This document shows, in pieces, positions 1-64,000 of a DNA stretch of 64,000 nucleotides. Both the position numbers and the translations under genes were made by a program. Location: contig NZ_LR131273.1 in NCBI RefSeq assembly GCF_900631615.1, positions 4,372,850-4,436,849 on the forward strand, written 5' to 3'. The stretch comes from Tsukamurella paurometabola (GTDB lineage: Bacteria; Actinomycetota; Actinomycetes; Mycobacteriales; Mycobacteriaceae). The notes under the pieces were generated by a model that worked only from the letters and a program-made list of their open reading frames with translations, did no database searches and had not been told where the DNA came from. How positions within the stretch are numbered: position 1 is the stretch's first letter; the number at the start of each line of letters is the position of its first letter.

Positions 1-734
1 GCCGCGTCGACGTCGCCGCCGTCCAGCACGCGCCCCAGCATGGCGTGAGCCGCGGCCGGAGCCCCGCCGTGCAGCACGCCCGCCATCGCGCCGTAGCCGG
101 CGAGCAGGGCGTCGTAGAAACCCGCCCGCGCCGAGGCCGCGACCCGCGCGGCCGTGGTGGACGCCGCCAGCCCGTTGTCGATGAGGCACGTGGCGAGAGC
201 GTCGACCCAGGGGTGTTCGAGCCGCGTCTCGGGAACGAGGTCCGCGAGGACCGGCAGCAGGCCCAGGGCACGTTCGGCGACGTGGGACCGGTCCGCCCGC
301 ACCGGGTCCCGGGCCGCGAGGAGAGCCACGGCCAGGGGAATCCGGCGCTCCAGCGCGACCGTCCGCGCAGGTTCCAGATCGACGGCGGGCGGCGCCGCGG
401 CCTGCTCCGCCTCCAGTACGAACCGGGCGGCCGCCGCGAAGTCCATCTCGGCACAGACATCCGCGATCGGCCGGCCGCGCAGGTACAGGGCGTCGCCGCG
501 GAGCGCGGAGACCCGTGTGGTCACGGCCCGGAAGCGCAGCAGGCGGTCGGCCTCCCGACGGCCGTCGTGCTTGGCCGCGGCGAGCGAATCGACCTGGGTC
601 CGGTCGAAGAGCGACTCCGCCTGTCCCGGCATCCTCCGCGACGTCAGCACGCCGCGACTGACGTAGGAGTACAGCGTTCCGCGCTTGACTCCGAGCCGCT
701 CGGCCGCCTCCGAGGTCGTGATCCACCGGTCCAC
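1..734 (-). CDS. Citrate synthase-family protein with N-terminal HTH domain (partial, C-terminus off the edge)
   Basis: The reading frame runs off the left edge; about 244 residues are visible. It begins with a GTG at 734-732, and the upstream frame is closed by a TGA. Residues about 3-45 form a short excisionase/MerR-like helix-turn-helix (ITTSEAAERLGVKRGTLYSY) followed by a recognition-wing-like stretch. From about residue 85 the protein resembles citrate synthase, with GVLHGGAP near the cut matching the catalytic-His loop of the family. Such HTH-citrate synthase proteins are known in actinobacteria next to a normal citrate synthase, as here. It may oxaloacetate/acyl-CoA-responsively control the divergent gene or retain enzyme activity; which of the two is inference. 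Confidence 0.85.
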   Translation of the reverse strand, partial: MDRWITTSEAAERLGVKRGTLYSYVSRGVLTSRRMPGQAESLFDRTQVDSLAAAKHDGRREADRLLRFRAVTTRVSALRGDALYLRGRPIADVCAEMDFAAAARFVLEAEQAAAPPAVDLEPARTVALERRIPLAVALLAARDPVRADRSHVAERALGLLPVLADLVPETRLEHPWVDALATCLIDNGLAASTTAARVAASARAGFYDALLAGYGAMAGVLHGGAPAAAHAMLGRVLDGGDVDA

Positions 735-737
735 GTA

Positions 738-769
738 TTGATTGAATCAACATTGCGGGTGTTGATCAA
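738..769. promoter_or_regulatory. Paired palindromes between the divergent citrate synthase genes
   Basis: The 54-bp intergenic space holds an odd palindrome TTGATT-G-AATCAA at 738-750 and a perfect TTGATCAA at 762-769. Their centres are about 21.5 bp apart, close to two helical turns, so they lie on one face of DNA. This is AT-rich in a very GC-rich context. The HTH-citrate synthase is the obvious candidate binder (inference). Confidence 0.5.
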
Positions 770-788
770 TATCGCCCACACTCGTGCC

Positions 789-1910
789 ATGACCACACCG
801 CTCATCGCCCCGGCGGGGCTCAAGAACGTCATCGTCACCGACACCGCGATCGGCGATGTCCGCGGCGAGGAGGGCTACTTCCACTACCGCGGCCACGACG
901 CCACGCGCCTCGCAGCACAGGTCTCCTTCGAGGACGCGTGGCACCTCGTGCTGTTCGGCTCCCTGCCCGGTCGGGCCGACGGTGCCGCCTTCGCCCGCCG
1001 CGTCGGCGCCCTCCGCACGCTGCCCAGCGGCGTGCACGACCTGCTGCGAGCCACCGTCGGACCGGACACCGAGCCGATGCACGCGCTCCGCGTGGCGCTC
1101 GCCGGACTCGGCCTCGGCGACCGCCCCCTCATGGACCTGCCGGAGGACGAGCGAACCGACGCCGCCCTGCGGTACGCCGCCGTGACGCCGACGGTCCTGG
1201 CGGCGGCGCACCGTCTGGCGCGGGGCGAGGCGCTCCTCGAGGCGGACCCGGGCGCCGGACACGCCGCCGACTACCTGCGGATGGCGACCGGGAACACCGA
1301 TGCGGACGCCGCGGCCGCCCTGCAGACCTACCTCGTCGCGACCATCGACCACGGCTTCAACGCGTCCACGTTCGCCGGCCGCGTCATCGCGTCGACCGGT
1401 TCGGACATGGCCTCGTGCCTGCTCGGCGCCTTGGGCGCCTTCCTCGGGCCGTTGCACGGCGGCGCGCCGAGCCGCGCGCTCGCCGCACTCGACGAGATCG
1501 GCGACCCCGCGAACACCCGGGACTGGGTGCGCGGGAAGATCGCCCGCGACGAGAAGATCATGGGCTTCGGGCACGCGGTCTACCGCACGCACGACCCGCG
1601 GTCGGAGCTGCTCAAGTCCGTCGTCACGCCTCTCGACTCCCCGCTGGTGCGGCGGGCACTCGCGGTCGAGGCCGAGATCGAAGCCGGGATCAACGAGCTC
1701 AAGCCCGGCCGGCGGCTGTACGCCAACGTCGAGTTCTACGCGGGCGTGCTGATGAGCGAGGTGGGCCTGCCGCCGTCGATGTTCACGCCGACGTTCGGCG
1801 TCGCCCGCGTGGTCGGGTGGACCGCCAACGTCCTCGAACAGGTGCGCCAGGGCAAGATAATCCGCCCCTCCGCGCGGTACACGGGACCTTGTCCCGAATC
1901 CGAGGCCTGA
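789..1910 (+). CDS. citA: Citrate synthase 2 / citrate-methylcitrate synthase family
   Basis: This 373-residue protein should condense oxaloacetate with acetyl-CoA or a related acyl-CoA. Start is the ATG at 789; the open frame extends upstream but that part is antisense to the neighbouring gene. Family signatures are present: GPLHGGAP with the first catalytic His, IMGFGHAVYRTHDPR with the second, and a C-terminal PSMFTPTFGVARVVGW segment. At the position where most citrate synthases have Asp (NVDFY), this protein reads NVEFY, a conservative Asp-to-Glu change. It is divergent from the HTH-citrate synthase across a 54-bp palindromic spacer, so the two are probably co-regulated. Citrate versus 2-methylcitrate specificity cannot be read from sequence. 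Confidence 0.88.
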   Translation: MTTPLIAPAGLKNVIVTDTAIGDVRGEEGYFHYRGHDATRLAAQVSFEDAWHLVLFGSLPGRADGAAFARRVGALRTLPSGVHDLLRATVGPDTEPMHALRVALAGLGLGDRPLMDLPEDERTDAALRYAAVTPTVLAAAHRLARGEALLEADPGAGHAADYLRMATGNTDADAAAALQTYLVATIDHGFNASTFAGRVIASTGSDMASCLLGALGAFLGPLHGGAPSRALAALDEIGDPANTRDWVRGKIARDEKIMGFGHAVYRTHDPRSELLKSVVTPLDSPLVRRALAVEAEIEAGINELKPGRRLYANVEFYAGVLMSEVGLPPSMFTPTFGVARVVGWTANVLEQVRQGKIIRPSARYTGPCPESEA

Positions 1911-1977
1911 CGACGGAACGTGCGCGATTGCGCCAGGTGATGAAACATCCCGACGCCTGTTGCAATAGCATCGAGCC

Positions 1978-3102
1978 ATGACCAGAAGCAATGCTGGGCG
2001 CTACCGGATCGGGGACCACGTGGTCGACCTGCGCTCCCCCCGGTTGTCCGACGGCCCGTCGTGGCGCCAGACCAACCTCGACCACGAAGAGTGGCTGCGA
2101 GCCGCATTCTACGACCCCGCAGTCTCCTGGAGTGATCAACATTCCACCGCCGCATGGGCGGAGGAGTGGTGGAACGCTCGCCATGCCGAGACCACTCTGC
2201 TCTCCCGCGTCCTCACCGTCGATGACGGGGCGGAACAGCGCGTCGTCGGCCAGCAGGAGATGCTCGGCCCCGATCCGCGGTCCGGCCACATCGAATCCCT
2301 CACCTGGGTCGCGGGCCTGCCCCACTCCAAGACGATCACCCTGTGGATGTCGGCGGTGAATGTCCTCGACACGTTCATCGCGAATCCACACGTCTCCGCC
2401 CTGCTCGCAGTCCAGCCGGTCGAAAACCGCGGCTCGCTGGGACTGGCCAAAGCGCTCGGTTTCACCTATCTCCAGACCGCGCGATCGCTGCGCACCTACG
2501 GTGGAGTCCCCACTGACCACACCATCTACGTCAGGTACAACACCGCCGAGTCCCGGCGCGATATGCAGGCGATCATCGACTCGGTCGAGCCGCAGCCGAT
2601 GCCCCCCAGGCGCGCGGCTCTCCCCCCGGCCCACGCGGCCGTGGACGTTGCGCGCATCGCCGTTCGGCGCCTGCGCGCACGCCGCGCCGCCCAGCAGGCC
2701 GGCCCGGCCCGAGCGCTCCCGTCACGCGCCCGCAGCGAGGACGGCCTCGACATCGAGTACGGCGATCCGCACGACGGCCGCTACGCCGTGACCGTCGACG
2801 GAGCGCCGGTCGGCGATCTGCAGCTGACCGTCGACGGAGGGAGTTCGACGACCACCATCATCGACTGGTTGCGCACCGATACGCCGGCCTCCGTCAGCAC
2901 CGCGGCAATCGTCGCGGCCTGCCGCGCCGCAGCGGAACGCCAGGACACCCGGCGCCTCACGATCGCACTGGCCGACCGGAACGCGGCCGGCCACGACGCG
3001 CTCGCTGCGGTCGGCTTCGCCCCCGAGGGACAGGCCCTCCCGACCATCGGGGACGAGAGCACGGCGCGGGAATCCTGGACCCGCGTCCGAGACGACCTGT
3101 AG
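1978..3102 (+). CDS. GNAT-like acetyltransferase with a second degenerate GNAT region
   Basis: A 374-residue soluble protein. Residues about 15-190 look like a RimJ/RimL-type GNAT fold: a strand-rich N-terminus, a central WVAGLPHSKTITLWM region, and NRGSLGLAKALGFTYLQT, which matches the 'N-x-x-S-x-x-x-x-x-x-x-GF' end of GNAT domains. An Arg/Ala-rich linker (about 205-245) joins it to a second region ending NAAGHDALAAVGFAPEG, again a GNAT-like terminus but without a clear acyl-CoA loop. Substrate unknown. It is followed six bases later by truB on the opposite strand. Tandem GNATs are common in mycobacteria (the mycothiol synthase layout), but this is not MshD by its motifs. Confidence 0.7.
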   Translation: MTRSNAGRYRIGDHVVDLRSPRLSDGPSWRQTNLDHEEWLRAAFYDPAVSWSDQHSTAAWAEEWWNARHAETTLLSRVLTVDDGAEQRVVGQQEMLGPDPRSGHIESLTWVAGLPHSKTITLWMSAVNVLDTFIANPHVSALLAVQPVENRGSLGLAKALGFTYLQTARSLRTYGGVPTDHTIYVRYNTAESRRDMQAIIDSVEPQPMPPRRAALPPAHAAVDVARIAVRRLRARRAAQQAGPARALPSRARSEDGLDIEYGDPHDGRYAVTVDGAPVGDLQLTVDGGSSTTTIIDWLRTDTPASVSTAAIVAACRAAAERQDTRRLTIALADRNAAGHDALAAVGFAPEGQALPTIGDESTARESWTRVRDDL

Positions 3103-3107
3103 CCCGC

Positions 3108-4001
3108 TCAGGCGGCCGGACGGACGACGAAGACCGAGCTCGCGCGCTTGCCCGACTCCTGGAGCAGCGCGAACGCGCGGCCGTCCGGGGTGACCGCGGC
3201 GTAGACGCCGGGGAGGCCGATCGGGTCGAGCCACCGTCCCAGCGACAGGTCGACCGCCTGCGCCTGCGTGATCTCGCGGGTGGTGAAGCCCGCGGCGATC
3301 GCCGCGTCGATGCCGTACGACAGGCGCGGCGTCTCGAAGAGATCCTCCAGCGTGATCGCGTGGTCGAGCCCGTACGGCCCCACGCGGGTGCGCCGCAGCG
3401 CGGTGAGGTGCCCGCCCACGCCGAGGGTTCCGCCCAGGTCCCGAGCGAGCGCCCGCACGTACGTGCCCGACGAGCACTCCACGGTCACGTCCACGTCGAG
3501 CAGGTCGCCCTCCCGGCGGAAGGCGTGCGCCGCGAACGCGTCGACGGTGACGGGGCGCGCCTTGAGCTGCACGTCCGCCCCCTCGCGGACCAGCTGGTGC
3601 GCCCGCTTACCGTCGACCTTGATGGCGCTCACGCTGCTGGGGACCTGCTCGATGTCGCCCGTCAGCGGCGCCATCGCGGCCCGCACGGCTGCCTCGTCCA
3701 GCGCGACCGCGGAGGCGCCTCCCGTGACCTCGCCCTCGGCGTCGTCGGTGGACGTCGCGACGCCCAGCCGGATCGTGGCCGAGTACGCCTTCGTGGTCAG
3801 CGCGAGGTGACCCAGCAGCTTGGTCGCGCGCTCGACGCCGATCACCAACACGCCCGTCGCCATCGGGTCGAGCGTGCCGGCGTGCCCGACCTTGCGGGTA
3901 CCCATCGCGCGCCGGCAGCGCGCGACCACGTCGTGGCTGGTCAGGCCCGCCGGTTTGTCGACGATGACGAGTCCGGCACCGTCCGGTTCCAGGAATCCCA
4001 T
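3108..4001 (-). CDS. truB: tRNA pseudouridine(55) synthase TruB
   Basis: Makes pseudouridine 55 in the T-loop of tRNAs. The 297-residue protein has the TruB core: LVIVDKPAGLTSHDVV near the N-terminus, then GHAGTLDPMATGVLVIG with catalytic Asp45, and the Lys/Tyr segment TKAYSATIRLG. The C-terminal portion matches the actinobacterial TruB C-terminal region. It is the last gene of pptH-pptT-truB, starting one base after the pptT stop codon, so it is almost certainly co-transcribed. The same three-gene order occurs in M. tuberculosis (Rv2795c-Rv2793c). Confidence 0.96.
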   Translation of the reverse strand: MGFLEPDGAGLVIVDKPAGLTSHDVVARCRRAMGTRKVGHAGTLDPMATGVLVIGVERATKLLGHLALTTKAYSATIRLGVATSTDDAEGEVTGGASAVALDEAAVRAAMAPLTGDIEQVPSSVSAIKVDGKRAHQLVREGADVQLKARPVTVDAFAAHAFRREGDLLDVDVTVECSSGTYVRALARDLGGTLGVGGHLTALRRTRVGPYGLDHAITLEDLFETPRLSYGIDAAIAAGFTTREITQAQAVDLSLGRWLDPIGLPGVYAAVTPDGRAFALLQESGKRASSVFVVRPAA

Positions 4002-4002
4002 G

Positions 4003-4674
4003 TCACACCACCGCGATCGAGGTCACGATGAGGCCGTCGGTGATCCGCCAGCGTCCGTCGAACGAGGCGATCGGCGGGCCGCCGTCGGTCGCCTTCCCGT
4101 CGATGAGGATCCGGGAGCGGAACGTTCCCGCCGCCGCATCGGCGGTGCGCTCAGTGAGATCGAAGCTGATCTCGGCGTCCTCGAAGCCCAGCCACCGCCC
4201 GGTGATGGGATTCCACGCCTTGTACGTGGCCTCCTTGGCGCAGAACAGGAGCCGATCCCAGTGCAGCCCGTCGTCGGGGCGCGCGGCGAGCACCTCCCGC
4301 TCGGACTCCACGGAGACCGTCGGCAGCACCTTGTCGGGCAGGGCGAGGTGCGGCTCGGCGTCGATGCCGACGGTGCGCACCCCCATCCGGAAACCCACCA
4401 CCGCGCCGCGATAGCCGTCGCAGTGCGTGAGGGCGCCCACCACGTTGCGCGGCCAGTCCACACCACCTCCCTCGCCCTTGACCAGCACGGCGTCGCCGAT
4501 GCCCAATTCGCCCAGCGCCTCCCGCGCGAGGTGGCGCACCGTCGCGTACTCCGCCTGCCGCTTGGGCACGGCCTTCGCGATCTGGGCGGCCTCCCGCGGA
4601 TGCAGGGGCGCGTCGACATCGGCGTGCGACTCCCGTGCGACCACGCCCCGCGGCAGCATCGACTGCAGGATCAC
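4003..4674 (-). CDS. pptT: 4'-phosphopantetheinyl transferase PptT
   Basis: Transfers phosphopantetheine from CoA to acyl and peptidyl carrier proteins; in mycobacteria this type-II (Sfp-like) enzyme activates mycolate polyketide synthases and siderophore synthetases. The 223-residue length fits the family. Visible motifs: VGIDAEPHLAL, with the Mg-binding Asp-x-Glu pair, and LLFCAKEATYKAWNP, the family's W/F-x-x-KE-x-x-x-K motif with the third acidic ligand. The PRNVVGALTHCDGY segment is the CoA-binding 'SHC/THC' region. Its ATG overlaps the stop of pptH by four bases (ATGA), so translation is coupled to its antagonist. Confidence 0.96.
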   Translation of the reverse strand: MILQSMLPRGVVARESHADVDAPLHPREAAQIAKAVPKRQAEYATVRHLAREALGELGIGDAVLVKGEGGGVDWPRNVVGALTHCDGYRGAVVGFRMGVRTVGIDAEPHLALPDKVLPTVSVESEREVLAARPDDGLHWDRLLFCAKEATYKAWNPITGRWLGFEDAEISFDLTERTADAAAGTFRSRILIDGKATDGGPPIASFDGRWRITDGLIVTSIAVV

Positions 4675-5684
4675 TTCTCCCCCTCCTTCGCCCGCGCCGC
4701 ACGGCGCTCGGCGATCCGTTCCCGCGCGGCGGCGCGACGGTCACTCAGTCGCTCCTGGGCCGCCGCGCGTTCGGCGGCGAACCGCTCCGGGTCGTCCCGG
4801 TACTTCGGATCCACCTCGAAGTGGACGCCGTAGTGCCCGAGCGACTCCTCCGTGTACTCCGGCGCCGGCAGGATGCGGCGCAGCAGAGGGTCGGGCAGGC
4901 CGCGCTGTTGCCACTCGCGCGGATAACCGACGGAGACCTCCTCGAACCGCACCCCGTCGTACCAGGTGGTGCGCGGGATGTGCAGGTGGCCGTAGACGAC
5001 CGCCTCGGCGTCGTAACGCGTGTGCCAGTCCCGCGTCGAGGTGGTGCCGCACCACAGCGCGAAATCGGGATAGAACAGCACCTCGGTGGGCTCGCGCCGC
5101 AGCGGCCAGTGGTTCACGAGCACCGTTCGGGTGCCGGCGGGCAGCGCCGCGAGCCTGCGGCGGGTGTACTCGAGCCTGGCCCGGCACCAGGCATCGCGCG
5201 TGGCGTACGGCTCCGGCGAGAGCAGGAACTCGTCGGTGGCGACCACGCTCTTCTCCTTCGCGTGGGCGAGCGCCTGCAGCGTCGTCAGGCCCTCGTCGCG
5301 GAAGCTGTAGTCGTAGAGCAGGAACATCGGAACGATCGTGACCGGTCCCGCGTCGGCGTCCTCGAAAACCGGGAAGGGGTCCTCCGGGGTCAGCACGCCG
5401 TGGTGCCGGCAGATCTCCACCAGGTGGTCGTACCGGGCCTCGCCGAAGACCTGCATCGGGTCCTTCGACGTGGTGTACAGCTCATGGTTGCCGGGGACCC
5501 AGATCACGGTCTCGAACCGCGGTGCGAGCGCTCCGAGCACCTCGTCGAGCTGGTCCGTGCGTTCACAGAGGTCGCCCGCGAGGATCAGCCAGTCGTCGGG
5601 CGCGTCGGGCCAGATGCGGTCGACGACGCCTTCGTTGCCGCGGTGCCCGACGTGCAGGTCACTGATCGCCCAGAGCTTCGCCAC
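4671..5684 (-). CDS. pptH: Metallophosphoesterase PptH-like (phosphopantetheinyl hydrolase)
   Basis: A 337-residue calcineurin-type metallophosphoesterase starting with GTG. Metal-site motifs appear in order: ISDLHVGH with Asp9 and His11, ILAGDL, VPGNHELY, VLVNHWPL and VYGHLHIP. The last 50 residues are charged and Ala/Arg/Glu-rich, likely a long helix. In M. tuberculosis the homologous Rv2795c product removes phosphopantetheine from carrier proteins and so opposes PptT. The ATGA overlap with pptT and the shared operon support the same role here. The specific activity is inferred from synteny and the fold, not from a unique motif. Confidence 0.9.
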   Translation of the reverse strand: MAKLWAISDLHVGHRGNEGVVDRIWPDAPDDWLILAGDLCERTDQLDEVLGALAPRFETVIWVPGNHELYTTSKDPMQVFGEARYDHLVEICRHHGVLTPEDPFPVFEDADAGPVTIVPMFLLYDYSFRDEGLTTLQALAHAKEKSVVATDEFLLSPEPYATRDAWCRARLEYTRRRLAALPAGTRTVLVNHWPLRREPTEVLFYPDFALWCGTTSTRDWHTRYDAEAVVYGHLHIPRTTWYDGVRFEEVSVGYPREWQQRGLPDPLLRRILPAPEYTEESLGHYGVHFEVDPKYRDDPERFAAERAAAQERLSDRRAAARERIAERRAARAKEGEK

Positions 5685-5791
5685 CCCTCCACGCTACCGG
5701 GCGCCGACGCGCGACCGGGCGGACGCCGGTCCGGTGGCCGTCCGGGCGGACCGGCCTCCGGCGCGCCCTGCGCTCAGTAGTCTCGGACGCG

Positions 5792-6604
5792 ATGAACGCC
5801 ACGACCGACGAACGACTCGCGCCCTACCCGCGGAAACCGCCCGTCCTGTGGACCGACTGGGCGATGGTGGCCCTGGCCTTCGTCTCCGTGGGCCTCATCG
5901 TGTGGATCACGTTCTTCGACGTCGCGGACCGGACGCGCACCGCCGTCCTCATCCTGGATGCGGTGATCTGCGCGGTCTTCGCGGCGGAATTCCTCTACCG
6001 GTGGCGCCAGGTCGGCTGGCACCGACGATTCCTACTGGTCAACTGGTACGAACTGCTCGGCATGATCCCCGCGCTGGTGGTGCCGAGTCCGGCTCCGCGG
6101 CTGTTCCGGCTGATCCGCATCGCGGTGGCGCTCGCGCGCCTGGCGCGCGCGATCGACCGGCTGTACGGCGACCGGATCACCGCCGCGGTCGTCAACCGCG
6201 CCACCGATACCGTGGTCGACGCGGTCAAGCGCCCGATCACCGTGGCGGTCCTGGACGAGGTGGCCGAGGTGCTCAAATCCGGGCACTACACCAAGAACAT
6301 CGCGGCGGCGCTCGAGGAGAACAAGGCCGAGATGAGCGGCATGATCCTCGAGACCATCAAGAACGATCCGCAGACCAAACGCGTCAAGTACATCCCGTTC
6401 CACGACGAGATCATTCAGCTCATCGTGGACACCACCTTCCGGATGGTGCTGCAGGTGCTGGCCGACGAGCGGACCGACGAGCTGGTGGCCGACATGCTGC
6501 GCGAGAACATCGACCAGATCCGGGACTCGGTGAAGCGCAAGGAGGACGCGGCCGCGAAGCCGAAGGCGGGCAACACCGCCGTCACACGCGGCCCGACCCT
6601 GTAA
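5792..6604 (+). CDS. Voltage-sensor-like membrane protein without a visible pore domain
   Basis: A 270-residue protein with three clear membrane helices in residues about 22-115, followed by an amphipathic helix RLFRLIRIAVALARLARAID with Arg at every third or fourth position, as in an S4 voltage sensor. After this there is no S5-pore-S6 sequence and no TVGYG-like filter. The remaining ~140 residues are soluble and helical, containing KSGHYTKNIAAALEENKAEM and KYIPFHDEIIQLIVDTTFRM. Annotation pipelines usually call such proteins ion transporters because of the S1-S4 part. Function is unknown. Start ATG at 5792; the stop overlaps the GlnR-like array that precedes the permease. Confidence 0.7.
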   Translation: MNATTDERLAPYPRKPPVLWTDWAMVALAFVSVGLIVWITFFDVADRTRTAVLILDAVICAVFAAEFLYRWRQVGWHRRFLLVNWYELLGMIPALVVPSPAPRLFRLIRIAVALARLARAIDRLYGDRITAAVVNRATDTVVDAVKRPITVAVLDEVAEVLKSGHYTKNIAAALEENKAEMSGMILETIKNDPQTKRVKYIPFHDEIIQLIVDTTFRMVLQVLADERTDELVADMLRENIDQIRDSVKRKEDAAAKPKAGNTAVTRGPTL

Positions 6605-6638
6605 CCGATCCGTTACGACGCAGTCACCCCCGCCGAAC
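6601..6638 (+). promoter_or_regulatory. GlnR-like half-site array upstream of the NCS1 permease
   Basis: Four five-base half-sites recur with exact six-base spacers: GTAAC (6601-6605), GTTAC (6612-6616), GTCAC (6623-6627) and CGAAC (6634-6638). GlnR sites in Streptomyces are described as gTnAc-n6-GaAAc repeated at this 11-bp period. The array lies 61 bp upstream of the permease start. GlnR control in nitrogen limitation is inferred. Confidence 0.55.
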
Positions 6639-6663
6639 GCCGCGCCAGCACGATTTTCCCAAC

Positions 6664-6683
6664 CCCGCACCGGGCGGTGCGGG
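6664..6683 (+). other. Leader hairpin immediately before the permease ribosome-binding site
   Basis: CCCGCACC and GGTGCGGG form a perfect 8-bp stem with a GGGC loop. The Shine-Dalgarno-like GGAAGGGA follows at once, then GTG at 6699. It could modulate initiation or be a fortuitous GC-rich stem. Confidence 0.4.
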
Positions 6684-6698
6684 CCGGAAGGGACAACC

Positions 6699-8396
6699 GT
6701 GACCGCACTGCAACCCGCGGAGGCCGAGGGCGCACCGTCGACCGCGCTCCGCGACGCCGCCGCGCGCGAGACGCTCGAGGACTACACGCTGCGCTTCGCG
6801 CCGCGCAGCTACCGCAAGTGGGGGCCCGCCGTGGTCGCCACCTCGGCACTCGGCGGCATCGCCTACCTCGCCGACTTCGCGATCGGCGCCAACATCGGCA
6901 TCGCGAACGGAACCGGGAACGCGCTGTGGGGCATCGGCTTCTTCGCGCTGGTGATCGTGCTGACCGGCTACCCGCTGGCCTACTACGCGGCCCGGTACAA
7001 CATCGACCTCGACCTCATCACCCGCGGCAGCGGCTTCGGCTACTACGGCTCGGTGCTCACGAACGTGATCTTCGCGTCGTTCACGTTCATCTTCTTCGCG
7101 CTCGAGGGCTCGATCATGGCGCAGGGCCTCGAGCTCGGCCTGGGCATCCCGCTCTGGCTCGGGTACCTGCTCTCGTCCGTGCTCATCATCCCGCTGGTGA
7201 TCTACGGCATGAACACGCTCGCGAAGCTGCAGGTGTGGACCACCCCGCTGTGGCTCGTGATGATGGTGCTGCCGTTCGGTTACCTGCTCTTCAAGCATCC
7301 CGAGGCCATCGGTGACTTCTTCGCGTTCGGCGGCATCGACACCGCCACCGGCGAGCCCCTGAACAAGGGCGTCAGCTTCGCCGGCACCATGCTGGCCGCG
7401 GGCGTGTGCCTGTCGCTCATCGCGCAGATCGCCGAGCAGATCGACTACCTGCGGTTCATGCCGCCCAAGACGCCCGAGAACTCGCGCCGCTGGTGGACCG
7501 CCGTGATCACCGCCGGACCGGGCTGGGTCTTCTTCGGTGCGATCAAGCAGATCGTCGGCCTGTTCCTCGCGGTCTACCTGATCGGGATCACGATCGACAA
7601 CGCCGGCATCGCCAACCAGCCCGTGCACCAGTTCGTGGAGATCTACCAGGACTTCCTGCCGCACTGGCTGGCGCTCACCCTGGCCGTGATCCTCGTGGTG
7701 ATCAGCCAGATCAAGATCAACGTGACCAACGCCTACTCGGGCTCACTCGCCTGGACCAACAGCTTCACCCGCGTCACCAAGACGTACCCCGGCCGGCTCG
7801 TGTTCCTCGTGTTCAACGTGGTCATCGCGATCGTGCTGATGGAGGCCGACATGTTCAGCTTCCTCAACAACCTGCTGAACTTCTACGCCAACTGCGGCAT
7901 CGCCTGGATCGTCGCGGTCGCCAGCGACATCGCGATCAACAAGTACCTGCTGAAGATCTCGCCGAAGGTCCCGGAGTTCCGCCGCGGCATGCTCTACAGC
8001 GTCAACCCCGTCGGTTTCGTCTCGGTGATCGTGGCGGCGGGCCTGTCCATCGCCGCGTTCTTCGGCCTCCTGGGTTCGGCCCTGCAGCCCTACTCGCCGC
8101 TGGTCGCACTGGTCCTGGCCCTGGTGCTGCCGCCGGTGCTGGCCCTCGCCACCCGGGGCAAGTACTACCTGCGCCGATCCGACGACGGCATCGACCTGCC
8201 GATGTTCGACGAGTACGGCAACCCGTCGGGCGAGAAGCTGCTCTGCTGCGTGACCGGTGTCGAGTTCGAGCGCCCCGACATGGTGGCCTCCGCGGTGCCC
8301 GGCCCGGACGGGCAGAAGCAGTACATCAGCTCGCTGGCCCTGTCGACGGACAAGACCGGTGCGCACGTCCTGCCCGCCGACCCGCCGGTGCGGTAG
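6699..8396 (+). CDS. NCS1-family permease (cytosine/purine-type)
   Basis: A 565-residue, 12-helix transporter of the nucleobase:cation symporter-1 family. Start is the GTG at 6699, preceded by GGAAGGGA. Hydrophobic segments begin at about residue 45 and run to about residue 485, with typical NCS1 features such as GSGFGYYGSVLT in the helix-3 region and INVTNAYSGSLAWTNSF in the helix-8 region. The C-terminal ~70 residues are hydrophilic, with an unusual LLCCVTGVEFERPDM stretch. NCS1 members import nucleobases, allantoin or hydantoins. Its position before fmdB and formamidase suggests uptake of a nitrogenous solute, possibly an amide; that substrate is inference. A GlnR-like array lies upstream. 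Confidence 0.88.
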   Translation: MTALQPAEAEGAPSTALRDAAARETLEDYTLRFAPRSYRKWGPAVVATSALGGIAYLADFAIGANIGIANGTGNALWGIGFFALVIVLTGYPLAYYAARYNIDLDLITRGSGFGYYGSVLTNVIFASFTFIFFALEGSIMAQGLELGLGIPLWLGYLLSSVLIIPLVIYGMNTLAKLQVWTTPLWLVMMVLPFGYLLFKHPEAIGDFFAFGGIDTATGEPLNKGVSFAGTMLAAGVCLSLIAQIAEQIDYLRFMPPKTPENSRRWWTAVITAGPGWVFFGAIKQIVGLFLAVYLIGITIDNAGIANQPVHQFVEIYQDFLPHWLALTLAVILVVISQIKINVTNAYSGSLAWTNSFTRVTKTYPGRLVFLVFNVVIAIVLMEADMFSFLNNLLNFYANCGIAWIVAVASDIAINKYLLKISPKVPEFRRGMLYSVNPVGFVSVIVAAGLSIAAFFGLLGSALQPYSPLVALVLALVLPPVLALATRGKYYLRRSDDGIDLPMFDEYGNPSGEKLLCCVTGVEFERPDMVASAVPGPDGQKQYISSLALSTDKTGAHVLPADPPVR

Positions 8397-8408
8397 GCGC
8401 CCTCCCCC

Positions 8409-8819
8409 TCAGGTGCCCGACGGTGCGCCGACCTCCCCGGTCGGCGCGCCGTCGTCGGCGTTCCGCTCCCGCAGGTGCATCAGGATCTCGGCGTGGCCCT
8501 GGAGGAACGCCTTCTCGTCGAGCTTCTTGCGCCGCATCCACGCCGTGACCTCGGAATTGCACTTGCTGGCGTTGCACGAACGGCACGCGGGTACCACGTT
8601 CTGCTGGGTGTATCGACCGCCGCGCGAGATCGGCAGGACGCAGTCCTTCTGGAACGGCCCCGCTCCCCCGCAGTAGGCGCACGCGCCCCACAGCGCGACC
8701 AGCTCCGCCCACTGAGCCGCGGTCAGGTCGTTGTCGGCGGCGGCCACGCGTTTCGCGCGCCGGCGGGCGATCCTGGCCTTGCGGGTCCGTGCGCGCGGCG
8801 GCGTCGACTTCGGGGGCAC
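8409..8819 (-). CDS. HNH-family nuclease-like protein with a Cys in place of the first His
   Basis: About 136 residues from the GTG at 8819. An upstream ATG at 8897 is in frame but would sit on the divergent fmdB leader, so I prefer the shorter form. After a basic N-terminus (ARTRKARIARRRAKR), the zinc-knuckle HNH core reads CAYCGG...DCVLPISRGGRYTQQNVVPACRSCNASK. Two CxxC pairs and the Asn are intact, but the usual D-H before the hydrophobic-P-x-S-R-G-G segment is D-C. This Cys variant recurs, to my recollection, in mycobacterial HNH proteins. Target and role unknown; it faces the fmdB promoter and shares no obvious pathway with it. Confidence 0.75.
   Translation of the reverse strand: MPPKSTPPRARTRKARIARRRAKRVAAADNDLTAAQWAELVALWGACAYCGGAGPFQKDCVLPISRGGRYTQQNVVPACRSCNASKCNSEVTAWMRRKKLDEKAFLQGHAEILMHLRERNADDGAPTGEVGAPSGT
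8422..8450. terminator. Hairpin between convergent permease and HNH genes
   Basis: GGTGCGCCGACC (8422-8433) and GGTCGGCGCGCC (8439-8450) pair with one G-T mismatch around a five-base loop, within the 3' end of the HNH gene and just after the permease stop. It lacks a T-tract, as is common in actinobacterial terminators. Confidence 0.45.
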
Positions 8820-8845
8820 GGAGACACCGTACCCACGAAAGACGA

Positions 8846-8873
8846 TACCGATTCGGTAGTTTCCCCTCGGGAA
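8846..8873. promoter_or_regulatory. Two adjacent palindromes in the fmdB leader
   Basis: TACCGA-T-TCGGTA at 8846-8858 and TTCCC-CTC-GGGAA at 8861-8873 lie back to back, 27-54 bp upstream of the fmdB ATG. They are candidate operator elements for fmdB-fmdA or for the divergent HNH gene; no known regulator consensus is recognised. Confidence 0.35.
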
Positions 8874-8899
8874 CCGGACGAAAGGAATACGGTCCACTC

Positions 8900-9220
8900 A
8901 TGCCTACCTATGAATTCCGGTGCAGCAGTTGCGGACCCTTCGACGCCGTGTTCAGCATGCGCGAGGTCCCGGCGAGCACGGCGTGCCGGTGCGGCGCCCC
9001 GGCACGGCGCGGCATCACGGCGCCGCGGCTGGGCAGCGGCGCGTCGAACGCGATGCGCCTGATCGACGCCACGAAGGCGACCGCGGACCGGCCCGCCGTC
9101 GTGTCGGCGCCGCCGGCCCGCACCGCCGGTAGCGCGCTCCGACCGAGCCGGCCGGCACCACGGCCGAGCCGTGAATCGGCACCGTCGGACCCCCGGCACG
9201 CCCGCCTGCCCCGTCCCTAG
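8900..9220 (+). CDS. fmdB: FmdB-family zinc-ribbon protein
   Basis: A 106-residue protein with an N-terminal zinc ribbon: MPTYEFRCSSCGPFDAVF followed by STACRCGAPARR, giving two Cys-x2-Cys/Cys-x-Cys metal pairs. The rest is a disordered Ala/Arg/Pro/Ser tail. FmdB was named as a putative regulator of the formamidase gene fmdA in Methylophilus, and the pair is adjacent here with only 37 bases between stop and start. Start ATG at 8900 is preceded by GAAAGGAA. Regulatory function is by family association. Confidence 0.82.
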   Translation: MPTYEFRCSSCGPFDAVFSMREVPASTACRCGAPARRGITAPRLGSGASNAMRLIDATKATADRPAVVSAPPARTAGSALRPSRPAPRPSRESAPSDPRHARLPRP

Positions 9221-9257
9221 ACCACCGAAGATCACCCACCGAAGAAAGGCCCGCTCC

Positions 9258-10514
9258 ATGCCCGAAGTCGTCTTTCCGCTCGATTCCAGCAAGAAGTTCA
9301 CCGACCAGGAGAAGATCGGCCACAACCGGTGGCACTACGCCATCCCGCCGGCCGTCACCGTCAAGCCCGGCGACACCTTTCGCGTGCACTGCCGGGAGTG
9401 GTTCGACGGTGCCATCCACAACGACGACTCGGCGGAGGACATCCTCAACGCACCGCTGACGACGGTGCACACGCTCTCGGGACCGATCGCCGTGGAGGGC
9501 GCGAAGCCGGGCGACCTGCTCATCGTGGACATCGTGGACGTGGGCCCGATCCCGCAGGAGGACAGCGGCCCGCTCGCCGGCCAGGGCTGGGGCTACACCG
9601 GCATCTTCGCCAAGGAGAACGGCGGCGGCTTCCTCACCGAGCAGTTCCCCGACGCCTACAAGGCCGTCTGGGACTTCACCGGCCACACCGCGACCTCACG
9701 GCACGTGCCGCACGTGAGCTTCACCGGCATCATCCACCCGGGCCTCATGGGCACGGCACCGTCGAAGGACCTCCTGGCCCGCTGGAACGCCCGCGAGGCG
9801 GCGCTCATCGCGACCGATCCGGACCGGGTGCCGCCGCTGGCGCTCCCGCCCGAGCCGAACGACGCGATCCTCGGCACGCTCACGGGCGACGCCTTCACCG
9901 CGGCGGCCGCGGAGGCCGCGCGCACCGCGCCGCCGCGCGAGAACGGCGGCAACCAGGACATCAAGAACCTCACCCGCGGCACCCGCGTGTTCTACCCGGT
10001 GTTCGTGGACGGCGCGAACCTCTCGGTGGGTGACCTGCACTTCAGCCAGGGCGACGGCGAGATCACCTTCTGCGGCGCCATCGAGATGGGCGGCTTCATC
10101 GACCTGCACGTCGACATCATCTCCGGCGGCATGGAGACCTACGGCGTCAGCGAGAACGCGATCTTCCTGCCCGGCGGCGACGTGGGTCCGCGGTACGAGC
10201 AGTTCCTCGCGTTCTCCGGCACCTCGGTGACCCTCGACGACGAGCAGCGCTACCTGGACAGCCACCTCGCCTACCAGCGGGCGTGCCTGCACGCGATCGA
10301 CTACCTCACCAAGTTCGGCTACAGCCCGGAGCAGGCGTACCTGCTGCTCGGCGCCGCACCGATCGAAGGCCGCCTATCGGGCGTCGTCGACATCCCGAAC
10401 TCCTGTGCCACCGTGTACATCCCGACGTCGATCTTCGACTTCGATGTGACCCCGGGCAAGGACGGGCCGGTGCAGATCGATCCCGGTCAGGGGGCGCCGC
10501 GCGCGTCGCGCTGA
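9258..10514 (+). CDS. fmdA: Formamidase (acetamidase/formamidase family)
   Basis: Hydrolyses formamide to formate and ammonium. The 418-residue length fits FmdA. Start ATG at 9258 follows GAAGAAAGG; an in-frame upstream ATG at 9171 would overlap fmdB. Family stretches include NRWHYAIPPAVTVKPGDTFRVHCREWFDGAIHNDDS, a YTGIFAKENGGGFLTEQFPDAYKAVWDF segment with cited family Cys/Asp-rich region, and VGDLHFSQGDGEITFCGAIEMGG, the FmdA/AmdA core. Context with FmdB and an NCS1 permease behind a GlnR-like array suggests an amide-nitrogen scavenging unit. A long hairpin follows the stop. Confidence 0.93.
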   Translation: MPEVVFPLDSSKKFTDQEKIGHNRWHYAIPPAVTVKPGDTFRVHCREWFDGAIHNDDSAEDILNAPLTTVHTLSGPIAVEGAKPGDLLIVDIVDVGPIPQEDSGPLAGQGWGYTGIFAKENGGGFLTEQFPDAYKAVWDFTGHTATSRHVPHVSFTGIIHPGLMGTAPSKDLLARWNAREAALIATDPDRVPPLALPPEPNDAILGTLTGDAFTAAAAEAARTAPPRENGGNQDIKNLTRGTRVFYPVFVDGANLSVGDLHFSQGDGEITFCGAIEMGGFIDLHVDIISGGMETYGVSENAIFLPGGDVGPRYEQFLAFSGTSVTLDDEQRYLDSHLAYQRACLHAIDYLTKFGYSPEQAYLLLGAAPIEGRLSGVVDIPNSCATVYIPTSIFDFDVTPGKDGPVQIDPGQGAPRASR

Positions 10515-10525
10515 TCCCCGTCCGT

Positions 10526-10589
10526 CCTCGGCCCCGGGAGCGCGGCCTCGGCGATGTCGCCGAGGGGGCGCCGCGCCCCGGGGCCGAGG
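10526..10589. terminator. Very long interrupted hairpin between fmdA and the convergent lipoprotein gene
   Basis: 10526-10538 pairs perfectly with 10577-10589 (13 bp), 10540-10545 pairs with 10571-10576 (6 bp), and an inner stem 10546-10554 pairs with 10557-10565 (9 bp) around a two-base loop. Only a bulged A and a five-base bulge interrupt 28 bp of stem. Placement between two convergent stop codons makes a bidirectional terminator likely. Confidence 0.75.
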
Positions 10590-10596
10590 TGCACGG

Positions 10597-11034
10597 TCAG
10601 CGCGGGAAGGGCAGGCCCGGGGGGATCGTGATGGTGCGAGGGGCACCCGGCGGCAGGTCGATGCCGGGCGGGATCACCACGGTGGTGGGGTACGGCTGTT
10701 GCGTGGTGGTCGGCGCGGCCGTCGTGGTCCCGGCCGTCGGGTAGGTCGTGGTCGGCGGGGTGTACGGCGCTTCGGCCGGCTGCTCCTGGGTGACCGCGGG
10801 AGCGGGCGCGGTGGTGGTGGCGGGCACCGAGGACGACGCCGAGGCGTGCGCCGACGACGGGCCGGCGGGCGCGCTCTGCGTCGCCGAGGGATTCACGGTG
10901 AACGAGGGCACCGATTCGGGGTCCGACGGGGCGCAGGCGACCGCTGCGCCGCACGCCGCGACCACCGCCGCCCCGGCGAGGGCCCTGCGGAGCGCGGCCG
11001 TGGTGGTAATCACAGTGAATGCCATATGCAACAT
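10597..11034 (-). CDS. Small Thr/Pro-rich lipoprotein of unknown function
   Basis: A 145-residue exported protein from the ATG at 11034; a second ATG at 11025 is equally possible. A hydrophobic stretch (RALAGAAVVAACGAAVACAP) ends in a weak lipobox AVAC. The remainder is low-complexity Ser/Thr/Pro/Ala with runs such as SASSSVPATTTAPAP and TTTYPTAGTTTAAPTTTQQP, ending VVIPPGIDLPPGAPRTITIPPG. No domain is recognised. Such proteins probably sit in or span the cell-envelope periplasm; function unknown. It converges with fmdA. Confidence 0.65.
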   Translation of the reverse strand: MLHMAFTVITTTAALRRALAGAAVVAACGAAVACAPSDPESVPSFTVNPSATQSAPAGPSSAHASASSSVPATTTAPAPAVTQEQPAEAPYTPPTTTYPTAGTTTAAPTTTQQPYPTTVVIPPGIDLPPGAPRTITIPPGLPFPR

Positions 11035-11066
11035 AGGATCGTATTCAGGGCCGCATTGCAAGCCGG

Positions 11067-12416
11067 TCACGCCGGCGCGGTGCCCACCCGCTCCCACCGG
11101 TGCCCCAGGAAGCGGGCGACCACCGCGACGCAGCGCAGCACCATGAACGCCGCGAGCCCGGACCAGATCCCGGCGAGGCCCCATCCGAACGCGTAGGACA
11201 GCCAGATCAGCGGGAGGAAGCCGGCGAGGGCCGCTGCCATCGTCGCCGACCGGAGGAACGCGGCGTCGGAGGCCCCGAGCAGCACTCCGTCCAACGCGAA
11301 AACCACGCCGGCGATCGGGATCATCCCCACGAGGAACCACCACGGCACGGTGAGGGCATCGAGAACGGCGGCGTCGGTGGTGAACAGGCGCGGCAGGGTG
11401 CCCTGCAGCGCGGCGAGTGCCGCCGCGATCCCGACGGCGAACGCCGTGGACCAGGCGGTCACACGGCGGCCGAGGGACCGTGCGGCGCCGGTGTCCCCCG
11501 CGCCGAGCGCCGCGCCCACCAGGGTCTGCGCGGCGATGGCCAGCGAGTCCAGGACGAGCGCGACGAAGTTCCACAGTTGCATCGCGATCTGGTGGGCGCC
11601 CACGTACTGCGCGCCCGCACGCGCGGCCACCGCGCCCGCGGAGACGAAGCAGACCTGGAAGGACAGGCTCCGCACGATGAGGTCGCGCCCCAGCACCAGT
11701 TGTGCACGCACCAGGTCGGGCCGCGGGCGGAGGGCCGCCGCGCCGCCGCCCTCCCGGGCCGCGCGGATCACTGCGCCGAGGAAGAGTGCGCCGCTCAGGA
11801 CCTGCCCGGCCAGGTTCGCCCAGGCGGATCCGACGAGTCCCAGGTCCGGCGCTCCGCCCCACCCGAAGACCAGGACGGGGCACAGCACGGTGGACAGGCC
11901 CAGCCCGACGAGCACGAAGACCAGGGGCGCGCGCGGCCGCTGCACCCCGCGGAGCCAGCCGTTGCCGGCCATGGTGACCAGGATCAGCGGGATGCCGAAC
12001 GCGGCGACGCGCACCCAGGACTCCGCCGCGGCGGCGATCTCCGCACGGCCCGCGACCGCCCGCGTCACGGGGCCGGCGAAGCCCTGCACGAGGGCGAGCA
12101 GCACGCCGCCCACCGCCAGCGCGATCCACGTGGCCTGCACGCCCTCGACGACGGCGCCGTCCCGGTCGCCGGCACCGTAGCGGCGCGCCGAGCGCGAGGT
12201 GGTGCCGTAGGACAGGAAGGTCAGCTGCGTCGAGACCGTCGCGAGGATCAGCCCGCCGACGGCGAGTCCGGCCAGCGGGAGCGCGCCCAGGCGGCCGATG
12301 ATCGCGGTGTCCCACAGGAGGTACAGGGGCTCGGCGGCGAGCACGCCGAGCGCGGGCAGTGCCTGCCCGACGATGCGCCTACCGAGACCGGCGGGCGCGA
12401 CGGAGGTCCCGGTCAC
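11067..12416 (-). CDS. dinF: MATE-family efflux transporter (DinF-like)
   Basis: A 449-residue, 12-helix multidrug/toxic compound exporter. Start is the GTG at 12416, preceded by GGGGAAGG; the frame is open much further upstream but there it is antisense-like shadow of nrnA. Features: PALGVLAAEPLYLLWDTAIIG in helix 1 and a mirrored second half beginning around residue 235. The order nrnA then dinF matches Rv2837c-Rv2836c of M. tuberculosis. Substrate unknown. It lies 17 bases after nrnA and is likely co-transcribed with rbfA-nrnA. Confidence 0.9.
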   Translation of the reverse strand: MTGTSVAPAGLGRRIVGQALPALGVLAAEPLYLLWDTAIIGRLGALPLAGLAVGGLILATVSTQLTFLSYGTTSRSARRYGAGDRDGAVVEGVQATWIALAVGGVLLALVQGFAGPVTRAVAGRAEIAAAAESWVRVAAFGIPLILVTMAGNGWLRGVQRPRAPLVFVLVGLGLSTVLCPVLVFGWGGAPDLGLVGSAWANLAGQVLSGALFLGAVIRAAREGGGAAALRPRPDLVRAQLVLGRDLIVRSLSFQVCFVSAGAVAARAGAQYVGAHQIAMQLWNFVALVLDSLAIAAQTLVGAALGAGDTGAARSLGRRVTAWSTAFAVGIAAALAALQGTLPRLFTTDAAVLDALTVPWWFLVGMIPIAGVVFALDGVLLGASDAAFLRSATMAAALAGFLPLIWLSYAFGWGLAGIWSGLAAFMVLRCVAVVARFLGHRWERVGTAPA

Positions 12417-12433
12417 GCGATCCTTCCCCGCGA

Positions 12434-13378
12434 TCAGACCCGGGCCAGGAAGGCGGAGACGACGTCGTCGCTGGAACCGGTGGCGGAGTACCCCGCGGCC
12501 AGCCGGTGCCCGCCGCCGCCGAAGCCGCGGGCGAGCGCGGAGACGTCGAGGTCGGTGCGCGCGCGGAGGGAGGCGGACCACTCGCCGTCGTCGCTCTCCT
12601 TGAACAGGGCCGCGACCTCGCAGTCCTCGGCCGTGCGCAGGAGGTCGATGAGCGATTCGGCGGCGTCCCAGCCCAGCGGCCCGCGATCCGCCGCGCGGCA
12701 CACGGCGTACACGGCGCCGCGCCCACCGAAGGCCTCCGGCACCGCCGTGGCGGAGCCGAGCACCGCGGCGACCATCGCGAACCAGGCGCGGGGATGGCTG
12801 TCGAGCAGATCGCGCGAGAGCTCCCGGCCGCGCGCGCCCGCGGCGAGCAGCCGGCTCGCCATGACGTGCCCGGCGGGTGTCGCCCATCGGAACGAACCCG
12901 TGTCCGTGATGAGGCCCGCGTACAGGCAGTCGGCCGTGCCCGGGTCCAGTTCCGCGCCGAGCGCGTCGATGACCGCGAGCACGAGCTCCGTGGTGCAGTT
13001 CGCCGCGGGATCGATCAGGTCGACGGTGCCGAATCCGGTGTTCGTCGCGTGGTGATCGATGACCACCCTGACGGGATGACCGTGGAAGGACTCCTCGAGC
13101 CCCGCGAGCCGCTCCGAGCTGGCGCAGTCGACCGCGACGGCCACGTCCGCGTCGGCCATCGGGGCGGTGAAGGTGTCCACACCCGGAAGCAGACCGATCC
13201 CGGACGGCAGGTCCGGGCCCGGGTGGCTCACGGTGACCGCCGCGCCGCGGGCGCGGAGCACCCGCGCGAGGCCGAGACCCGAGCCGAGGGTGTCGGCATC
13301 GGGGCGCACGTGGCAGTACACCGCCACGCTGCGGGCGCCCTGCAGCGCCGCCGCGGCGGCGTCTGCGGCGTCGGTCAC
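12434..13378 (-). CDS. nrnA: Bifunctional oligoribonuclease / PAP phosphatase NrnA (DHH family)
   Basis: A 314-residue DHH/DHHA1 phosphoesterase that degrades nano-RNAs and 3'-phosphoadenosine 5'-phosphate and, in M. tuberculosis (Rv2837c), cyclic dinucleotides. Motifs: [18 protein letters not shown] (motif I), VAVDCAS (motif II), [10 protein letters not shown] (DHH), [11 protein letters not shown] (motif IV), and [11 protein letters not shown] in the DHHA1 domain. Its GTG overlaps the rbfA stop by four bases (GTGA), giving translational coupling. Confidence 0.94.
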
Positions 13379-13842
13379 CGTTCGTCCCCGTCGGGGTCGT
13401 CGTCGGCGTCCTCGTCGTCGTGCTTGTAGGGGTCGGCCTCGCCCGCCGGTGTGGCGGTGGCGGCGACGGCCGCGACCCGCTCGTCCTGCTCCCGCGCCTT
13501 GGCGAGCAGCGCCTCCATGTTCGCGACCGCGGCGGGCACGCCGTCGAGCTCGAACCGCAGCGTGGGGGTGAACCGCACCCCCGTGCCCGCGCCGACCTTG
13601 CTGCGCAGTTGACCGCGGGCCTTCTCCAGGCCGGCCGCGGCCGCCTCGTAGTCGGGCTCGACGTCGAGCGTCGGTCCCATGACCGTGTAGAAGACCGTGG
13701 CATCGTGCAGGTCGTTGGTCACCCGGGTGTCGGTGACGGTGACGTAGTCGAGCCGCGGATCCTTGATGTCGTGCTCGATCGCGGTCGCGACGATGGTCCC
13801 GATCCGTTTGGCGAGCCGAGCGGCCCGTGCCGGGTCAGCCAT
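13375..13842 (-). CDS. rbfA: 30S ribosome-binding factor RbfA
   Basis: Binds the 30S subunit late in assembly and is needed for 16S rRNA 5'-end maturation. The 155-residue form starts with ATG at 13842, with GGGAGGA upstream; the frame is open farther upstream without a comparable ribosome-binding site. The KH-like core reads [47 protein letters not shown]-terminal acidic tail ([16 protein letters not shown]) follows the domain. Coupled to nrnA. Confidence 0.94.
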
Positions 13843-13867
13843 GGCCAGTCCTCCCTTACACGTCGAA

Positions 13868-13909
13868 CGATCAATCGGTGGAACGGTGCGATCAACCGAT
13901 GGAACAGCG
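13868..13909. repeat. Imperfect 21-bp tandem repeat in the rbfA leader
   Basis: CGATCAATCGGTGGAAC at 13868 recurs as CGATCAACCGATGGAAC at 13889; the full 21-base units match at 17 positions. A 21-bp period is two helical turns. It lies 26-67 bases before the rbfA start and may be an operator; no regulator is evident. Confidence 0.45.
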
Positions 13910-14004
13910 AGCATATCCCGGTGTGGCACTGCGGCGTCGGCACCTGCGTCCACCACACTCAATCCTGCGGCGAACCTGCGACCGAAGCCGCACGACCGTG
14001 AGGT

Positions 14005-14295
14005 TCAGTCCTCCGGGCCCCACAGGCGACGCCGCACCGACAACAATTCCACCTCGGGGTGCCCCGCGACGGTGCGTTCGCACCGATCGAGGACCTCGCC
14101 GACGTGGCCCGCATCGGGGCCGACGAGCCCCACCCCGACCAGGGCGCGACGGTGCAGGTCCTGATGGCCCACCTCGGCCGCGCTGACGGAGAACCGGCGC
14201 AGCTCGGCCAGGATCGGACGGAGGACGGAACGCTTGTGCTTGAGCGAATGCACGTCACCCAGGAGCAGGTCTACTTCGATGACACCTGTGAACAT
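14005..14295 (-). CDS. DUF503 protein (YlxP-like)
   Basis: A 96-residue protein beginning MFTGVIEVDLLLGDVHSLKHKRSVL, the DUF503 signature, with the SLK-x-KRS basic patch. Family members sit between infB and rbfA in many bacteria, as here, and are probably ribosome/translation-linked, but the biochemical role is not established. The ATG at 14295 is preferred; longer in-frame starts lie in the infB 3' spacer. Separated from infB by a strong hairpin and from rbfA by 162 bases. Confidence 0.85.
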   Translation of the reverse strand: MFTGVIEVDLLLGDVHSLKHKRSVLRPILAELRRFSVSAAEVGHQDLHRRALVGVGLVGPDAGHVGEVLDRCERTVAGHPEVELLSVRRRLWGPED

Positions 14296-14330
14296 CTTCT
14301 CGGGCCACCCGGCCCCGGGGATAGTCGGGC

Positions 14331-14365
14331 GGGTGCGGCCGGCGCGGATCGCGCCGGCCGCACCC
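14331..14365. terminator. 16-bp perfect hairpin after infB
   Basis: 14331-14346 and 14350-14365 are exact reverse complements with a three-base loop (GAT). It begins 11 bases beyond the infB stop on the minus strand and lies upstream of the DUF503 start, so it could end or attenuate infB transcription. No T-tract is present. Confidence 0.65.
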
Positions 14366-14375
14366 GATCCCGGGA

Positions 14376-17183
14376 TCAGTCGCGCGGCTTCTCGACCAGT
14401 TCGTAGGTCTCGATCACGTCGCCGATCTTGATATCGGAGTACGAGAGCGTCAGACCGCATTCGTAGCCCTCGCGGACCTCGGTCGCGTCGTCCTTCTCGC
14501 GCTTGAGCGACGTGACGGTGAGGTTCTCGGCCACGACCGCCGAATCGCGCAGCAGGCGCGCCTTCGCGTTGCGCCGCATGATCCCGGACTGGACCATGCA
14601 ACCCGCGATGTTGCCCACCTTGGACGACTTGAAGATCGCGCGGATCTCGGCCTGGCCGAGCTCCTTCTCCTCGTAGACCGGCTTGAGCATGCCCTTGAGC
14701 GCGGCCTCGACCTCGTCGATCGCCTGGTAGATCACCGAGTAGTACCGGATCTCCACGCCCTCACGGTTCGCGAGTTCCGTCGCCTTGCCCTCGGCCCGCA
14801 CGTTGAACGCGATGATGATCGCGTTCGACGCCGACGCCAGGTTGACGTTCGTCTCGGTGACGCCACCGACGCCGCGGTCGATGACGCGCAGCTGCACCTC
14901 GTCGTCGACCTCGATCCCGAGCAGGGCCTCCTCGAGCGCCTCCACGGTGCCCGAGTTGTCGCCCTTGAGGATGAGGTTGAGCTGGCTGGTCTCCTTCAGC
15001 GCGGCATCCAGATCCTCGAGCGAGACGCGCTTGCGCGAGCGCGCCGCCAGGGCGTTGCGCTTGCGCGCCGCGCGCCGGTCGGCGATCTGCCGGGCGATCC
15101 GGTCCTCGTCGACGACGAGCAGGTTGTCACCCGCTCCGGGCACCGACGTGAAGCCGATGACCTGCGCCGGACGCGACGGGGTCGCCTCCGAGATGTCGTC
15201 GCCGTTCTCGTCGACCATGCGGCGGACGCGACCGTACGCGTCGCCCGCGACGATCGAATCGCCGACGCGCAGCGTGCCGCGCTGGATGAGCACGGTGGCG
15301 ACCGGGCCACGGCCGCGGTCGAGGTGCGCCTCGATGGCGACGCCCTGCGCGTCCATGTCCGGGTTGGCCCGCAGGTCCAGCGACGCGTCGGCGGTCAGCA
15401 GGACCGCCTCGAGCAGCTGGTCGACGTTGGTGCCCTGCTTCGCGGAGATGTCGACGAACATCGTGTCGCCGCCGTACTCCTCGGGCACCAGACCGTACTC
15501 GGTGAGCTGGCCGCGGATCTTCTCCGGCTGCGCGCCCTCCTTGTCGATCTTGTTGACCGCCACGACGATCGGCACGTCGGCCGCCTGCGCGTGATTGATG
15601 GCCTCCACCGTCTGGGGCATGACGCCGTCGTCGGCGGCGACCACGAGGATCGCGAGGTCGGTGGCCTTCGCACCACGGGCACGCATGGCGGTGAACGCCT
15701 CGTGACCCGGGGTGTCGATGAAGGTGATGAGCCGCTCGTTGCCGTCGAGCTCCGTGAGCACCTGGTAGGCACCGATGTGCTGCGTGATGCCGCCGGCCTC
15801 GCCCTCGCGGACGTTGGCCTTGCGGATCGTGTCGAGCAGCCGGGTCTTACCGTGATCGACGTGGCCCATGACGGTGACCACCGGCGGACGGTACTCGAGG
15901 TCCTCCTCGCCGCCCTCGTCCTCGCCGTAGGTGAGGTCGAAGCTGTCGAGCAGCTCGCGGTCCTCGTCCTCGGGGCTGACGACCTGGACGACGTAGTTCA
16001 TCTCCTCGCCCAGCAGCACGAGGGTCTCCTCGTTCACCGACTGGGTGGCCGTGACCATCTCGCCCAGGTTGAACAGCGCCTGGACCAGCGAAGCCGGGTT
16101 CGCGTCGATCTTCTCCGCGAAGTCGCTCAGCGATGCGCCGCGAGCGAGACGGATGGTCTCGCCCTGGCCGCGGGGCAGCCGGACGCCACCGGCGATCGGC
16201 GCCTGCATGTTCTCGTACTCGGCGCGTTTCGCCCGCTTCGACTTGCGGCCACGGCGCGGGGCGCCACCGGGACGACCGAACGCACCAGCGGTGCCGCCGG
16301 GGCGGCCACGGCCGCCACCGCCCGGACGCCCGCGGAAACCGCCCGCGGGAGCACCGGTGCCGGTACCGCCGGGCCCACCGCGGTAGCCGCCGCCACCGCC
16401 GGGACGCCCGCCGGGCCCGCCACGGCCACCGGGGCCGGGGCGGCCCTGTGCGGCCGGGCGCGCGGCGCGCTGCGGCATCGCACCCGGGGTCGGGCGCGGA
16501 GGCATGCTGCCGGGGGTCGGGCGCGGGCCGCCGGGACCGGCCGCGGGACGGCCGCCCTGCGGACGCGGACCACCCTGGCCCGGAGCCGGGCGCGCGCCGC
16601 CCTGCGGACGCGGACCACCCTGGCCCGGAGCCGGACGGGCGCCGCCCTGCGGACGCGGGCCACCGGGGCCCGGCTGCGGGCGCGGCGCACGCTCGACGGG
16701 AGCCTGCGAGGAGAACGGGTTGTTGCCCACCTTCGGGGTGCGCGGCCCGGGCTTCGGGCCGGCCGGGCGCGGGCCCGGGCGTGCGGCGGGCGCCGCCGGA
16801 CGGGCTTCGGGCGCCGACGGTGCGGCGCTCGCCGCGGGAGCCGCCGGTGCGGCGGGCTCCGGGGCGGGCTCGGGCGCGGCCGGCGCCGCCGGGCGCGGGC
16901 CGGGACGAGCCGACGTGGGACGGGGGGCATCCGCGGCCGGTGCCGCTGCTGCCGGGGTGCTCGCGGCCGCGGGGCCGGGCTTCTTCGCCGGGGCGGGGCC
17001 CGGCTTGGCGCCGCCGTCGGACTTGGATCCGTACGACTCGCGCAGGCGTCGCGCGACGGGTGCTTCCACCGTCGACGACGCGGACTTCACGAACTCGCCC
17101 TGCTCACTGAGCCGTGCGAGAACTTCCTTGCTGGTGACACCGAGTTCCTTAGCCAACTCGTGCACGCGGGCCTTGCCTGCCAC
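14376..17183 (-). CDS. infB: Translation initiation factor IF-2
   Basis: GTPase that brings initiator tRNA to the 30S subunit. The 935-residue form starts with GTG at 17183, behind GAGGAGAG, giving [22 protein letters not shown], the usual actinobacterial N-terminus. Residues about 60-340 are a disordered Pro/Ala/Gly/Arg-rich region with 15-residue repeats. The G domain then shows GHVDHGKT (G1), DTPGHEAF (G3) and NKIDKEG (G4), followed by domains II, III and C2 ending near YELVEKPRD. In relatives infB directly follows ylxR; here an 8.4-kb block separates them, so infB must have its own promoter in 17184-17352. Confidence 0.97.
16551..16685. repeat. 45-bp tandem repeats within infB
   Basis: Three units starting at 16551, 16596 and 16641 encode [15 protein letters not shown]-type repeats; the first two are nearly identical and the third diverges at its end. 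They lie in the disordered linker of IF-2 and are likely to vary in copy number between strains. Confidence 0.7.
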
Positions 17184-17352
17184 TACTCTCCTCATCTGCG
17201 AGGTCGAGGGCACTGCAGGTCCCGCCGACCTCGGTTAGTAACTCCGATTGCCGTTCATCGCTGGTGCTTCACGGTGTGCTCATGTCTTCAGCTCGATTCC
17301 TTCGATTCTTCCGTCCGGCGGCCACTGCAGACCTGCCGTCTTCAGACCGTTG

Positions 17353-18468
17353 TCAATAATAGCGCGTCGTGGCAAATCGATTCGCCGCGCGGTCGCCGGC
17401 GACGCGCAGCCACCGCTGCGGCGCGGCGAGCGAGGCCGCCGCGGAACCCGCCAGATCGGTCAGCGCGAGCGTGCCGCCCGCCGCGTCCGGGTCGCCCAGA
17501 CCAGCCGCGACCTGCCCCGCGACCACCACGACGGGCACCCGCAGCGCCGCGCATCGGCGAACGATGCGCCCCACGACCTTGCCGGTCGCGGAGGTGCTGT
17601 CGAACCGGCCCTCCCCCGTGATGACCAGGTCGGCCGTCGGCAGCAGCTCCGTGAGCCCGGTGAGGTCCGCCATCCGGTCGGCGCCCGACACGGCGCTCGC
17701 TCCCCAGCACATCAGGCCGAAGCCCACGCCGCCCGCGGCGCCCGCGCCGGCCGCGTCCGCGAGCGCCGGATCACATCCCGCGGCCGCGAGCAGGCCCGCC
17801 CACGCGCGCAGGGCGTCGTCGAGCTCGCGCACCTGCGCCGGATCGGCTCCCTTCTGCGGCGCGAAGACGTGCGCGGCGCCGTCCGGCCCGTGCAGCGGCG
17901 CGCGTGTGTCCACGAGGAGCTCGACGCCACCCGCCGGCACCGGGATCAGCCCCTCGACGTCGACGGCGGCGACGGCCGCCAGGGGCCCGCGTCCCAGCGG
18001 CCGCCCCCGTCGGTCGAGGGCGCGCAACCCGAGCGCCGTGAGGGCACCCAGGCCACCGTCGGTGCTGGCGGAGCCGCCCAGCCCGACCCGCAGGGCCGGT
18101 GCACCGTCGTCGAGCGCGGCGCGGATCACCTCACCGAGCCCCCGGGAGGTGGCGGCCATGGGGTCCGGGGCCGCGAGGAGCGCGATGCCGGACGACTCGG
18201 CGAGCTCGACGACGGCCGTACCGGCGCCGTCGCGGATCCAGCGCGCGCGGACTGGGCGAGCATCCGGTCCGGTGACGACGGTGTACCGGTCCGCCCACCC
18301 GGGCGCGGCGGCGACGGTCGCGACCGTGCCCTCGCCGCCGTCGGCCTGCGGCAGGGCGATCACATCGTCACCGGGGCGCGCCCCCAGCCACCCCTCGCGG
18401 AGGGCGGCGGCGACCGCCGCCGCGTCGAGCGATCCCTTGAAGGAGTCCGGGGCGACGAGGACCCTCAC
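17353..18468 (-). CDS. Glycerate kinase
   Basis: Phosphorylates glycerate (2- or 3-phosphoglycerate product, depending on subfamily). The 371-residue GlxK/GarK-type protein starts with GTG at 18468: VRVLVAPDSFKGSLDAAAVA. Other family marks are LPQADGGEGTV, VGLGGSASTDGGLGAL and TGEGRFDSTSATGKV. The start overlaps the stop of the upstream TIM-barrel gene by four bases (GTGA). It is the last gene of the LacI-linked operon and is the only step whose product clearly enters central metabolism, so the pathway probably releases glycerate or tartronate semialdehyde (inference). Confidence 0.93.
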   Translation of the reverse strand: MRVLVAPDSFKGSLDAAAVAAALREGWLGARPGDDVIALPQADGGEGTVATVAAAPGWADRYTVVTGPDARPVRARWIRDGAGTAVVELAESSGIALLAAPDPMAATSRGLGEVIRAALDDGAPALRVGLGGSASTDGGLGALTALGLRALDRRGRPLGRGPLAAVAAVDVEGLIPVPAGGVELLVDTRAPLHGPDGAAHVFAPQKGADPAQVRELDDALRAWAGLLAAAGCDPALADAAGAGAAGGVGFGLMCWGASAVSGADRMADLTGLTELLPTADLVITGEGRFDSTSATGKVVGRIVRRCAALRVPVVVVAGQVAAGLGDPDAAGGTLALTDLAGSAAASLAAPQRWLRVAGDRAANRFATTRYY

Positions 18469-19346
18469 GCGCCGGACCGCAGGCCGGGCAGCACCAGCTC
18501 GCGGTACCGCTCCTTCATGCTGTCGACCACCGCCGCCGGATCGGTGTCCCAGATCTCCTGATTGAAGATCTCCACCTCGATGTCGCCCCGGTAGCCCGCC
18601 GCCGTGACCAGCTCGGTGAGGTATCCGAAGTCGACCACGCCGTCGCCCATCATCCCGCGGGAGAGCAGGGGGTCCGCGGCGATGGGCACGAGCCAGTCGC
18701 AGATCTGGTAGCTGCTGATCCGTCCGGCGCGGCCCGCCGCGGCCACCGCGTCGGCCAGCTCGGGGTCCCACCACACGTGGAAGGCGTCGACGACGACGCC
18801 GACCTGCTCCGCCGGGAACGGGGCGGCGAGTTCCAGTGCCTGTCCCAGGGTGGAGATCACCGCGCGGTCCGCGCAGTACATCGGGTGCAGCGGCTCCAGC
18901 GCGAGCCGGACGCCGCGGTCGGCGGCGTACGGCGCGAGGTCGGCGATCCGGTCGGCGAGGCGCAGGCGGGCACCCCGGAGGTCCCGGTCGGGCATGCCCC
19001 CCGCCACGATCACGAGCTCGGGCGCGCCGACGGCGGCCGCCTGGTCGAGGGCGCGACGGTTGTCGTCGAGCGCCGCGTCGTCGTGACCGGTGAGGAAGCC
19101 GCCCCGACACAGGCTCGAGACGCGCAGGCCGCTGTCGGCGAGGACCCGCACGGCCTCGTCGACACCCGCCTCCTCGAGCCGGTCGCGCCACAGGCCCACC
19201 GCCGGCAGGCCCGCACGAGCGGCGCCCTCGACGGCCTCGCGGAGCGTCCAGGACGCGGTGGTGCGGGTGTTGAGCGAGAGCCGCTCCCACCCGGTGCTCC
19301 CGGCACCGCCCGGGGCGGCGACGGATTGCGTTGCGGTGATGGTCAT
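18465..19346 (-). CDS. Sugar phosphate isomerase/epimerase-like TIM-barrel protein
   Basis: A 293-residue xylose-isomerase-like TIM barrel (AP_endonuc_2 family). Visible marks: LSLNTRTTASWTLREAVEGAARAGLPAVGLW at the start, LALEPLHPMYC with the metal-binding Glu, VGVVVDAFHVWWDPEL with Asp and His ligands, and GDIEVEIFNQEIW with the C-terminal Glu. The four-ligand divalent-metal site is therefore intact. Such proteins act as ketose epimerases, inosose dehydratases or isomerases; the substrate here is unknown. ATG overlaps the DUF993 stop (ATGA) and its own stop overlaps the glycerate kinase start. Confidence 0.85.
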   Translation of the reverse strand: MTITATQSVAAPGGAGSTGWERLSLNTRTTASWTLREAVEGAARAGLPAVGLWRDRLEEAGVDEAVRVLADSGLRVSSLCRGGFLTGHDDAALDDNRRALDQAAAVGAPELVIVAGGMPDRDLRGARLRLADRIADLAPYAADRGVRLALEPLHPMYCADRAVISTLGQALELAAPFPAEQVGVVVDAFHVWWDPELADAVAAAGRAGRISSYQICDWLVPIAADPLLSRGMMGDGVVDFGYLTELVTAAGYRGDIEVEIFNQEIWDTDPAAVVDSMKERYRELVLPGLRSGA

Positions 19347-20536
19347 CCCAGGACTCCGTTCACTTCGAGGTATCCGCGCATGCGGCGGGCCGCGTACTCG
19401 GGGTCGCGCAGCAGGCCGGCGCGGTCGGCGAGCACGAAGACCCGGGACAGGTGTTCGACGGACCGACCCGTCGCGAGCCCGCCCACCATGACGAAGCCCG
19501 GCTGCCGGCCGTTGAGCCAGGACAGGAAGGCGATCCCCGTCTTGTAGTAGTACGTCGGCGCTTCGAAGACGAGGCGGCCGAGGTCGCGGGTGGAGTCCAG
19601 GATCGCCCGCGCGCGGGCGGCGTCCCCAGCATCGAGCGCCTGCAAGGCGGTGGAGGCCGCGGGGTAGATCGCGGCGAAGATCCCCAGCAGCGCGTCCGAA
19701 TGACCGTGCTCGTCACCGACCACGAGTTCCGGGTAGTTGAAGTCGTCGCCGGTGTACAGCCGCACCCCTTCGGGAAGTGCGCGCCGCAGCGCGATCTCGT
19801 GGCCGGCATCGAGCAGCGAGACCTTGACGCCGTCGACGGCCGCCGCGTTCTCCTCGATGAGGCGGAGGAAGGTCCGCGTCGCCTCTCCCACGTCGGCGCT
19901 GCCCCAGTACCCGCGCAGGGCCGGGTCGAACATCTCGCCCAGCCAGTGCAGGACGACGGGGCGGTCGACCTCGGCGAGCAGGGTTCCGTAGACGGTGAGG
20001 TAGTCCTCCGCGGACTCGGCCACGGCCGCGAGGGCGCGCGAGGCCATGAGGATCACCTGCGCGCCCGCGCCGGCCACCACCTCGATCTGCTCGCGATAGG
20101 CGTCCGTGATCGCACGCAGCCCGGCCCGGCCGGACGGGAGCGTGGCCGGGTCGAGCTGGTCCGTCCCCGCTCCGCAGGCGATCCGGCCTCCCACCGCCCG
20201 CGCCTCGGCGGAGCTGCGCCGGATCAGCTCGGCCGTCGCCGCCCAGTCCAGGCCCATGCCGCGCTGCGCGGTGTCCATGGCTTCCGCGACGCCGAGCCCG
20301 TACGACCACAGTTCCCGGCGGTAGGCCAGGGTCGCGTCCCAGTCGAGGTCGGCCGGCGCACCGGGGGTGTTGTCCGCCGTGGTCCGCGGCACGACGTGCG
20401 CCGCCGCGAACGCCACGCGTGAGGTGATGGGCGCGGTGGGCCGCTGCCAGGGTCCCGGTTCGCCGAGCCGGTGCGGGCGGAGCTCGCCGTCGAGGGGTAG
20501 GAGCAGTCCGGCGCTCGTACCGGCCGGGGCGCTCAC
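19343..20536 (-). CDS. DUF993 protein, dihydrodipicolinate synthase/aldolase-like
   Basis: A 397-residue protein from the GTG at 20536, which overlaps the dehydrogenase stop (GTGA). Pipelines place DUF993 next to the DapA/NanA class I aldolase superfamily. It shows a TIM-barrel layout with GAQVILMASRALAAV, VVLHWLGEMFDPALRGYWG, VDGVKVSLLDAGHEIALRRALP (Lys after DGV at the place a Schiff-base Lys would be expected) and RLYTGDDFNYPELVVGDEHGHSDALLGIFAAIYPAAS. No experimental function is known to me. In this operon it is the plausible carbon-carbon bond-cleaving enzyme. Confidence 0.8.
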   Translation of the reverse strand: MSAPAGTSAGLLLPLDGELRPHRLGEPGPWQRPTAPITSRVAFAAAHVVPRTTADNTPGAPADLDWDATLAYRRELWSYGLGVAEAMDTAQRGMGLDWAATAELIRRSSAEARAVGGRIACGAGTDQLDPATLPSGRAGLRAITDAYREQIEVVAGAGAQVILMASRALAAVAESAEDYLTVYGTLLAEVDRPVVLHWLGEMFDPALRGYWGSADVGEATRTFLRLIEENAAAVDGVKVSLLDAGHEIALRRALPEGVRLYTGDDFNYPELVVGDEHGHSDALLGIFAAIYPAASTALQALDAGDAARARAILDSTRDLGRLVFEAPTYYYKTGIAFLSWLNGRQPGFVMVGGLATGRSVEHLSRVFVLADRAGLLRDPEYAARRMRGYLEVNGVLG

Positions 20537-21699
20537 AGCTCGATCTCCGGGACCTCGAGGCGCATGCCGCGCTCGGAGCTGGCGAGCCCGAGCTCCGCGA
20601 GCTGGACGCCGCGCGCCGCCGAGAGCAGTCCGAACCGGTGCGGGCGTCCGGCCACGACGTCGCGCAGGAACTCCTCCCACTGCAGCTTGAAGCCGTTGTC
20701 CAGGTCGGCGTTCGCGGGCACGTCGAGCCACTGGTCGCGGAAGGACTCGGTGACCGGCAGGTCCGGATTCCACACGGGTTTGGGCGTGTTCGACCGGTGC
20801 TGGGCGACGCAGCCGCGCAGCCCGGCGACGGCGGAACCGTGCGTGCCGTCGACCTGGAACTCGACGAGCTCGTCCCGGTGCACGCGGACGGTCCACGCCG
20901 AGTTGATCTGCGCGATGATGCCGCCGTCGATCTCGAAGATGCCGTACGCGGCGTCGTCGGCGGTCGCGGCGTACTCCTTCCCGTTCTCGTCCCACCGCAC
21001 CGGGATCTGGGTGACGGCCTTCGCGGTGACCGCACGGACCGGCCCGAGGATGCCCTCCATCACGTAGTTCCAGTGGCAGAACATGTCCACCGTGATGCCG
21101 CCGCCGTCCTCCGCGCGGTAGTTCCAGCTGGGCCGCTGCGCGGGCTGACCGTCGCCCTCGAACACCCAGTAGCCGAAATCGCCGCGCATGGACAGGATGC
21201 GCCCGAAGAAGCCCTCGTCCACGAGCCTCCGCAGCTTCACGAGGCCCGGAAGGTACAGCTTGTCGTGGACGACGCCGGCGACGACGCCGGAGTTCTGCGC
21301 CAGCCGAGCGAGCTCCACGGCCTCGACGAGTGTCTCGGCGGTCGGCTTCTCCGTGTAGACGTGCTTGCCCGCCTTGATCGCGGCCGTCAGGGCCGCGACA
21401 CGGCGCGAGGTGACCTGCGCGTCGAAGTAGACGTCCACCGCGGGATCCGCGATCACCGCCGCGGCGTCGGTGGTCCAGTGCTCGACGCCGTGCTGCGCGG
21501 CCAGTTCCTGCAGGCGCTCGGCGTTGCGCCCCACCAGGATCGGTTCGACGTCCACGAGCGTGCCGTCCTCGAGCCGCAGCCCGGAATCGCGCAGCGGAAG
21601 GATCGAGCGGACCAGGTGCTGCCGGTACCCCATGCGGCCGGTGACGCCGTTCATGGCGATCCGGAGGGTGCGGCGGGAGGGAAGTGCGGAATGAGTCAT
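20533..21699 (-). CDS. Gfo/Idh/MocA-family dehydrogenase
   Basis: A 388-residue NAD(P)-dependent oxidoreductase starting MTHSALPSRRTLRIAMNGVTGRMGYRQH at 21699; 28 residues more are open upstream, but these would run into the palindrome and operator. NVTGRMG is the dinucleotide-binding Gly-rich turn. KHVYTEKPTAETLVEA is the EKP motif typical of the family. It leads the four-gene operon. Family members oxidise sugars, inositols or their derivatives at one hydroxyl; the substrate is unknown. Confidence 0.88.
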   Translation of the reverse strand: MTHSALPSRRTLRIAMNGVTGRMGYRQHLVRSILPLRDSGLRLEDGTLVDVEPILVGRNAERLQELAAQHGVEHWTTDAAAVIADPAVDVYFDAQVTSRRVAALTAAIKAGKHVYTEKPTAETLVEAVELARLAQNSGVVAGVVHDKLYLPGLVKLRRLVDEGFFGRILSMRGDFGYWVFEGDGQPAQRPSWNYRAEDGGGITVDMFCHWNYVMEGILGPVRAVTAKAVTQIPVRWDENGKEYAATADDAAYGIFEIDGGIIAQINSAWTVRVHRDELVEFQVDGTHGSAVAGLRGCVAQHRSNTPKPVWNPDLPVTESFRDQWLDVPANADLDNGFKLQWEEFLRDVVAGRPHRFGLLSAARGVQLAELGLASSERGMRLEVPEIEL

Positions 21700-21720
21700 C
21701 AGGTGTGCCCCGTCTTCGGG

Positions 21721-21744
21721 CGCGGGCGTCGATCGACACCCGCG
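21721..21744. promoter_or_regulatory. 24-bp near-perfect palindrome in the dehydrogenase leader
   Basis: The halves 21721-21732 and 21733-21744 are reverse complements at 11 of 12 positions, centred on TCGATCGA. It lies 22 bases before the operon start codon. It may be a second operator or, in RNA, a 12-bp hairpin near the ribosome-binding site. Confidence 0.5.
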
Positions 21745-21767
21745 GACATTGCGGTCGGTTGCACTTC

Positions 21768-21781
21768 GGAATGCGCATTCC
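21768..21781. promoter_or_regulatory. LacI-type operator O1
   Basis: GGAATGCGCATTCC is a perfect 14-bp palindrome with the central CpG typical of LacI-family operators. It lies between the divergent lacI-type gene and the catabolic operon, next to -10-like hexamers for both directions. A near-copy precedes the ABC transporter (22959-22972). Confidence 0.72.
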
Positions 21782-21811
21782 AAGCTATGCTAGACCGGCA
21801 GCACGCGTCAA

Positions 21812-21827
21812 GCTCCGGCGCCGGAGC
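21812..21827. promoter_or_regulatory. 16-bp perfect palindrome near the regulator gene
   Basis: GCTCCGGCGCCGGAGC is a perfect palindrome 31 bases before the regulator ATG and just upstream of a TTGACG -35-like element (21806-21811, minus strand) for the catabolic operon. Role unknown; it may be an RNA hairpin in the regulator leader. Confidence 0.4.
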
Positions 21828-21858
21828 ACCCCTTGCGGCCACACAGACGGGACACGAC

Positions 21859-22890
21859 ATGGCGGTCACCCTGCAGGACGTCGCGCAACGCGCGGGCGTC
21901 TCCCAGTCGACGGCATCGCGGGTCCTCAACGGCTCGAGCCGGGTTCCCCGCGAGGACGTCGCCGATCGCGTGCGCGCCGCGGCACTCGAGTTGGGCTACG
22001 TCCCGAACGCACAGGCCCAGGCCCTGGCCCGATCGTCGACGGGGCTCCTCGGGGTGGTGGTGCACGACATCGCCGACCCGTACTTCTCGTCGATCGTGCG
22101 CGGCGTGCAGACCGCCTCCCGCACCGCTGCGAAGGAGGTGCTCCTGGCCAGCACCGATCGCGACTTCGACGTCGAGCGCGAGGCGGTGGGCACCCTCATC
22201 GCCCACCGCGCCGACGCCGTGATCCTCGCCGGTTCGCGCCAGAGCGGCGATCTCGACCGCGATCTCGAAGCGCAGTTCGGCCGCTACCGGGCCGACGGCG
22301 GGCGGGTCGTGGTGATCGGCCAGCCACTCGCCTTCGGCAGCGCGGTGGAGCCCGAGAACCGTAGCGGGGCCGGCGAACTGGCGGAGGCATTGATCGCCGC
22401 GGGCCATCGGGAGTTCGCCGTGATCGGCGGGCCCGCGAGCATCCGCACCGCGGTGGACCGCCGCACCGGATTCGTCGAGGCGCTCGCGCGGCACGACCTC
22501 ACCCCGCTGGTGGAGGTGTCCGGGGACTTCACCCGCGACGGCGGGTACGCGGCGGCCCGGCGGCTGGCCGACGCCCTGCAGTTGGGCGCTCCGCGCAGCG
22601 GCCCGCCGGCGTGCGTCTTCGCGGTGACCGACGTGATGGCGATCGGCGCGATCGCCGCCTGGCGCGAGCGGGGACTCACCGTGCCCGAAGACGTCTGCAT
22701 CGCGGGCTTCGACGACATCCCGACGCTGCGGGATCACACGCCCAGCCTATCCACCGTCGCCCTCCCGCTGGAGGAGATCGGCACGCGCGCCGTGGAACTC
22801 GCGCTCCGGACGGACGCCGACGACACCGGCCTGCGCGAGCGCGTACCGGGCCGCGTGGTCCTGCGGAGGAGCACCGCCCTGGACGGCTGA
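21859..22890 (+). CDS. LacI-family transcriptional regulator
   Basis: A 343-residue regulator. Residues 1-55 are the LacI HTH and hinge helix: VTLQDVAQRAGVSQSTASRVLNGSSRVP then LGYVPNAQAQALARSSTG. The rest is a periplasmic-binding-protein-like effector domain with VVHDIADPYFSSIVRG, FAVIGGPASIRTAVDR, FAVTDVMAIGAIAAW and CIAGFDDIPTLRDHTPSLSTV. It sits between the divergent catabolic operon and the ABC transporter, both bearing the same palindrome, so it is probably their local repressor. The ligand is not predictable. Confidence 0.92.
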   Translation: MAVTLQDVAQRAGVSQSTASRVLNGSSRVPREDVADRVRAAALELGYVPNAQAQALARSSTGLLGVVVHDIADPYFSSIVRGVQTASRTAAKEVLLASTDRDFDVEREAVGTLIAHRADAVILAGSRQSGDLDRDLEAQFGRYRADGGRVVVIGQPLAFGSAVEPENRSGAGELAEALIAAGHREFAVIGGPASIRTAVDRRTGFVEALARHDLTPLVEVSGDFTRDGGYAAARRLADALQLGAPRSGPPACVFAVTDVMAIGAIAAWRERGLTVPEDVCIAGFDDIPTLRDHTPSLSTVALPLEEIGTRAVELALRTDADDTGLRERVPGRVVLRRSTALDG

Positions 22891-22899
22891 GCGCGGCCG

Positions 22900-22916
22900 C
22901 GGATTCACCGAATCCG
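22900..22916. terminator. Short hairpin after the LacI-type gene
   Basis: CGGATTC-ACC-GAATCCG begins nine bases beyond the regulator stop and directly abuts the TTGACA of the transporter promoter. It may end regulator transcription or be a protein-binding site. Confidence 0.4.
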
Positions 22917-22946
22917 TTGACACTGTGTGCTGGATCACGCTATCGT
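22917..22946 (+). promoter_or_regulatory. Promoter of the ABC transporter operon
   Basis: TTGACA (22917-22922) and TATCGT (22941-22946) with an 18-base spacer form a sigma70/SigA-like promoter. The operator at 22959-22972 falls just beyond the expected start site, where a repressor would block escape. Confidence 0.6.
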
Positions 22947-22958
22947 CGAACTCGCTTC

Positions 22959-22972
22959 GGAAAGCGCATTCC
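22959..22972. promoter_or_regulatory. LacI-type operator O2
   Basis: GGAAAGCGCATTCC differs from operator O1 at one position, and flanking CTTC is shared too. This strongly suggests that the LacI-type regulator also controls the transporter. Confidence 0.68.
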
Positions 22973-23015
22973 CAACGGGTCGTCGTACCCGGCACTTCGA
23001 ACATAGGAACTGCCC

Positions 23016-23876
23016 ATGGCCGTATCCGCGCCGGCAGAACCGTCTCGCACCGCGACACCGGTTCCCAGGCGACAACGTCCGACCTTCGCGCCCGGATCCA
23101 CCCTCGCGAGCCTCTGGCGCCCCATCGCCCTGATCGTGGTCCTCTGCATCGCGTGGTGGGCGGTCACCAAGGCCGAACTGGTCGCGCCGTACATCCTCCC
23201 CTCGCCCGCCGACACCTGGAACGTCGCCCGCGAGAACGCCGCCTACCTCGCCGACCACACCTGGGTCACCACCTGGGAGACCATCATCGGCTTCGTGATC
23301 GCCGCCGTCATCGGCGAACTGGTCGCGGTCGCGATGGTGTACTCGCCGAGCGTCGAGAAGACGCTCTACCCCCTCATCCTGTTCGCCCAGGTCATTCCGA
23401 AGATCGCGATCGCACCTCTGTTCATCGTGTGGCTGGGCTTCGGGCCCACGCCGAAGATCCTCGTGGCCGTGCTGATGGCCTTCTTCCCCATCGCCATCTC
23501 CGGGCTCGCCGGCCTGCGATCGGTCGATCCCGAGATCCTCGAGCTGACCTCCACCATGGGCGCCAGCCGCCTCAAGACGTTCGCGAAGGTCCGATTCCCC
23601 GCCTCGCTCCCCCAGCTCATGTCGGGCCTGAAGGTCGCGGCCACGCTCGCCGTGACCGGCGCCGTGGTCGGCGAGTTCGTGGGCTCCAACGAGGGCCTGG
23701 GTTACGTCATCCTGCAGGCCAACGGCAACGTCGACACCGCGATGCTGTTCGCGGCCCTGATCATCATGTCCGGTCTGGGCATCGCGCTCTTCGCCGTCAT
23801 CGAGATCGCCGAGAAGCTGCTCATCCCGTGGCACTCCTCGCGCCGCGCGACCTCGTCCACCATCCCCGGCGCCTGA
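23016..23876 (+). CDS. ABC transporter permease, nitrate/sulfonate/thiamine-precursor class
   Basis: A 286-residue inner-membrane permease of the BPD_transp_1 superfamily, SsuC/TauC/ThiX-like. There are about six helices; the first spans about residues 33-52 (IALIVVLCIAWWAVTKAEL). It contains APYILPSPADTWN, FVIAAVIGELVAVAMVYSPSVEKTLYPL and the EAA-type loop ELTSTMGASRLKTFAKVRFPASLPQLMSGLKVAATLAVTGAVVGEF. First gene of a three-gene transporter operon behind the promoter and operator. Confidence 0.9.
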   Translation: MAVSAPAEPSRTATPVPRRQRPTFAPGSTLASLWRPIALIVVLCIAWWAVTKAELVAPYILPSPADTWNVARENAAYLADHTWVTTWETIIGFVIAAVIGELVAVAMVYSPSVEKTLYPLILFAQVIPKIAIAPLFIVWLGFGPTPKILVAVLMAFFPIAISGLAGLRSVDPEILELTSTMGASRLKTFAKVRFPASLPQLMSGLKVAATLAVTGAVVGEFVGSNEGLGYVILQANGNVDTAMLFAALIIMSGLGIALFAVIEIAEKLLIPWHSSRRATSSTIPGA

Positions 23877-23901
23877 CCGCCCACCCTCCCCAGGAGTCAC
23901 C

Positions 23902-24936
23902 ATGAAGTTCCCCCGCCGCATCGCCGCCACCGTCGCGGCCACCGGAGCCCTCGCCCTCACCCTGACCGCCTGCGGCGGAGGGAGCGGCGACGGTTCCCCC
24001 TCCGCCGGCCCCGGCGGAGGCGCGCAGAAGACGCTGATGCTCAACTGGTACCCGTACGGCGAGCACGCCCCGTTCTATCTCGGTGTCGCGCAGGGCATCT
24101 TCGCCAAGCACGGCATCGATCTGAAGATCGACGCCGGCCAGGGTTCGACCAAGACCGTCCAGGCCGTCGGATCCCGGAAGGCCGACTTCGGCTGGGCCGA
24201 TACGCCCGCCGTGCTCAGCAACATCGACAAGGGCGTGAAGGTCAAGAGTCTCTCGGTCTTCCTGCAGACCACGCCGTCCGCGGTACAGGTCTTCGCGGAC
24301 TCCGGCATCACCACCCCGCAGGACCTCGCCGGCAAGACCATCGCGGTCTCCGCGGGCGACGCGCCCACCACGACGTTCCCCATCTACCTCGACAAGGTCG
24401 GCCTCAAGCCCGACCAGGTCACGCAGCAGAGCCTGGACGCCGCGGGCAAGATGTCCGCCCTGCTCTCGGGACGGGTCGACGGGCTGATCGGCTTCGCCCA
24501 CGACCAGGGCCCGACGATCGCCGCGAAGAGCGGGCGGGAGATGCGCTACCTCCGCTACTCCGACGCGGGCCTGAACTTCTACAGCAACGGCCTGATCGCC
24601 GCGGACGAGACGATCACCGGCTCGCGCGACCTCGCGAAGTCCATGCTCGACGCCGTCCGCGAAGCCTTCGCCGCGGCCGTGGCGAACCCCGAGGCCGCCG
24701 TCGACGCGATGGCCGGCAAGGATCCGCAGATGCCGCCCCGCGACGTCCTGCTCGCGCAGTGGCGCCAGACCATTCCGCTGCTGTCCACCCCCGCCACGAA
24801 GGACAAGGGCCCCGGGGTCAACGCCGAGGAGGACTGGAAGACCACCATCGCCACGCTCAACCAGGCCGGCCTGCTCAAGGCCGCGAATCCGCCGCAGAAC
24901 TACTGGGATCCGTCGTTCACCGCGGCCGGGAAGTAG
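23902..24936 (+). CDS. ABC transporter substrate-binding lipoprotein (NMT1/THI5-like)
   Basis: A 344-residue lipoprotein with signal peptide and lipobox LTAC (Cys about residue 25), then a Gly/Ser linker. The mature part begins LMLNWYPYGEHAPFYLGVAQGIFAKHGIDLKI, the start of NMT1/THI5-like binding proteins such as ThiY and RibY that bind pyrimidine, riboflavin or aromatic-like ligands, rather than of sugar-binding proteins. A GSTKTVQAVGSRKADFGWAD segment lines the usual cleft. Ligand unknown. The ATG follows CAGGAGT by five bases. Confidence 0.9.
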   Translation: MKFPRRIAATVAATGALALTLTACGGGSGDGSPSAGPGGGAQKTLMLNWYPYGEHAPFYLGVAQGIFAKHGIDLKIDAGQGSTKTVQAVGSRKADFGWADTPAVLSNIDKGVKVKSLSVFLQTTPSAVQVFADSGITTPQDLAGKTIAVSAGDAPTTTFPIYLDKVGLKPDQVTQQSLDAAGKMSALLSGRVDGLIGFAHDQGPTIAAKSGREMRYLRYSDAGLNFYSNGLIAADETITGSRDLAKSMLDAVREAFAAAVANPEAAVDAMAGKDPQMPPRDVLLAQWRQTIPLLSTPATKDKGPGVNAEEDWKTTIATLNQAGLLKAANPPQNYWDPSFTAAGK

Positions 24937-24941
24937 GCGCC

Positions 24942-25751
24942 ATGTCCATGTCCGCCACCACCGAACGGCTGCAGACCGCACCCGCGGCGATCGCGGTGAA
25001 CGACCTCACCGTCACCTTCTCCTCCAAGCGCGGCACCACCACCGCGATCGAGGGCGTCGATCTGACCGTCGCCGACGGCGAGTTCGTCACCATCGCGGGC
25101 CCCTCGGGATGCGGTAAGTCGACCCTCCTCAAGGTCGTCGCCGGACTCACCGACTCGTCCAGCGGCGAGGTGCTCCTCCGCGGGAAGAAGGTCGCCGGGC
25201 CCCAGCGCGAGATCGGCTACGTCTTCCAGCGCGCGGCGCTGCTGGAGTGGCGCAACGTCCGCAAGAACATCCTCCTGCAGGCGGAGATGCGGGGCATGCC
25301 CAAGCAGGCCGCCGCGCAGCGCTGCGATCATCTCCTCGAGATGACGGGGCTCACGGGCTTCGCCAACGCGATGCCGTACGAACTGTCCGGCGGCATGCAG
25401 CAGCGAGTGTCCCTGTGCCGGGCGCTCATGCACGAACCGGACGTGCTGCTCATGGACGAGCCGTTCGGCGCTCTCGACGCGCTCACCCGCGAGAAGATGA
25501 ACGTCGAACTGCACCGGATCTGGCGGGAAACGGGCACGACCGTCGTGCTGGTCACGCACTCCGTCGCCGAGGCCGTCTACCTCGCGAACCGGGTCGTCGT
25601 GATGAGCCCGCGCCCGGGCCGGATCGTCGAGGACATCGCCGTGGACCTGCCGGCCGAGCGGGACTACGCGGACACGATGGAGCGGCCGGAGTTCATCCGG
25701 ATCGCGAACCGCGTCCGTGAGCTCCTCGGAAGCAGTTCCGCGGCCGACTGA
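24942..25751 (+). CDS. ABC transporter ATP-binding protein
   Basis: A 269-residue nucleotide-binding subunit from ATG at 24942. Walker A GPSGCGKST at residues 53-61, Q-loop YVFQRAALLEW, signature LSGGMQQRV, Walker B VLLMDEPFGALDALTRE and the switch His in VLVTHSVAEAVYLANRVVVMS. Matches the SsuB/TauB/ThiZ subfamily. It starts five bases after the binding-protein stop. Confidence 0.92.
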   Translation: MSMSATTERLQTAPAAIAVNDLTVTFSSKRGTTTAIEGVDLTVADGEFVTIAGPSGCGKSTLLKVVAGLTDSSSGEVLLRGKKVAGPQREIGYVFQRAALLEWRNVRKNILLQAEMRGMPKQAAAQRCDHLLEMTGLTGFANAMPYELSGGMQQRVSLCRALMHEPDVLLMDEPFGALDALTREKMNVELHRIWRETGTTVVLVTHSVAEAVYLANRVVVMSPRPGRIVEDIAVDLPAERDYADTMERPEFIRIANRVRELLGSSSAAD

Positions 25752-25769
25752 CGGCCCGGCCCGCCGACG

Positions 25770-26078
25770 TCACCCCACCGCGGAGTCGTCGAGCGGGCCG
25801 GAGACCCGCAGGGCCCGGCGGAAGGCGTTCCGCTTCCGTGCCTGCTCCCGGCAGCCGGGGTCGTCGTGCAACCACGCGCCCCGCCCCGGCAACCGGTGCC
25901 GCCCGTCCACCACGACGGTCCGCGCACCGTCGACCGGCGCGGATGCGACCACCCGGACCAATTCGCCCGCGGGGGCCCGGCGCCGGCATCCGATGCAGGT
26001 GCGGACCGGCCCCGGGGCGTCGCCGTGCACGCCGGTTCCCGGCCCGGGGCCGGGGATCCCGCCCGGCCTCCTCGTCAC
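25770..26078 (-). CDS. ylxR: YlxR (DUF448) RNA-binding protein
   Basis: A 102-residue protein with the core [20 protein letters not shown] and [27 protein letters not shown]. This is the YlxR fold, a small nucleic-acid-binding protein encoded in nusA-infB operons; in some bacteria it affects rnpB or RNase P activity. GTG at 26078 overlaps the nusA stop by four bases. In relatives infB would follow at once; here the transporter gene converges 18 bases away. Confidence 0.9.
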
Positions 26079-27076
26079 TTCGCTTCCGCACCCTCCGCGT
26101 CGGAGCGGATGTCGATGCGCCAGCCGGTGAGCCGGGCGGCGAGGCGGGCGTTCTGCCCCTCCTTGCCGATCGCGAGGGAGAGCTTGAAGTCCGGGACCAC
26201 TACGCGGGCGGCCTTCTCCTTGGCGTCGACGATGGTCACCGACACCACCGACGACGGCGACAGGGCGTTGCCGACGAAGACCGCGGGGTCGTCGTCGTAG
26301 GAGATGATGTCGATCTTCTCGCCCTCGAGGTCGCTCATCACGTTCCGCACGCGCTGGCCCATCGGGCCGATGCAGGCGCCCTTGGCGTTGAGGCCCGCGA
26401 CCGAGGTGCGCACCGCGATCTTGGAGCGGTGCCCCGCCTCCCGCGCCACCGAGGTGATCTCGACGCTGCCGTCGGCGATCTCGGGCACCTCGAGCGCGAA
26501 GAGCTTCTTCACCAGGTTCGGGTGGGTGCGCGAGAGGGTGATCTGGGTGCCGCGCTGGCCGCGGCTCACGCCCACGACGTAGAACTTCATCCGGTCGCCG
26601 TGCTCGTAGGTCTCCCCCGGCACCTGCTCCGCGGGCGGCAGGAGCCCCTCGTGGCCCTCACGCTCGCTGCCGATGCGGACCACGACGAAACCGCGGGCCG
26701 CCGCGCGGGCGTCGGCCTGCACCACACCGGAGACGACCTCGCCCTCGTAGACGGCGAACTCACCGAAGGTGCGGTCGTTCTCGGCGTCGCGCAGCCGCTG
26801 GGTGATGAGCTGGCGCGCCGAGTCCGCGGCGATGCGGCCGAAGCCCTCGGGGGTGTCGTCCCACTCGGTGATGATGTTGCCGTCCGCGTCGAGCTCCTGC
26901 GCCAGCACCTTCACCTCGCCGGTGCGGCGGTTGACGTCGATCCGCGCGTGCGGCTGGTGCCCCTCGGTGTGCTTGTACGCGGTGAGGAGAGCCACCTGGA
27001 TCGCTTCGATGACCGTGTCGACGGAGATGTCCTTCTCCGCCTCGATCGCCCGCAGGGTCGCCATGTCGATGTTCAT
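26075..27076 (-). CDS. nusA: Transcription termination/antitermination factor NusA
   Basis: A 333-residue NusA of the short actinobacterial form (no C-terminal acidic repeats). It has an N-terminal RNA-polymerase-binding domain ([22 protein letters not shown]), an S1 domain near residues 110-185 ([27 protein letters not shown]), and KH domains with [34 protein letters not shown]. It starts directly after the rimP stop with no spacer. Confidence 0.96.
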
Positions 27077-27679
27077 CTAGTCCTCATTCCTCTGCGCCGC
27101 ACCGGCGTCCTCGCCCGTCAGGTCCTCCGGTTCGGCACCCGACTCCACGCGCCCGGGCATGATGCCCGAGAGCTCCATCTCCTTGGGGTTCGGCCTGCGG
27201 AACTCGACGCGGACGGCGGCCGCGGCCACCTCCGCGAGGTCGAGATCACGGGTCGTCGGGGCGGCCCCCTTCACCCCCGGCAGCACGACGGTGACCGTCG
27301 CCCCGCGCGGCCCGTCCTCCGTGAGCCGCCCGATCCGGGCCAGGAGGTTCGTACCGTCCGTCAGCTCGATCGCCGCCTGGCGTCCGCGGGCGCGCCGCCA
27401 GTGGCGCGGCTCGGTGAGCGGGCGCTCCGCACCGGGCGTGGTGACCTCGAGGGTGAACGCCTGGGCACCGAAGACGTCGTCCGCGTCGTCGACCGCGGCG
27501 GAGAGCGTCCGTGCGACCTCCGCCAACTCGTCGAGGGTGGGACCCGCGTCGCTGTCGACGACCACGGCGATGGAGGACTTGGTGCCCGCGTTGTTGATCT
27601 TCAGCCGCTCCAGGTCGAGCCCGGCCGCATCCAGGTGGGGCGCGATGACGGCCAACACCTTCGCCTCGTCGTAAGCCAT
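27077..27679 (-). CDS. rimP: Ribosome maturation factor RimP
   Basis: A 200-residue RimP, needed for 30S assembly. It has the N-terminal domain with GLDLERLKINNAGTKSSIAVVVDSD, the conserved EVTTPGAERPLTEPRHWRRARGR and the C-terminal SH3-like region. The last ~20 residues form an acidic tail. First gene of the rimP-nusA-ylxR operon; divergent from the lipoprotein gene at 27767. Confidence 0.95.
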   Translation of the reverse strand: MAYDEAKVLAVIAPHLDAAGLDLERLKINNAGTKSSIAVVVDSDAGPTLDELAEVARTLSAAVDDADDVFGAQAFTLEVTTPGAERPLTEPRHWRRARGRQAAIELTDGTNLLARIGRLTEDGPRGATVTVVLPGVKGAAPTTRDLDLAEVAAAAVRVEFRRPNPKEMELSGIMPGRVESGAEPEDLTGEDAGAAQRNED

Positions 27680-27766
27680 ACGCGCCTCCCTGTGAAATTG
27701 TCACCGGACGTGCCCGGTGTCGAACGCTGCAGCCAGTGTACCCGGGCGTCTCGCTACACTCGCCCC

Positions 27767-28294
27767 GTGATCGCCCCATCCCCGAGCCGCGACGACGACT
27801 CCCCGTCCCGTCCCGGCATCGACCGTCGCACCGCCCTGACATCCGTCCTCCTCGCGGGGGGCGCCCTCGCGGGCGGGGCCGCACTGGCGGGGTGCACCAC
27901 CCCCGAGGACCGCGCCGACGACCCGCAGGCCGTGCGATTGCAGGCCGCGGCCGCCCGGGCCCAGGCCGACGCGGACGCCGCCCGGGGCCTCGCCGTGCTC
28001 GACGGGGCCGCCGGACCGCAGCTGCGACTCATCGCGGATCAGCGCGGCCAGCACGCCACGGCACTGGCCGACGAGCTGTCGCGGTACGTCGAGCGCCCGA
28101 CGTCCGTCACCGCCGCACCGTCGTCGACCGCCGCGGCGCCGTCGCCGCTGAACCGCCAATCGCTGCGCGCCCAGCTCGCCCGGTCGGCGAAGGACGCGGG
28201 AGATGCAGCGGTCGCCGCGTCCGGCTACCAGGCCGCGCTGCTCGGCTCCGTGGCCGCCGCGACGCGCGTCCACGCGGAGGTGGTGCTCGGATGA
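27767..28294 (+). CDS. Tat-type lipoprotein, Rv2843-like
   Basis: A 175-residue exported protein starting with GTG at 27767. A twin-arginine-like motif (DRRTALTS) precedes a hydrophobic stretch ending in lipobox LAGC (Cys about 43). The mature part is Ala-rich and helical, with alternating hydrophobic and Arg/Gln residues. Its stop overlaps the ATG of a DUF4439 gene (ATGA). The rimP-divergent position matches Rv2843-Rv2844 of M. tuberculosis. Function unknown. Confidence 0.7.
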   Translation: MIAPSPSRDDDSPSRPGIDRRTALTSVLLAGGALAGGAALAGCTTPEDRADDPQAVRLQAAAARAQADADAARGLAVLDGAAGPQLRLIADQRGQHATALADELSRYVERPTSVTAAPSSTAAAPSPLNRQSLRAQLARSAKDAGDAAVAASGYQAALLGSVAAATRVHAEVVLG

Positions 28295-28725
28295 CCCCCG
28301 CCCAGGAGGCCGTCGCCGCCGCGGTCACGTCCGAGCACGCCGCCGTCTACCTGTACGGGCTCGTCGAGGCGTACGCCTCCCCCACCCGGAAGGCCGAGAT
28401 CGCGACGTACGCCGCCGAGCACCGCTCACAGCGGGACGCCCTGGCGCGGGTGCTCAGTGCCGCCGGCGTCGAAGTTCCCGCCGCGGCTCCCGCGTACACC
28501 CCGCCCGAGCCGGTCACCGACCCCGTCAGTGCCGCCAAGGTCGCCGCGGCGGCCGAGGACGACACCGCCGCGGCGCATCGGAACGTACTGTCCCACGCCG
28601 ATGGTGACGGGATCCGGCACCTCGGCGTCACCGGGCTCGGGGACGCCGCGGTCCGCGGGGCCCGCTGGCGCGCCGCGCTCGGAGCGTCCCCGGTGACCAC
28701 GCCGTTCCCCGGTATCCGCACCTGA
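28291..28725 (+). CDS. DUF4439 ferritin-like protein
   Basis: A 144-residue helical protein with EHAAVYLYGLVEAYASPTRKAEIATYAAEHRSQRDAL, which is the DUF4439 ferritin-like pattern (Glu-His on one helix, Glu-His on the next: AAEH). Whether it binds metal is unproven. Translationally coupled to the upstream lipoprotein, so the two probably act together. Confidence 0.8.
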   Translation: MTPAQEAVAAAVTSEHAAVYLYGLVEAYASPTRKAEIATYAAEHRSQRDALARVLSAAGVEVPAAAPAYTPPEPVTDPVSAAKVAAAAEDDTAAAHRNVLSHADGDGIRHLGVTGLGDAAVRGARWRAALGASPVTTPFPGIRT

Positions 28726-28756
28726 CGTTCCCTTTGCCTGCCTTTACACTCGGGGA

Positions 28757-29563
28757 ATGACGTCCAGCGATCCGCAGCAGCCCGGCGACGGGACCTACGA
28801 CCCGACGGTGATCCGCCCGGCTGAGCCGAAGCCCGCCGCGCCCGACCTGACGAAGCGCGACGGCGACGCGCCCGCCGGACAGGACGTCGCCGGCGATCCC
28901 GACGCGGCCACCACCGTGCACAACACGGCGCAGCCGGATCCGTACACCGCGCCCCCGTCGTACGCCCCGCCGGCGGATCCCTACGCGGCACCGGCCGCCG
29001 ATCCGTACGCGCAGCAGAACCCGTACGCCGCACCCGCGGATCCGTACGCGCAGCAGAACCCGTACGGTGCGCCCGCGGATCCGTATGCGGCACCGTCGAA
29101 CCCGTACGCCGCGCCCCCGCAGTACCCGGGCCAGCAGCAGTACGGGCAGCAGCCGTACGGTCAGGATCCCTACGGCCAGCCGGGTTACGGACAGCAGGGC
29201 TTCCCCGCCTACCCGGGCCAGAACGCGCCGGGCTACCCCGCGCCCGGCTACGGCCAGCCGACCGGCACCAACGGCCTCGCGATCGCATCGCTCGCGGTCG
29301 GCGTCCTCGCCTTCCCGCTCACGTGCATCCCGTACGTGGGGGTCGTCGGGTTCCTCATGGCGATCGCCGCGATCGTCCTGGGCGCCGTCGGGATGAACCA
29401 GACCAAGAAGACCGGCCAGCAGGGCCACGGCATGGCCATCGCCGGTCTGGTTCTCGGCATCGTGTACATCGTGCTCGGCGTCATCCTCGTGATCGTCGGG
29501 GTGGGGCTGGTCGCTTCCGGAGAGTTCGACACCGGCAACTCGCTGCTGTCGCTGCTGGGCTGA
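28757..29563 (+). CDS. DUF4190 membrane protein with a Pro/Tyr/Gln-rich repeat arm
   Basis: A 268-residue protein. Residues about 60-165 are disordered with short repeats such as DPYAAP and DPYAQQNPY, encoded at about 28971-29200. The C-terminal ~100 residues are a DUF4190 domain with two helices, LAIASLAVGVLAFPLTCIPYVGV and a second pair (AIAGLVLGIVYIVLGVILVIV), carrying the motif NQTKKTGQQGHGMAIAGLVLG. Envelope-located scaffold or sensor roles are possible; function unknown. Followed by a strong terminator. Confidence 0.8.
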   Translation: MTSSDPQQPGDGTYDPTVIRPAEPKPAAPDLTKRDGDAPAGQDVAGDPDAATTVHNTAQPDPYTAPPSYAPPADPYAAPAADPYAQQNPYAAPADPYAQQNPYGAPADPYAAPSNPYAAPPQYPGQQQYGQQPYGQDPYGQPGYGQQGFPAYPGQNAPGYPAPGYGQPTGTNGLAIASLAVGVLAFPLTCIPYVGVVGFLMAIAAIVLGAVGMNQTKKTGQQGHGMAIAGLVLGIVYIVLGVILVIVGVGLVASGEFDTGNSLLSLLG

Positions 29564-29580
29564 CGTCGGCCCTTCGCACG

Positions 29581-29620
29581 ACGCAGGAAGCCCGCACCGG
29601 TCGGTGCGGGCTTCCTGCGT
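29581..29620. terminator. 19-bp perfect hairpin between DUF4190 gene and proS
   Basis: 29581-29599 and 29602-29620 are exact reverse complements with GT between. It lies between convergent stops, 18 bases after the DUF4190 gene and 13 before the proS stop, so it can serve both strands. A classic intrinsic terminator stem without an obvious T-run. Confidence 0.85.
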
Positions 29621-29633
29621 CTGAGGGGCGGCG

Positions 29634-31391
29634 TCAGCGCGCGGCGGCGACGATCTCCGCGGCGGCGTCGGCGACGGGGATCTCGCGGGACTCGCCGGTG
29701 AGGCGGTCGCGGAGCTCGACCACACCGTCGGCCCAGCCGCGACCGACCACGACCACCGTGGGCACACCGACCAGCTCGGAGTCCTTGAACTTGATGCCGG
29801 GCGAGGCCTTGCGGTCGTCGAGCAGCACCTGCAGGCCGGCGGCGTCCAACTCGGCGGCGAGCGACTCGGCGCCGGTCCAGGCCCCCTCGTCCTTGTTCGC
29901 GATGACCACGTGCACGTCGAACGGGGCGATGCCCTTCGGCCAGCGCAGCCCCTTGTCGTCGTGCTGCTGCTCGGCGATGACGGCGACGAGGCGCGAGACG
30001 CCCACGCCGTAGGACCCCTGCGTCAGCCGTACCGGCTTGCCGTTCTCGCCGAGCACGTCGATCTCGAAGGCGTCGGTGTACTTGCGGCCCAGCTGGAAGA
30101 TGTGGCCGATCTCGATGCCACGGGCCGACTTGAGCACGCCCTTGCCGTCGGGCGAGGCATCGCCGTCGCGGACCTCGGCGGCCTCAATGGTGCCGTCGGG
30201 AGTGAAGTCGCGGCCCGCGGTGAGGTTCACGACGTGCCGCCCCGGCGCGTCGGCGCCCGTGATCCACGCGGTGCCGGTGACCACACGAGGATCCACGAGG
30301 TAGCGGACCTCGTTCTCCTGCAGCGCCTTCGGCCCGATGTAGCCCTTGACCAGGAACGGGTACTTCGCGAAGTCGGCCTCCTCGAGCAGGGCGACCTCGG
30401 TCGGCTCCAGCGACGCCTCGAGGCGCTTGAAGTCCACCTCGCGGTCCCCCGGCACCCCGACGCCCAGGAGCTCCCAGTCGCCGCCCGGCGCGCGGGTCTT
30501 GACCATGACGTTCTTGAGGGTGTCGCCCGCCGTGACCTCCCGGCCGAGGACGGAGCCACCGTCGGCCCCCTGGTTGGCCCAGGCGACGAGCGTGTCGATC
30601 GTGGGGGCGTCCGGAGTGTCGTAGACCTGCGCGGCCGGCAGCCCGTCGAGCGGGATCGCCGGCGGCGCGGGCGTGACCACGGCCTCCACGTTCGCCGCGT
30701 AGTCCGACTCGGTCGAGTGCACGTAGGTGTCCTCGCCGACCTCACTCACCGCGAGGAACTCCTCGGAGGCGCTGCCGCCCATCGCACCGGACGTCGCGGA
30801 GACGATGACGTGCTCGACGTTCAGGCGCGCGAAGATCCGCTGGTAGGCGGCGCGGTGCTTGGCGTACGCCTCGGCCAGACCCTCGTCGGAGGTGTCGAAG
30901 CTGTAGCTGTCCTTCATCACGAACTCGCGGCCGCGGAGGATGCCGGCGCGGGGCCGCTCCTCATCGCGGTACTTGGTCTGGATCTGGTACAGGATGACCG
31001 GCAGGTCCTTGTACGAGTTGTACTCGCCCTTCACGGTGAGGGCGAAGATCTCCTCGTGAGTGGGCCCGAGCATCATGTCGGCGCCCTTGCGGTCCTTGAG
31101 CCGGAACAGGCTGTCGCCGTACTCGGTCCACCTGTTCGTGGCCTCGTAGGGCTCCCGTGGCAGCAGCGCGGGCAGCAGGATCTCCTGGCCGCCGATGGCG
31201 TTCATCTCCTCGCGCACGACCTGTTCGACGTTCCGCAGCACCCGCAGGCCCAGCGGCAGCCAGGAGTAGACGCCGGGGGCGATGCGCCGCACGTAGCCGG
31301 CGCGGACGAGCAGCTTGTGGCTGGGGACCTCCGCGTCCGCCGGGTCGTCGCGGAGCGTGCGCAGGAACAGCTGGGAGAATCGGGTGATCAC
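29634..31391 (-). CDS. proS: Prolyl-tRNA synthetase
   Basis: Charges tRNA-Pro. The 585-residue length matches the bacterial-type enzyme with an editing (INS) domain. Start GTG at 31391, giving [48 protein letters not shown]; upstream frame is open but antisense. Class II motifs: motif 1 in the [14 protein letters not shown] region, motif 2 [25 protein letters not shown], and the C-terminal anticodon-binding domain with [15 protein letters not shown] (motif 3). Divergent from yaaA over 25 bases. Confidence 0.96.
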
Positions 31392-31416
31392 GACGCCACA
31401 GCTTAGTGTGTCCGGT

Positions 31417-32163
31417 GTGCTGATCCTGCTTCCCCCGTCCGAAACCAAGGCCGGTGGCGGGAAGGGCGCGCCGCTGGACCTGGGCGCGTTGGCCTTCCCG
31501 TCGCTCACGCCGACCCGCGAACGCCTCCTCGACGCGCTCATCGCCGTCTCACAGGACGACGGTGCCGCCCGCGCGGCGCTGGGGCTGTCCGAGGGGCAGA
31601 CCGACGAGCTGGAACGGAACCGGACGCTCCGCACCGCGCCCACCCGTCCGGCGATCGAGCAGTACACGGGTGTGCTCTACGACGCCCTCGACGTGCGCGG
31701 CCTGACGAAGGCGCAGCGCGCGAAGGCGGACGCCCGGCTGGCCGTGGGCTCGGCGCTGTTCGGGGTGGTCGGCGCCGTCGATCCGATCCCCGCCTACCGG
31801 CTCTCGTCGGGATCGAAGCTGCCGGGACTCGGAACGCTCGCCGCGCAGTGGAAGCCCGACCTCGCCGACGCGCTGGCCGCCGCCGACCGCGGCCTCGTCG
31901 TCGACCTGAGGTCCGGTGGCTATGCGGCGCTCGGCAAGGTGCCGGGAGCGGTCACCGCCACCGTCGTGACCGAGAAACCCGACGGCTCGCGCGCCGTGGT
32001 CTCGCACTTCAACAAGCACCACAAGGGCCTGCTGGCCCGGGCACTGGTGGTCACGCGCGCCGAGCCCGGCGACGCGAAGGCCGTGGTGAAGGTGGCCGAG
32101 AAGGCGGGCCTGCGCGCCGAGCTCTCGTCCCCCACCGAGGTCACGATCGTCACCGCCGGCTGA
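31417..32163 (+). CDS. yaaA: YaaA-family peroxide stress protein
   Basis: A 248-residue member of the YaaA/DUF328 family. In E. coli YaaA lowers free intracellular iron during peroxide stress and its fold has DNA-binding ability. N-terminus [23 protein letters not shown] is the family signature; the C-terminal half contains [13 protein letters not shown] and [17 protein letters not shown] with the conserved SxFNK(H/A)HKG box. GTG start at 31417 preferred; alternative in-frame GTG codons lie 12 bases or so upstream. Confidence 0.88.
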
Positions 32164-32172
32164 CCCGCCGAG

Positions 32173-34617
32173 TCAGTCCTCCTCGAGGCGGTGCCGGCGG
32201 GCGCGGCTGACGCGCTCGGCCTGCGGCGACGCCTCGGGATGGTGCATGCCGTCCGGCTCGGGCAGCGCGTGTCGGCCGCCTGCCGGAGCCTGCTGCTGCG
32301 GCGGCGCCGGTGGGCGCTGGACCGGGGCGCTGGGGCGCTGAACGGCACCGCTCGGACGCCGCACCGGGCCGCTCGGGCGCGGGGCCTGTCCCGGACGCCC
32401 GAGGGCGCCGCCGGGGTGCTCCGGGCTCGGCCCGCCGGGGTGTCCGGGCCGGGCCGGGCCGGACAGCGGCGGCTGCGCCGACCGCGGGACCTGACCGCTC
32501 GGCCGCTGCACCGGTGCGCTCGGCCGCTGGATCGGCGCGCTGGGGCGCTGTATCGGCGCGCTCGGCCGCTGGATCGGCGCACTCGGTCGATGCTGTGCCT
32601 GCGGCGCGCCGGCCGGAGGCCGGTACTGCGGATCCGCCGCGGGCCGCGGTGGCTGCTGCGGGGGCTCCGGCGGGCGCGGCAGGTCGGAGCTCTCCCGATG
32701 GATCGGGCCGGACGGGCGAGCGACGCCGGCGAGCCCCTCGCCCGGCCGGCCGGTGCGCGGCAGCGGATCGCTGGGATGCGAGTACGCCTGCGGCGCGACC
32801 GGCTGGGACGCGGCGGGCTGGGGCGCGGCCGACCGCTGCGGCGGCTGCGCCGCCGGCCGGTGCTGCGCCGGCTGCTGCGGGGCCTGCGGCCGCTTGATCG
32901 CGCGGAACCGGTCGGTGAAGTACACCGGCTCGGGGTCGCCCGGCTGCTCGTTGTACGCGCGGTCGAAGTCCGCGCGGTTGACCGCCGGGAAGGATCCGGA
33001 CGTGACATCGCCCTCGATCGGTTCCCAGTCGTCGTCGACGTCGTCATCGTCGTGTTCGAGCGCCTGCGCCGGGAACGAGGTCGACGGGATCGCACCACCG
33101 GACTTGCTGGACTCCTGGGCCGCCTGCCCCTCGGCGACCTCCTCCGGAGTGAACCGCATGAAGGGCACCACGACGAGGCCGGCCAGGATGAGGATCGCGG
33201 CGCAGGAGATGAACGCGAGTCCATACCCCGAGGCGAGTGCCTTGAGCTGCTCAGCGTGGACAGTCGGGTCATTGCTCAGCTCACCGGAGGTGGGGCCGCC
33301 CTCCTTCATGATCCGCGAGGTTACGACAACCTGAACCGACGCGAGACCGATGATGCCGCCGAGGTTCTGGCACACCTCGACCAACGCGGACATGGGTCCG
33401 ATCTCCGACGGGCGCACACCCGCGAGGGCGCACAGTGGCAACGACATGATCGCGAAGCCCACGCCGATGCCGATGAAGAAGACCGGCAGCGCGATGTACG
33501 GGAAGTACGTGACCTCGGCGGGATCCTTCGTCATGAGGGTCGGCACGTAGAGGCACGGCACGAAGACGATGATTCCACCCATCAGTACCAGCCATCGCGC
33601 TTGGTACTTCACCACGAGCTTCGAGGCGACGGCCACCGAAATGCCCATGCCGACGGCGAACGGTACGAGCGCGAGACCCGATTGCAACGGGGTGTAACCG
33701 AGCACCTGCTGGAAGGTGAGCGCAACGTAGAAGCCCAAGGTCGGGATCAGAGCACCGCAGATCAGGATCGCGATCATCGCGGCGACACGATTCCGGTTAC
33801 GGAACAGCGAGAAGGGCAGGATCGGGTTCTTCGCGGATCGCTCGACGTACAGGAACGCTACGAGGCAGACGACGCTGACAGCGGCGGCGGCGTAAACGGC
33901 CGGGCTTTTCCAATGTTCCTCCGGTCCAGCGGTGAGTGCGTACACGCCGGTCACGCAGCCGGCGACTGCGAGGATCGCTCCCTTCACATCAAGGGCGTGC
34001 CGACGCTCGGCGGCCGACTCCTCGAGGGCGAAGTAGCCTCCGACCACGCAGGCGATGCCGACCGGAACGTTGATCCAAAAGACCAGTCGCCAGTCGATCG
34101 TCGCGAGCACACCGCCTGCGACGAGCCCGGCAACAGAGCCCAGGCCGCCCATTGCACCGAAGATGGCGAAGGCCTGGTTACGCGCCTTCCCGGGCGCGAA
34201 CGTGGTCGCGATGAGCGCCAGCGCCGTCGGACAGGCGATCGCGGCGAAGAGGCCCTGCCCCGCCCGGGCGGCCAGCAGCCACGCCTCGTTGGTCGCGAAG
34301 CCGGTGAGGAGGGACGCGAGCGTGAATCCCGCGACCCCGAGGATGAACATCCGTTTGCGGCCGAAGGTGTCGCCCAGCCTGCCGCCGAGCAGCATGAAGC
34401 CGCCGAAGGTCACCGCGTACGCGCCGTACACCCACACCTTGGCGGCGTCCGACAGGTGCATCGCGTCCTGGATCTTCGGCATGGCGACGAAGACCACGGT
34501 GCCGTCGAGCACGGCGAGGAACATCATGCCGGAGAGGACGACGATGGCGAGACCGAGAGCGCTGCCCTTGACGCGGTACGTCTGCGCCGGGGCCCCGGGG
34601 GCCATCGTTGAGGTCAT
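32173..34617 (-). CDS. EfpA-like MFS exporter with long disordered C-terminal tail (paralog 1)
   Basis: An 814-residue transporter. Residues 1-~490 are a 14-helix DHA2/QacA-type MFS core beginning MTSTMAPGAPAQTYRVKG, with motif A GGRLGDTFGRKRMF and WRLVFWINVPVG. M. tuberculosis EfpA is about 530 residues, so the ~325-residue Pro/Gln/Arg-rich tail is extra. The tail opens with an acidic block (EHDDDDVDDDWEPIEGDVTSGSFPAV), then PVYFTDRFRAIKR, a repeat zone of RPSAPIQ units, and closes with GRHALPEPDGMHHPEA and RVSRARRHR. It is the downstream member of a tandem pair; the core is visibly less GC-rich than its paralog. Lipid or drug export is inferred from EfpA. Confidence 0.88.
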   Translation of the reverse strand: MTSTMAPGAPAQTYRVKGSALGLAIVVLSGMMFLAVLDGTVVFVAMPKIQDAMHLSDAAKVWVYGAYAVTFGGFMLLGGRLGDTFGRKRMFILGVAGFTLASLLTGFATNEAWLLAARAGQGLFAAIACPTALALIATTFAPGKARNQAFAIFGAMGGLGSVAGLVAGGVLATIDWRLVFWINVPVGIACVVGGYFALEESAAERRHALDVKGAILAVAGCVTGVYALTAGPEEHWKSPAVYAAAAVSVVCLVAFLYVERSAKNPILPFSLFRNRNRVAAMIAILICGALIPTLGFYVALTFQQVLGYTPLQSGLALVPFAVGMGISVAVASKLVVKYQARWLVLMGGIIVFVPCLYVPTLMTKDPAEVTYFPYIALPVFFIGIGVGFAIMSLPLCALAGVRPSEIGPMSALVEVCQNLGGIIGLASVQVVVTSRIMKEGGPTSGELSNDPTVHAEQLKALASGYGLAFISCAAILILAGLVVVPFMRFTPEEVAEGQAAQESSKSGGAIPSTSFPAQALEHDDDDVDDDWEPIEGDVTSGSFPAVNRADFDRAYNEQPGDPEPVYFTDRFRAIKRPQAPQQPAQHRPAAQPPQRSAAPQPAASQPVAPQAYSHPSDPLPRTGRPGEGLAGVARPSGPIHRESSDLPRPPEPPQQPPRPAADPQYRPPAGAPQAQHRPSAPIQRPSAPIQRPSAPIQRPSAPVQRPSGQVPRSAQPPLSGPARPGHPGGPSPEHPGGALGRPGQAPRPSGPVRRPSGAVQRPSAPVQRPPAPPQQQAPAGGRHALPEPDGMHHPEASPQAERVSRARRHRLEED
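32498..32590. repeat. 21-bp tandem repeats in exporter paralog 1
   Basis: About four copies encode RPSAPIQ/RPSAPVQ heptads in the disordered tail. The second exporter lacks this run, so it expanded in this copy only. Confidence 0.65.
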
Positions 34618-34825
34618 GAAGACCGAGGCTACCGGCTGAGAGAAGTCACGAAGAAATCGCTCGTGCCGGTTTCCGGGCGGCAGGGCGCGGCCCGCGGGGC
34701 CGGTGCGTGCACTCAGCAAGCATTGTGCGGGGCGTTTGCGCAGACCACGGACGGTGCAGCCGAATCGAGCGCCGGGCCGCACACCCGATGGTCACAATTC
34801 GGGCGACACGCCGGGCACGGCCCCG

Positions 34826-37153
34826 TCAGTCCTCCCGGCGGTGCCGCCGCGCCCGGCTCACGCGGTCGGCCTGCGGGGTCGGCGCCGGGTGGTGCATGCC
34901 GTCGGGCTCCGGTGCGGCGTGCCGGCCCGTGCGCGCACCCGCGGGGACGGGCTCGAAGCGGGGCTCGGGCCGGGGTGCCGGCGCGGGCCCGTCGGTCCGC
35001 GGCGCGGGCGGGTCGACCCGGTACTGCTGCGGGGCGGGCCGCGGCGGGCGGTAGTCGGGAACCGCGGCGCGCGGGGTGGGCGGCACCGGCGGGCGCGGCA
35101 GGTCGACGCTCTCGCGCTGGATCGGACCGGAGGGCCGGGCGATCCCGGCGAGCCCCTCCCCCGGGCGGCTGCCCGGACGGGGCAACGGATCGCTCGGGTG
35201 CGAGTAGGCCTGCTGGGGCGTCGACGGTGCCGGGCGGCGGTGCGGCTGCGGGGCGGCGGGCCGCGGGTGGGCCTGCTGCGGAGCGGACGGCGCGGGACGG
35301 CGCGGCGGGCGGGCGACGGGGACCTGCTGCGTCGGCGGTTGCGGCACGCCGGGGCCGGGTCGGGCCGGCACCGGGCCCGCCGGGGGCGCTGCCGCGCCGG
35401 ACTGCGCGGATCCGCCCTCGACGTCGGAGCGCTTAATGGCGCGGAACCGATCGGTGAAGTACACCGGCTCGGGATCGCCCGGCTCCTCGTTGTAGGCGCG
35501 GTCGAAGTCCTCGCGGCGGATCGCGGCGAAGGACCCCGAGGTCACGTCTCCTTCGAGAGGCTCCCAGTCGTCGTCGACGTCGTCGTCATCATCCTCGAAG
35601 GCCTGCGCCGGGAAGGACGTGGACGGTATCGCGCCACCGGACTCGCTGGATTCCTTGGCGGCCTGCCCCTCGGCGATCTCCTCCGGGGTGAACCGCATGA
35701 AAGGCACCACCACGAGGCCGGCGAGGATGAGGATCGCCGCGCACGCGATGAAGGCGAGGCCGTACCCGGAGGCCAGGGCATGGATCTGGTCGCCGGTCAA
35801 CGTGTCGTGGCGCAGGTGGCCGGTGGTCGGGCCGCCCTCGGCCATGATGCGCGAGGTCACGACGACCTGCACGGACGCCAGGCCGATGATGCCGCCGAGA
35901 TTCTGCGCGACCTCGATCAGCGCGGTCAGCGGGCCGATCTCCGACGGGCGCACCCCGGCGACGGCCCCGAGCGGCAGCGGCACGACGGCCATACCCACGC
36001 CGATGCCGATGAAGAAGACCGGAAGGGCGATCTGCGGGAAGTAGTCGATGGTGGCCGGCGCCTTGCTCATCAGCGTCGGCACGTACAGGCAGGGCAGGAA
36101 GACGATGACGCCGCCGATGGCCACCAGCCAGCGGGCCTGGAAGCGGCGCACCAGCGAGGCGCTGATCGCCACGGAGATGCCGAAGCCCACGGCGAAGGGC
36201 AGCAGCGCGAGGCCGGACTGGAAGGGCGTGTAACCGAGGACCAGCTGGAAGGTCAGCGCGACGTAGAAGCCCAGGGTGGGGATCAGGGCGCCGCACACCA
36301 GGATCGCGAGCATCGCGGCGACGCGGTTGCGGTTGTTGAACAGCGAGAAGGGCAGGATCGGGTTCTTCGCGGTGCGCTCGACCCACAGGAACAGGGTCAG
36401 GCAGATCGCGCTGATCACCGCCGCGATGTAGACCGAGGCGCTCTGCCAGTGCGCCTCGGGCCCGGCGGTGAGGGCGTAGACGCCGGTCACGCAGCCCGCG
36501 ACCGCGAGGACGGCACCCTTGACGTCGAGCGCGTGGCGCCGCTCCGACATCGCCTCGTCGAGCGTGAACCAACCGCCGATGGCACAGGCGATGCCCACGG
36601 GCACGTTGATCCAGAAGATGAGGCGCCAGTCGATGGTGGCGAGCAGCCCGCCCGCCACGAGCCCGGCGATGGAGCCGAGGCCCGCCATCGCACCGAAGAC
36701 GGCGAAGGCCTGGTTGCGGGCCTTCCCGGGCGCGAACGTGGTCGCGATCAGCGCCAGCGCGGTGGGCCCCGCGATCGCGGCGAAGAAGCCCTGGCCGACG
36801 CGGGCCGCCAACAGCCACGCCTCGTTCGTCGCGAAGCCCGCGAGTGCGGACGCCACGGTGAAGCCGATGACGCCGAGCAGGAACATCTTCTTCCGGCCGA
36901 AGGTGTCGCCGAGCCGGCCGCCGAGCAGCAGGAACCCACCGAACGTGAGCGCGTACGCGCCGAACACCCAGACCTTGGTGGCGTCGGAGAGGCCCAGGGC
37001 GTCCTGGATCTCCGGCATCGCCACGAAGACGACGGTGCCATCGAGCACCGAGAGGAAGATCATCCCGCACAGGACGAGGATGGGGATGCCGACGGCGCTG
37101 CCCTTGACGCGGTAGGTCTGCGCCGGGCTGCTGGGCGCCATCGTTGAGGTCAT
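34826..37153 (-). CDS. efpA: EfpA-like MFS exporter with long disordered C-terminal tail (paralog 2)
   Basis: A 775-residue transporter, start ATG at 37153 (MTSTMAPSSPAQTYRVKG). The 14-helix core (1-~488) is highly similar to paralog 1, with GGRLGDTFGRKKMF and WRLIFWINVPVG. The ~287-residue tail shares opening and closing blocks with paralog 1 (DDDDDVDDDWEPLEGDVTSGSF, PVYFTDRFRAIKR, YSHPSDPLPRPG, GRHAAPEPDGMHHPAP) but has a different middle. It sits beside cobA/cysG as efpA does in M. tuberculosis (Rv2846c-Rv2847c), so this is likely the ancestral copy. No gene-free promoter is visible between the pair beyond a 208-base spacer. Confidence 0.9.
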   Translation of the reverse strand: MTSTMAPSSPAQTYRVKGSAVGIPILVLCGMIFLSVLDGTVVFVAMPEIQDALGLSDATKVWVFGAYALTFGGFLLLGGRLGDTFGRKKMFLLGVIGFTVASALAGFATNEAWLLAARVGQGFFAAIAGPTALALIATTFAPGKARNQAFAVFGAMAGLGSIAGLVAGGLLATIDWRLIFWINVPVGIACAIGGWFTLDEAMSERRHALDVKGAVLAVAGCVTGVYALTAGPEAHWQSASVYIAAVISAICLTLFLWVERTAKNPILPFSLFNNRNRVAAMLAILVCGALIPTLGFYVALTFQLVLGYTPFQSGLALLPFAVGFGISVAISASLVRRFQARWLVAIGGVIVFLPCLYVPTLMSKAPATIDYFPQIALPVFFIGIGVGMAVVPLPLGAVAGVRPSEIGPLTALIEVAQNLGGIIGLASVQVVVTSRIMAEGGPTTGHLRHDTLTGDQIHALASGYGLAFIACAAILILAGLVVVPFMRFTPEEIAEGQAAKESSESGGAIPSTSFPAQAFEDDDDDVDDDWEPLEGDVTSGSFAAIRREDFDRAYNEEPGDPEPVYFTDRFRAIKRSDVEGGSAQSGAAAPPAGPVPARPGPGVPQPPTQQVPVARPPRRPAPSAPQQAHPRPAAPQPHRRPAPSTPQQAYSHPSDPLPRPGSRPGEGLAGIARPSGPIQRESVDLPRPPVPPTPRAAVPDYRPPRPAPQQYRVDPPAPRTDGPAPAPRPEPRFEPVPAGARTGRHAAPEPDGMHHPAPTPQADRVSRARRHRRED

Positions 37154-37219
37154 GATGCCCGAGGCTACCGACTACCCCAGCGGATTCGGAAGTCGTGAAC
37201 GGTAACAATTGTGACGAGA

Positions 37220-37233
37220 GTTACTGTAGTGAC
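37220..37233. promoter_or_regulatory. Candidate operator upstream of efpA paralog 2
   Basis: GTTACT-GT-AGTGAC is a palindrome with one mismatched pair, 67 bases before the exporter start in the 217-base spacer shared with cobA. The surrounding stretch 37195-37240 is AT-richer and promoter-like. No regulator gene is adjacent. Confidence 0.35.
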
Positions 37234-37370
37234 AGGTCTGACGGCGGCGGATTTCCACCGATTCGGGCGATCAGCGCAGCGCAGAGCGGTGATCGCAGCC
37301 CGGAGGCGCCGCGGCCGTCGCGGGGGCGTCACATTCCGCCGACACGCGCGAAACCCAGCCCGGGTGTGGG

Positions 37371-38588
37371 TCAGCCGCCCAGCGCGGCGGTGAAACCGGC
37401 CGTCGCACCCACGACGAGGACGGCCGGCGGTACGACGCTCGCCGCCGCGGCGTCCGCCGCGATCGTGGCGAGGGTGCCGCGCACAGTGCGTTGCCCGCCC
37501 GTGGTCGCGTTCTCCACGACGGCCGCCGGGGTCTCCGCCGGACGGCCGCCCGCGATCAGCGCCTCGGCGATGGCGGCGAGGCGCTCCACGGCCATGAGCA
37601 CCACGACGGTGCCGCGCAGCCGGCCGAGCGCGTCCCAGTCGACGAGGCTGTCGGGGTGCCCCGGCGCGACGTGGCCGGAGACGACGACGAACTCGTGCGT
37701 GACGCCCCGGTGCGTCACGGGGATCCCCGCGGCGGAGGGCGCGGCGATCGAGCTGGTGATGCCGGGGACCACGGTGACGGGGATGCCCTCGGCGGCCAGC
37801 GCCTCGAGCTCCTCGAAGCCGCGGCCGAAGACGTAGGGGTCGCCGCCCTTGAGCCGGACGACGAACTTGCCCTCGCGCGCCCGGTCGATGAGCACCCGGT
37901 TGATCGCCTGCTGTGCCATGGCCCGGCCGTAGGGCACCTTCGCGGCGTCGATGACCTCGACGTGCGGCGCGAGTTCGGCGAGCAGCCGCGGCGGGGCCAG
38001 GCGGTCGGCGACGACCACGTCGGCGAGCCCGAGCAGGGCGCGACCGCGCACGGTGATGAGATCGGGGTCGCCCGGCCCGCCGCCCACGAGGGCCACGCCC
38101 TCGGGCTTGTGGGTGGGCCGAGCCGCCTCGTCGCCGGTGAGGACGGCGCGCAGGGCGTCGCGGACCGCGGCGGACCGTCGGTGATCCCCGGACGCCAGGA
38201 CGCCCACCTGGAGCCCGTCGGTGGCGACCGTGGCCGGGGTGACGGCCGTGCCCTCACGCGCGAGATCCGCGCGGACGCAGAAGGTGCGCGCCGCCTCGGC
38301 CTCGGCGACGACGGCGGCGTTCACCGCCGGGTCGTCGGTCGCGGCCAGCGCGTACCAGGCGCCGAGCAGGTCGCCGGAGGCGTACTCCCGGCGGTGCCAG
38401 ACGATGCCGGGCGTGGCCTCGACGGCCGGCGTCGCCTCGGGGGCGATGACGTGGACGTCCGCGCCGGCCGCGAGGAGCACCGGCAGTCGCCGCTGGACGA
38501 CGGTGCCGGCCCCCACGACGACGACACGGCGCCCTCGCAGATCCAGACCGACGAGGTAGGGATCGTGCGGGGCGCCGTGGCTGTTCAT
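37371..38588 (-). CDS. cobA: Uroporphyrinogen-III C-methyltransferase with siroheme-synthase dehydrogenase domain
   Basis: Converts uroporphyrinogen III to precorrin-2, with an added dehydrogenase domain. The 405-residue form starts MNSHGAPHDPYLVGLDLRGRRVVVVGAGTVVQRR at 38588 (eight more residues are open upstream). Residues ~10-150 are the CysG-N Rossmann domain (VVVGAGTV). The SUMT domain from ~165 shows VALVGGGPGDPDLITVRG, RLKGGDPYVFGRG, VVPGITSSIAAP and GIPVTHRG. The ferrochelatase motif of full CysG is not evident, so it serves cobalamin and possibly siroheme. Homolog of Rv2847c. Confidence 0.93.
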   Translation of the reverse strand: MNSHGAPHDPYLVGLDLRGRRVVVVGAGTVVQRRLPVLLAAGADVHVIAPEATPAVEATPGIVWHRREYASGDLLGAWYALAATDDPAVNAAVVAEAEAARTFCVRADLAREGTAVTPATVATDGLQVGVLASGDHRRSAAVRDALRAVLTGDEAARPTHKPEGVALVGGGPGDPDLITVRGRALLGLADVVVADRLAPPRLLAELAPHVEVIDAAKVPYGRAMAQQAINRVLIDRAREGKFVVRLKGGDPYVFGRGFEELEALAAEGIPVTVVPGITSSIAAPSAAGIPVTHRGVTHEFVVVSGHVAPGHPDSLVDWDALGRLRGTVVVLMAVERLAAIAEALIAGGRPAETPAAVVENATTGGQRTVRGTLATIAADAAAASVVPPAVLVVGATAGFTAALGG

Positions 38589-38618
38589 TCCGCTCAGCTT
38601 AGTGAGCGGCATCCGTCG

Positions 38619-39218
38619 CTATGCGCGCGGCTCGGCGTGCTTGGTGGGCGTGTGCACGATGTCGTAGTACACGGCCTTGTTCGAGGCCTCGGGGTACACG
38701 CGGTACGTGAACTCCTTCTCGGTGAGGGTCACGATCTCGACGGTGCGGGTGTACTGGACGCTGCCATCGGCGTTCTTGGCGACGATGGTGCGCTTCTTGC
38801 CGTCGGGCGAGACGTACCAGGTGCCCTTGCCCTTGGCGGTGTCGTCCAGGTTGTAGAGGGTGAAGGTGCCGTCCTTCTTGAAGTAGGCCCAGCCGACGTA
38901 GTTCTTGACGTCCTTGTCGGTGAGCGCGACCTTGGCGCCCTTCGCATCCTTCGCGGAGGTGGTCTCCCACGCGGTCGAGGCGAGGACGGCGCTCGGCGTG
39001 CCGGCCTTGACGGGGGTCGGCTTCGAGGCCGACGGCGTGGCCGACGCCGAAGCACCGGTCGACGGCTTGACGGAGGGCTTGGCCGACGCGCTGGGCTTGG
39101 CGGAGGACGAGGAGGACGGCGAGCCGGGGGCGGCGTACGAACCGGCGGCGCAGGCGGAGGTGGCGACCACGGCAGCGGCGGCGAAGGTGACGGAGACGAG
39201 CTTGATCGACGTGTGCAT
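38619..39218 (-). CDS. DUF4822 lipoprotein
   Basis: A 199-residue exported protein. A short signal (MHTSIKLVSVTFAAAAVVATSACAAG) with a weak lipobox at Cys23 is followed by a Ser/Ala/Lys/Pro linker to about residue 75. The C-terminal 120 residues, LASTAWETTSAKDAKGAKVALTDKDVKNYVGWAYFKKDGTFTLYNLDD, match DUF4822, a beta-sandwich-like domain of unknown role. Codons favour Lys (AAG) in that domain more than its neighbours. It lies inside the cobalamin region but has no evident link. Confidence 0.8.
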   Translation of the reverse strand: MHTSIKLVSVTFAAAAVVATSACAAGSYAAPGSPSSSSSAKPSASAKPSVKPSTGASASATPSASKPTPVKAGTPSAVLASTAWETTSAKDAKGAKVALTDKDVKNYVGWAYFKKDGTFTLYNLDDTAKGKGTWYVSPDGKKRTIVAKNADGSVQYTRTVEIVTLTEKEFTYRVYPEASNKAVYYDIVHTPTKHAEPRA

Positions 39219-39281
39219 GAGGCTTTTGTACAGGATGCTCTCAGCCCGCGCGAGGCCCCCGTTCAGGGTGAGACGAATTCC

Positions 39282-40631
39282 TCACGCGACCGCTCTGACC
39301 AGGCGTTCCGCCACGTCCGGGTATCCGGCAGGGTGCACATGGAGGTACGAGGAGTGCACTGTGGGCGAAAGGTGCCCATCGGTCACCGCGGCCCCCTCCC
39401 CGTCGCGCCATCCCCACGCCGGCGCGGGGCCCGGGGCGAGCGCCGTGCGGTGGAACTCGTGGCCGGTGACGCGCTCCCCCGCCTCGAACAGGGCGCCGCC
39501 ACCCAGGGCCACGGCGTCCCGGTACCCGAGCGTGAGGCGCGGGGTGAAGGTCGCCGTCCCGGGCACGATGCCGCACATGGGCACGCCGTCGAGCGACTCG
39601 GCCAGGTACAGCTGGCCCGCGCACTCCGCGTGCACCACACCGCCGGCTGCGACCAGGCTCCGCAGCTGCGCCCGCAGGGCCGTGTTCGCCGACAGCTTCT
39701 CCGCGTACACCTCGGGGAAGCCGCCGGGCAGGACGACGGCGGCGGCCCCGTCCGGCAGCTCGTCGGCGAGCGGGTCGAATCGGCGCACCCGCGCCCCGGC
39801 GGCGCGCAGGAGCTCCTCGTGCTCGGCGTAGCCGAAGCTGAACGCCGGGCCGCCGGCCAGCGCGACGACGGGCTCGCCCGCGCGCGCCACCTCCTCCGAC
39901 GGTGACCACACCGGTCCGTCCGCGACGGGCCGGGCCACCGCGCGGATCCGGTCGACGTCGACGTGCCGTTCCACCAGGTCGGTCATCGCGGCGACCGCGG
40001 CGACGGCGCCCGGCCCCCGCTCCGCGGCGGGGACGAGGCCGAGGTGCCGCGCCGGCACCTCCAGCGCCGCCGCGCCGGGCACCGCGCCGACGGCCTCCAG
40101 GCCCGCCTGTGCGCAGGCGTCGCGCAGGACACGTTCGTGCCGGGCGCTGGAGACGCGGTTGAGGATGACGCCGGCGATGGAGACTCCGGGCCGGTAGGTG
40201 GCGAATCCGGCGAGCAGCGCGGCGAGGGACTGCGAGTGCCCGCGGGCGTCGACCACCAGCAGGACGGGCGCGCCGAGGATCTGGGCGATGTCGGCGGTGG
40301 AGCCGATGCCCTCGGTCGCGGCGCCACCGGGGCCGTCGACGATGCGACCGTCGAACAGCCCCATCACGCCCTCGACGACGGCGATGTCGGCGCCGGACGC
40401 ACCGTGCCGGTACAGCGGGGCGACGCGGGGCGCTCCGCACAGCACCGCGTCGAGGTTGCGGCCGGGACGGCCCGTGGCGAGCGCGTGGTACCCCGGGTCG
40501 ATGTAGTCGGGCCCCACCTTGAACGGGGCGACGACGCCGGTCCGAGCGAGGGCCCCCATCAGGCCGGTGGCGATGGAGGTCTTGCCGCTGCCCGACGACG
40601 GTGCGGCGATGACGACTGCGGGGACGCTCAC
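39282..40631 (-). CDS. cobB: Cobyrinate a,c-diamide synthase
   Basis: ATP- and glutamine-dependent amidation of the a and c carboxyls of (hydrogeno)byrinate. The 449-residue form starts with GTG at 40631 (VSVPAVVIAAPSSGSGKTSIATGLMGAL), with P-loop SSGSGKTS; this GTG is seven bases after the cobO stop. PFKVGPDYIDPGYHALATG and VVEGVMGLFDG are family motifs. The C-terminal type-1 glutamine amidotransferase domain has nucleophile HAECAGQLYLAESL and the catalytic His in VTGHEFHRT. Confidence 0.94.
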   Translation of the reverse strand: MSVPAVVIAAPSSGSGKTSIATGLMGALARTGVVAPFKVGPDYIDPGYHALATGRPGRNLDAVLCGAPRVAPLYRHGASGADIAVVEGVMGLFDGRIVDGPGGAATEGIGSTADIAQILGAPVLLVVDARGHSQSLAALLAGFATYRPGVSIAGVILNRVSSARHERVLRDACAQAGLEAVGAVPGAAALEVPARHLGLVPAAERGPGAVAAVAAMTDLVERHVDVDRIRAVARPVADGPVWSPSEEVARAGEPVVALAGGPAFSFGYAEHEELLRAAGARVRRFDPLADELPDGAAAVVLPGGFPEVYAEKLSANTALRAQLRSLVAAGGVVHAECAGQLYLAESLDGVPMCGIVPGTATFTPRLTLGYRDAVALGGGALFEAGERVTGHEFHRTALAPGPAPAWGWRDGEGAAVTDGHLSPTVHSSYLHVHPAGYPDVAERLVRAVA

Positions 40632-40638
40632 GCCGGGC

Positions 40639-41256
40639 TCACCACTCGATCCCCCTCTGGCCCTTCCTCCCCGCATCCATCGGATGCTTGATCTTGGTCA
40701 TCTCCGTGACCAGGTCGGCGGCGTCCACGAGCGCCTGCGGCGCGTCGCGACCGGTGATGATGACGTGCTGATTGCCGGGCCGGTGCACCAGTGTCTCGAC
40801 CACCTCGTCGACGTCGATCCACCCCCATTTGAGCGGGTAGGTGAACTCGTCGAGCACGTAGAACCGGTGCTGCTCGACGCTGAGCCGGCGCGCGATCTCC
40901 CGCCACCCGTCGCGGGCGGCCTCGGCGTGGTCCTGCTCGGCGTCGTCGGTGCGGCGCAGCCAGGACCAGCCCTGCCCCATCTTGTGCCATTCGACGGGCC
41001 CGCCGGCACCGGTGCGCTCGTGCAGCTCGTTCAGCGCGAGCATGGTCGCCTCCTCACCGACCTTCCACTTCGCGCTCTTGACGAATTGGAAGACGCCGAT
41101 GTCGAAGCCCTGGTTCCACGCGCGCATCGCCATGCCGAAGGCGGCCGTCGACTTCCCCTTGCCCGGCCCGGTGTGGACGGCGAGCACCGGCTGGTTGCGG
41201 CGCTGCCGGGTGGTCAGGCCGTCCTGCGGCACTGATTCGACCTTGCCCTGCGGCAT
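40639..41256 (-). CDS. cobO: Cob(I)alamin adenosyltransferase CobO
   Basis: Attaches the adenosyl group to the corrin cobalt. The 205-residue CobO/BtuR-type protein has P-loop VHTGPGKGKSTAAFGMAMRA, FQFVKSAKWKVGEE, and VLDEFTYPLKWGWID. The order chelatase-cobO-cobB-cobA reads on one strand. It begins 105 bases after the chelatase stop, a spacer with no clear structure. Confidence 0.96.
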   Translation of the reverse strand: MPQGKVESVPQDGLTTRQRRNQPVLAVHTGPGKGKSTAAFGMAMRAWNQGFDIGVFQFVKSAKWKVGEEATMLALNELHERTGAGGPVEWHKMGQGWSWLRRTDDAEQDHAEAARDGWREIARRLSVEQHRFYVLDEFTYPLKWGWIDVDEVVETLVHRPGNQHVIITGRDAPQALVDAADLVTEMTKIKHPMDAGRKGQRGIEW

Positions 41257-41361
41257 GACATCACTCCTTCGGGTCGGGGGCGCTACCGAACTTCACTCCA
41301 GCGAGGCGCGGCGACGAATACTGTCGCGCTGCCCGCCGCGAGTCGACTTTCGGAACATACG

Positions 41362-43236
41362 TCAGGCGACGCGGGCCAGATCCTGCGGGCTCAGGCCGCC
41401 GAGCGGGATCATCGGCGCGCCGAGCGCCGTCGCGACCTTCGCCGCGAGGCCCAGCCGGACCATCGAGGTCTCGCAGTCCACGACGACCGTCGCTCGACCG
41501 TCGGCGTGCAGGCCCGCGGCGGCGGCGAGGGCGCGGGGCAGCGGGTCCCGGCCGGAGGTCGCCCGACCGTCGGTGAGCACCACGACGAGCGGGCGGCGCG
41601 CGTCGGGGCGCAGGTCCTCGCGCCGCAGCAGCTTCCGCGCCTCGATCAGCCCCTCCGCGAGCGGAGTCCGGCCGCCGGTGCGGGCGCGGGCGAGCCGCGC
41701 GACGGCCACGTCGACGGACCGCGTCGGCGGCACCAGCAGCGTGGCCTCCGTGGCGCGGAAGCCGATCACGGCGACCTTGTCGCGCCGCTGGTAGGCGTCG
41801 CGCAACAGGGACACCGCGGCCTCGCCGACCAGCGCGATCCGCTCCCGCGCGGCCATCGATCCGGACAGGTCCACGACGAAGACGACGAGGTTGCCCTCGG
41901 TGGCCTCACGGATCGGGGACCGCAGGTCGGACGGCGCCAGGTGCAGCGGGCCGGCGATGCGGCCGCGGGCGGCCTGTGCGGGTGCGGCGGCGCGCAGCGT
42001 CGCGGCCAGGTGCAGGCCCGCACCGGTGCCGGCGGGTGCGGCGCGCACGACGCTGCCGCGCTCCGCGCGCGTCTTCGACCGGCGGCCGGTCGCTCCGCCG
42101 GTGCCCGTGCCGGGCACGGTCAGCCGGCCCACGGTGCGGTGTCGCGTGGTCGGCAGCGCGGTGCCCTGCGGCTCGGTCCCGGGCTCCGCGGCATCGTCCT
42201 GCGCCGGTGGGTCCGCCTGCTGTCCGCCGGGCCCGCCGTCGCCGGGTCCGCCGTCGCCGGGGCCGTCGGGATCGGGGCCGTCCGGGTCGGGATCGGGCTC
42301 GTCGGCGGCGTCACGGGCGTCGTCGAGAGCGCGGTCGAGTTCGGCGTCGTCGAGGCCCGGCTCGTCGAACGGGTCGCGGCGCTTGCGGTGCGGCAGGGCG
42401 AGCGCGGCCGCCACGCGCACGTCGTCCTCGGTGACCTCGGCGGCGCCGCGCCACGCAGCATGGGCGCGCGCCGCCCGGGCGATCACCAGGTCGGCGCGCA
42501 TGCCGTCGACGTCGAAGGCGGCGCACACCGCGGCGATGCGGCGCAGCTCCCCGTCGGGCAGCGCCACGCCGGGCAACCGGTCGCGGGCGTCGGCGATGCG
42601 ACGGGCCTGTGCGGCGTCGGCATCGGCGTACTCCGCGGCGAAGGCGGCGGGGTCGGCCTCGAACGCGAGGCGGCGCCGCATCACCTCGACGCGGGCGTCC
42701 ACGTCGCGGCTCGCCCGCACGTCGACGGCGAGGCCGAAGCGGTCGAGCAGCTGCGGCCGCAGCTCGCCCTCCTCCGGGTTCATGGTGCCCACCAGGACGA
42801 ACCGTGCGGGGTACGAGCGGGAGACGGCGTCCCGCTCGACGGTGACCCGCCCCATCGCCGCGGCGTCGAGCAGCACGTCGACGAGGTGGTCGGAGAGGAG
42901 GTTGACCTCGTCGACGTAGAGGATGCCGCCGTCGGCATCGGCCAGTAGGCCGGGCGTGAAGTCGACGCGTCCCTCGCCGAGGGCGCGGTGCAGGTCCAGC
43001 GAACCGACGACGCGGTCCTCGGTGGCGCCGATGGGCAGTTCGACGAGGCGGGCGGGCGCTCCGTCGGGACGGGCCGGGAGCAGCGGGGCGAGCGCGCGGG
43101 CGGCGGTCGACTTCGCGGTGCCCTTCTCGCCCCGCACGAGCACGCCGCCGACGGCGGGCGCGATCGCGCACAGGGTCAGGGCCAGCCGCAGTTCGTCGTG
43201 GCCGACCACGGCGCTGAACGGGTAGCGGTCAGACAC
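41362..43236 (-). CDS. Fused ChlI/ChlD-type chelatase ATPase subunit
   Basis: A 624-residue fusion of an AAA+ domain (residues ~1-300) and a von Willebrand A domain (~440-620). Walker A is [14 protein letters not shown], Walker [26 protein letters not shown]; the linker (~300-390) is Pro/Gly/Asp-rich. The VWA metal-ion site appears as [14 protein letters not shown]. Such ChlID-like fusions (M. tuberculosis Rv2850c) likely power cobalt insertion with a CobN-type subunit encoded elsewhere; CobN is not in this window. Its start overlaps the next GNAT gene's stop by eight bases. Confidence 0.92.
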
Positions 43237-43678
43237 CGGCAGGCCTCCTCATGGGGACGTGCGGGATGCCGTCCTCGATGAATTCGTCGCCCTCGCGGGC
43301 GAATCCGTACTTGGCGTACATGCCCTCCAGGTGCGACTGGGCCTCGAGCAGGCAGGCACGGCCGTCGAGCTCGGCGAGCGCGGCCCTCATCAGCTCGCCG
43401 ATCAGGCCGCGCCCGCGGTACGCGGGGGCCGCGCACACCCGGCCGATCGCGGCGACGCCCGGTCCCTCGTCGGTGACGCGCACCGTCGCGATCGCGCCGC
43501 CGGAACCGCCGGGGGCGGCACCGTCGGGCAGCCAGAGGTGGACGGTCGACGGGTCGAGGTCGCGCCCGTCGACGTCGAGCCACGGGCTCTGCTGCTCGGC
43601 GATGAAGACCTCGGCGCGCAGCTTCAGCAGCGCGTAGAGGCTGCTCGCGTCGAGCTCGTCCCCGGTGGCCCGGCGCAC
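43229..43678 (-). CDS. ElaA-like GNAT acetyltransferase
   Basis: A 149-residue GNAT from the GTG at 43678, four bases past the mqo stop; a longer start at 43708 would overlap mqo. It has [31 protein letters not shown] (ElaA signature), the acyl-CoA loop [20 protein letters not shown] and [33 protein letters not shown]. Homolog of Rv2851c. Substrate unknown. Likely co-transcribed with mqo and the chelatase. Confidence 0.88.
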
Positions 43679-43682
43679 GCCG

Positions 43683-45179
43683 CTACGCCTGCGCGTCGGC
43701 CCCGACACCCGGGGACAGCTGCAGCGTGCGGTTGGTCCAGTCCCAGACCTGGTCGAACAGCTGCTTGTTGTCGTTGAGGGTGGTCCCGTAGGACGGGATC
43801 ATCTCCTGCAGCAACGGCTTCCACGCCTGCATGTGCTTGGGGAAGCACTTGCCCAGCACGTCGAGCATGGCGGGGACCGCCGTCGAGGCGCCGGGCGAGG
43901 CGCCGAGCAGGCCGGCGATCGACTCGTCGTTCGCGGCGATGACCGCGGTGCCGAACTCGAGGTTGCCGCCGCCGGGGCCCTTGCGGATCACCTGGACGCG
44001 CTGGCCCGCGGTGATGAGCTCCCAGTCGTGGCCGTCGGCGCGGGGGACGAACTCGGACAGCGTCTTCACGCGGTCGGCGGGCGACTGCAGGAGCTCGCCG
44101 ATGAGGTACTTGGTCAGGCCCATCTCCTTGAGGCCGACGGCCATCATCGGGAGCAGGTTGTTCGGCTTCACCGACAGCGGCAGGTCGGTGTACTGGCCGG
44201 CCTTGAGGAACTTCGGCGAGAAGCCGGCGTAGGGCCCGAACAGCAGGCCCTTGTTGCCCTCGATGACGCGGGTGTCCAGGTGCGGCACGGACATCGGCGG
44301 GGCGCCGACCGCCGCCTTGCCGTAGACCTTCGCGGCGTGGTGGTCGATGAGCTCGGGGTTCGAGCAGCGGAAGAACTGGCCCGAAACGGGGAAGCCGCCG
44401 AAGCCCTTGGCCTCCTTGATGCCGGACTTCTGCAGCAGCGGCAGTGCACCACCACCCGCGCCGACGAACACGAAGCGCGCGTCCACGTGGGAGACCTCGT
44501 GGGTGCGCAGGTTCTTGACGGTGAGGCGCCAGCCCTCCTTCGTGCGCTTGAGGTTGGTGACCTTGGTGCCGAAGTGGACGGCGCCGCCCTTGCCGACGAA
44601 GTTGATGAGCTTCTTGGTCAGCGACCCGAAATCGACGTCGGTGCCGCCCTCGTACCAGTTGACGGCGACGGGATCGCCGAAGTTGCGGCCGGCCGCCATT
44701 ATCGGCAGGCGCTCGGTGAAGGTGGCCGGGTCGGTGAAGAACTCCATCCCCTCGAACAGGGTCTGGTGCGCGAGCGCGTCGTAGCGCTTGCGGAGGTACT
44801 CGACGTTGTCGGCACCGTGCACGAAGCTGGCGTGCGGGATGGGGTTGATGAAGTCGGAGGGCTGATCGAGCACGCCCGCGTCCACCGCGTAGGCCCAGAA
44901 CTGGCGCGAGACCTGGAACTGCTCGTTGATCGTGATGGCCTTGGAGATGTCGACGGAACCGTCGGCGGCCTGCGGGGTGTAGTTCAGCTCGCACAGCGCC
45001 GAATGGCCGGTGCCCGCGTTGTTCCACGGATCGGAGGACTCGGCGGCGGCGGCGTCGAGGGACTCGAAGACGTTGATCGACCAGCTGGGCTCGAGCTTGC
45101 GGAGCAGGGTGCCGAGCGTGGCGCTCATGATTCCCGCGCCGACGAGCGCGACGTCCGTGCTGATCACGTTACGGGCCAT
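43683..45179 (-). CDS. mqo: Malate:quinone oxidoreductase
   Basis: Membrane-associated FAD enzyme that oxidises malate to oxaloacetate and reduces quinone. The 498-residue form starts ATG at 45179: [23 protein letters not shown] (FAD-binding Gly motif), with GAGGAG 11 bases upstream. Additional conserved stretches: [37 protein letters not shown] and [15 protein letters not shown]. Matches Rv2852c in place and length. Confidence 0.95.
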
Positions 45180-45340
45180 CTGGTAGTTCACTCCTCGACG
45201 TGGGGCGGGGCCACCGATCGGCCCCCTTCTGCGCCAGAACCTTACTCCGGGGCCCTTCGGTGGCGCGCGGCACACCGTGCTGGACGGCCGGACCACCCGC
45301 GGAGCACGACCGGACCGCGCGGCGTCATTACAGTGAAGCC

Positions 45341-46333
45341 GTGGCGACCACTGAGCTGACCTTCTCCCCCGACATTCTGGGCGACGATTTCGCCCAGCAC
45401 ACCTTCGAGCTGGGCCCCGACCCGGACGGCGAGCCGGGCGGCGACGTCGTCGCCACGCTGGTCAAGCACGTGGCGGGTCCACAGGACCCGCACCACGCGG
45501 TGCTGTGGGTGCACGGATTCTCGGACTACTTCTTCCAGACCGCCGTCGCCGAGTTCTTCGCGGACCGCGGTTACGCCTTCTACGCGCTGGACCTGCGCAA
45601 GTGCGGGCGTTCGCTGCGCGACGGGCAGTCGGCGCACTACGCGACCGACTTCACCGTCTACGACGCCGAGCTGGACCTCGCCGTCGCGGCGATCGAGCAG
45701 GAGCACCCGGGCCTCGGCGTCGTCGTCGCGGCGCACTCGACGGGCGGCCTGATCACCCCGCTGTGGCTCGACCGCCGCCGCAAGGCGGGTCGCACCGCCC
45801 CGATCGTCGGCCTGGTGCTCGACAGCCCGTGGTTCGACCTGCAGGGCTCCGCGGTGCTGCGCGAGGTCGCGACGCCGGTCGTGAAGCTCATCGGCAAGGC
45901 CGTGGGCACCCGCATCGTCCCCGTCGAGGCGGTCGGCGTGTACGGCCAGACCATCCACGCCGACGAGCACGGCGAGTTCGAGTTCGACGTGCGGATCAAG
46001 CCCATCGAGGGCTTCCCCGTGCGGTTCGGCTGGCTGCGCGCCGTCCGCGTCGCGCACAGCCTGCTGCACCGCGGCCTCGACGTGGGCGTCCCGTCGCTCG
46101 TGCTGCGTTCGACGAAGAGCTTCGCCCCGAAGGAGTGGAGCGAGGAGGCCGGGCGCGCCGACGTGGTGCTCGACACCCGGCAGATCGCGAAGTGGTCGGG
46201 CGCCCTGGGCGGCCGGCTCACGGTGATCCCCGTCGAGAACGCCAAGCACGACGTCTTCCTCTCCGAGAAGGACGCCCGCGAGACCGCCTACGCCGAGCTG
46301 GGCGCCTGGCTGGCCCGCGAGATCGAGGCCTGA
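45341..46333 (+). CDS. Alpha/beta hydrolase (Rv2854-like serine hydrolase)
   Basis: A 330-residue soluble hydrolase from GTG at 45341. It shows [41 protein letters not shown], the lysophospholipase-like oxyanion region, and [14 protein letters not shown] with the nucleophile Ser (A-H-S-T-G instead of G-x-S-x-G). The catalytic His is in [10 protein letters not shown]. Divergent from mqo over 161 bases and one base before mtr. Substrate unknown. Confidence 0.85.
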
Positions 46334-46334
46334 C

Positions 46335-47747
46335 ATGGCCGAGCGCGTCTTCGACCTCGTCATCATCGGGTCCGGGGCCGGCAACACCATCCCCGACCAC
46401 CGCTTCGACGACCGCTCGATCGCGATCGTCGACAAGGGGCAGTTCAACGGCGCCTTCGGCGGCACCTGCCTGAACGTCGGCTGCATCCCGACCAAGATGT
46501 TCGTCTACCCCGCCGACGTCGCCGATGAGGCCCGCGAGGGCGGCGTGGTCGGCGTCGACGCGGAGATCACCGGCACCCGATGGGCCGACATCCGGGACCG
46601 CGTCTTCGGCCGGATCGACCGGTACGCGGCGGGCGGGCTGCGGTACCGCGAGGGCGACACGTGCCCGAACATCACGGTCTTCCAGCAGGAGGCGTGGTTC
46701 CTGCCCTCCTCCGGCGACGGCCTGCACCGCCTCGAGCTGGCCGACGGCACCGTGGTCTCCGGGCGCGACGTGGTGATCTCGGCGGGCTCGCGCCCGGTGA
46801 TCCCGCCGGTGTTCACCGCCGAGGGCGCGGCGCCCTTCCACACCAACGACACGATCATGCGGCTCGACGCTCTGCCGGGGCGCGTGATCATCGTGGGCGG
46901 CGGCTACATCGCGGCCGAGTTCGCGCACGTCTTCGCCGGCCTCGGCGCCGAGGTCACGGTCGTGGCGCGGGGCGAGCGGCTGCTGCGCTCCCAGGACCAG
47001 ACCATCTCCGAGGCGTTCACCGAGGCGGTCTCGCAGCGGTGGGACGTGCGGCTCGGCACCGAGGTCACCGCGACCCGGCCGGCCGGCGACGGCGTGGAGG
47101 TCGACCTCACCGACGGCGGGGCGGTGGCGGGCGACGTGCTGCTCGTCGCGACCGGGCGCACGCGCAACGGGGACACGCTCGCGCTCTCGGCGATCGGCAT
47201 CGAGCTCGACGACGCCGGCCGCGTCCCGGTCGACGAGCACCAGCGCACGCCGGTCCGCGGCGTGTGGGCGCTCGGCGACGTGAGCACGCGGTTCCCGCTG
47301 CGGCACGTCGCGAACCACGAGGCCCGGGTCGTGGCGGAGAACCTGCTGTCGGGCTGGGACTCCCCCGCCGCGACCTCCGATCACCGGTTCGTGCCGGGCG
47401 CGGTGTTCTCCCGCCCGCAGGTGGCGTCGGTGGGGCTGACGGAGGCGGAGGCCCGCTCGCGGGGCATCGACGTGGCGGTCGCCGAGCAGCGCTACGCCGA
47501 CATCGCCTACGGCTGGGCGATGGCCGACGCCGACGGGGTGTGCAAGCTCATCGCCGACCGGTCCACGGGCCTGCTGGTCGGCGCGCACATCGTCGGGCAC
47601 CAGGCCTCGGCGCTGATCCAGTCCGCGATCACGGCGATGTCCTTCTCCATCCCGGCGCAGGAGTTCGCGCGCGGGCAGTACTGGATCCACCCGGCGCTGC
47701 CGGAGTTGGTCGAGAACGCGCTGCTGGGGCTCGGGAAGGACGCGTGA
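46335..47747 (+). CDS. mtr: Mycothione reductase
   Basis: NADPH-dependent reduction of mycothiol disulfide, a marker of actinobacteria. The 470-residue flavoprotein has FAD motif [11 protein letters not shown], the redox disulfide [13 protein letters not shown] with Cys45 and Cys50, an NADPH motif [21 protein letters not shown], the second FAD motif [11 protein letters not shown], and the C-terminal HPALPE with the active-site base. It begins one base after the hydrolase stop and is probably in one operon with it and possibly with the metallothionein gene. Confidence 0.96.
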
Positions 47748-47777
47748 TCGCGGGAGCCGCACGAGGTAGAGTCATAT

Positions 47778-47796
47778 GCATGATTCAGCATGATTC
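47778..47796 (+). repeat. Direct repeat at the metallothionein start
   Basis: GCATGATTC at 47778-47786 repeats at 47788-47796 with one base between, covering the start codon and codons 2-6. It could be a regulator-binding site over the translation start or coincidence. Confidence 0.4.
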
Positions 47797-47881
47797 TTTC
47801 GTTCCCGGCTGCTCCAACCCGAACTGCACGTGCGAGAACTGCTCGTGCGGCGACAGCTGCACCTGCGGCAGCGACAAGTAA
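47780..47881 (+). CDS. Tiny Cys-rich metallothionein
   Basis: A 33-residue protein, MIQHDSFVPGCSNPNCTCENC... ending SDK, with seven Cys in CxxxxCxCxxCxCxxxCxC spacing, no aromatic apart from Phe7 and a hydrophilic tail. This pattern fits bacterial metallothioneins and differs from mycobacterial MymT, which is longer with different spacing. ATG at 47780 follows GAGGTAGAG. It lies 32 bases after mtr and before a strong terminator, so it may be co-transcribed with the mycothiol enzyme; copper, zinc or cadmium cannot be told apart. Confidence 0.8.
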   Translation: MIQHDSFVPGCSNPNCTCENCSCGDSCTCGSDK

Positions 47882-47882
47882 C

Positions 47883-47936
47883 GCGGACCGCTGCGGACCG
47901 GCCGCGCGGGAGCGCGGTCAGTTCCGCAGCGTCCGC
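47883..47936. terminator. Hairpin terminator between metallothionein and hydrolase genes
   Basis: 47883-47897 pairs with 47923-47936 with a single bulged C, and an inner GC stem (around 47902-47916) stacks inside. It lies between convergent stops and overlaps the hydrolase 3' end, so it can end both transcripts. Confidence 0.65.
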
Positions 47937-48760
47937 AGCGCGATCTCCGAGGCCAGCGCCGCGGGCGCGCGCAACGGGAGCCAGTGGTCACCGTCGGGCA
48001 CCTCGCTGAGCCGGTAGTCGGCCCGGAGGTAGTGCGCGGTGCCCTTGGCCTGCGCCGCGCCCGCGATCGCGTCCCGGTTGCCCCACACCAGCGTGGTGGG
48101 CACCTCGATCACGGGGCACTCCAGTCCTTCGCCGCCCGGCGCGAGGTTCGCGCGATACCAGTTCAGGGCGGCCGTCAGAGTCGGCTCGTCCGCGAGCGCC
48201 TCGATGCCGCCGCCGGGCGCCGTCGCGAGGAGCGTGCGCGCGTTGTTGGCCAGCAGCGCCTTCTCCGCCTCACCGGACCGCAGGAACAGCTCGAGGTAAC
48301 GCGAGCGCTGCCGCTGGTCCTGATCGGTGGCCATCGCGTCGCCGAACGCCGACGGGTGGCCGAAGGAGACCGCCGTCAGGCTCATGGCGCGCAGCGGGTA
48401 GGCGGCCGCGAAGTGCCACGCCACCGTCGCGCCGAGGCCGTGACCCACGACGTGCGCGTAGGGCACGTCCAGCGCGTCGAGAACACCGGCCGCGTCCTCC
48501 GCGAGGTGTTTCATCGTGTACTGGTCGACGCCCACCGGGCGCGCGCCCGCGCTGTACCCCCGCTGGCGGGGCGCGATGGTGCGCAGACCCGCCTCGTGGA
48601 GTCTCTCCCGGACCTGGTCGAAGCACTCCTCGGTCTGCGGGAATCCGTGCAGCAGCAGGACGGGCACGCCGTGCTCAGACCCCCCGACCGACACGTCGAA
48701 GGTCCACGAGCCCGTGGGCACCTGCACCGTGTCAGCTGAATCGATCGGCATGGTCGTCAA
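47918..48760 (-). CDS. Alpha/beta hydrolase-fold protein lacking the nucleophile
   Basis: A 280-residue protein with the epoxide hydrolase/haloalkane dehalogenase-like plan: VPVLLLHGFPQTEECFDQVRERLHEAG, IAPRQRGYS, and a C-terminal TTLVWGNRDAIAG (acid) and VPDGDHWLPLRAP (His). At the nucleophile elbow, where relatives carry G-H-D/S-x-G, the sequence is VVGHGLGATVAW, so the nucleophile position is Gly. The DNA reads GGC there. Either catalysis is lost or a different residue acts. Start ATG at 48760; two bases from cobQ stop. Confidence 0.88.
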   Translation of the reverse strand: MTTMPIDSADTVQVPTGSWTFDVSVGGSEHGVPVLLLHGFPQTEECFDQVRERLHEAGLRTIAPRQRGYSAGARPVGVDQYTMKHLAEDAAGVLDALDVPYAHVVGHGLGATVAWHFAAAYPLRAMSLTAVSFGHPSAFGDAMATDQDQRQRSRYLELFLRSGEAEKALLANNARTLLATAPGGGIEALADEPTLTAALNWYRANLAPGGEGLECPVIEVPTTLVWGNRDAIAGAAQAKGTAHYLRADYRLSEVPDGDHWLPLRAPAALASEIALRTLRN

Positions 48761-48762
48761 CG

Positions 48763-50286
48763 CTAGTCACTGATGATCCGAATGGTCGGCAGGATCGCCG
48801 AAAATGCGACAGGTGAAAGCAAAGGTTCCAGAATGGCATCGACGTCCCCGTGCTCCTCGAGCGCGTCGGCGATCGTGTCGAGCTGCGCGAGGCGCGCACC
48901 GTCGTAGCTCACGGACGGCCCGGGGTCGTGGCCGGGGAAGGCTCGGGCGAGGTAGGCCCGGCGGAAGTCGTCGGACCCGAACAGCCCGTGCCAATGGGTG
49001 CCGAGCACCTGCGGCGTGAGCGCCCCCTCCGGGCCGTCGGGGCCCTGCAGCGCAGGACCTTCCGCGTTCCGGACGACGGTGCCGTGGTGGATCTCGTAAC
49101 CCGTCGCGCCCACGCCGAGCCCGGTGCCGGCGACCGTCCGGACGCACTTGGTGCGCGCGAACACGACGTCGAGATCGAGGATGCCGAGGCCGTCCACCCG
49201 GGTGCCGGCGGGCGCCTCGACGCCGGACGGGTCGCTGATGGTGCGGCCGAGCATCTGGTAGCCGCCGCAGATACCGATGATCGGGCGGCCGGCAGCGGCG
49301 CGCCGGACCAGCGCGTCCGCGAGGCCGTTGCCGCGCAGCCACGTGAGGTCGCCGACGGTGCTCTTGCTGCCGGGGAGCACGACGAGGTCGGCGGCGGCGA
49401 CATCGGCGGCCCGGGTCGTCCAGCGGACCGTCAGACCGGGTTCGCACGCGAGCGCCTCGACGTCGGTGGTGTTGGAGACGCGCGGCAGCGCGACGGCGGC
49501 CACCCGGAGCGCATCGGGCCGGGTGGAGCCGCGGCCGACGAGGTCGGTGCCGAACGCGGCGAGCGAGTCCTCGGCGTCGAGCCAGAGGTCGGCGAGGTAC
49601 GGGAGCACGCCGAGCGTGGGACGTTTCGTGAGGTCCGCGAGCTGCTCGAGGCCGGGTTCGAGGATCGAGCGGTCACCGCGGAAGCGGTTGACGAGGAATC
49701 CGTACACGAGGCGCTGGTCCTCGGGCGGCATCACGGCGACGGTGCCGGCGAGGTGCGCGAGCACTCCCCCGCGGTCGATGTCGCCGACGATCAGCGTCGG
49801 CAGGCCCGCTGCCCGGGCGAGCCCCATGTTGGCGATGTCGGTGGCGCGCAGGTTGATCTCGGCGGGGCTGCCGGCGCCCTCGCACAGGACCACGTCGAAC
49901 TCGTCGCGCAGGCCCTGCAGCGTGGTGGTGACCTCGTCGAGCAGCCACTGGCGGCGGGTGACGTAGTCGCGGGCGCCCACGTCGCCGACCGCGCGGCCGT
50001 GGAGCACGAGCTGGGAGCGGCGGTCGCTGCCGGGCTTGAGCAGGACGGGGTTGAACCGGACCGACGGGGCCAGCCCGCACGCGAGCGCCTGGGTCGCCTG
50101 GGCGCGGCCGATCTCGCCGCTGGTGCCGTCCGGTTCGACGGTGGCGACGGAGTTGTTGGACATGTTCTGCGCCTTGAACGGCGCGACCCGCACGCCCCGC
50201 CGGGCCAGGAGCCGGCACAGGCCCGCCGTGATCGTGGACTTGCCGGCGTCCGAGGTGGCGCCGGCGATCAGCAGCGCCCCGCGCAT
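48763..50286 (-). CDS. cobQ: Cobyric acid synthase
   Basis: Amidates adenosylcobyrinate a,c-diamide at four carboxyls to cobyric acid. The 507-residue protein has the P-loop [19 protein letters not shown] and the CobQ-specific [11 protein letters not shown]. The glutamine amidotransferase domain holds the nucleophile in [12 protein letters not shown] and the His in LGTHWHGLF. Begins immediately after the map stop (TAGATG), so it is translated from the map transcript. Confidence 0.95.
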
Positions 50287-51153
50287 CTAGGCGGCGTCGC
50301 TCGGCAGGGTGAGGATCTCCGCACCGTCGTCCGTGACGACGAGAGTGTGCTCGAACTGCGCGGTCCACTTCCGGTCGGCGGTGACGACCGTCCAGCCGTC
50401 GGGCCAGATCTCGTAGTCGAGGCCGCCGAGGTTGATCATCGGCTCGATGGTGAACACCATGCCCGGCTCGAGCACTGTCTCCACGTTCGGCTCGTCGTAG
50501 TGCAGCACGACGAGGCCGTTGTGGAAGGTCTCGCCGATGCCGTGGCCCGTGAAATCGCGGACCACGGTGTAGCCGAAGCGATTCGCGTAGGACTCGATGA
50601 CGCGGCCGACCACGTTGAGCTCGCGGCCGGGCTTGACCGCCTTGATCGCCCGCTCGGTGGCTATCTTCGTGCGCTCGACGAGGAGGCGGTGCTCCTCGGA
50701 GACGTCGCCGGCGAGGAAGGTGGCGTTGGTGTCGCCGTGCACCCCGTCGATGTAGGCGGTCACGTCGATGTTGACGATGTCGCCGTCCTCGATCACCGTC
50801 GAGTCCGGGATGCCGTGGCAGATCACCTCGTTGAGGCTCGTGCAGCAGCTCTTGGGGAAGCCGCGGTAGCCCAGCGTCGACGGGTAGGCGCCGTGATCGA
50901 GCATGTACTCGTGCGCCACCCGGTCGAGGTGGTCGGTGGTGACTCCGGGAGCCACCTCGGCACCCGCGGCCTGCAGGGCGTCGGCGGCGATCCGCGAGGC
51001 GACGCGCATCCTCTCGATCGTCTCGGGCGTCTGCACCCACGGCTCGTTGCCCTCGTTCGCCGACGGCTTGTCGACGTACTCGGGCCGCACGATCGTCGCC
51101 GGGACGGCCAGACGGGGTGAGACGGTGCCGGGGACGAGTGCAGCGCGGGTCAT
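50287..51153 (-). CDS. map: Methionine aminopeptidase, type 1c-like
   Basis: Removes N-terminal Met. The 288-residue enzyme has an extra N-terminal segment (to about residue 45) like mycobacterial MapB (Rv2861c), before the pita-bread fold. Metal ligands occur in [20 protein letters not shown] (Asp, Asp), [11 protein letters not shown] (His), MVFTIEPMI (Glu) and [12 protein letters not shown] (Glu). The start overlaps the upstream GNAT stop (ATGA). Confidence 0.94.
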
Positions 51154-51743
51154 CCGTTCAGCGTAATCGGCGCCGCGCGCACACCGTCGGGCCCCGTCTG
51201 GATCCAGTAGTGGCAGACGGGTTCGAGGAAGTCGTGGCCGATGCCGTAGTCGTCGACGGGGCGGATCCGGGTGAGCACACCGCCCGCGGATTCGGCGGTG
51301 CGGCGCGAGGCCAGGTTGCTCTCGTCGCAGGTGACGAGGACCTCGGTGAGTCCGAGCGCGCCCGCGCGGCGGACCACCTCCCGCAGCGCCGCCGAGGCGA
51401 CGCCCCGCCGCCGCGCCGAGGGCCGCACGTGGTAGCCGACGTGGCCGCCGAGCTCGGCGAGCATCGGACTGAGCTCGTGCCGGAGCTGGATCGCCCCGAG
51501 GTACCGGTCACCGTCGACCATCCACCAACTCGTGGCGGGCACGCGGTCGCCGCCGCGGTCGACCGTCGCCTGCTCGTTCAGGCGGTCCACCCAGGTCGCG
51601 AAGTCCGACGGTGCCGTCAGGTCGAGGTCGCCCGCGAGCGCGCCACCGGAGCCCGGGTGGTGCGTCACGTCGCCCCACTCCGCGACGTTGCGCAGCCACT
51701 CGTCGTGCCAGTCGGCGGCCGGTGCCATCAGCTCGATGTCCAT
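51150..51743 (-). CDS. GNAT acetyltransferase
   Basis: A 197-residue GNAT from the ATG at 51743; a longer frame reaches 51842 but lacks a good ribosome-binding site. Core: [54 protein letters not shown], the complete acyl-CoA-binding loop and helix. Downstream neighbours are map and cobQ in a coupled operon. Substrate unknown. Confidence 0.85.
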
Positions 51744-51916
51744 GGGAACGAGCGTCCCGCGGTCCCCGTCGGCTCCGCAAACGAATTCGTGGGGCGTTGA
51801 CGGTGTTCGCGCGGGACGTTCTGACGGATCATCGGGGTGCAACCCGATGACGAGTGAGAACCTCCCGCAGGTAGGAGGTGGCGCCGCTCGGGGGCCGGCC
51901 TCGCACTCGGGCGTGC

Positions 51917-53755
51917 TCAGTTCGGGGCGGCGGGGACGGGCGCGTCGAAGCGGTCGAAGAACTCCTTGGTGACCGCGACGGCGTTGTCGGAACTGCCGCC
52001 GAGCACGACGAGGGTGGCGAAGGCCAGGTCGCCGCGGTAGCCGACGAACCAGGCGTGCGAGCCACCGTCGACCTCCGCCTCACCGGTCTTGCCCAGGATG
52101 TCGCCCGAGCCCCGGATCAGCTCGGCGGTTCCGGAGGCGACGACCTCGCGCATCATGGCGCGCACGCCGTCGGCGGCCTTGGCGTCGAGCGGCGGACGTT
52201 CCCCGTCGACCTTGGTGGGCTTGCCGAGGAGGAGCTGCGGGGTGACCGCGCCGCCGTGCGCGACGGAGGCGACGGCCAGCGCCATGGCGAACGGGCTGAC
52301 CAGCACCTCGCCCTGGCCGAAGCTGTCCTCGACCTGGTTGACCATGGCCTTGGCCAGGGGGTACTGCCCGGAGGAGACGGGTAGCCCGGCGATCGCGTAC
52401 TCCGGGCCGATGCCGAGCTCGGCGGCCGCGGTGGGCAGCGCCTCGGGCTTGAGCTTGGCGCCGAGGAAGGCGAAGCTCGTGTTGCACGAACGGGCGAAGG
52501 CGCGCTGCATCGATACGTCGCCGAGGGCGAAGCGGTTGTAGTTGGGCACCTCGCGCTCACCGATGGTGAGCGTCCCGGGGCAGGGCACGATCGTCTCGGG
52601 CGTGGCGATGCCGGCGGAGATCGCCGCGGTCGCGGTGACGATCTTGCCGGTCGAACCCGGGGGATAGAGGCCGGAGGTGGCGAGCGAACCGAGCTTGTCG
52701 GCCTCCGGGTTCTGAGCGACGGCGAGCACGTTGCCGGTGGACGGCTGGATCACGACCATCATCGATTGGCGGTCGCGGCGGGTGTTCACGGCGGCCTGCG
52801 CCGCCGCCTGCGCGATCGGCGAGATGCTCACCGAGACCGCGGGCGCCGTCTGCGGCGCGGTGGACGACAGCGTGGACACCCGCGCGCCGGTGTCGGCCTG
52901 CGCGATCACCTCCCAGCCGTCCTTGCCCGCCAGGTCACCCGTGACGTTCCGCTTGATCGACGACATGAGCGCCGGCGCGAACGTGCGGTCGGTGGGCACG
53001 AGGTCCGCCTGCTCGACGAGCGTGACACCCGGCAACGTCGTGACGTCGCCCGCGAGCTTGCGGAGGTCGTCCTGGTTGACCGAGGCCACGGTGTACGGCG
53101 CGCCCAGCGAGGTGGCCTGTTCGGTGATCTGCACCGGGTCGAGCGCGGGCAGGATCGGCTGCAGGGCGCGCGCCAGTTGCCCCGCGACGTCGAGGACCGT
53201 CGTGGGCGCCGGGACCTTGGCGGCGTCGATCCGGATGCGGGTGATCACACCGGGCACGAGCACCGAGCCGCCCGACGCGGAGTTCACGGGCGCCTTGTCC
53301 GCGGGCAGGGCCCGCAGCACCATCGTCTGGTTCGCCCCCAATCGCGGGTGCAGCACCGACGGCGCCCAGCGCACCCGCCACTGCCCGTTCTCCTGGACGC
53401 CGGTCAGCGTTCCGCGGTAGTCCCAGGTGCGGCTGGAGCGGCCCTGCTCGGCCGGAAGGTCCCACACGTACTCGTACTCGACCTCGCTCGTCGCGCCGGT
53501 GGTCCGCACCTGCCCGACCTTGAGTTGGACGCCGCGCGCCTGCAGCCCGTCGAAGGCGTTCTCGAGGGCCTTCTTCGCGGTCTCGGGTGAGGTGGTGAGC
53601 GCGGCGGCGCCGTCGAGGTCCTTGTCGGCGAGGGCGGCTCCGAACCGCACCGCCAGCGGGCCGGGCCCGTTGCTGTTCGCCGGCGAGCAGCCGGCGCTCG
53701 CGACCATCGCCACGAGGGCGACGATCACGACGGCGCGGCGCATCGGCTTCTTCAC
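51917..53755 (-). CDS. Penicillin-binding lipoprotein (PBP2a-like, MecA N-domain)
   Basis: A 612-residue D,D-transpeptidase. Signal VVIVALVAMVASAGCSP ends in lipobox SAGC. Residues ~30-140 form an NTF2-like MecA_N domain, then a dimerisation region, then the transpeptidase with SxxK (PPGSTGKIV, Ser near 369), SxN (RSCNTS) and KTG (GKTGEAEV, Lys near 556). Homolog of Rv2864c (PbpLipo). Septum-associated cross-linking of peptidoglycan is by family. Divergent from the thiolase over 133 bases. Confidence 0.92.
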   Translation of the reverse strand: MKKPMRRAVVIVALVAMVASAGCSPANSNGPGPLAVRFGAALADKDLDGAAALTTSPETAKKALENAFDGLQARGVQLKVGQVRTTGATSEVEYEYVWDLPAEQGRSSRTWDYRGTLTGVQENGQWRVRWAPSVLHPRLGANQTMVLRALPADKAPVNSASGGSVLVPGVITRIRIDAAKVPAPTTVLDVAGQLARALQPILPALDPVQITEQATSLGAPYTVASVNQDDLRKLAGDVTTLPGVTLVEQADLVPTDRTFAPALMSSIKRNVTGDLAGKDGWEVIAQADTGARVSTLSSTAPQTAPAVSVSISPIAQAAAQAAVNTRRDRQSMMVVIQPSTGNVLAVAQNPEADKLGSLATSGLYPPGSTGKIVTATAAISAGIATPETIVPCPGTLTIGEREVPNYNRFALGDVSMQRAFARSCNTSFAFLGAKLKPEALPTAAAELGIGPEYAIAGLPVSSGQYPLAKAMVNQVEDSFGQGEVLVSPFAMALAVASVAHGGAVTPQLLLGKPTKVDGERPPLDAKAADGVRAMMREVVASGTAELIRGSGDILGKTGEAEVDGGSHAWFVGYRGDLAFATLVVLGGSSDNAVAVTKEFFDRFDAPVPAAPN

Positions 53756-53841
53756 CGGGCCAGCGTATGACGGTGCACCGTCGGGTTCGGGTTGCCGCGC
53801 GGGGCTGTGGCCGCTGAGGCGGACGTGACGGGTGGAACGCG

Positions 53842-53855
53842 GTGACCTGAGTCAC
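53842..53855. promoter_or_regulatory. Candidate operator upstream of the thiolase
   Basis: GTGAC-CTGA-GTCAC is a 14-bp palindrome with perfect 5-bp arms, 34 bases before the thiolase ATG. It could be a TetR/GntR-type site. A smaller ACTC-GT-GAGT palindrome lies 12 bases on. Confidence 0.35.
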
Positions 53856-53888
53856 GCGCCGGAACTGACTCGTGAGTAAGATCGCGGC

Positions 53889-55181
53889 ATGACAACTCCG
53901 CAGAGCCGCCGCGCCGTCATCGTCTCCGGCGCGCGCACCCCGTTCGTCCGCGCCTTCGGCGACTACGCCCAGCTCGACAGCATCGCGCTGGCCGACCACG
54001 CCGTCCGCGGCCTCCTCGACCGTGTCCCGGCCGCCGCCGACCGCATCGAGGCGATCGTCTGGGGCGGCGTGATCCTGCCCCCGGGAGCGCCCAACATCGC
54101 CCGCGAGATCGCGCTCGACCTGGGCCTCGGCCACGGCGTCGAGGGACACACCGTGACCCGCGCCTGCGCGTCGGGCCTGCAGGCGATCACCACCGCCGCC
54201 GCGGCGATCGAACGCGGCGAGTACGACGTGATGATCGCCGGCGGTTCCGACTCCGTCTCCAACGCGACGGTCAACCTGCCGCAGAAGCTCGTCCAGGCCG
54301 CCGCTCCCCTCGCACTCGGCAAGCCGTCGCCGCGCGCCTACCTGGACGCCGCGATCGGACTCGCCCCGTTCACCGGCCTGCTCCCCAGCCGCCCCCGGAT
54401 CGAGGAGCGGACCACCGGCGAGGTGATGGGCGAATCGGCTGAGAAGATGGCGCGCATCCACGGCGTGACCCGCGAGGCGCAGGACGCGTTCGCCGCCCGC
54501 TCGCACGCCCGCGCCGCCGCGGCCATCGCATCGGGCCGGTTCGACCGCGAGGTGGTGCCGGTGACCACGCCGGACGGGAGGACCGTCGCCCGCGACGGCC
54601 TCGTCCGCCACGACACGAGCGCCGAGAAGATGGCGCGGCTCAAGCCCGCCTTCGAGCGCGACGGCACCGTCACCGCCGGCAACGCCAGCCCGCTCACCGA
54701 CGGCGCGGCCGCGGTGCTGATCATGAGCGAGGAGAAGGCCCGCGAGCTGGGCCTGACGCCCCTGGCCGCGATCCGGTCCTGGAGCTACGTCAGCGTGGAC
54801 CCGGCCGACGAGGTGCTCATCGGCCCGGCGATCTCCATGCCGCGCGCCCTGGAGAAGGCCGGCCTGAAGCTGGAGGACGTCGACCTCGTCGACATCCACG
54901 AGGCCTTCGCGGCGCAGACGCTCTCCGTGCTCGACGCGCTCGCCAGCCCGGAATGGGCCGCCGAGCGCCTGGGTCGCGACACCGCCGTCGGCGAGGTCGA
55001 TACCGACAAGCTGAACGTGCACGGCGGCTCCGTGTCGATCGGTCACCCGTTCGGCGCCACCGGCGCCCGCATGGTGACCACGATGGCGAACGAGCTGGCG
55101 CTCACCGGCAAGGACACCGCACTGCTCGGCATCTGCGCCGCAGGCGGGCACGGCGCGAGCGTGGTTCTCGAGCGCGTGTAG
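53889..55181 (+). CDS. Acetyl-CoA C-acyltransferase (thiolase)
   Basis: Condenses or cleaves acyl-CoA thioesters in fatty-acid beta-oxidation. The 430-residue protein resembles FadI/FadA-type thiolases rather than short acetoacetyl-CoA thiolases. Cys93 in VTRACASGLQAIT is the acylated nucleophile, SIGHPFGATGARM has the catalytic His and GICAAGGHGAS the second Cys. Substrate chain length unknown. Followed by a hairpin and the convergent SDR gene. Confidence 0.92.
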   Translation: MTTPQSRRAVIVSGARTPFVRAFGDYAQLDSIALADHAVRGLLDRVPAAADRIEAIVWGGVILPPGAPNIAREIALDLGLGHGVEGHTVTRACASGLQAITTAAAAIERGEYDVMIAGGSDSVSNATVNLPQKLVQAAAPLALGKPSPRAYLDAAIGLAPFTGLLPSRPRIEERTTGEVMGESAEKMARIHGVTREAQDAFAARSHARAAAAIASGRFDREVVPVTTPDGRTVARDGLVRHDTSAEKMARLKPAFERDGTVTAGNASPLTDGAAAVLIMSEEKARELGLTPLAAIRSWSYVSVDPADEVLIGPAISMPRALEKAGLKLEDVDLVDIHEAFAAQTLSVLDALASPEWAAERLGRDTAVGEVDTDKLNVHGGSVSIGHPFGATGARMVTTMANELALTGKDTALLGICAAGGHGASVVLERV

Positions 55182-55186
55182 CAGGA

Positions 55187-55247
55187 GAACCGGCCGAGTC
55201 CGCGGTCGCGACCGGATGGGAGCAGCTCGGCGCGGACCGGCCGATTC
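55187..55247. terminator. Interrupted hairpin after the thiolase
   Basis: 55187-55204 and 55231-55247 pair (two blocks of 6 bp or more around an AG/C internal mismatch and one A-T-to-C change), five bases beyond the stop. It lies between convergent genes. Confidence 0.45.
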
Positions 55248-55265
55248 CTCGACGCGGCCCGTGTC

Positions 55266-56006
55266 CTAGGTGACCGACAGGCCACCGTCGACGCACAGGT
55301 TCTGGCCGGTCACGAACGCCGATCCCGGCCCGGCCAGGAAGACCGCCGCGGCCGCGAAGTCCGACGGCGCGCCGAGCGTCCCGGTGTGCGCGCGGCGCCG
55401 GAAGTACCCGGACCGTTCGGGGTCGGCGAGCACGGCCGTGGTCATCGGGGTATCGACCAGTCCGGGCGTCAGCGAATTCGCGGTGACGCCGGACGGCGCC
55501 CACGCCTCCGACTGGGAGCGGGTGAGCCCGGCGATGCCGGCCTTCGCGACCCCGTACGCGCCGCTGTTGCCGAACGCACGGTGCGCCTGCGTCGAGGCGA
55601 CGTTGATGATCCGGCCCCAGCCGCGCGCAGCCATCCGCGGCCCGTAGTGCTGGCCGAGCTGGAACGGGGCGTCGAGGTTCACCGCGAGGATCTCCCGGTA
55701 GAGCGCATCGTCGATCTCGCCGAGCGGGGGCCGCGGATTGGTGCCCGCGCAGTTGACCAGGATGTCGACGGCGTCGGTCCGGGCGTCGGCCTGCGCGATG
55801 AGGTCGGCGGCGCCGCGCGCGAGGTCGGCGCTGATCCCGTCGGGCCCGAGCCGAGCCCGGTCGCGCCCCGCCCGCACCACGCGGGCGCCCGCGCCGGCGA
55901 GTGCCTCCGCGATCGCCGCGCCGATCCCCGAGCTCGCGCCCGTGACCAGGGCCGTGCGGCCCGTGAGGTCGAACAATGCCGAGACCGCGGATCGCATGCC
56001 GGACAC
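55266..56006 (-). CDS. Short-chain dehydrogenase/reductase
   Basis: A 246-residue classical SDR: TGRTALVTGASSGIGAAIAEALAGAGARVV (NAD(P) motif TGxxxGIG), VNCAGT, and catalytic Ser in NVASTQAHR with YGVAKAG (Tyr, Lys). C-terminal FVTGQNLCVDGGLSVT is typical of gluconate 5-dehydrogenase-like and 3-ketoacyl reductase-like SDRs. GTG at 56006 or ATG at 55997 both fit. Substrate unknown. Confidence 0.9.
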   Translation of the reverse strand: MSGMRSAVSALFDLTGRTALVTGASSGIGAAIAEALAGAGARVVRAGRDRARLGPDGISADLARGAADLIAQADARTDAVDILVNCAGTNPRPPLGEIDDALYREILAVNLDAPFQLGQHYGPRMAARGWGRIINVASTQAHRAFGNSGAYGVAKAGIAGLTRSQSEAWAPSGVTANSLTPGLVDTPMTTAVLADPERSGYFRRRAHTGTLGAPSDFAAAAVFLAGPGSAFVTGQNLCVDGGLSVT

Positions 56007-56036
56007 CCTACGCGGCGCCGCGGATAGGCTGGGGAC

Positions 56037-56408
56037 GTGTTGGGCCTGACATTGATGTTCAAGAGGCTCGCCGGTGCGATCCGCACGAGCTGGCGGGATC
56101 CGTCGATGCGCGGCGCGGTGCTCAGCCTCGTGATGATCGTGACCGCGGCGACGGTCTTCTACACGCTCACCGAGAAGTGGTCCGTGATCGACTCACTGTT
56201 CTACGCGGTATCGGTGGGCCTGCCGATGGGCAACGGCCCCCTGAGCCCCACGCTGACGCTGTCGAAGATCTTCACGCTGGTCTACGCGGTGCTGGTGGTG
56301 GGGCTGTTCGTCACCGTCGGCGGCTCGCTCGCGAGCTCGCTCGTGCAGAACAACACCGAGCGGATCAGCCGGCTCGCGGAGAAACGCGCCCGCGACGAGG
56401 AGCGCTAA
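56037..56408 (+). CDS. Two-helix potassium-channel-like protein with atypical filter
   Basis: A 123-residue membrane protein from GTG at 56037. Two helices (about 26-46 and 84-106) flank a re-entrant segment, the Ion_trans_2 plan. Where a K+ channel has TVGYG/FGD-x-SP, this one has SVGLPMGNGPLSP, so the filter Gly-Tyr-Gly is replaced. A charged tail (ERISRLAEKRARDEER) follows. It could be a non-selective or inactive subunit. Its stop codon overlaps the convergent DUF456 gene by four bases. Confidence 0.75.
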   Translation: MLGLTLMFKRLAGAIRTSWRDPSMRGAVLSLVMIVTAATVFYTLTEKWSVIDSLFYAVSVGLPMGNGPLSPTLTLSKIFTLVYAVLVVGLFVTVGGSLASSLVQNNTERISRLAEKRARDEER

Positions 56409-56881
56409 CTCAGCACGGCGGCGAGCCAGATCGCGATGGCCCCCAGCGCCCCGGCCAGTTCGATGAGGATGAGCAGGCCCGCGGCCCTGGTCGCCGCGAG
56501 CGCGGCCCGCCAGCCGGCCTTCGCGTCCCCCAGCCGGATCGCCTCGGCGGCGAACGTGCCGCCGACGAAGCCGATGACCAGGCCGACGACGGGGATCACG
56601 AAGAAGCCGACGATGCCCGCGACGCCGCCGATGACCAGCGACCACTTCCCCACCCCGGCCTTGGCCATGGTGCGCCCTCCGACGAGGTACTTCACGCCCC
56701 AGGCGAGCACCATCACCGCCAGCGCCGCGGCGAACACCCACCAGGCGCCGCCACCCGTGACGATCGCCCAGATCAGGATGCCGAGCGCGACCAGCGACGA
56801 ACCCGGCAGGACGGGGACGACGATCCCCAGCAGGCCGATCACCATCAGCGCGACGACGGCCGCGTACCCCCATGCGTTCAC
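56405..56881 (-). CDS. DUF456 membrane protein
   Basis: A 158-residue integral membrane protein with about four helices and internal symmetry: YAAVVALMVIGLLGIVVPVLPGSSLVALGILIWA at the start and GKWSLVIGGVAGIVGFFVIPVVGLVIGFVGGTFAAEAIRL later. This is the DUF456 pattern with the PVLPG and PVVG turns. Function unknown. It lies six bases after a GNAT gene on the same strand and is probably translated with it. Confidence 0.85.
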   Translation of the reverse strand: MNAWGYAAVVALMVIGLLGIVVPVLPGSSLVALGILIWAIVTGGGAWWVFAAALAVMVLAWGVKYLVGGRTMAKAGVGKWSLVIGGVAGIVGFFVIPVVGLVIGFVGGTFAAEAIRLGDAKAGWRAALAATRAAGLLILIELAGALGAIAIWLAAVLS

Positions 56882-56887
56882 GAGGTA

Positions 56888-57721
56888 CTAGGTAAGCAGA
56901 ACGGTGGCGAACGTCGCCACTTGGCGGAACCCCACGCGCTCGTAGGCGCGCCGCGCCGCGAGGTTGAAGCTGTTGACGTAGAGGCTGGGCAGTCGGCCGG
57001 ACCGGAGCACCGCAGCGGCGACCGCCGCCGTCCCGGCGCCGCCGAGGCCCTGCCCGCGCAGGTCGGGCCGCACCCACACGCCCTGGATCTGCCCGACGGT
57101 CCGCGACACGGCCCCGACCTCCGCCTTGAAGGCGACCTCGGCACCGTCGAACAGGACGTACGCGCGCCCGGCGAGGATCGTGTTGGCGACCCTGCGCCGG
57201 TAGGCGCGGCCGCCGTCGGTGCCGCGCGGGTCGACCCCGACCTCGGCGGTGAACATGGCGATCGCGGCGTCCAGGTAGCGGTCGAGTTCCCCGAGGCGGG
57301 CGGGCCGGACCGCGGCGTGCGCGAACCGGGAGGGCTCCGGCATCGTCATCAGCGGCTGGTCCGGCCGGATCTCCCGGGCCGGCCCCCACGCGCCCTCGAG
57401 CCCCTCCCACAGCGGCAGCACCATCTCAGCGCGGCCGACGACCGACGCCGCGGCTCGATGCGCGCGACCGGCGCGGCCCGCGAAGTAGCGCATGTCCTCC
57501 GGGTCGCCGCGCAGCGGCATGAGGTTCGCGCCGGAGAAGCACAGCGAACTGCCCGCGTCCCGGTGGGTCCAGAGCTCGCCCCCGAGGCGTCCGGGCTCCG
57601 TGCCGCACTCCTGTACGCGGCCCGCGACCATGCAGGCGGCGACGGGGTCGTCGTCGAGGACGGCCAGCACCTTCGGCAGGTCCCTCGGCGGGACCGGCCG
57701 TTCGTGCAGCATCCTCAGCAA
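56888..57721 (-). CDS. DUF4081/GNAT protein (Rv2867c-like)
   Basis: A 277-residue protein: residues ~1-125 are DUF4081-like (ELWTHRDAGSSLCFSGANLMPLRGDPEDMRYFAGRAG), then a GNAT domain with IQGVWVRPDLRGQGLGGAGTAAVAAAVL and NSFNLAARRAYERVGFR. Neighbour order GNAT-ispG-rip1-dxr matches Rv2867c-Rv2870c. Role unknown; proximity suggests it may accompany the isoprenoid genes. Confidence 0.88.
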   Translation of the reverse strand: MLRMLHERPVPPRDLPKVLAVLDDDPVAACMVAGRVQECGTEPGRLGGELWTHRDAGSSLCFSGANLMPLRGDPEDMRYFAGRAGRAHRAAASVVGRAEMVLPLWEGLEGAWGPAREIRPDQPLMTMPEPSRFAHAAVRPARLGELDRYLDAAIAMFTAEVGVDPRGTDGGRAYRRRVANTILAGRAYVLFDGAEVAFKAEVGAVSRTVGQIQGVWVRPDLRGQGLGGAGTAAVAAAVLRSGRLPSLYVNSFNLAARRAYERVGFRQVATFATVLLT

Positions 57722-57770
57722 CGCGGCTCCTCACCCCTGACACGGACCGCCGCATGCGACGGCCCGCGAC

Positions 57771-58919
<1,149 letters not shown>

Positions 58920-58935
58920 TTCCTGCTACTCCAGT

Positions 58936-60189
58936 TCAGTTGAAGAGCTTGATCGGATTGACGATGTCGGCTGTGAGGACGAGCAACATGTACCCGCCCG
59001 CGAGCGCCAGGACGACGTACGTCAGTGGCGCGAGCTTCATGTAGTCGACGGGGCCGCCCTTGCGGCCGGTGACCAGGTCGCGGAGCTTCTCGAAGATCAC
59101 CACCGCCATGTGACCACCGTCGAACGGCGGCACCGGCAGCAGGTTGATCAGGCCCAGCATGAGGTTCAGCCCGGCGAGGAGCAGGAAGAAGACGCTCCAC
59201 ATGTCGCGCTCGGCCACCTCGCCGCCGATCATCGACGCGCCGACCAGCGACTGCGGGGTGTCGAGGCCGCGCTCCTCCCCCTTGATCGCGTCGACCAGGG
59301 CGGGGATCTTCTGCGGCAGCTCGCCGATCGCGACGAGGGTCTTGTGCCCCAGGTCCAGAGTGAACGCGGCGGTGCCACCGATGGCGGTGATCGGGTTGTA
59401 GTGGTCGGTCACGCCGAAGGTGCCGACCGTGATGCCGATCGTCGGGCCCGAGACCTCGACCAGTTCCTTCCCGTCGTCCGACGGGCGCCACTTCTTGCTG
59501 GTCACGGGGTCGATGCTGACGGTGCGCTGCTGCCCGTCGCGCTCGATGCCCAGGACGATGGCCCCCGTCGAGTTCTGCAGGGCGTCGAACACGGTGTCGG
59601 CGTCGACCGCGGCGCCGTTGACGGAGGCGATGATGTCGCCGCGCTGCAGGCCCGCCTGCGCCGCGGGGCTCGGGCGGCACTCGCCGACGGGGCGGCTGGG
59701 CTGCTCCTTGGTCGGCTTCGTCGTGGCGTCGGCGACGCAGCCGGTGGCGGCGACGGCCGCACGGGGCGTCGCCGTGGTCGACGGCAGGCCCGCCGTGACC
59801 GCGACGCCGTAGATCAGCAGCGCGCCGAGGATGAAGTTCATCCCCGGTCCGGCGAACAGCACGAACAGCCGCTTCCACGCGGCCTGCTTGTACATGGCCT
59901 TCTCCTGCTCGACGGGCGTCTTCAGCTCGTCCAGCAGGGTCATCCCGGCGATGTCGCAGAAGCCGCCGAGCGGTAGCGCCTTGACGCCGTACTCGATGCC
60001 GTCGTCGCCCTCGGGCCCCGATCGTCCCCGCACCGACCACAGGGTGGGGCCGAAGCCGATGAAATAGCGCCGGACCTTCATGCCGGTGGCCTGGGCCGCC
60101 CACATGTGCCCGCACTCGTGCCAGGCGATCGACGCGAGGATGCACAGCGCGAACGCTGCGATACCCAGGGCGTACATCATGGCGTCCAC
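58936..60189 (-). CDS. rip1: Site-2 protease Rip1-like (M50 metalloprotease)
   Basis: Intramembrane protease that cuts anti-sigma factors. The 417-residue protein has HECGH at residues 24-28 in the first helix, a PDZ domain (~160-260) around PAAQAGLQRGDIIASVNGAAVDADTVF, and a second metal-binding segment LGLINLLPVPPFDGGHM. Start GTG at 60189. In M. tuberculosis Rip1 (Rv2869c) lies between ispG and dxr, as here, but here another gene intervenes before dxr. Confidence 0.94.
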   Translation of the reverse strand: MDAMMYALGIAAFALCILASIAWHECGHMWAAQATGMKVRRYFIGFGPTLWSVRGRSGPEGDDGIEYGVKALPLGGFCDIAGMTLLDELKTPVEQEKAMYKQAAWKRLFVLFAGPGMNFILGALLIYGVAVTAGLPSTTATPRAAVAATGCVADATTKPTKEQPSRPVGECRPSPAAQAGLQRGDIIASVNGAAVDADTVFDALQNSTGAIVLGIERDGQQRTVSIDPVTSKKWRPSDDGKELVEVSGPTIGITVGTFGVTDHYNPITAIGGTAAFTLDLGHKTLVAIGELPQKIPALVDAIKGEERGLDTPQSLVGASMIGGEVAERDMWSVFFLLLAGLNLMLGLINLLPVPPFDGGHMAVVIFEKLRDLVTGRKGGPVDYMKLAPLTYVVLALAGGYMLLVLTADIVNPIKLFN

Positions 60190-60209
60190 GATACCGGGAC
60201 GACCGATCC

Positions 60210-60285
60210 GCTCTGCGGAGAAGAGCTCGCACCCCCTGTGTCAACACGCCATGCGCTCGGCGCATGGCCAACGTTTCCGCAGAGC
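60210..60285. other. Nested inverted repeats in the rip1-membrane gene spacer
   Basis: Outer arms GCTCTGCGGA (60210-60219) and TCCGCAGAGC (60276-60285) are exact reverse complements. Inside, GCCATGCG (60248-60255) and CGCATGGC (60261-60268) form a perfect hairpin with a five-base loop. The structure lies in the 224-base spacer 60190-60413. It could be a terminator for the membrane gene, a structured leader for rip1 or a small RNA. Confidence 0.6.
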
Positions 60286-60413
60286 AGGGCCCGAACTTTG
60301 TCGACTCCTGTGCGAGATGCAGTTCATAATCCACATGAGGGTTCACTGCGCGCTTCGCCGTCCGACTTGGACAGTCGCCTACGTCCTGGGGAGCCCAAAC
60401 CAACCAGTTACGC

Positions 60414-60962
60414 CTAGGTTCGAGCTGTTCCCGACTTCCGCGCTGTAGCGCCTGGCAAGCGAAGCCATCGGACAGCTACGACGACGACCGAGGGAACGAC
60501 CAGTACCCCGAATGCAAGCCAATCCGAACCCGCGCCCGAGCTCATACTGAGATCGACCCCGGCAGCAAGGAGGGAAATGACACTTGCCACCGCGACAACG
60601 AGGAAAATCACCGCGATGGACCCCATGCACTCGTCAATCCTCGAAGCGCTCCTCACACGGTGGGCGCCGTGATTGACAGCTCCTACGGAAGCTGCGATGC
60701 AGACGAAGATCATCAAATAAACCGTGATCGCTTCGCCCAGAGCGGAGGGCGCTGTGATCGAAGATGACGAGCCGGTGATGATCACCATCCCCGACACAAT
60801 TGCGAGGGTCACATACGCACTCGCGTCGAGGACTTTGGACATGTGCTGCGCGGCCGGGGCGGGCGATAGACCTACGAATTTCGCTAGGCCCAGCACTGCG
60901 GCCTGCGGCACGGCAATCAAGGCAATGAACTGAGCGACAAAGAACCAAGTGTCCGAACTCAT
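60414..60962 (-). CDS. Multi-helix membrane protein of unknown function
   Basis: A 182-residue membrane protein from ATG at 60962 (MSSDTWFFVAQFIALIAVPQAAVLGLAKF). About five hydrophobic segments alternate with short Lys/Arg/Asp loops, ending VVVAVRWLRLPGATARKSG. No domain recognised. Its DNA is noticeably less GC-rich than both flanking genes, with codons such as AGT and TCA that are rare nearby. In M. tuberculosis rip1 and dxr are adjacent, so this gene is an insertion. Confidence 0.65.
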   Translation of the reverse strand: MSSDTWFFVAQFIALIAVPQAAVLGLAKFVGLSPAPAAQHMSKVLDASAYVTLAIVSGMVIITGSSSSITAPSALGEAITVYLMIFVCIAASVGAVNHGAHRVRSASRIDECMGSIAVIFLVVAVASVISLLAAGVDLSMSSGAGSDWLAFGVLVVPSVVVVAVRWLRLPGATARKSGTART

Positions 60963-61005
60963 GATCCGGACTGTATGACCGGTCCCTGACAAGTCGCGCC
61001 GCCAG

Positions 61006-62151
61006 TCAGCGGACCAGCCCGACCAGCTCGGACGCCCGGCGGCGGGCCCACTCCTCCGCCGCCAGCACGTCCGCGACGTCGCGCGGCTCGGCCTGCCACT
61101 GGGCACCGTCGGCGACGACCTGCGCAACCGTGTCGACGATAGCGAGGAACGACGTGCGGCCGTCGAGGAAGGCCTGCGCGACCACCTCGTTGGCGGCGTT
61201 GAAGACCGCCGTGAGGCTGCCGCCGCGGGTGCCTGCGTCGCGGGCGACGGCGATCGCGGGGAAGGCCTCGTCGTCGACGGGTGCGAAGGTCCAGGTGTGC
61301 GCCTGCGTGAAGTCACAGGGGGCGCTCGCGCCGGGCACGCGGTCGGGCCAGCCGAGGGCCAGCGCGATGGGCAGCTTCATCGACGGCGGCGAGGCCTTGG
61401 CGATGGTCGCCCCGTCGACGAAGGTGACCATCGAGTGCACGACGGACTGCCGGTGCACCGTGACGTCGATGCGGTCGTAGGGCACGCCGAACAGCAGGTG
61501 CGCCTCGATCACCTCGAGCGCCTTGTTCACCAGCGTCGCGGAGTTGAGCGTGATCATCGGCCCCATCGACCAGGTGGGGTGCTTGCCGGCCTGCTCGGGG
61601 GTGACGTCGGCGAGCTCGGCGCGGGTGCGGCCGAAGAAGGGGCCGCCCGACGCGGTCAGGATCAGCCGGTCCACCTCCGACGGTGCGCCGCCTCGCAGGC
61701 ACTGCGCGATGGCGGAGTGCTCGGAGTCGACGGGCACGATCTGCCCCTCCGCGGCCCGCTTCAGGACGAGCGATCCGCCCGCGACCAGGGACTCCTTGTT
61801 GGCGAGGGCGAGCCGGGCGCCGCTGTCGAGCGCGGCGAGGGTCGGGCCGAGGCCGAGACTGCCGACGACGCCGTTGAGCACCACGTCGGCGTCGACGGTC
61901 TCCACGAGGCGGGTCATGGCGTCCGGGCCGGTCAGCGCACCGTCGAACCCGGCGGCGCGGGCCGGGTCCGCGATGCCGATCCGGGCACCGTCGACGCCCG
62001 TCGCGCGGGCCTGCTCCGCGAGCAGCTCCGGGTTGCCGCCGCCGGCACCGAGGCCGACCACCTCGAACCGGTCGGGGTTCTCAGCGATCACCTCCAGTGC
62101 CTGGGTGCCGATGGAGCCGGTGCTGCCGAGGATGAGGACGCGGGTGGTCAC
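61006..62151 (-). CDS. dxr: 1-deoxy-D-xylulose 5-phosphate reductoisomerase
   Basis: Second step of the DXP isoprenoid route. The 381-residue protein has the NADPH motif [19 protein letters not shown], the metal/substrate region [12 protein letters not shown] and [10 protein letters not shown], and the C-terminal helical part with [12 protein letters not shown]. Start GTG at 62151. Single-gene unit by sequence: the insertion gene follows 43 bases beyond the stop on the same strand. Confidence 0.97.
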
Positions 62152-62208
62152 CGGTTCAGCCTATCGGCGGCCCACCCCGCCCGACGGTCCGCCGTCGCCG
62201 ACGGTCCG

Positions 62209-62227
62209 GCAGGGCAGGCTAGCCTTG
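62209..62227 (+). promoter_or_regulatory. Candidate IdeR/DtxR iron box
   Basis: GCAGGGCAGGCTAGCCTTG matches the mycobacterial iron-box consensus at 12 of 19 positions, including a 9-of-10 match to its AGGCTAACCT core, and lies 30 bases before a siderophore-interacting protein gene. Iron repression is suggested, not shown. Confidence 0.4.
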
Positions 62228-62256
62228 CATGGAAGCCGACGAAAGGGACGTCCACG

Positions 62257-64000
62257 ATGGCCAGCACACTCCGCGACGGCGCGGTGTTCCCGATCTGCCT
62301 CCGCGAGTTCGACGTGCTGCGGGTGTCGGACGTGACGCCCGGGATGCGCCGGATCGTGGTGGGCGGCGACGCGATGGGGCCGCACGAGCGCGACGGGGTG
62401 CGACTGCCGCCCGTGCACAGCTCCGGCTTCGACGACGACGTCAAGGTGCTGCTCCCCGACCTGCGGACCGGCGAGTTCCCCTTCGAGGTGCCGAAGAACA
62501 CCGACCAGGGGCGGGTGGACTGGACCGACGGCTCCTTCGAGCACGCCCGCACCTACACCGTTCGCGAGTTCGACGCCGACGCCGGCGAGATGACCCTCGA
62601 CTTCGTACTCCACGGGACGGGTCTCGCGGCGACCTGGGCGCGCCGCGTCGAGGTCGGATCCACGGTGCTCATCGCCGGTCCCAAGCATTCCGCGGCTCTC
62701 CCCCGCGACGTGGACTGGCTCCTCCTCGCGGGCGACGAGACCGCGCTGCCGGCGATCGGCCGCTGCCTCGAGATGCTGCCCGCGGGTATGCGGGCCACCG
62801 CCGTGATCGAGGTCGCCGAGCCCGGCCACCGCCAGGAGCTGACGACCGCGGGCGACGTGGAGATCGTGTGGCTCTTCCGTTCGGAGGCCGGTGGCGCGTC
62901 GCGCCTCGTCGAGACCGTGCAGAACACCGCGTGGCGCGGCGAGCGCCCCTTCCTGTGGGTGGCCGGGGAGACCCTGGCCATCAAGCCGCTGCGCCGCTGG
63001 GCGAAGAACGAGAAGGGCCTGGACAAGAACCGGGTGGAGATCACCGGCTACTGGCGTCACCGCGAGGTCGCCACCGTGGACGGCGACGCCGAACTCGTGG
63101 ACACCAGCCGGGACCAGAACGTCGCCTCCGAGATCCACGAGATGACGGAACTGCTGCCGCCCTTCGCCGTCCGCGCAGCGGTCACGCTCGGCCTGTTCAC
63201 CGCCATCGACGACGGTGCCGTCACGCCCGCCGCGATCGCCGCCGCCTGCGGCACCGATGCGCGCGCAACCGCGAAGCTGCTGCGGCACCTGGCCCTCCTG
63301 GACTTCGTCGCGCACACCGACGGCGGCTACGCCCTGACCGCCCGCGGCGCGCTGCTCACCGATCCCGACGAGCTCCTCGCCGGCGGCCTGCACCAGGGGC
63401 AACTGCGCACCCGCCTCGACTTGTCCTTCGTGCACCTGGCGGACGCCGTCCGCACGGGCACCGCGGTGCCCTTCGAGGGCGGCGACCTCCGGCGGGCACG
63501 CGCGGAGGACGAGGACCTCGCCGAACAGCTGCACGCCGCCGCGAGCCGCTGGGCCACCTATCGCGCCCCGGCGCTGCCCGAGGCCGTCGACGTCCGCGGC
63601 GTGCGGACGATCGCGGTCTTCGGCGACGGCGCCGGCGTCTACGCCGACAACCTGGCGCGCCTGCTCCCCGACGTCACGGTCGCGATCGTCGGCATGCCCA
63701 GCACCGTCGAGCGGGAGATCGCGACGGTCGCGACCGAGCGGCTCGGCCGGGTGACCGCCGCGCCCGGCACCGTCTTCGCTCCCCTGCCGCAGCGCTACGA
63801 CCTGGTGGTGGGCATCGACGTGCTGCAGACCCTCCCCGACGCGGATGCCGAGCTGCTGATCACCACGCTGCGCGACAGCGCCGCCCGGGTGGTCTTCGTC
63901 GGGAACGTGCTCGACCCCGCGACCACCGACGACCACGAGACCGAGGACGACCTGCGCAACCTGTGCCTGTACGGCGGTGGCCTGCGCACGGCCGAGGAGC
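62257..64000 (+). CDS. Siderophore-interacting protein fused to a methyltransferase domain (partial)
   Basis: An open frame of about 581 codons from the ATG at 62257 runs off the right edge. Residues ~1-270 are a siderophore-interacting FAD-binding protein (ViuB-like) with VPVHSSGFDDDVKVLLPD-like cofactor segment, HARTYTVREFD (the RxYT FAD motif) and LLLAGDETALPAIGRCL. From ~290 a different fold begins: a winged-helix dimerisation-like segment (EIHEMTELLPPFAVRAAVTLGLFTAI), then a SAM-binding Rossmann region with VRTIAVFGDGAGVYADNLARLLP near residue 448. The fusion would join ferric-siderophore reduction with a methyltransferase-like module; real activity of the second part is unproven. A candidate iron box lies upstream. 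Confidence 0.85.
   Translation, partial: MASTLRDGAVFPICLREFDVLRVSDVTPGMRRIVVGGDAMGPHERDGVRLPPVHSSGFDDDVKVLLPDLRTGEFPFEVPKNTDQGRVDWTDGSFEHARTYTVREFDADAGEMTLDFVLHGTGLAATWARRVEVGSTVLIAGPKHSAALPRDVDWLLLAGDETALPAIGRCLEMLPAGMRATAVIEVAEPGHRQELTTAGDVEIVWLFRSEAGGASRLVETVQNTAWRGERPFLWVAGETLAIKPLRRWAKNEKGLDKNRVEITGYWRHREVATVDGDAELVDTSRDQNVASEIHEMTELLPPFAVRAAVTLGLFTAIDDGAVTPAAIAAACGTDARATAKLLRHLALLDFVAHTDGGYALTARGALLTDPDELLAGGLHQGQLRTRLDLSFVHLADAVRTGTAVPFEGGDLRRARAEDEDLAEQLHAAASRWATYRAPALPEAVDVRGVRTIAVFGDGAGVYADNLARLLPDVTVAIVGMPSTVEREIATVATERLGRVTAAPGTVFAPLPQRYDLVVGIDVLQTLPDADAELLITTLRDSAARVVFVGNVLDPATTDDHETEDDLRNLCLYGGGLRTAEE

Follow-up and report, generated by a model that had tools for sequence, protein, structure and literature searches.

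What does an 8.4-kb block of eight genes do between ylxR and infB, and how did it come to lie there? The question is raised by the window, the whole 64,000-nucleotide stretch of Tsukamurella paurometabola DNA analysed here (genome G000 in our samples), in which the order on the minus strand, with gene families checked, is rimP, nusA, ylxR, the block, infB, and then DUF503 and rbfA. The block extends from the stop codon of a glycerate kinase gene at 17353 to that of an ABC ATPase gene at 25751, and encodes a repressor, an importer, and four enzymes. The preliminary description had already reported this separation of ylxR from infB and this gene set; the coordinates (17353-25751) proved exact, and the families were confirmed by Pfam. 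The individual features are as follows.

14376..17213, minus strand: infB, flanking gene (alternative start 17195; PF11987, PF00009, PF04760)
17214..17352, minus strand: retained infB leader, the infB-side insertion edge, continuous with the empty-site spacer
17353..18468, minus strand: glycerate kinase, GTG start (PF02595, 3.6e-99; TIGR00045)
18465..19346, minus strand: xylose-isomerase-like TIM barrel, AP_endonuc_2 (PF01261, 1e-33)
19343..20536, minus strand: DUF993 protein, GTG start (PF06187, 9.3e-182)
20533..21699, minus strand: Gfo/Idh/MocA dehydrogenase, at the head of the enzyme operon (PF01408, PF22725, and PF02894 over cut-off)
21768..21781, no strand assigned: putative LacI operator GGAATGCGCATTCC in the gap between lacI and the enzyme operon
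21859..22890, plus strand: LacI-family repressor (PF00356, 2.8e-15; PF13377, 8.6e-30)
22917..22946, plus strand: sigma-70-like promoter TTGACA-18-TATCGT upstream of the importer and just before the second operator (consensus match only)
22959..22972, no strand assigned: putative LacI operator GGAAAGCGCATTCC ahead of the importer genes
23016..23876, plus strand: ABC importer permease (PF00528, BPD_transp_1, 1.2e-30)
23902..24936, plus strand: NMT1/THI5-like substrate-binding protein (PF09084, 3.3e-44)
24948..25751, plus strand: ABC importer ATPase (alternative start 24942; PF00005, 7e-33)
25752..25769, no strand assigned: ylxR-side insertion edge, an 18-bp gap separating the stop codons of the ATPase gene and ylxR, which converge here
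25770..26078, minus strand: ylxR, flanking gene (PF04296, 1.2e-20)
26075-27076, minus strand: nusA
27077-27679, minus strand: rimP

We compared the ylxR-infB junction in samples of 16 genomes from the genus and 151 from the family. DUF993 was found in two of the 16 genus genomes (G000 and G014), in both cases between nusA-ylxR and infB, and ylxR adjoins infB in the other 14. At 13 of these 14 empty sites, the distance from the ylxR stop codon to the N-terminal infB motif is 102-466 bp; the remaining one (G010) was called from the positions of ylxR and infB. In the family sample, YlxR and IF-2 matches were both present in 145 of 151 genomes and lay on one contig in 129; the 16 genomes with matches on separate contigs and the six lacking a match were excluded from the count. 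The two matches are 2,465-3,176 bp apart in 127 of these 129 genomes, and 11.0-11.1 kb apart in the other two, again G000 and G014. The insertion is thus as unusual as first supposed: ylxR and infB are not normally apart in the genus, and the block does not occur in every close relative. An assembly artefact is unlikely because a second genome shares the same block and the same infB-side join, and we ruled it out.

The edges suggest that the cassette sits at the 3' end of ylxR with the infB leader left in place. By homology to the empty sites, the last ~10 codons of the glycerate kinase gene (ANRFATTRYY) correspond to the former ylxR-infB spacer. No integrase or transposase is encoded among the eight genes of the block, and no repeats were found at its edges, the longest word common to 200 bp at each edge being 7 bases compared with 8.0 in shuffled sequence; gene content and this repeat check rule out an integrative or transposable island. 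A search of 17150-26200 found no terminators at the block edges, its single terminator-like match (1.6 expected) falling within the ATPase gene, and no known RNA element reached the gathering score in 12000-30000. The operon may tolerate the insertion because infB retains a leader and promoter region of its own.

The regulatory organization of the block is that expected of a LacI-controlled system, as had been proposed. The putative palindromic operator GGAAWGCGCWTTCC, allowing one mismatch at most, has exactly two occurrences in the 4.7-Mb genome, which fall in the block's two regulatory gaps; the backwards control of the search returned 0 sites. The promoter-like sequence ahead of the importer matches at 10 of 12 positions and is the sole such match in 17150-26200 (0.1 expected). 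Of 78 related loci, 42 carry such a site, under the same mismatch limit, within 350 bp upstream of the dehydrogenase gene, where chance would give 0.005 per locus. Not every locus has one: it is missing from the other 36, of which 25 are from Streptomyces. With a repressor and operators at the genes to be controlled, the block is predicted to be a LacI-regulated operon.

The four enzyme genes overlap one another (GTGA, ATGA, GTGA), and the eight block genes show dN/dS values of 0.08-0.30 between G000 and G014. The first enzyme belongs to the Gfo/Idh/MocA family by its domains and by its EKP and D-X3-H residues, which are the catalytic residues of these dehydrogenases; E117-K118-P119, D205, and H209 are invariant in 29 of 29 sequences, and a relative is present in the PDB (3oqb). 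The TIM-barrel protein, with E151, D187, H190, D217, and E257 invariant in all 35 aligned sequences and PDB relatives 7vpf, 3ju2, and 3qc0, is presumed to be a metal-dependent isomerase, epimerase or dehydratase. Genes for a lactonase, an aldehyde dehydrogenase, or a classical sugar-acid dehydratase are absent from the block.

Enzymes of the dihydrodipicolinate synthase (DHDPS) and N-acetylneuraminate lyase superfamily form a Schiff base through a lysine on barrel strand 6, with a catalytic tyrosine on strand 5 and a GTTGE pyruvate-binding motif. The DUF993 protein, for which a solved structure exists (4dnh), has the TIM-barrel fold of this superfamily according to structure comparison. Like those enzymes, it has a lysine on strand 6: K238, invariant in 38 of 38 sequences, lies in the sixth of eight barrel strands (residues 234-240), and is paired with the GVK lysine of the DHDPS encoded in the same genome when the two profiles are aligned. 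Since that hhalign match was weak (probability 7.5%), the likeness rests on the fold comparison. DUF993 carries an invariant histidine (H197) in place of the strand-5 tyrosine, lacks GTTGE and has an invariant AMDTAQRGM in that region, has ~40 extra N-terminal residues, and is not matched by PF00701 (the DHDPS family), PF06187 being its sole match at E 0.001. DUF993 is presumed to be a Schiff-base aldolase; its aldolase chemistry is not proven, because GTTGE is missing and histidine replaces tyrosine. A full-text search of literature that includes few subscription papers found no functional study of DUF993.

The last enzyme is a glycerate kinase, with 332.7 bits to PF02595 over residues 3-362 and 279.8 bits to TIGR00045 (cut-off 168.45). 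Kinase matches were obtained in all 16 genus genomes, and the block gene is a second copy in G000. Among 95 loci, a PF02595 kinase occurs in 11 and the unrelated DUF4147/MOFRL type in six, never both, so that 17 loci have a glycerate kinase of either family near DUF993. Because two unrelated families of this kinase are found near DUF993, glycerate is the likely end product of the predicted route, in agreement with the preliminary description. It is not necessarily a universal product, because no kinase was detected at E 1e-20 in the other 78 loci, some of which are short stretches.

The core of this gene set is widespread. The Gfo/Idh, DUF993, and TIM-barrel genes lie side by side in the same direction in 76 of the 80 DUF993 loci retrieved. 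Of these 80, 75 are from Actinomycetota, with further records from Bacillota, Chloroflexota, and Gemmatimonadota; DUF993 also occurs on Proteobacterial plasmids. The gene set of the proposed new route was upheld, but the route is not confined to this site. A related system, SMc04130-SMc04133, is present in Sinorhizobium meliloti (structures 3ju2 and 4dnh); unlike in the block, the binding protein there, SMc04135, is annotated for amino acids or peptides, and the passages of PMC12542648 and PMC11387232 that mention these genes assign no function to SMc04130-SMc04134. On plasmid pCO-6 of Chelatococcus sp. CO-6 (L135), an NMT1-type importer, Gfo/Idh, DUF993, and TIM-barrel genes form a single run, the importer being related to that of the block (binding protein 36% and permease 43% identical). 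It differs from the block in an enolase-superfamily gene within the run, an adjoining TetR-family gene, and no glycerate kinase in the stretch.

We consider it fairly probable that the block is a self-contained catabolic cassette, arranged like a lac-type operon, that acts on a small polyhydroxylated compound, and that it reached G000 probably by homologous recombination. An inducer would lift LacI from the operators, and the NMT1-class ABC system would take in the substrate, presumably a sugar, sugar acid or close relative. Gfo/Idh would then use NAD(P) to oxidize one hydroxyl, the TIM-barrel enzyme would isomerize, epimerize or dehydrate the intermediate, and DUF993 would split a C-C bond via a Schiff base on its invariant strand-6 lysine. 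One fragment would be converted to glycerate, which the kinase would phosphorylate into lower glycolysis. Of the sugar or cyclitol substrate proposed earlier, the cyclitol is possible, but nothing seen here speaks for it rather than for a sugar or sugar acid.

As a special case of this explanation, the substrate might be D-xylose or another pentose, with the cassette as a variant of the oxidative pentose pathway that has been proposed for Paenarthrobacter nicotinovorans plasmid pAO1 (NZ_CP089294.1), a reading that we regard as possible but rather doubtful. The dehydrogenase would yield a lactone or acid, DUF993 would cleave a keto-deoxy acid, and the two-carbon piece would reach glycerate via hydroxypyruvate or tartronate semialdehyde. 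The pAO1 cluster (aldH, Gfo/Idh, DUF993, glycerate kinase) resembles the block in its Gfo/Idh (72% identical), DUF993 (67%), and the glycerate kinase that follows (40%); beside these lies aldH, an aldehyde dehydrogenase gene annotated for D-xylose catabolism. A 2013 paper on pAO1 reportedly described a sugar dehydrogenase using NAD(P), with D-xylose as its preferred substrate. In Arthrobacter sp. B6, a xylose isomerase gene (TIGR02631 above cut-off) and a xylulokinase-like gene just below cut-off lie beside the core, with an aldose epimerase further off; the clusters of these first two neighbours span 8 and 6 of the 80 loci, with only the B6 members scanned. However, this xylA/xylB neighbourhood was examined in one genome only, and an enzyme that prefers xylose in vitro may serve another purpose in the cell. 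A TIM-barrel gene is missing from the pAO1 stretch, whose GMC and aldehyde dehydrogenase genes are in turn absent from the block, which has no aldehyde dehydrogenase beside its Gfo/Idh dehydrogenase. Moreover, pAO1 carries a sugar-type ABC importer (binding protein Peripla_BP_4), unlike the block, whose importer is of another class than the sugar ones, and its cluster lies outside any core operon.

The recombination part of our explanation concerns the history of the block within the genus. In the nusA-region tree, G014 groups with G004 (100/100) and G000 falls in another clade (98/99), whereas in the tree of the 353-bp junction (17000-17352) G000 joins G004 and G014, with a support (93/92) short of the starred level. 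The junction rejects the pairing of G000 with G002 seen in the nusA tree (p-AU 2.6e-5). On the opposing side, G009 scores higher by similarity in the first window (98.7%, a partial alignment), and in the second G015 comes close (96.0 vs 97.0%). That the block-adjacent sequence reaching into infB differs in history from nusA points to spread by homologous recombination. The cassette probably reached G000 from a lineage related to G014 and G004, and would have brought with it ~350 bp from the leader and the 5' part of infB. A recent transfer from G014 itself is excluded, because dS between the two genomes is larger for the block (0.51-0.83) than for nusA (0.38). On the ylxR side the comparison showed no donor tract, which speaks against recombination. 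That the block was instead present in the ancestor of the genus and has disappeared from the other 14 species sampled seems unlikely to us: two non-sister species do have the same infB-side join, and the divergence of the block between them is of the order of species divergence, but no block gene was found at the other 14 junction loci, so that repeated clean losses would be needed, and the junction of G000 groups with another lineage.

The importer is of the NMT1 class, as first described, but this is no peculiarity of the block, since NMT1-type importers homologous to it lie next to the core in 8 of the 80 genome loci as well as in Chelatococcus; at other core loci the neighbours are annotated as sugar ABC or MFS importers. 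The nearest solved relative of the binding protein is 3ix1 (3.7e-14), and its predicted model (mean pLDDT 66.3) was too low in confidence for a structure search. A sulfonate importer (SsuA/TauA) was ruled out, no model scoring over its cut-off, including those for the Tau/Ssu ATPases. A non-sugar substrate (an organic acid, sulfonate or hydroxylated aliphatic) is improbable: the NMT1/SsuA class suggests it, the best solved relatives of the binding protein bind or make pyrimidine precursors, the permease has SaoP/TauC/SsuC-like matches (all below cut-off), and a second DUF993 context contains CoA-ester genes and an SDR, but SsuA_fam (TIGR01728) reaches 68.8 of the required 163.5 bits, relatives of the core adjoin genes annotated as sugar ABC importers, and no desulfonation gene is found among the eight of the block.

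For the catabolic cassette that we favour, DUF993 is the central enzyme, and it comes from a widespread family. We tentatively propose, at somewhat less than even confidence, that DUF993 represents a new class of C-C lyases in the DHDPS superfamily, with the lysine kept, tyrosine changed to histidine, and the carboxylate-binding motif lost, acting at the central step of an undescribed glycerate-forming route in several phyla, and that the ylxR-infB junction, where infB retains a leader of its own, is a tolerated landing site for the cassette, which passes from there between species by homologous recombination with the essential flanking genes. An operon found intact in 127 of the 129 sampled genomes that could be compared here bears an 8.4-kb insertion. 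With a repressor, a pair of operators, an importer, and four enzymes, the locus is a compact test bed, for which the empty-site species of the same genus are natural controls.

Reading along the minus strand, the gene order is rimP, nusA, ylxR, the block, infB, DUF503 and rbfA, and the 8.4-kb block (four enzyme genes, lacI and three importer genes) lies exactly where the preliminary description placed it.

25770-26078, minus strand: ylxR
17353-25751: the block
14376-17213, minus strand: infB

The enzyme genes are co-directional with infB, and four-base overlaps between neighbours (GTGA, ATGA, GTGA) bear out the coupled four-gene operon described earlier. The lacI gene and the three importer genes have the opposite orientation, and the importer end of the block and ylxR are convergent, tail to tail, with 18 bp between them.

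The block is a real and unusual insertion. DUF993 was found in two of 16 genomes of the genus, the genome studied here (G000) and G014, and in both the block separates ylxR from infB; these two genes are adjacent in the other 14. From a family sample of 151 genomes, we counted the 129 with ylxR and the IF-2 domain on one contig (genomes where they fall on separate contigs, 16 in all, and six without a match were left out). The distance between them was 2,465-3,176 bp in 127 genomes and about 11 kb in two, again G000 and G014, so the separation is the unusual state, as had been proposed. Across the family, DUF993 has a scattered distribution (42 of 301 genomes, 41 of them over the cut-off; 9 of 31 genera).

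The infB-side sequence matches the empty site, in which ylxR directly adjoins infB, from about the ylxR stop onward, and the old spacer encodes the last glycerate kinase codons (ANRFATTRYY). The same join is present in G014, where the glycerate kinase C-terminus reads AKRFAPTR. No integrase or transposase occurs among the eight genes of the block, and no repeats were found at its ends.

In a tree built from nusA plus the flank upstream of it, G014 paired with G004, an empty-site species (100/100), and G000 fell inside a different clade (98/99). In a tree of the 353 bp beside the block (17000-17352, covering the leader and the beginning of infB), G000 grouped with G004 and G014 (93/92), and forcing it to group with G002 cost 59.7 log units (p-AU 2.6e-5). 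Sliding identity showed a switch: over the two 200-bp windows nearest the block G000 matched G014 at 96.5% and 97.0%, falling to 73.5% after them, and the corresponding values for G002 were 88.3, 92.5 and then 87.0%. Since G009 (98.7% in the first window, partial alignment) and G015 (93.4 and 96.0% in the two nearest windows) are also close to G000, the contrast is strongest in the first window, against G002 and similar genomes. On the ylxR side, sliding identity revealed no donor-like tract. These sequences are most simply explained by homologous recombination, which would have brought the block and the infB start together into G000. Synonymous divergence between G000 and G014 (dS 0.51-0.83 for the block versus 0.38 for nusA) indicates that G014 is not a recent donor, and dN/dS values of 0.08-0.30 suggest that all eight genes are maintained as functional in both genomes. 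Ancestral presence of the block in the genus, followed by repeated loss, remains a rival to recombination.

Mycolicibacterium iranicum (L023) carries the same importer-LacI-Gfo/Idh-DUF993-TIM cassette about 4 kb downstream of infB, past rbfA-like and oligoribonuclease-like genes, i.e. in the same chromosomal neighbourhood at another position. Relatives of DUF993 match 147 plasmid records (e.g. loci L129 and L130; another carrier is Pseudonocardia dioxanivorans plasmid pPSED02, L069), and 63 of the 147 are typed conjugative, so the enzyme core (Gfo/Idh dehydrogenase, DUF993 and TIM-barrel gene) is often on mobile DNA.

The infB leader is retained in the block-bearing locus. A WhiB7 binding site listed directly upstream of Mycobacterium abscessus infB in PMC10727445 makes a separate infB promoter within the leader spacer plausible by analogy. 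The leader also contains (17235-17283, minus strand) three tiny reading frames, MSTP, VKHQR and MNGNRSY, each linked to the next by an overlap (GTGA, ATGA). Of the 15 genus genomes compared, 14 retain this chain (G010 has no match; G008 was outside the comparison), and three genomes from two other genera of the family have it with altered codons; a strict pattern matched four of 121 genomes of the order, G000 among them. It is possibly a translation-sensing leader of IF-2; the passages of PMC10727445 consulted describe no such leader. The ylxR-infB spacers of two other members of the genus, G012 (L014) and G009 (L015), are ~230-265 bp longer than the usual ~200 bp, and the ylxR end is altered in G009, as if this junction accepted insertions repeatedly. 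The longer spacers contain IdeR-box-like motifs, e.g. TTAGGTTAGGCTAACC in G012.

The LacI control previously proposed is supported by a palindrome, GGAAWGCGCWTTCC, present as predicted operators in both regulatory gaps, at 21768 (lacI-dehydrogenase) and 22959 (lacI-importer). These are the two matches in the window, versus 0.02 expected, and no further site with up to one mismatch occurs elsewhere in the 4.7-Mb genome; as far as the motif tells, the predicted regulon is thus the block alone. A single sigma-70-like promoter (22917-22946) was found in 17150-26200, and site 22959 follows a short way downstream of it. Two palindrome sites are also present in the G014 block. Of 78 related loci, 42 have such a site in the 350 bp preceding the dehydrogenase gene (0.005 expected per locus); the other 36 are mostly from Streptomyces (25) and Micromonospora (4).

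Among 95 DUF993 loci (80 genome and 15 plasmid loci), a PF02595 glycerate kinase is nearby in 11 and a DUF4147/MOFRL one in another six, never both; the families were confirmed on two representatives of each, and close relatedness of some loci (two Nocardia, two Micromonospora, S. meliloti twice) leaves fewer independent cases. Because two unrelated kinase families adjoin the same DUF993 enzyme, this is the strongest hint that glycerate may be the product, as the earlier proposal of a route ending there had it. Counting against glycerate, no glycerate kinase reaches E 1e-20 in 78 of the 95 loci, and a glycerate kinase match is present in every one of the 16 genus genomes, with or without the block.

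Importer type varies by lineage, which favours a small polyhydroxy compound as the predicted substrate. The NMT1 type of the block occurs at eight of the 80 genome loci (Mycolicibacterium, Nocardia, Rhodococcus, Rhodococcoides and Micromonospora) and with the DUF993 cluster of Chelatococcus; genes annotated as sugar ABC importers occur on the Paenarthrobacter nicotinovorans plasmid pAO1, in Rhodococcus USK13 and on several rhizobial or Microvirga plasmids, and an MFS importer at the Erwinia locus, some of these loci belonging to a second DUF993 context with SDR and CoA-ester genes. A pentose such as D-xylose is a reasonable candidate but no more than that: the pAO1 dehydrogenase, 72% identical to that of the block, adjoins an aldH gene with a D-xylose catabolism annotation, and the enzyme core of Arthrobacter B6 adjoins xylose isomerase.

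That second DUF993 and TIM-barrel context (L132, L134, L136, L140, L143, L144) combines an SDR gene with different selections of genes for CoA-transferase, enoyl-CoA hydratase, acyl-CoA dehydrogenase, GMC oxidoreductase and glycerate kinase, so the use of DUF993 is not confined to a single setting. On a plasmid of Streptomyces sp. NBC_00557 (L145), a DUF993 gene directly precedes a type I polyketide synthase gene, and the family may also have a biosynthetic use. Overall, the block has the look of a mobile cassette that is functional and under LacI control, with a widespread enzyme core at its centre.
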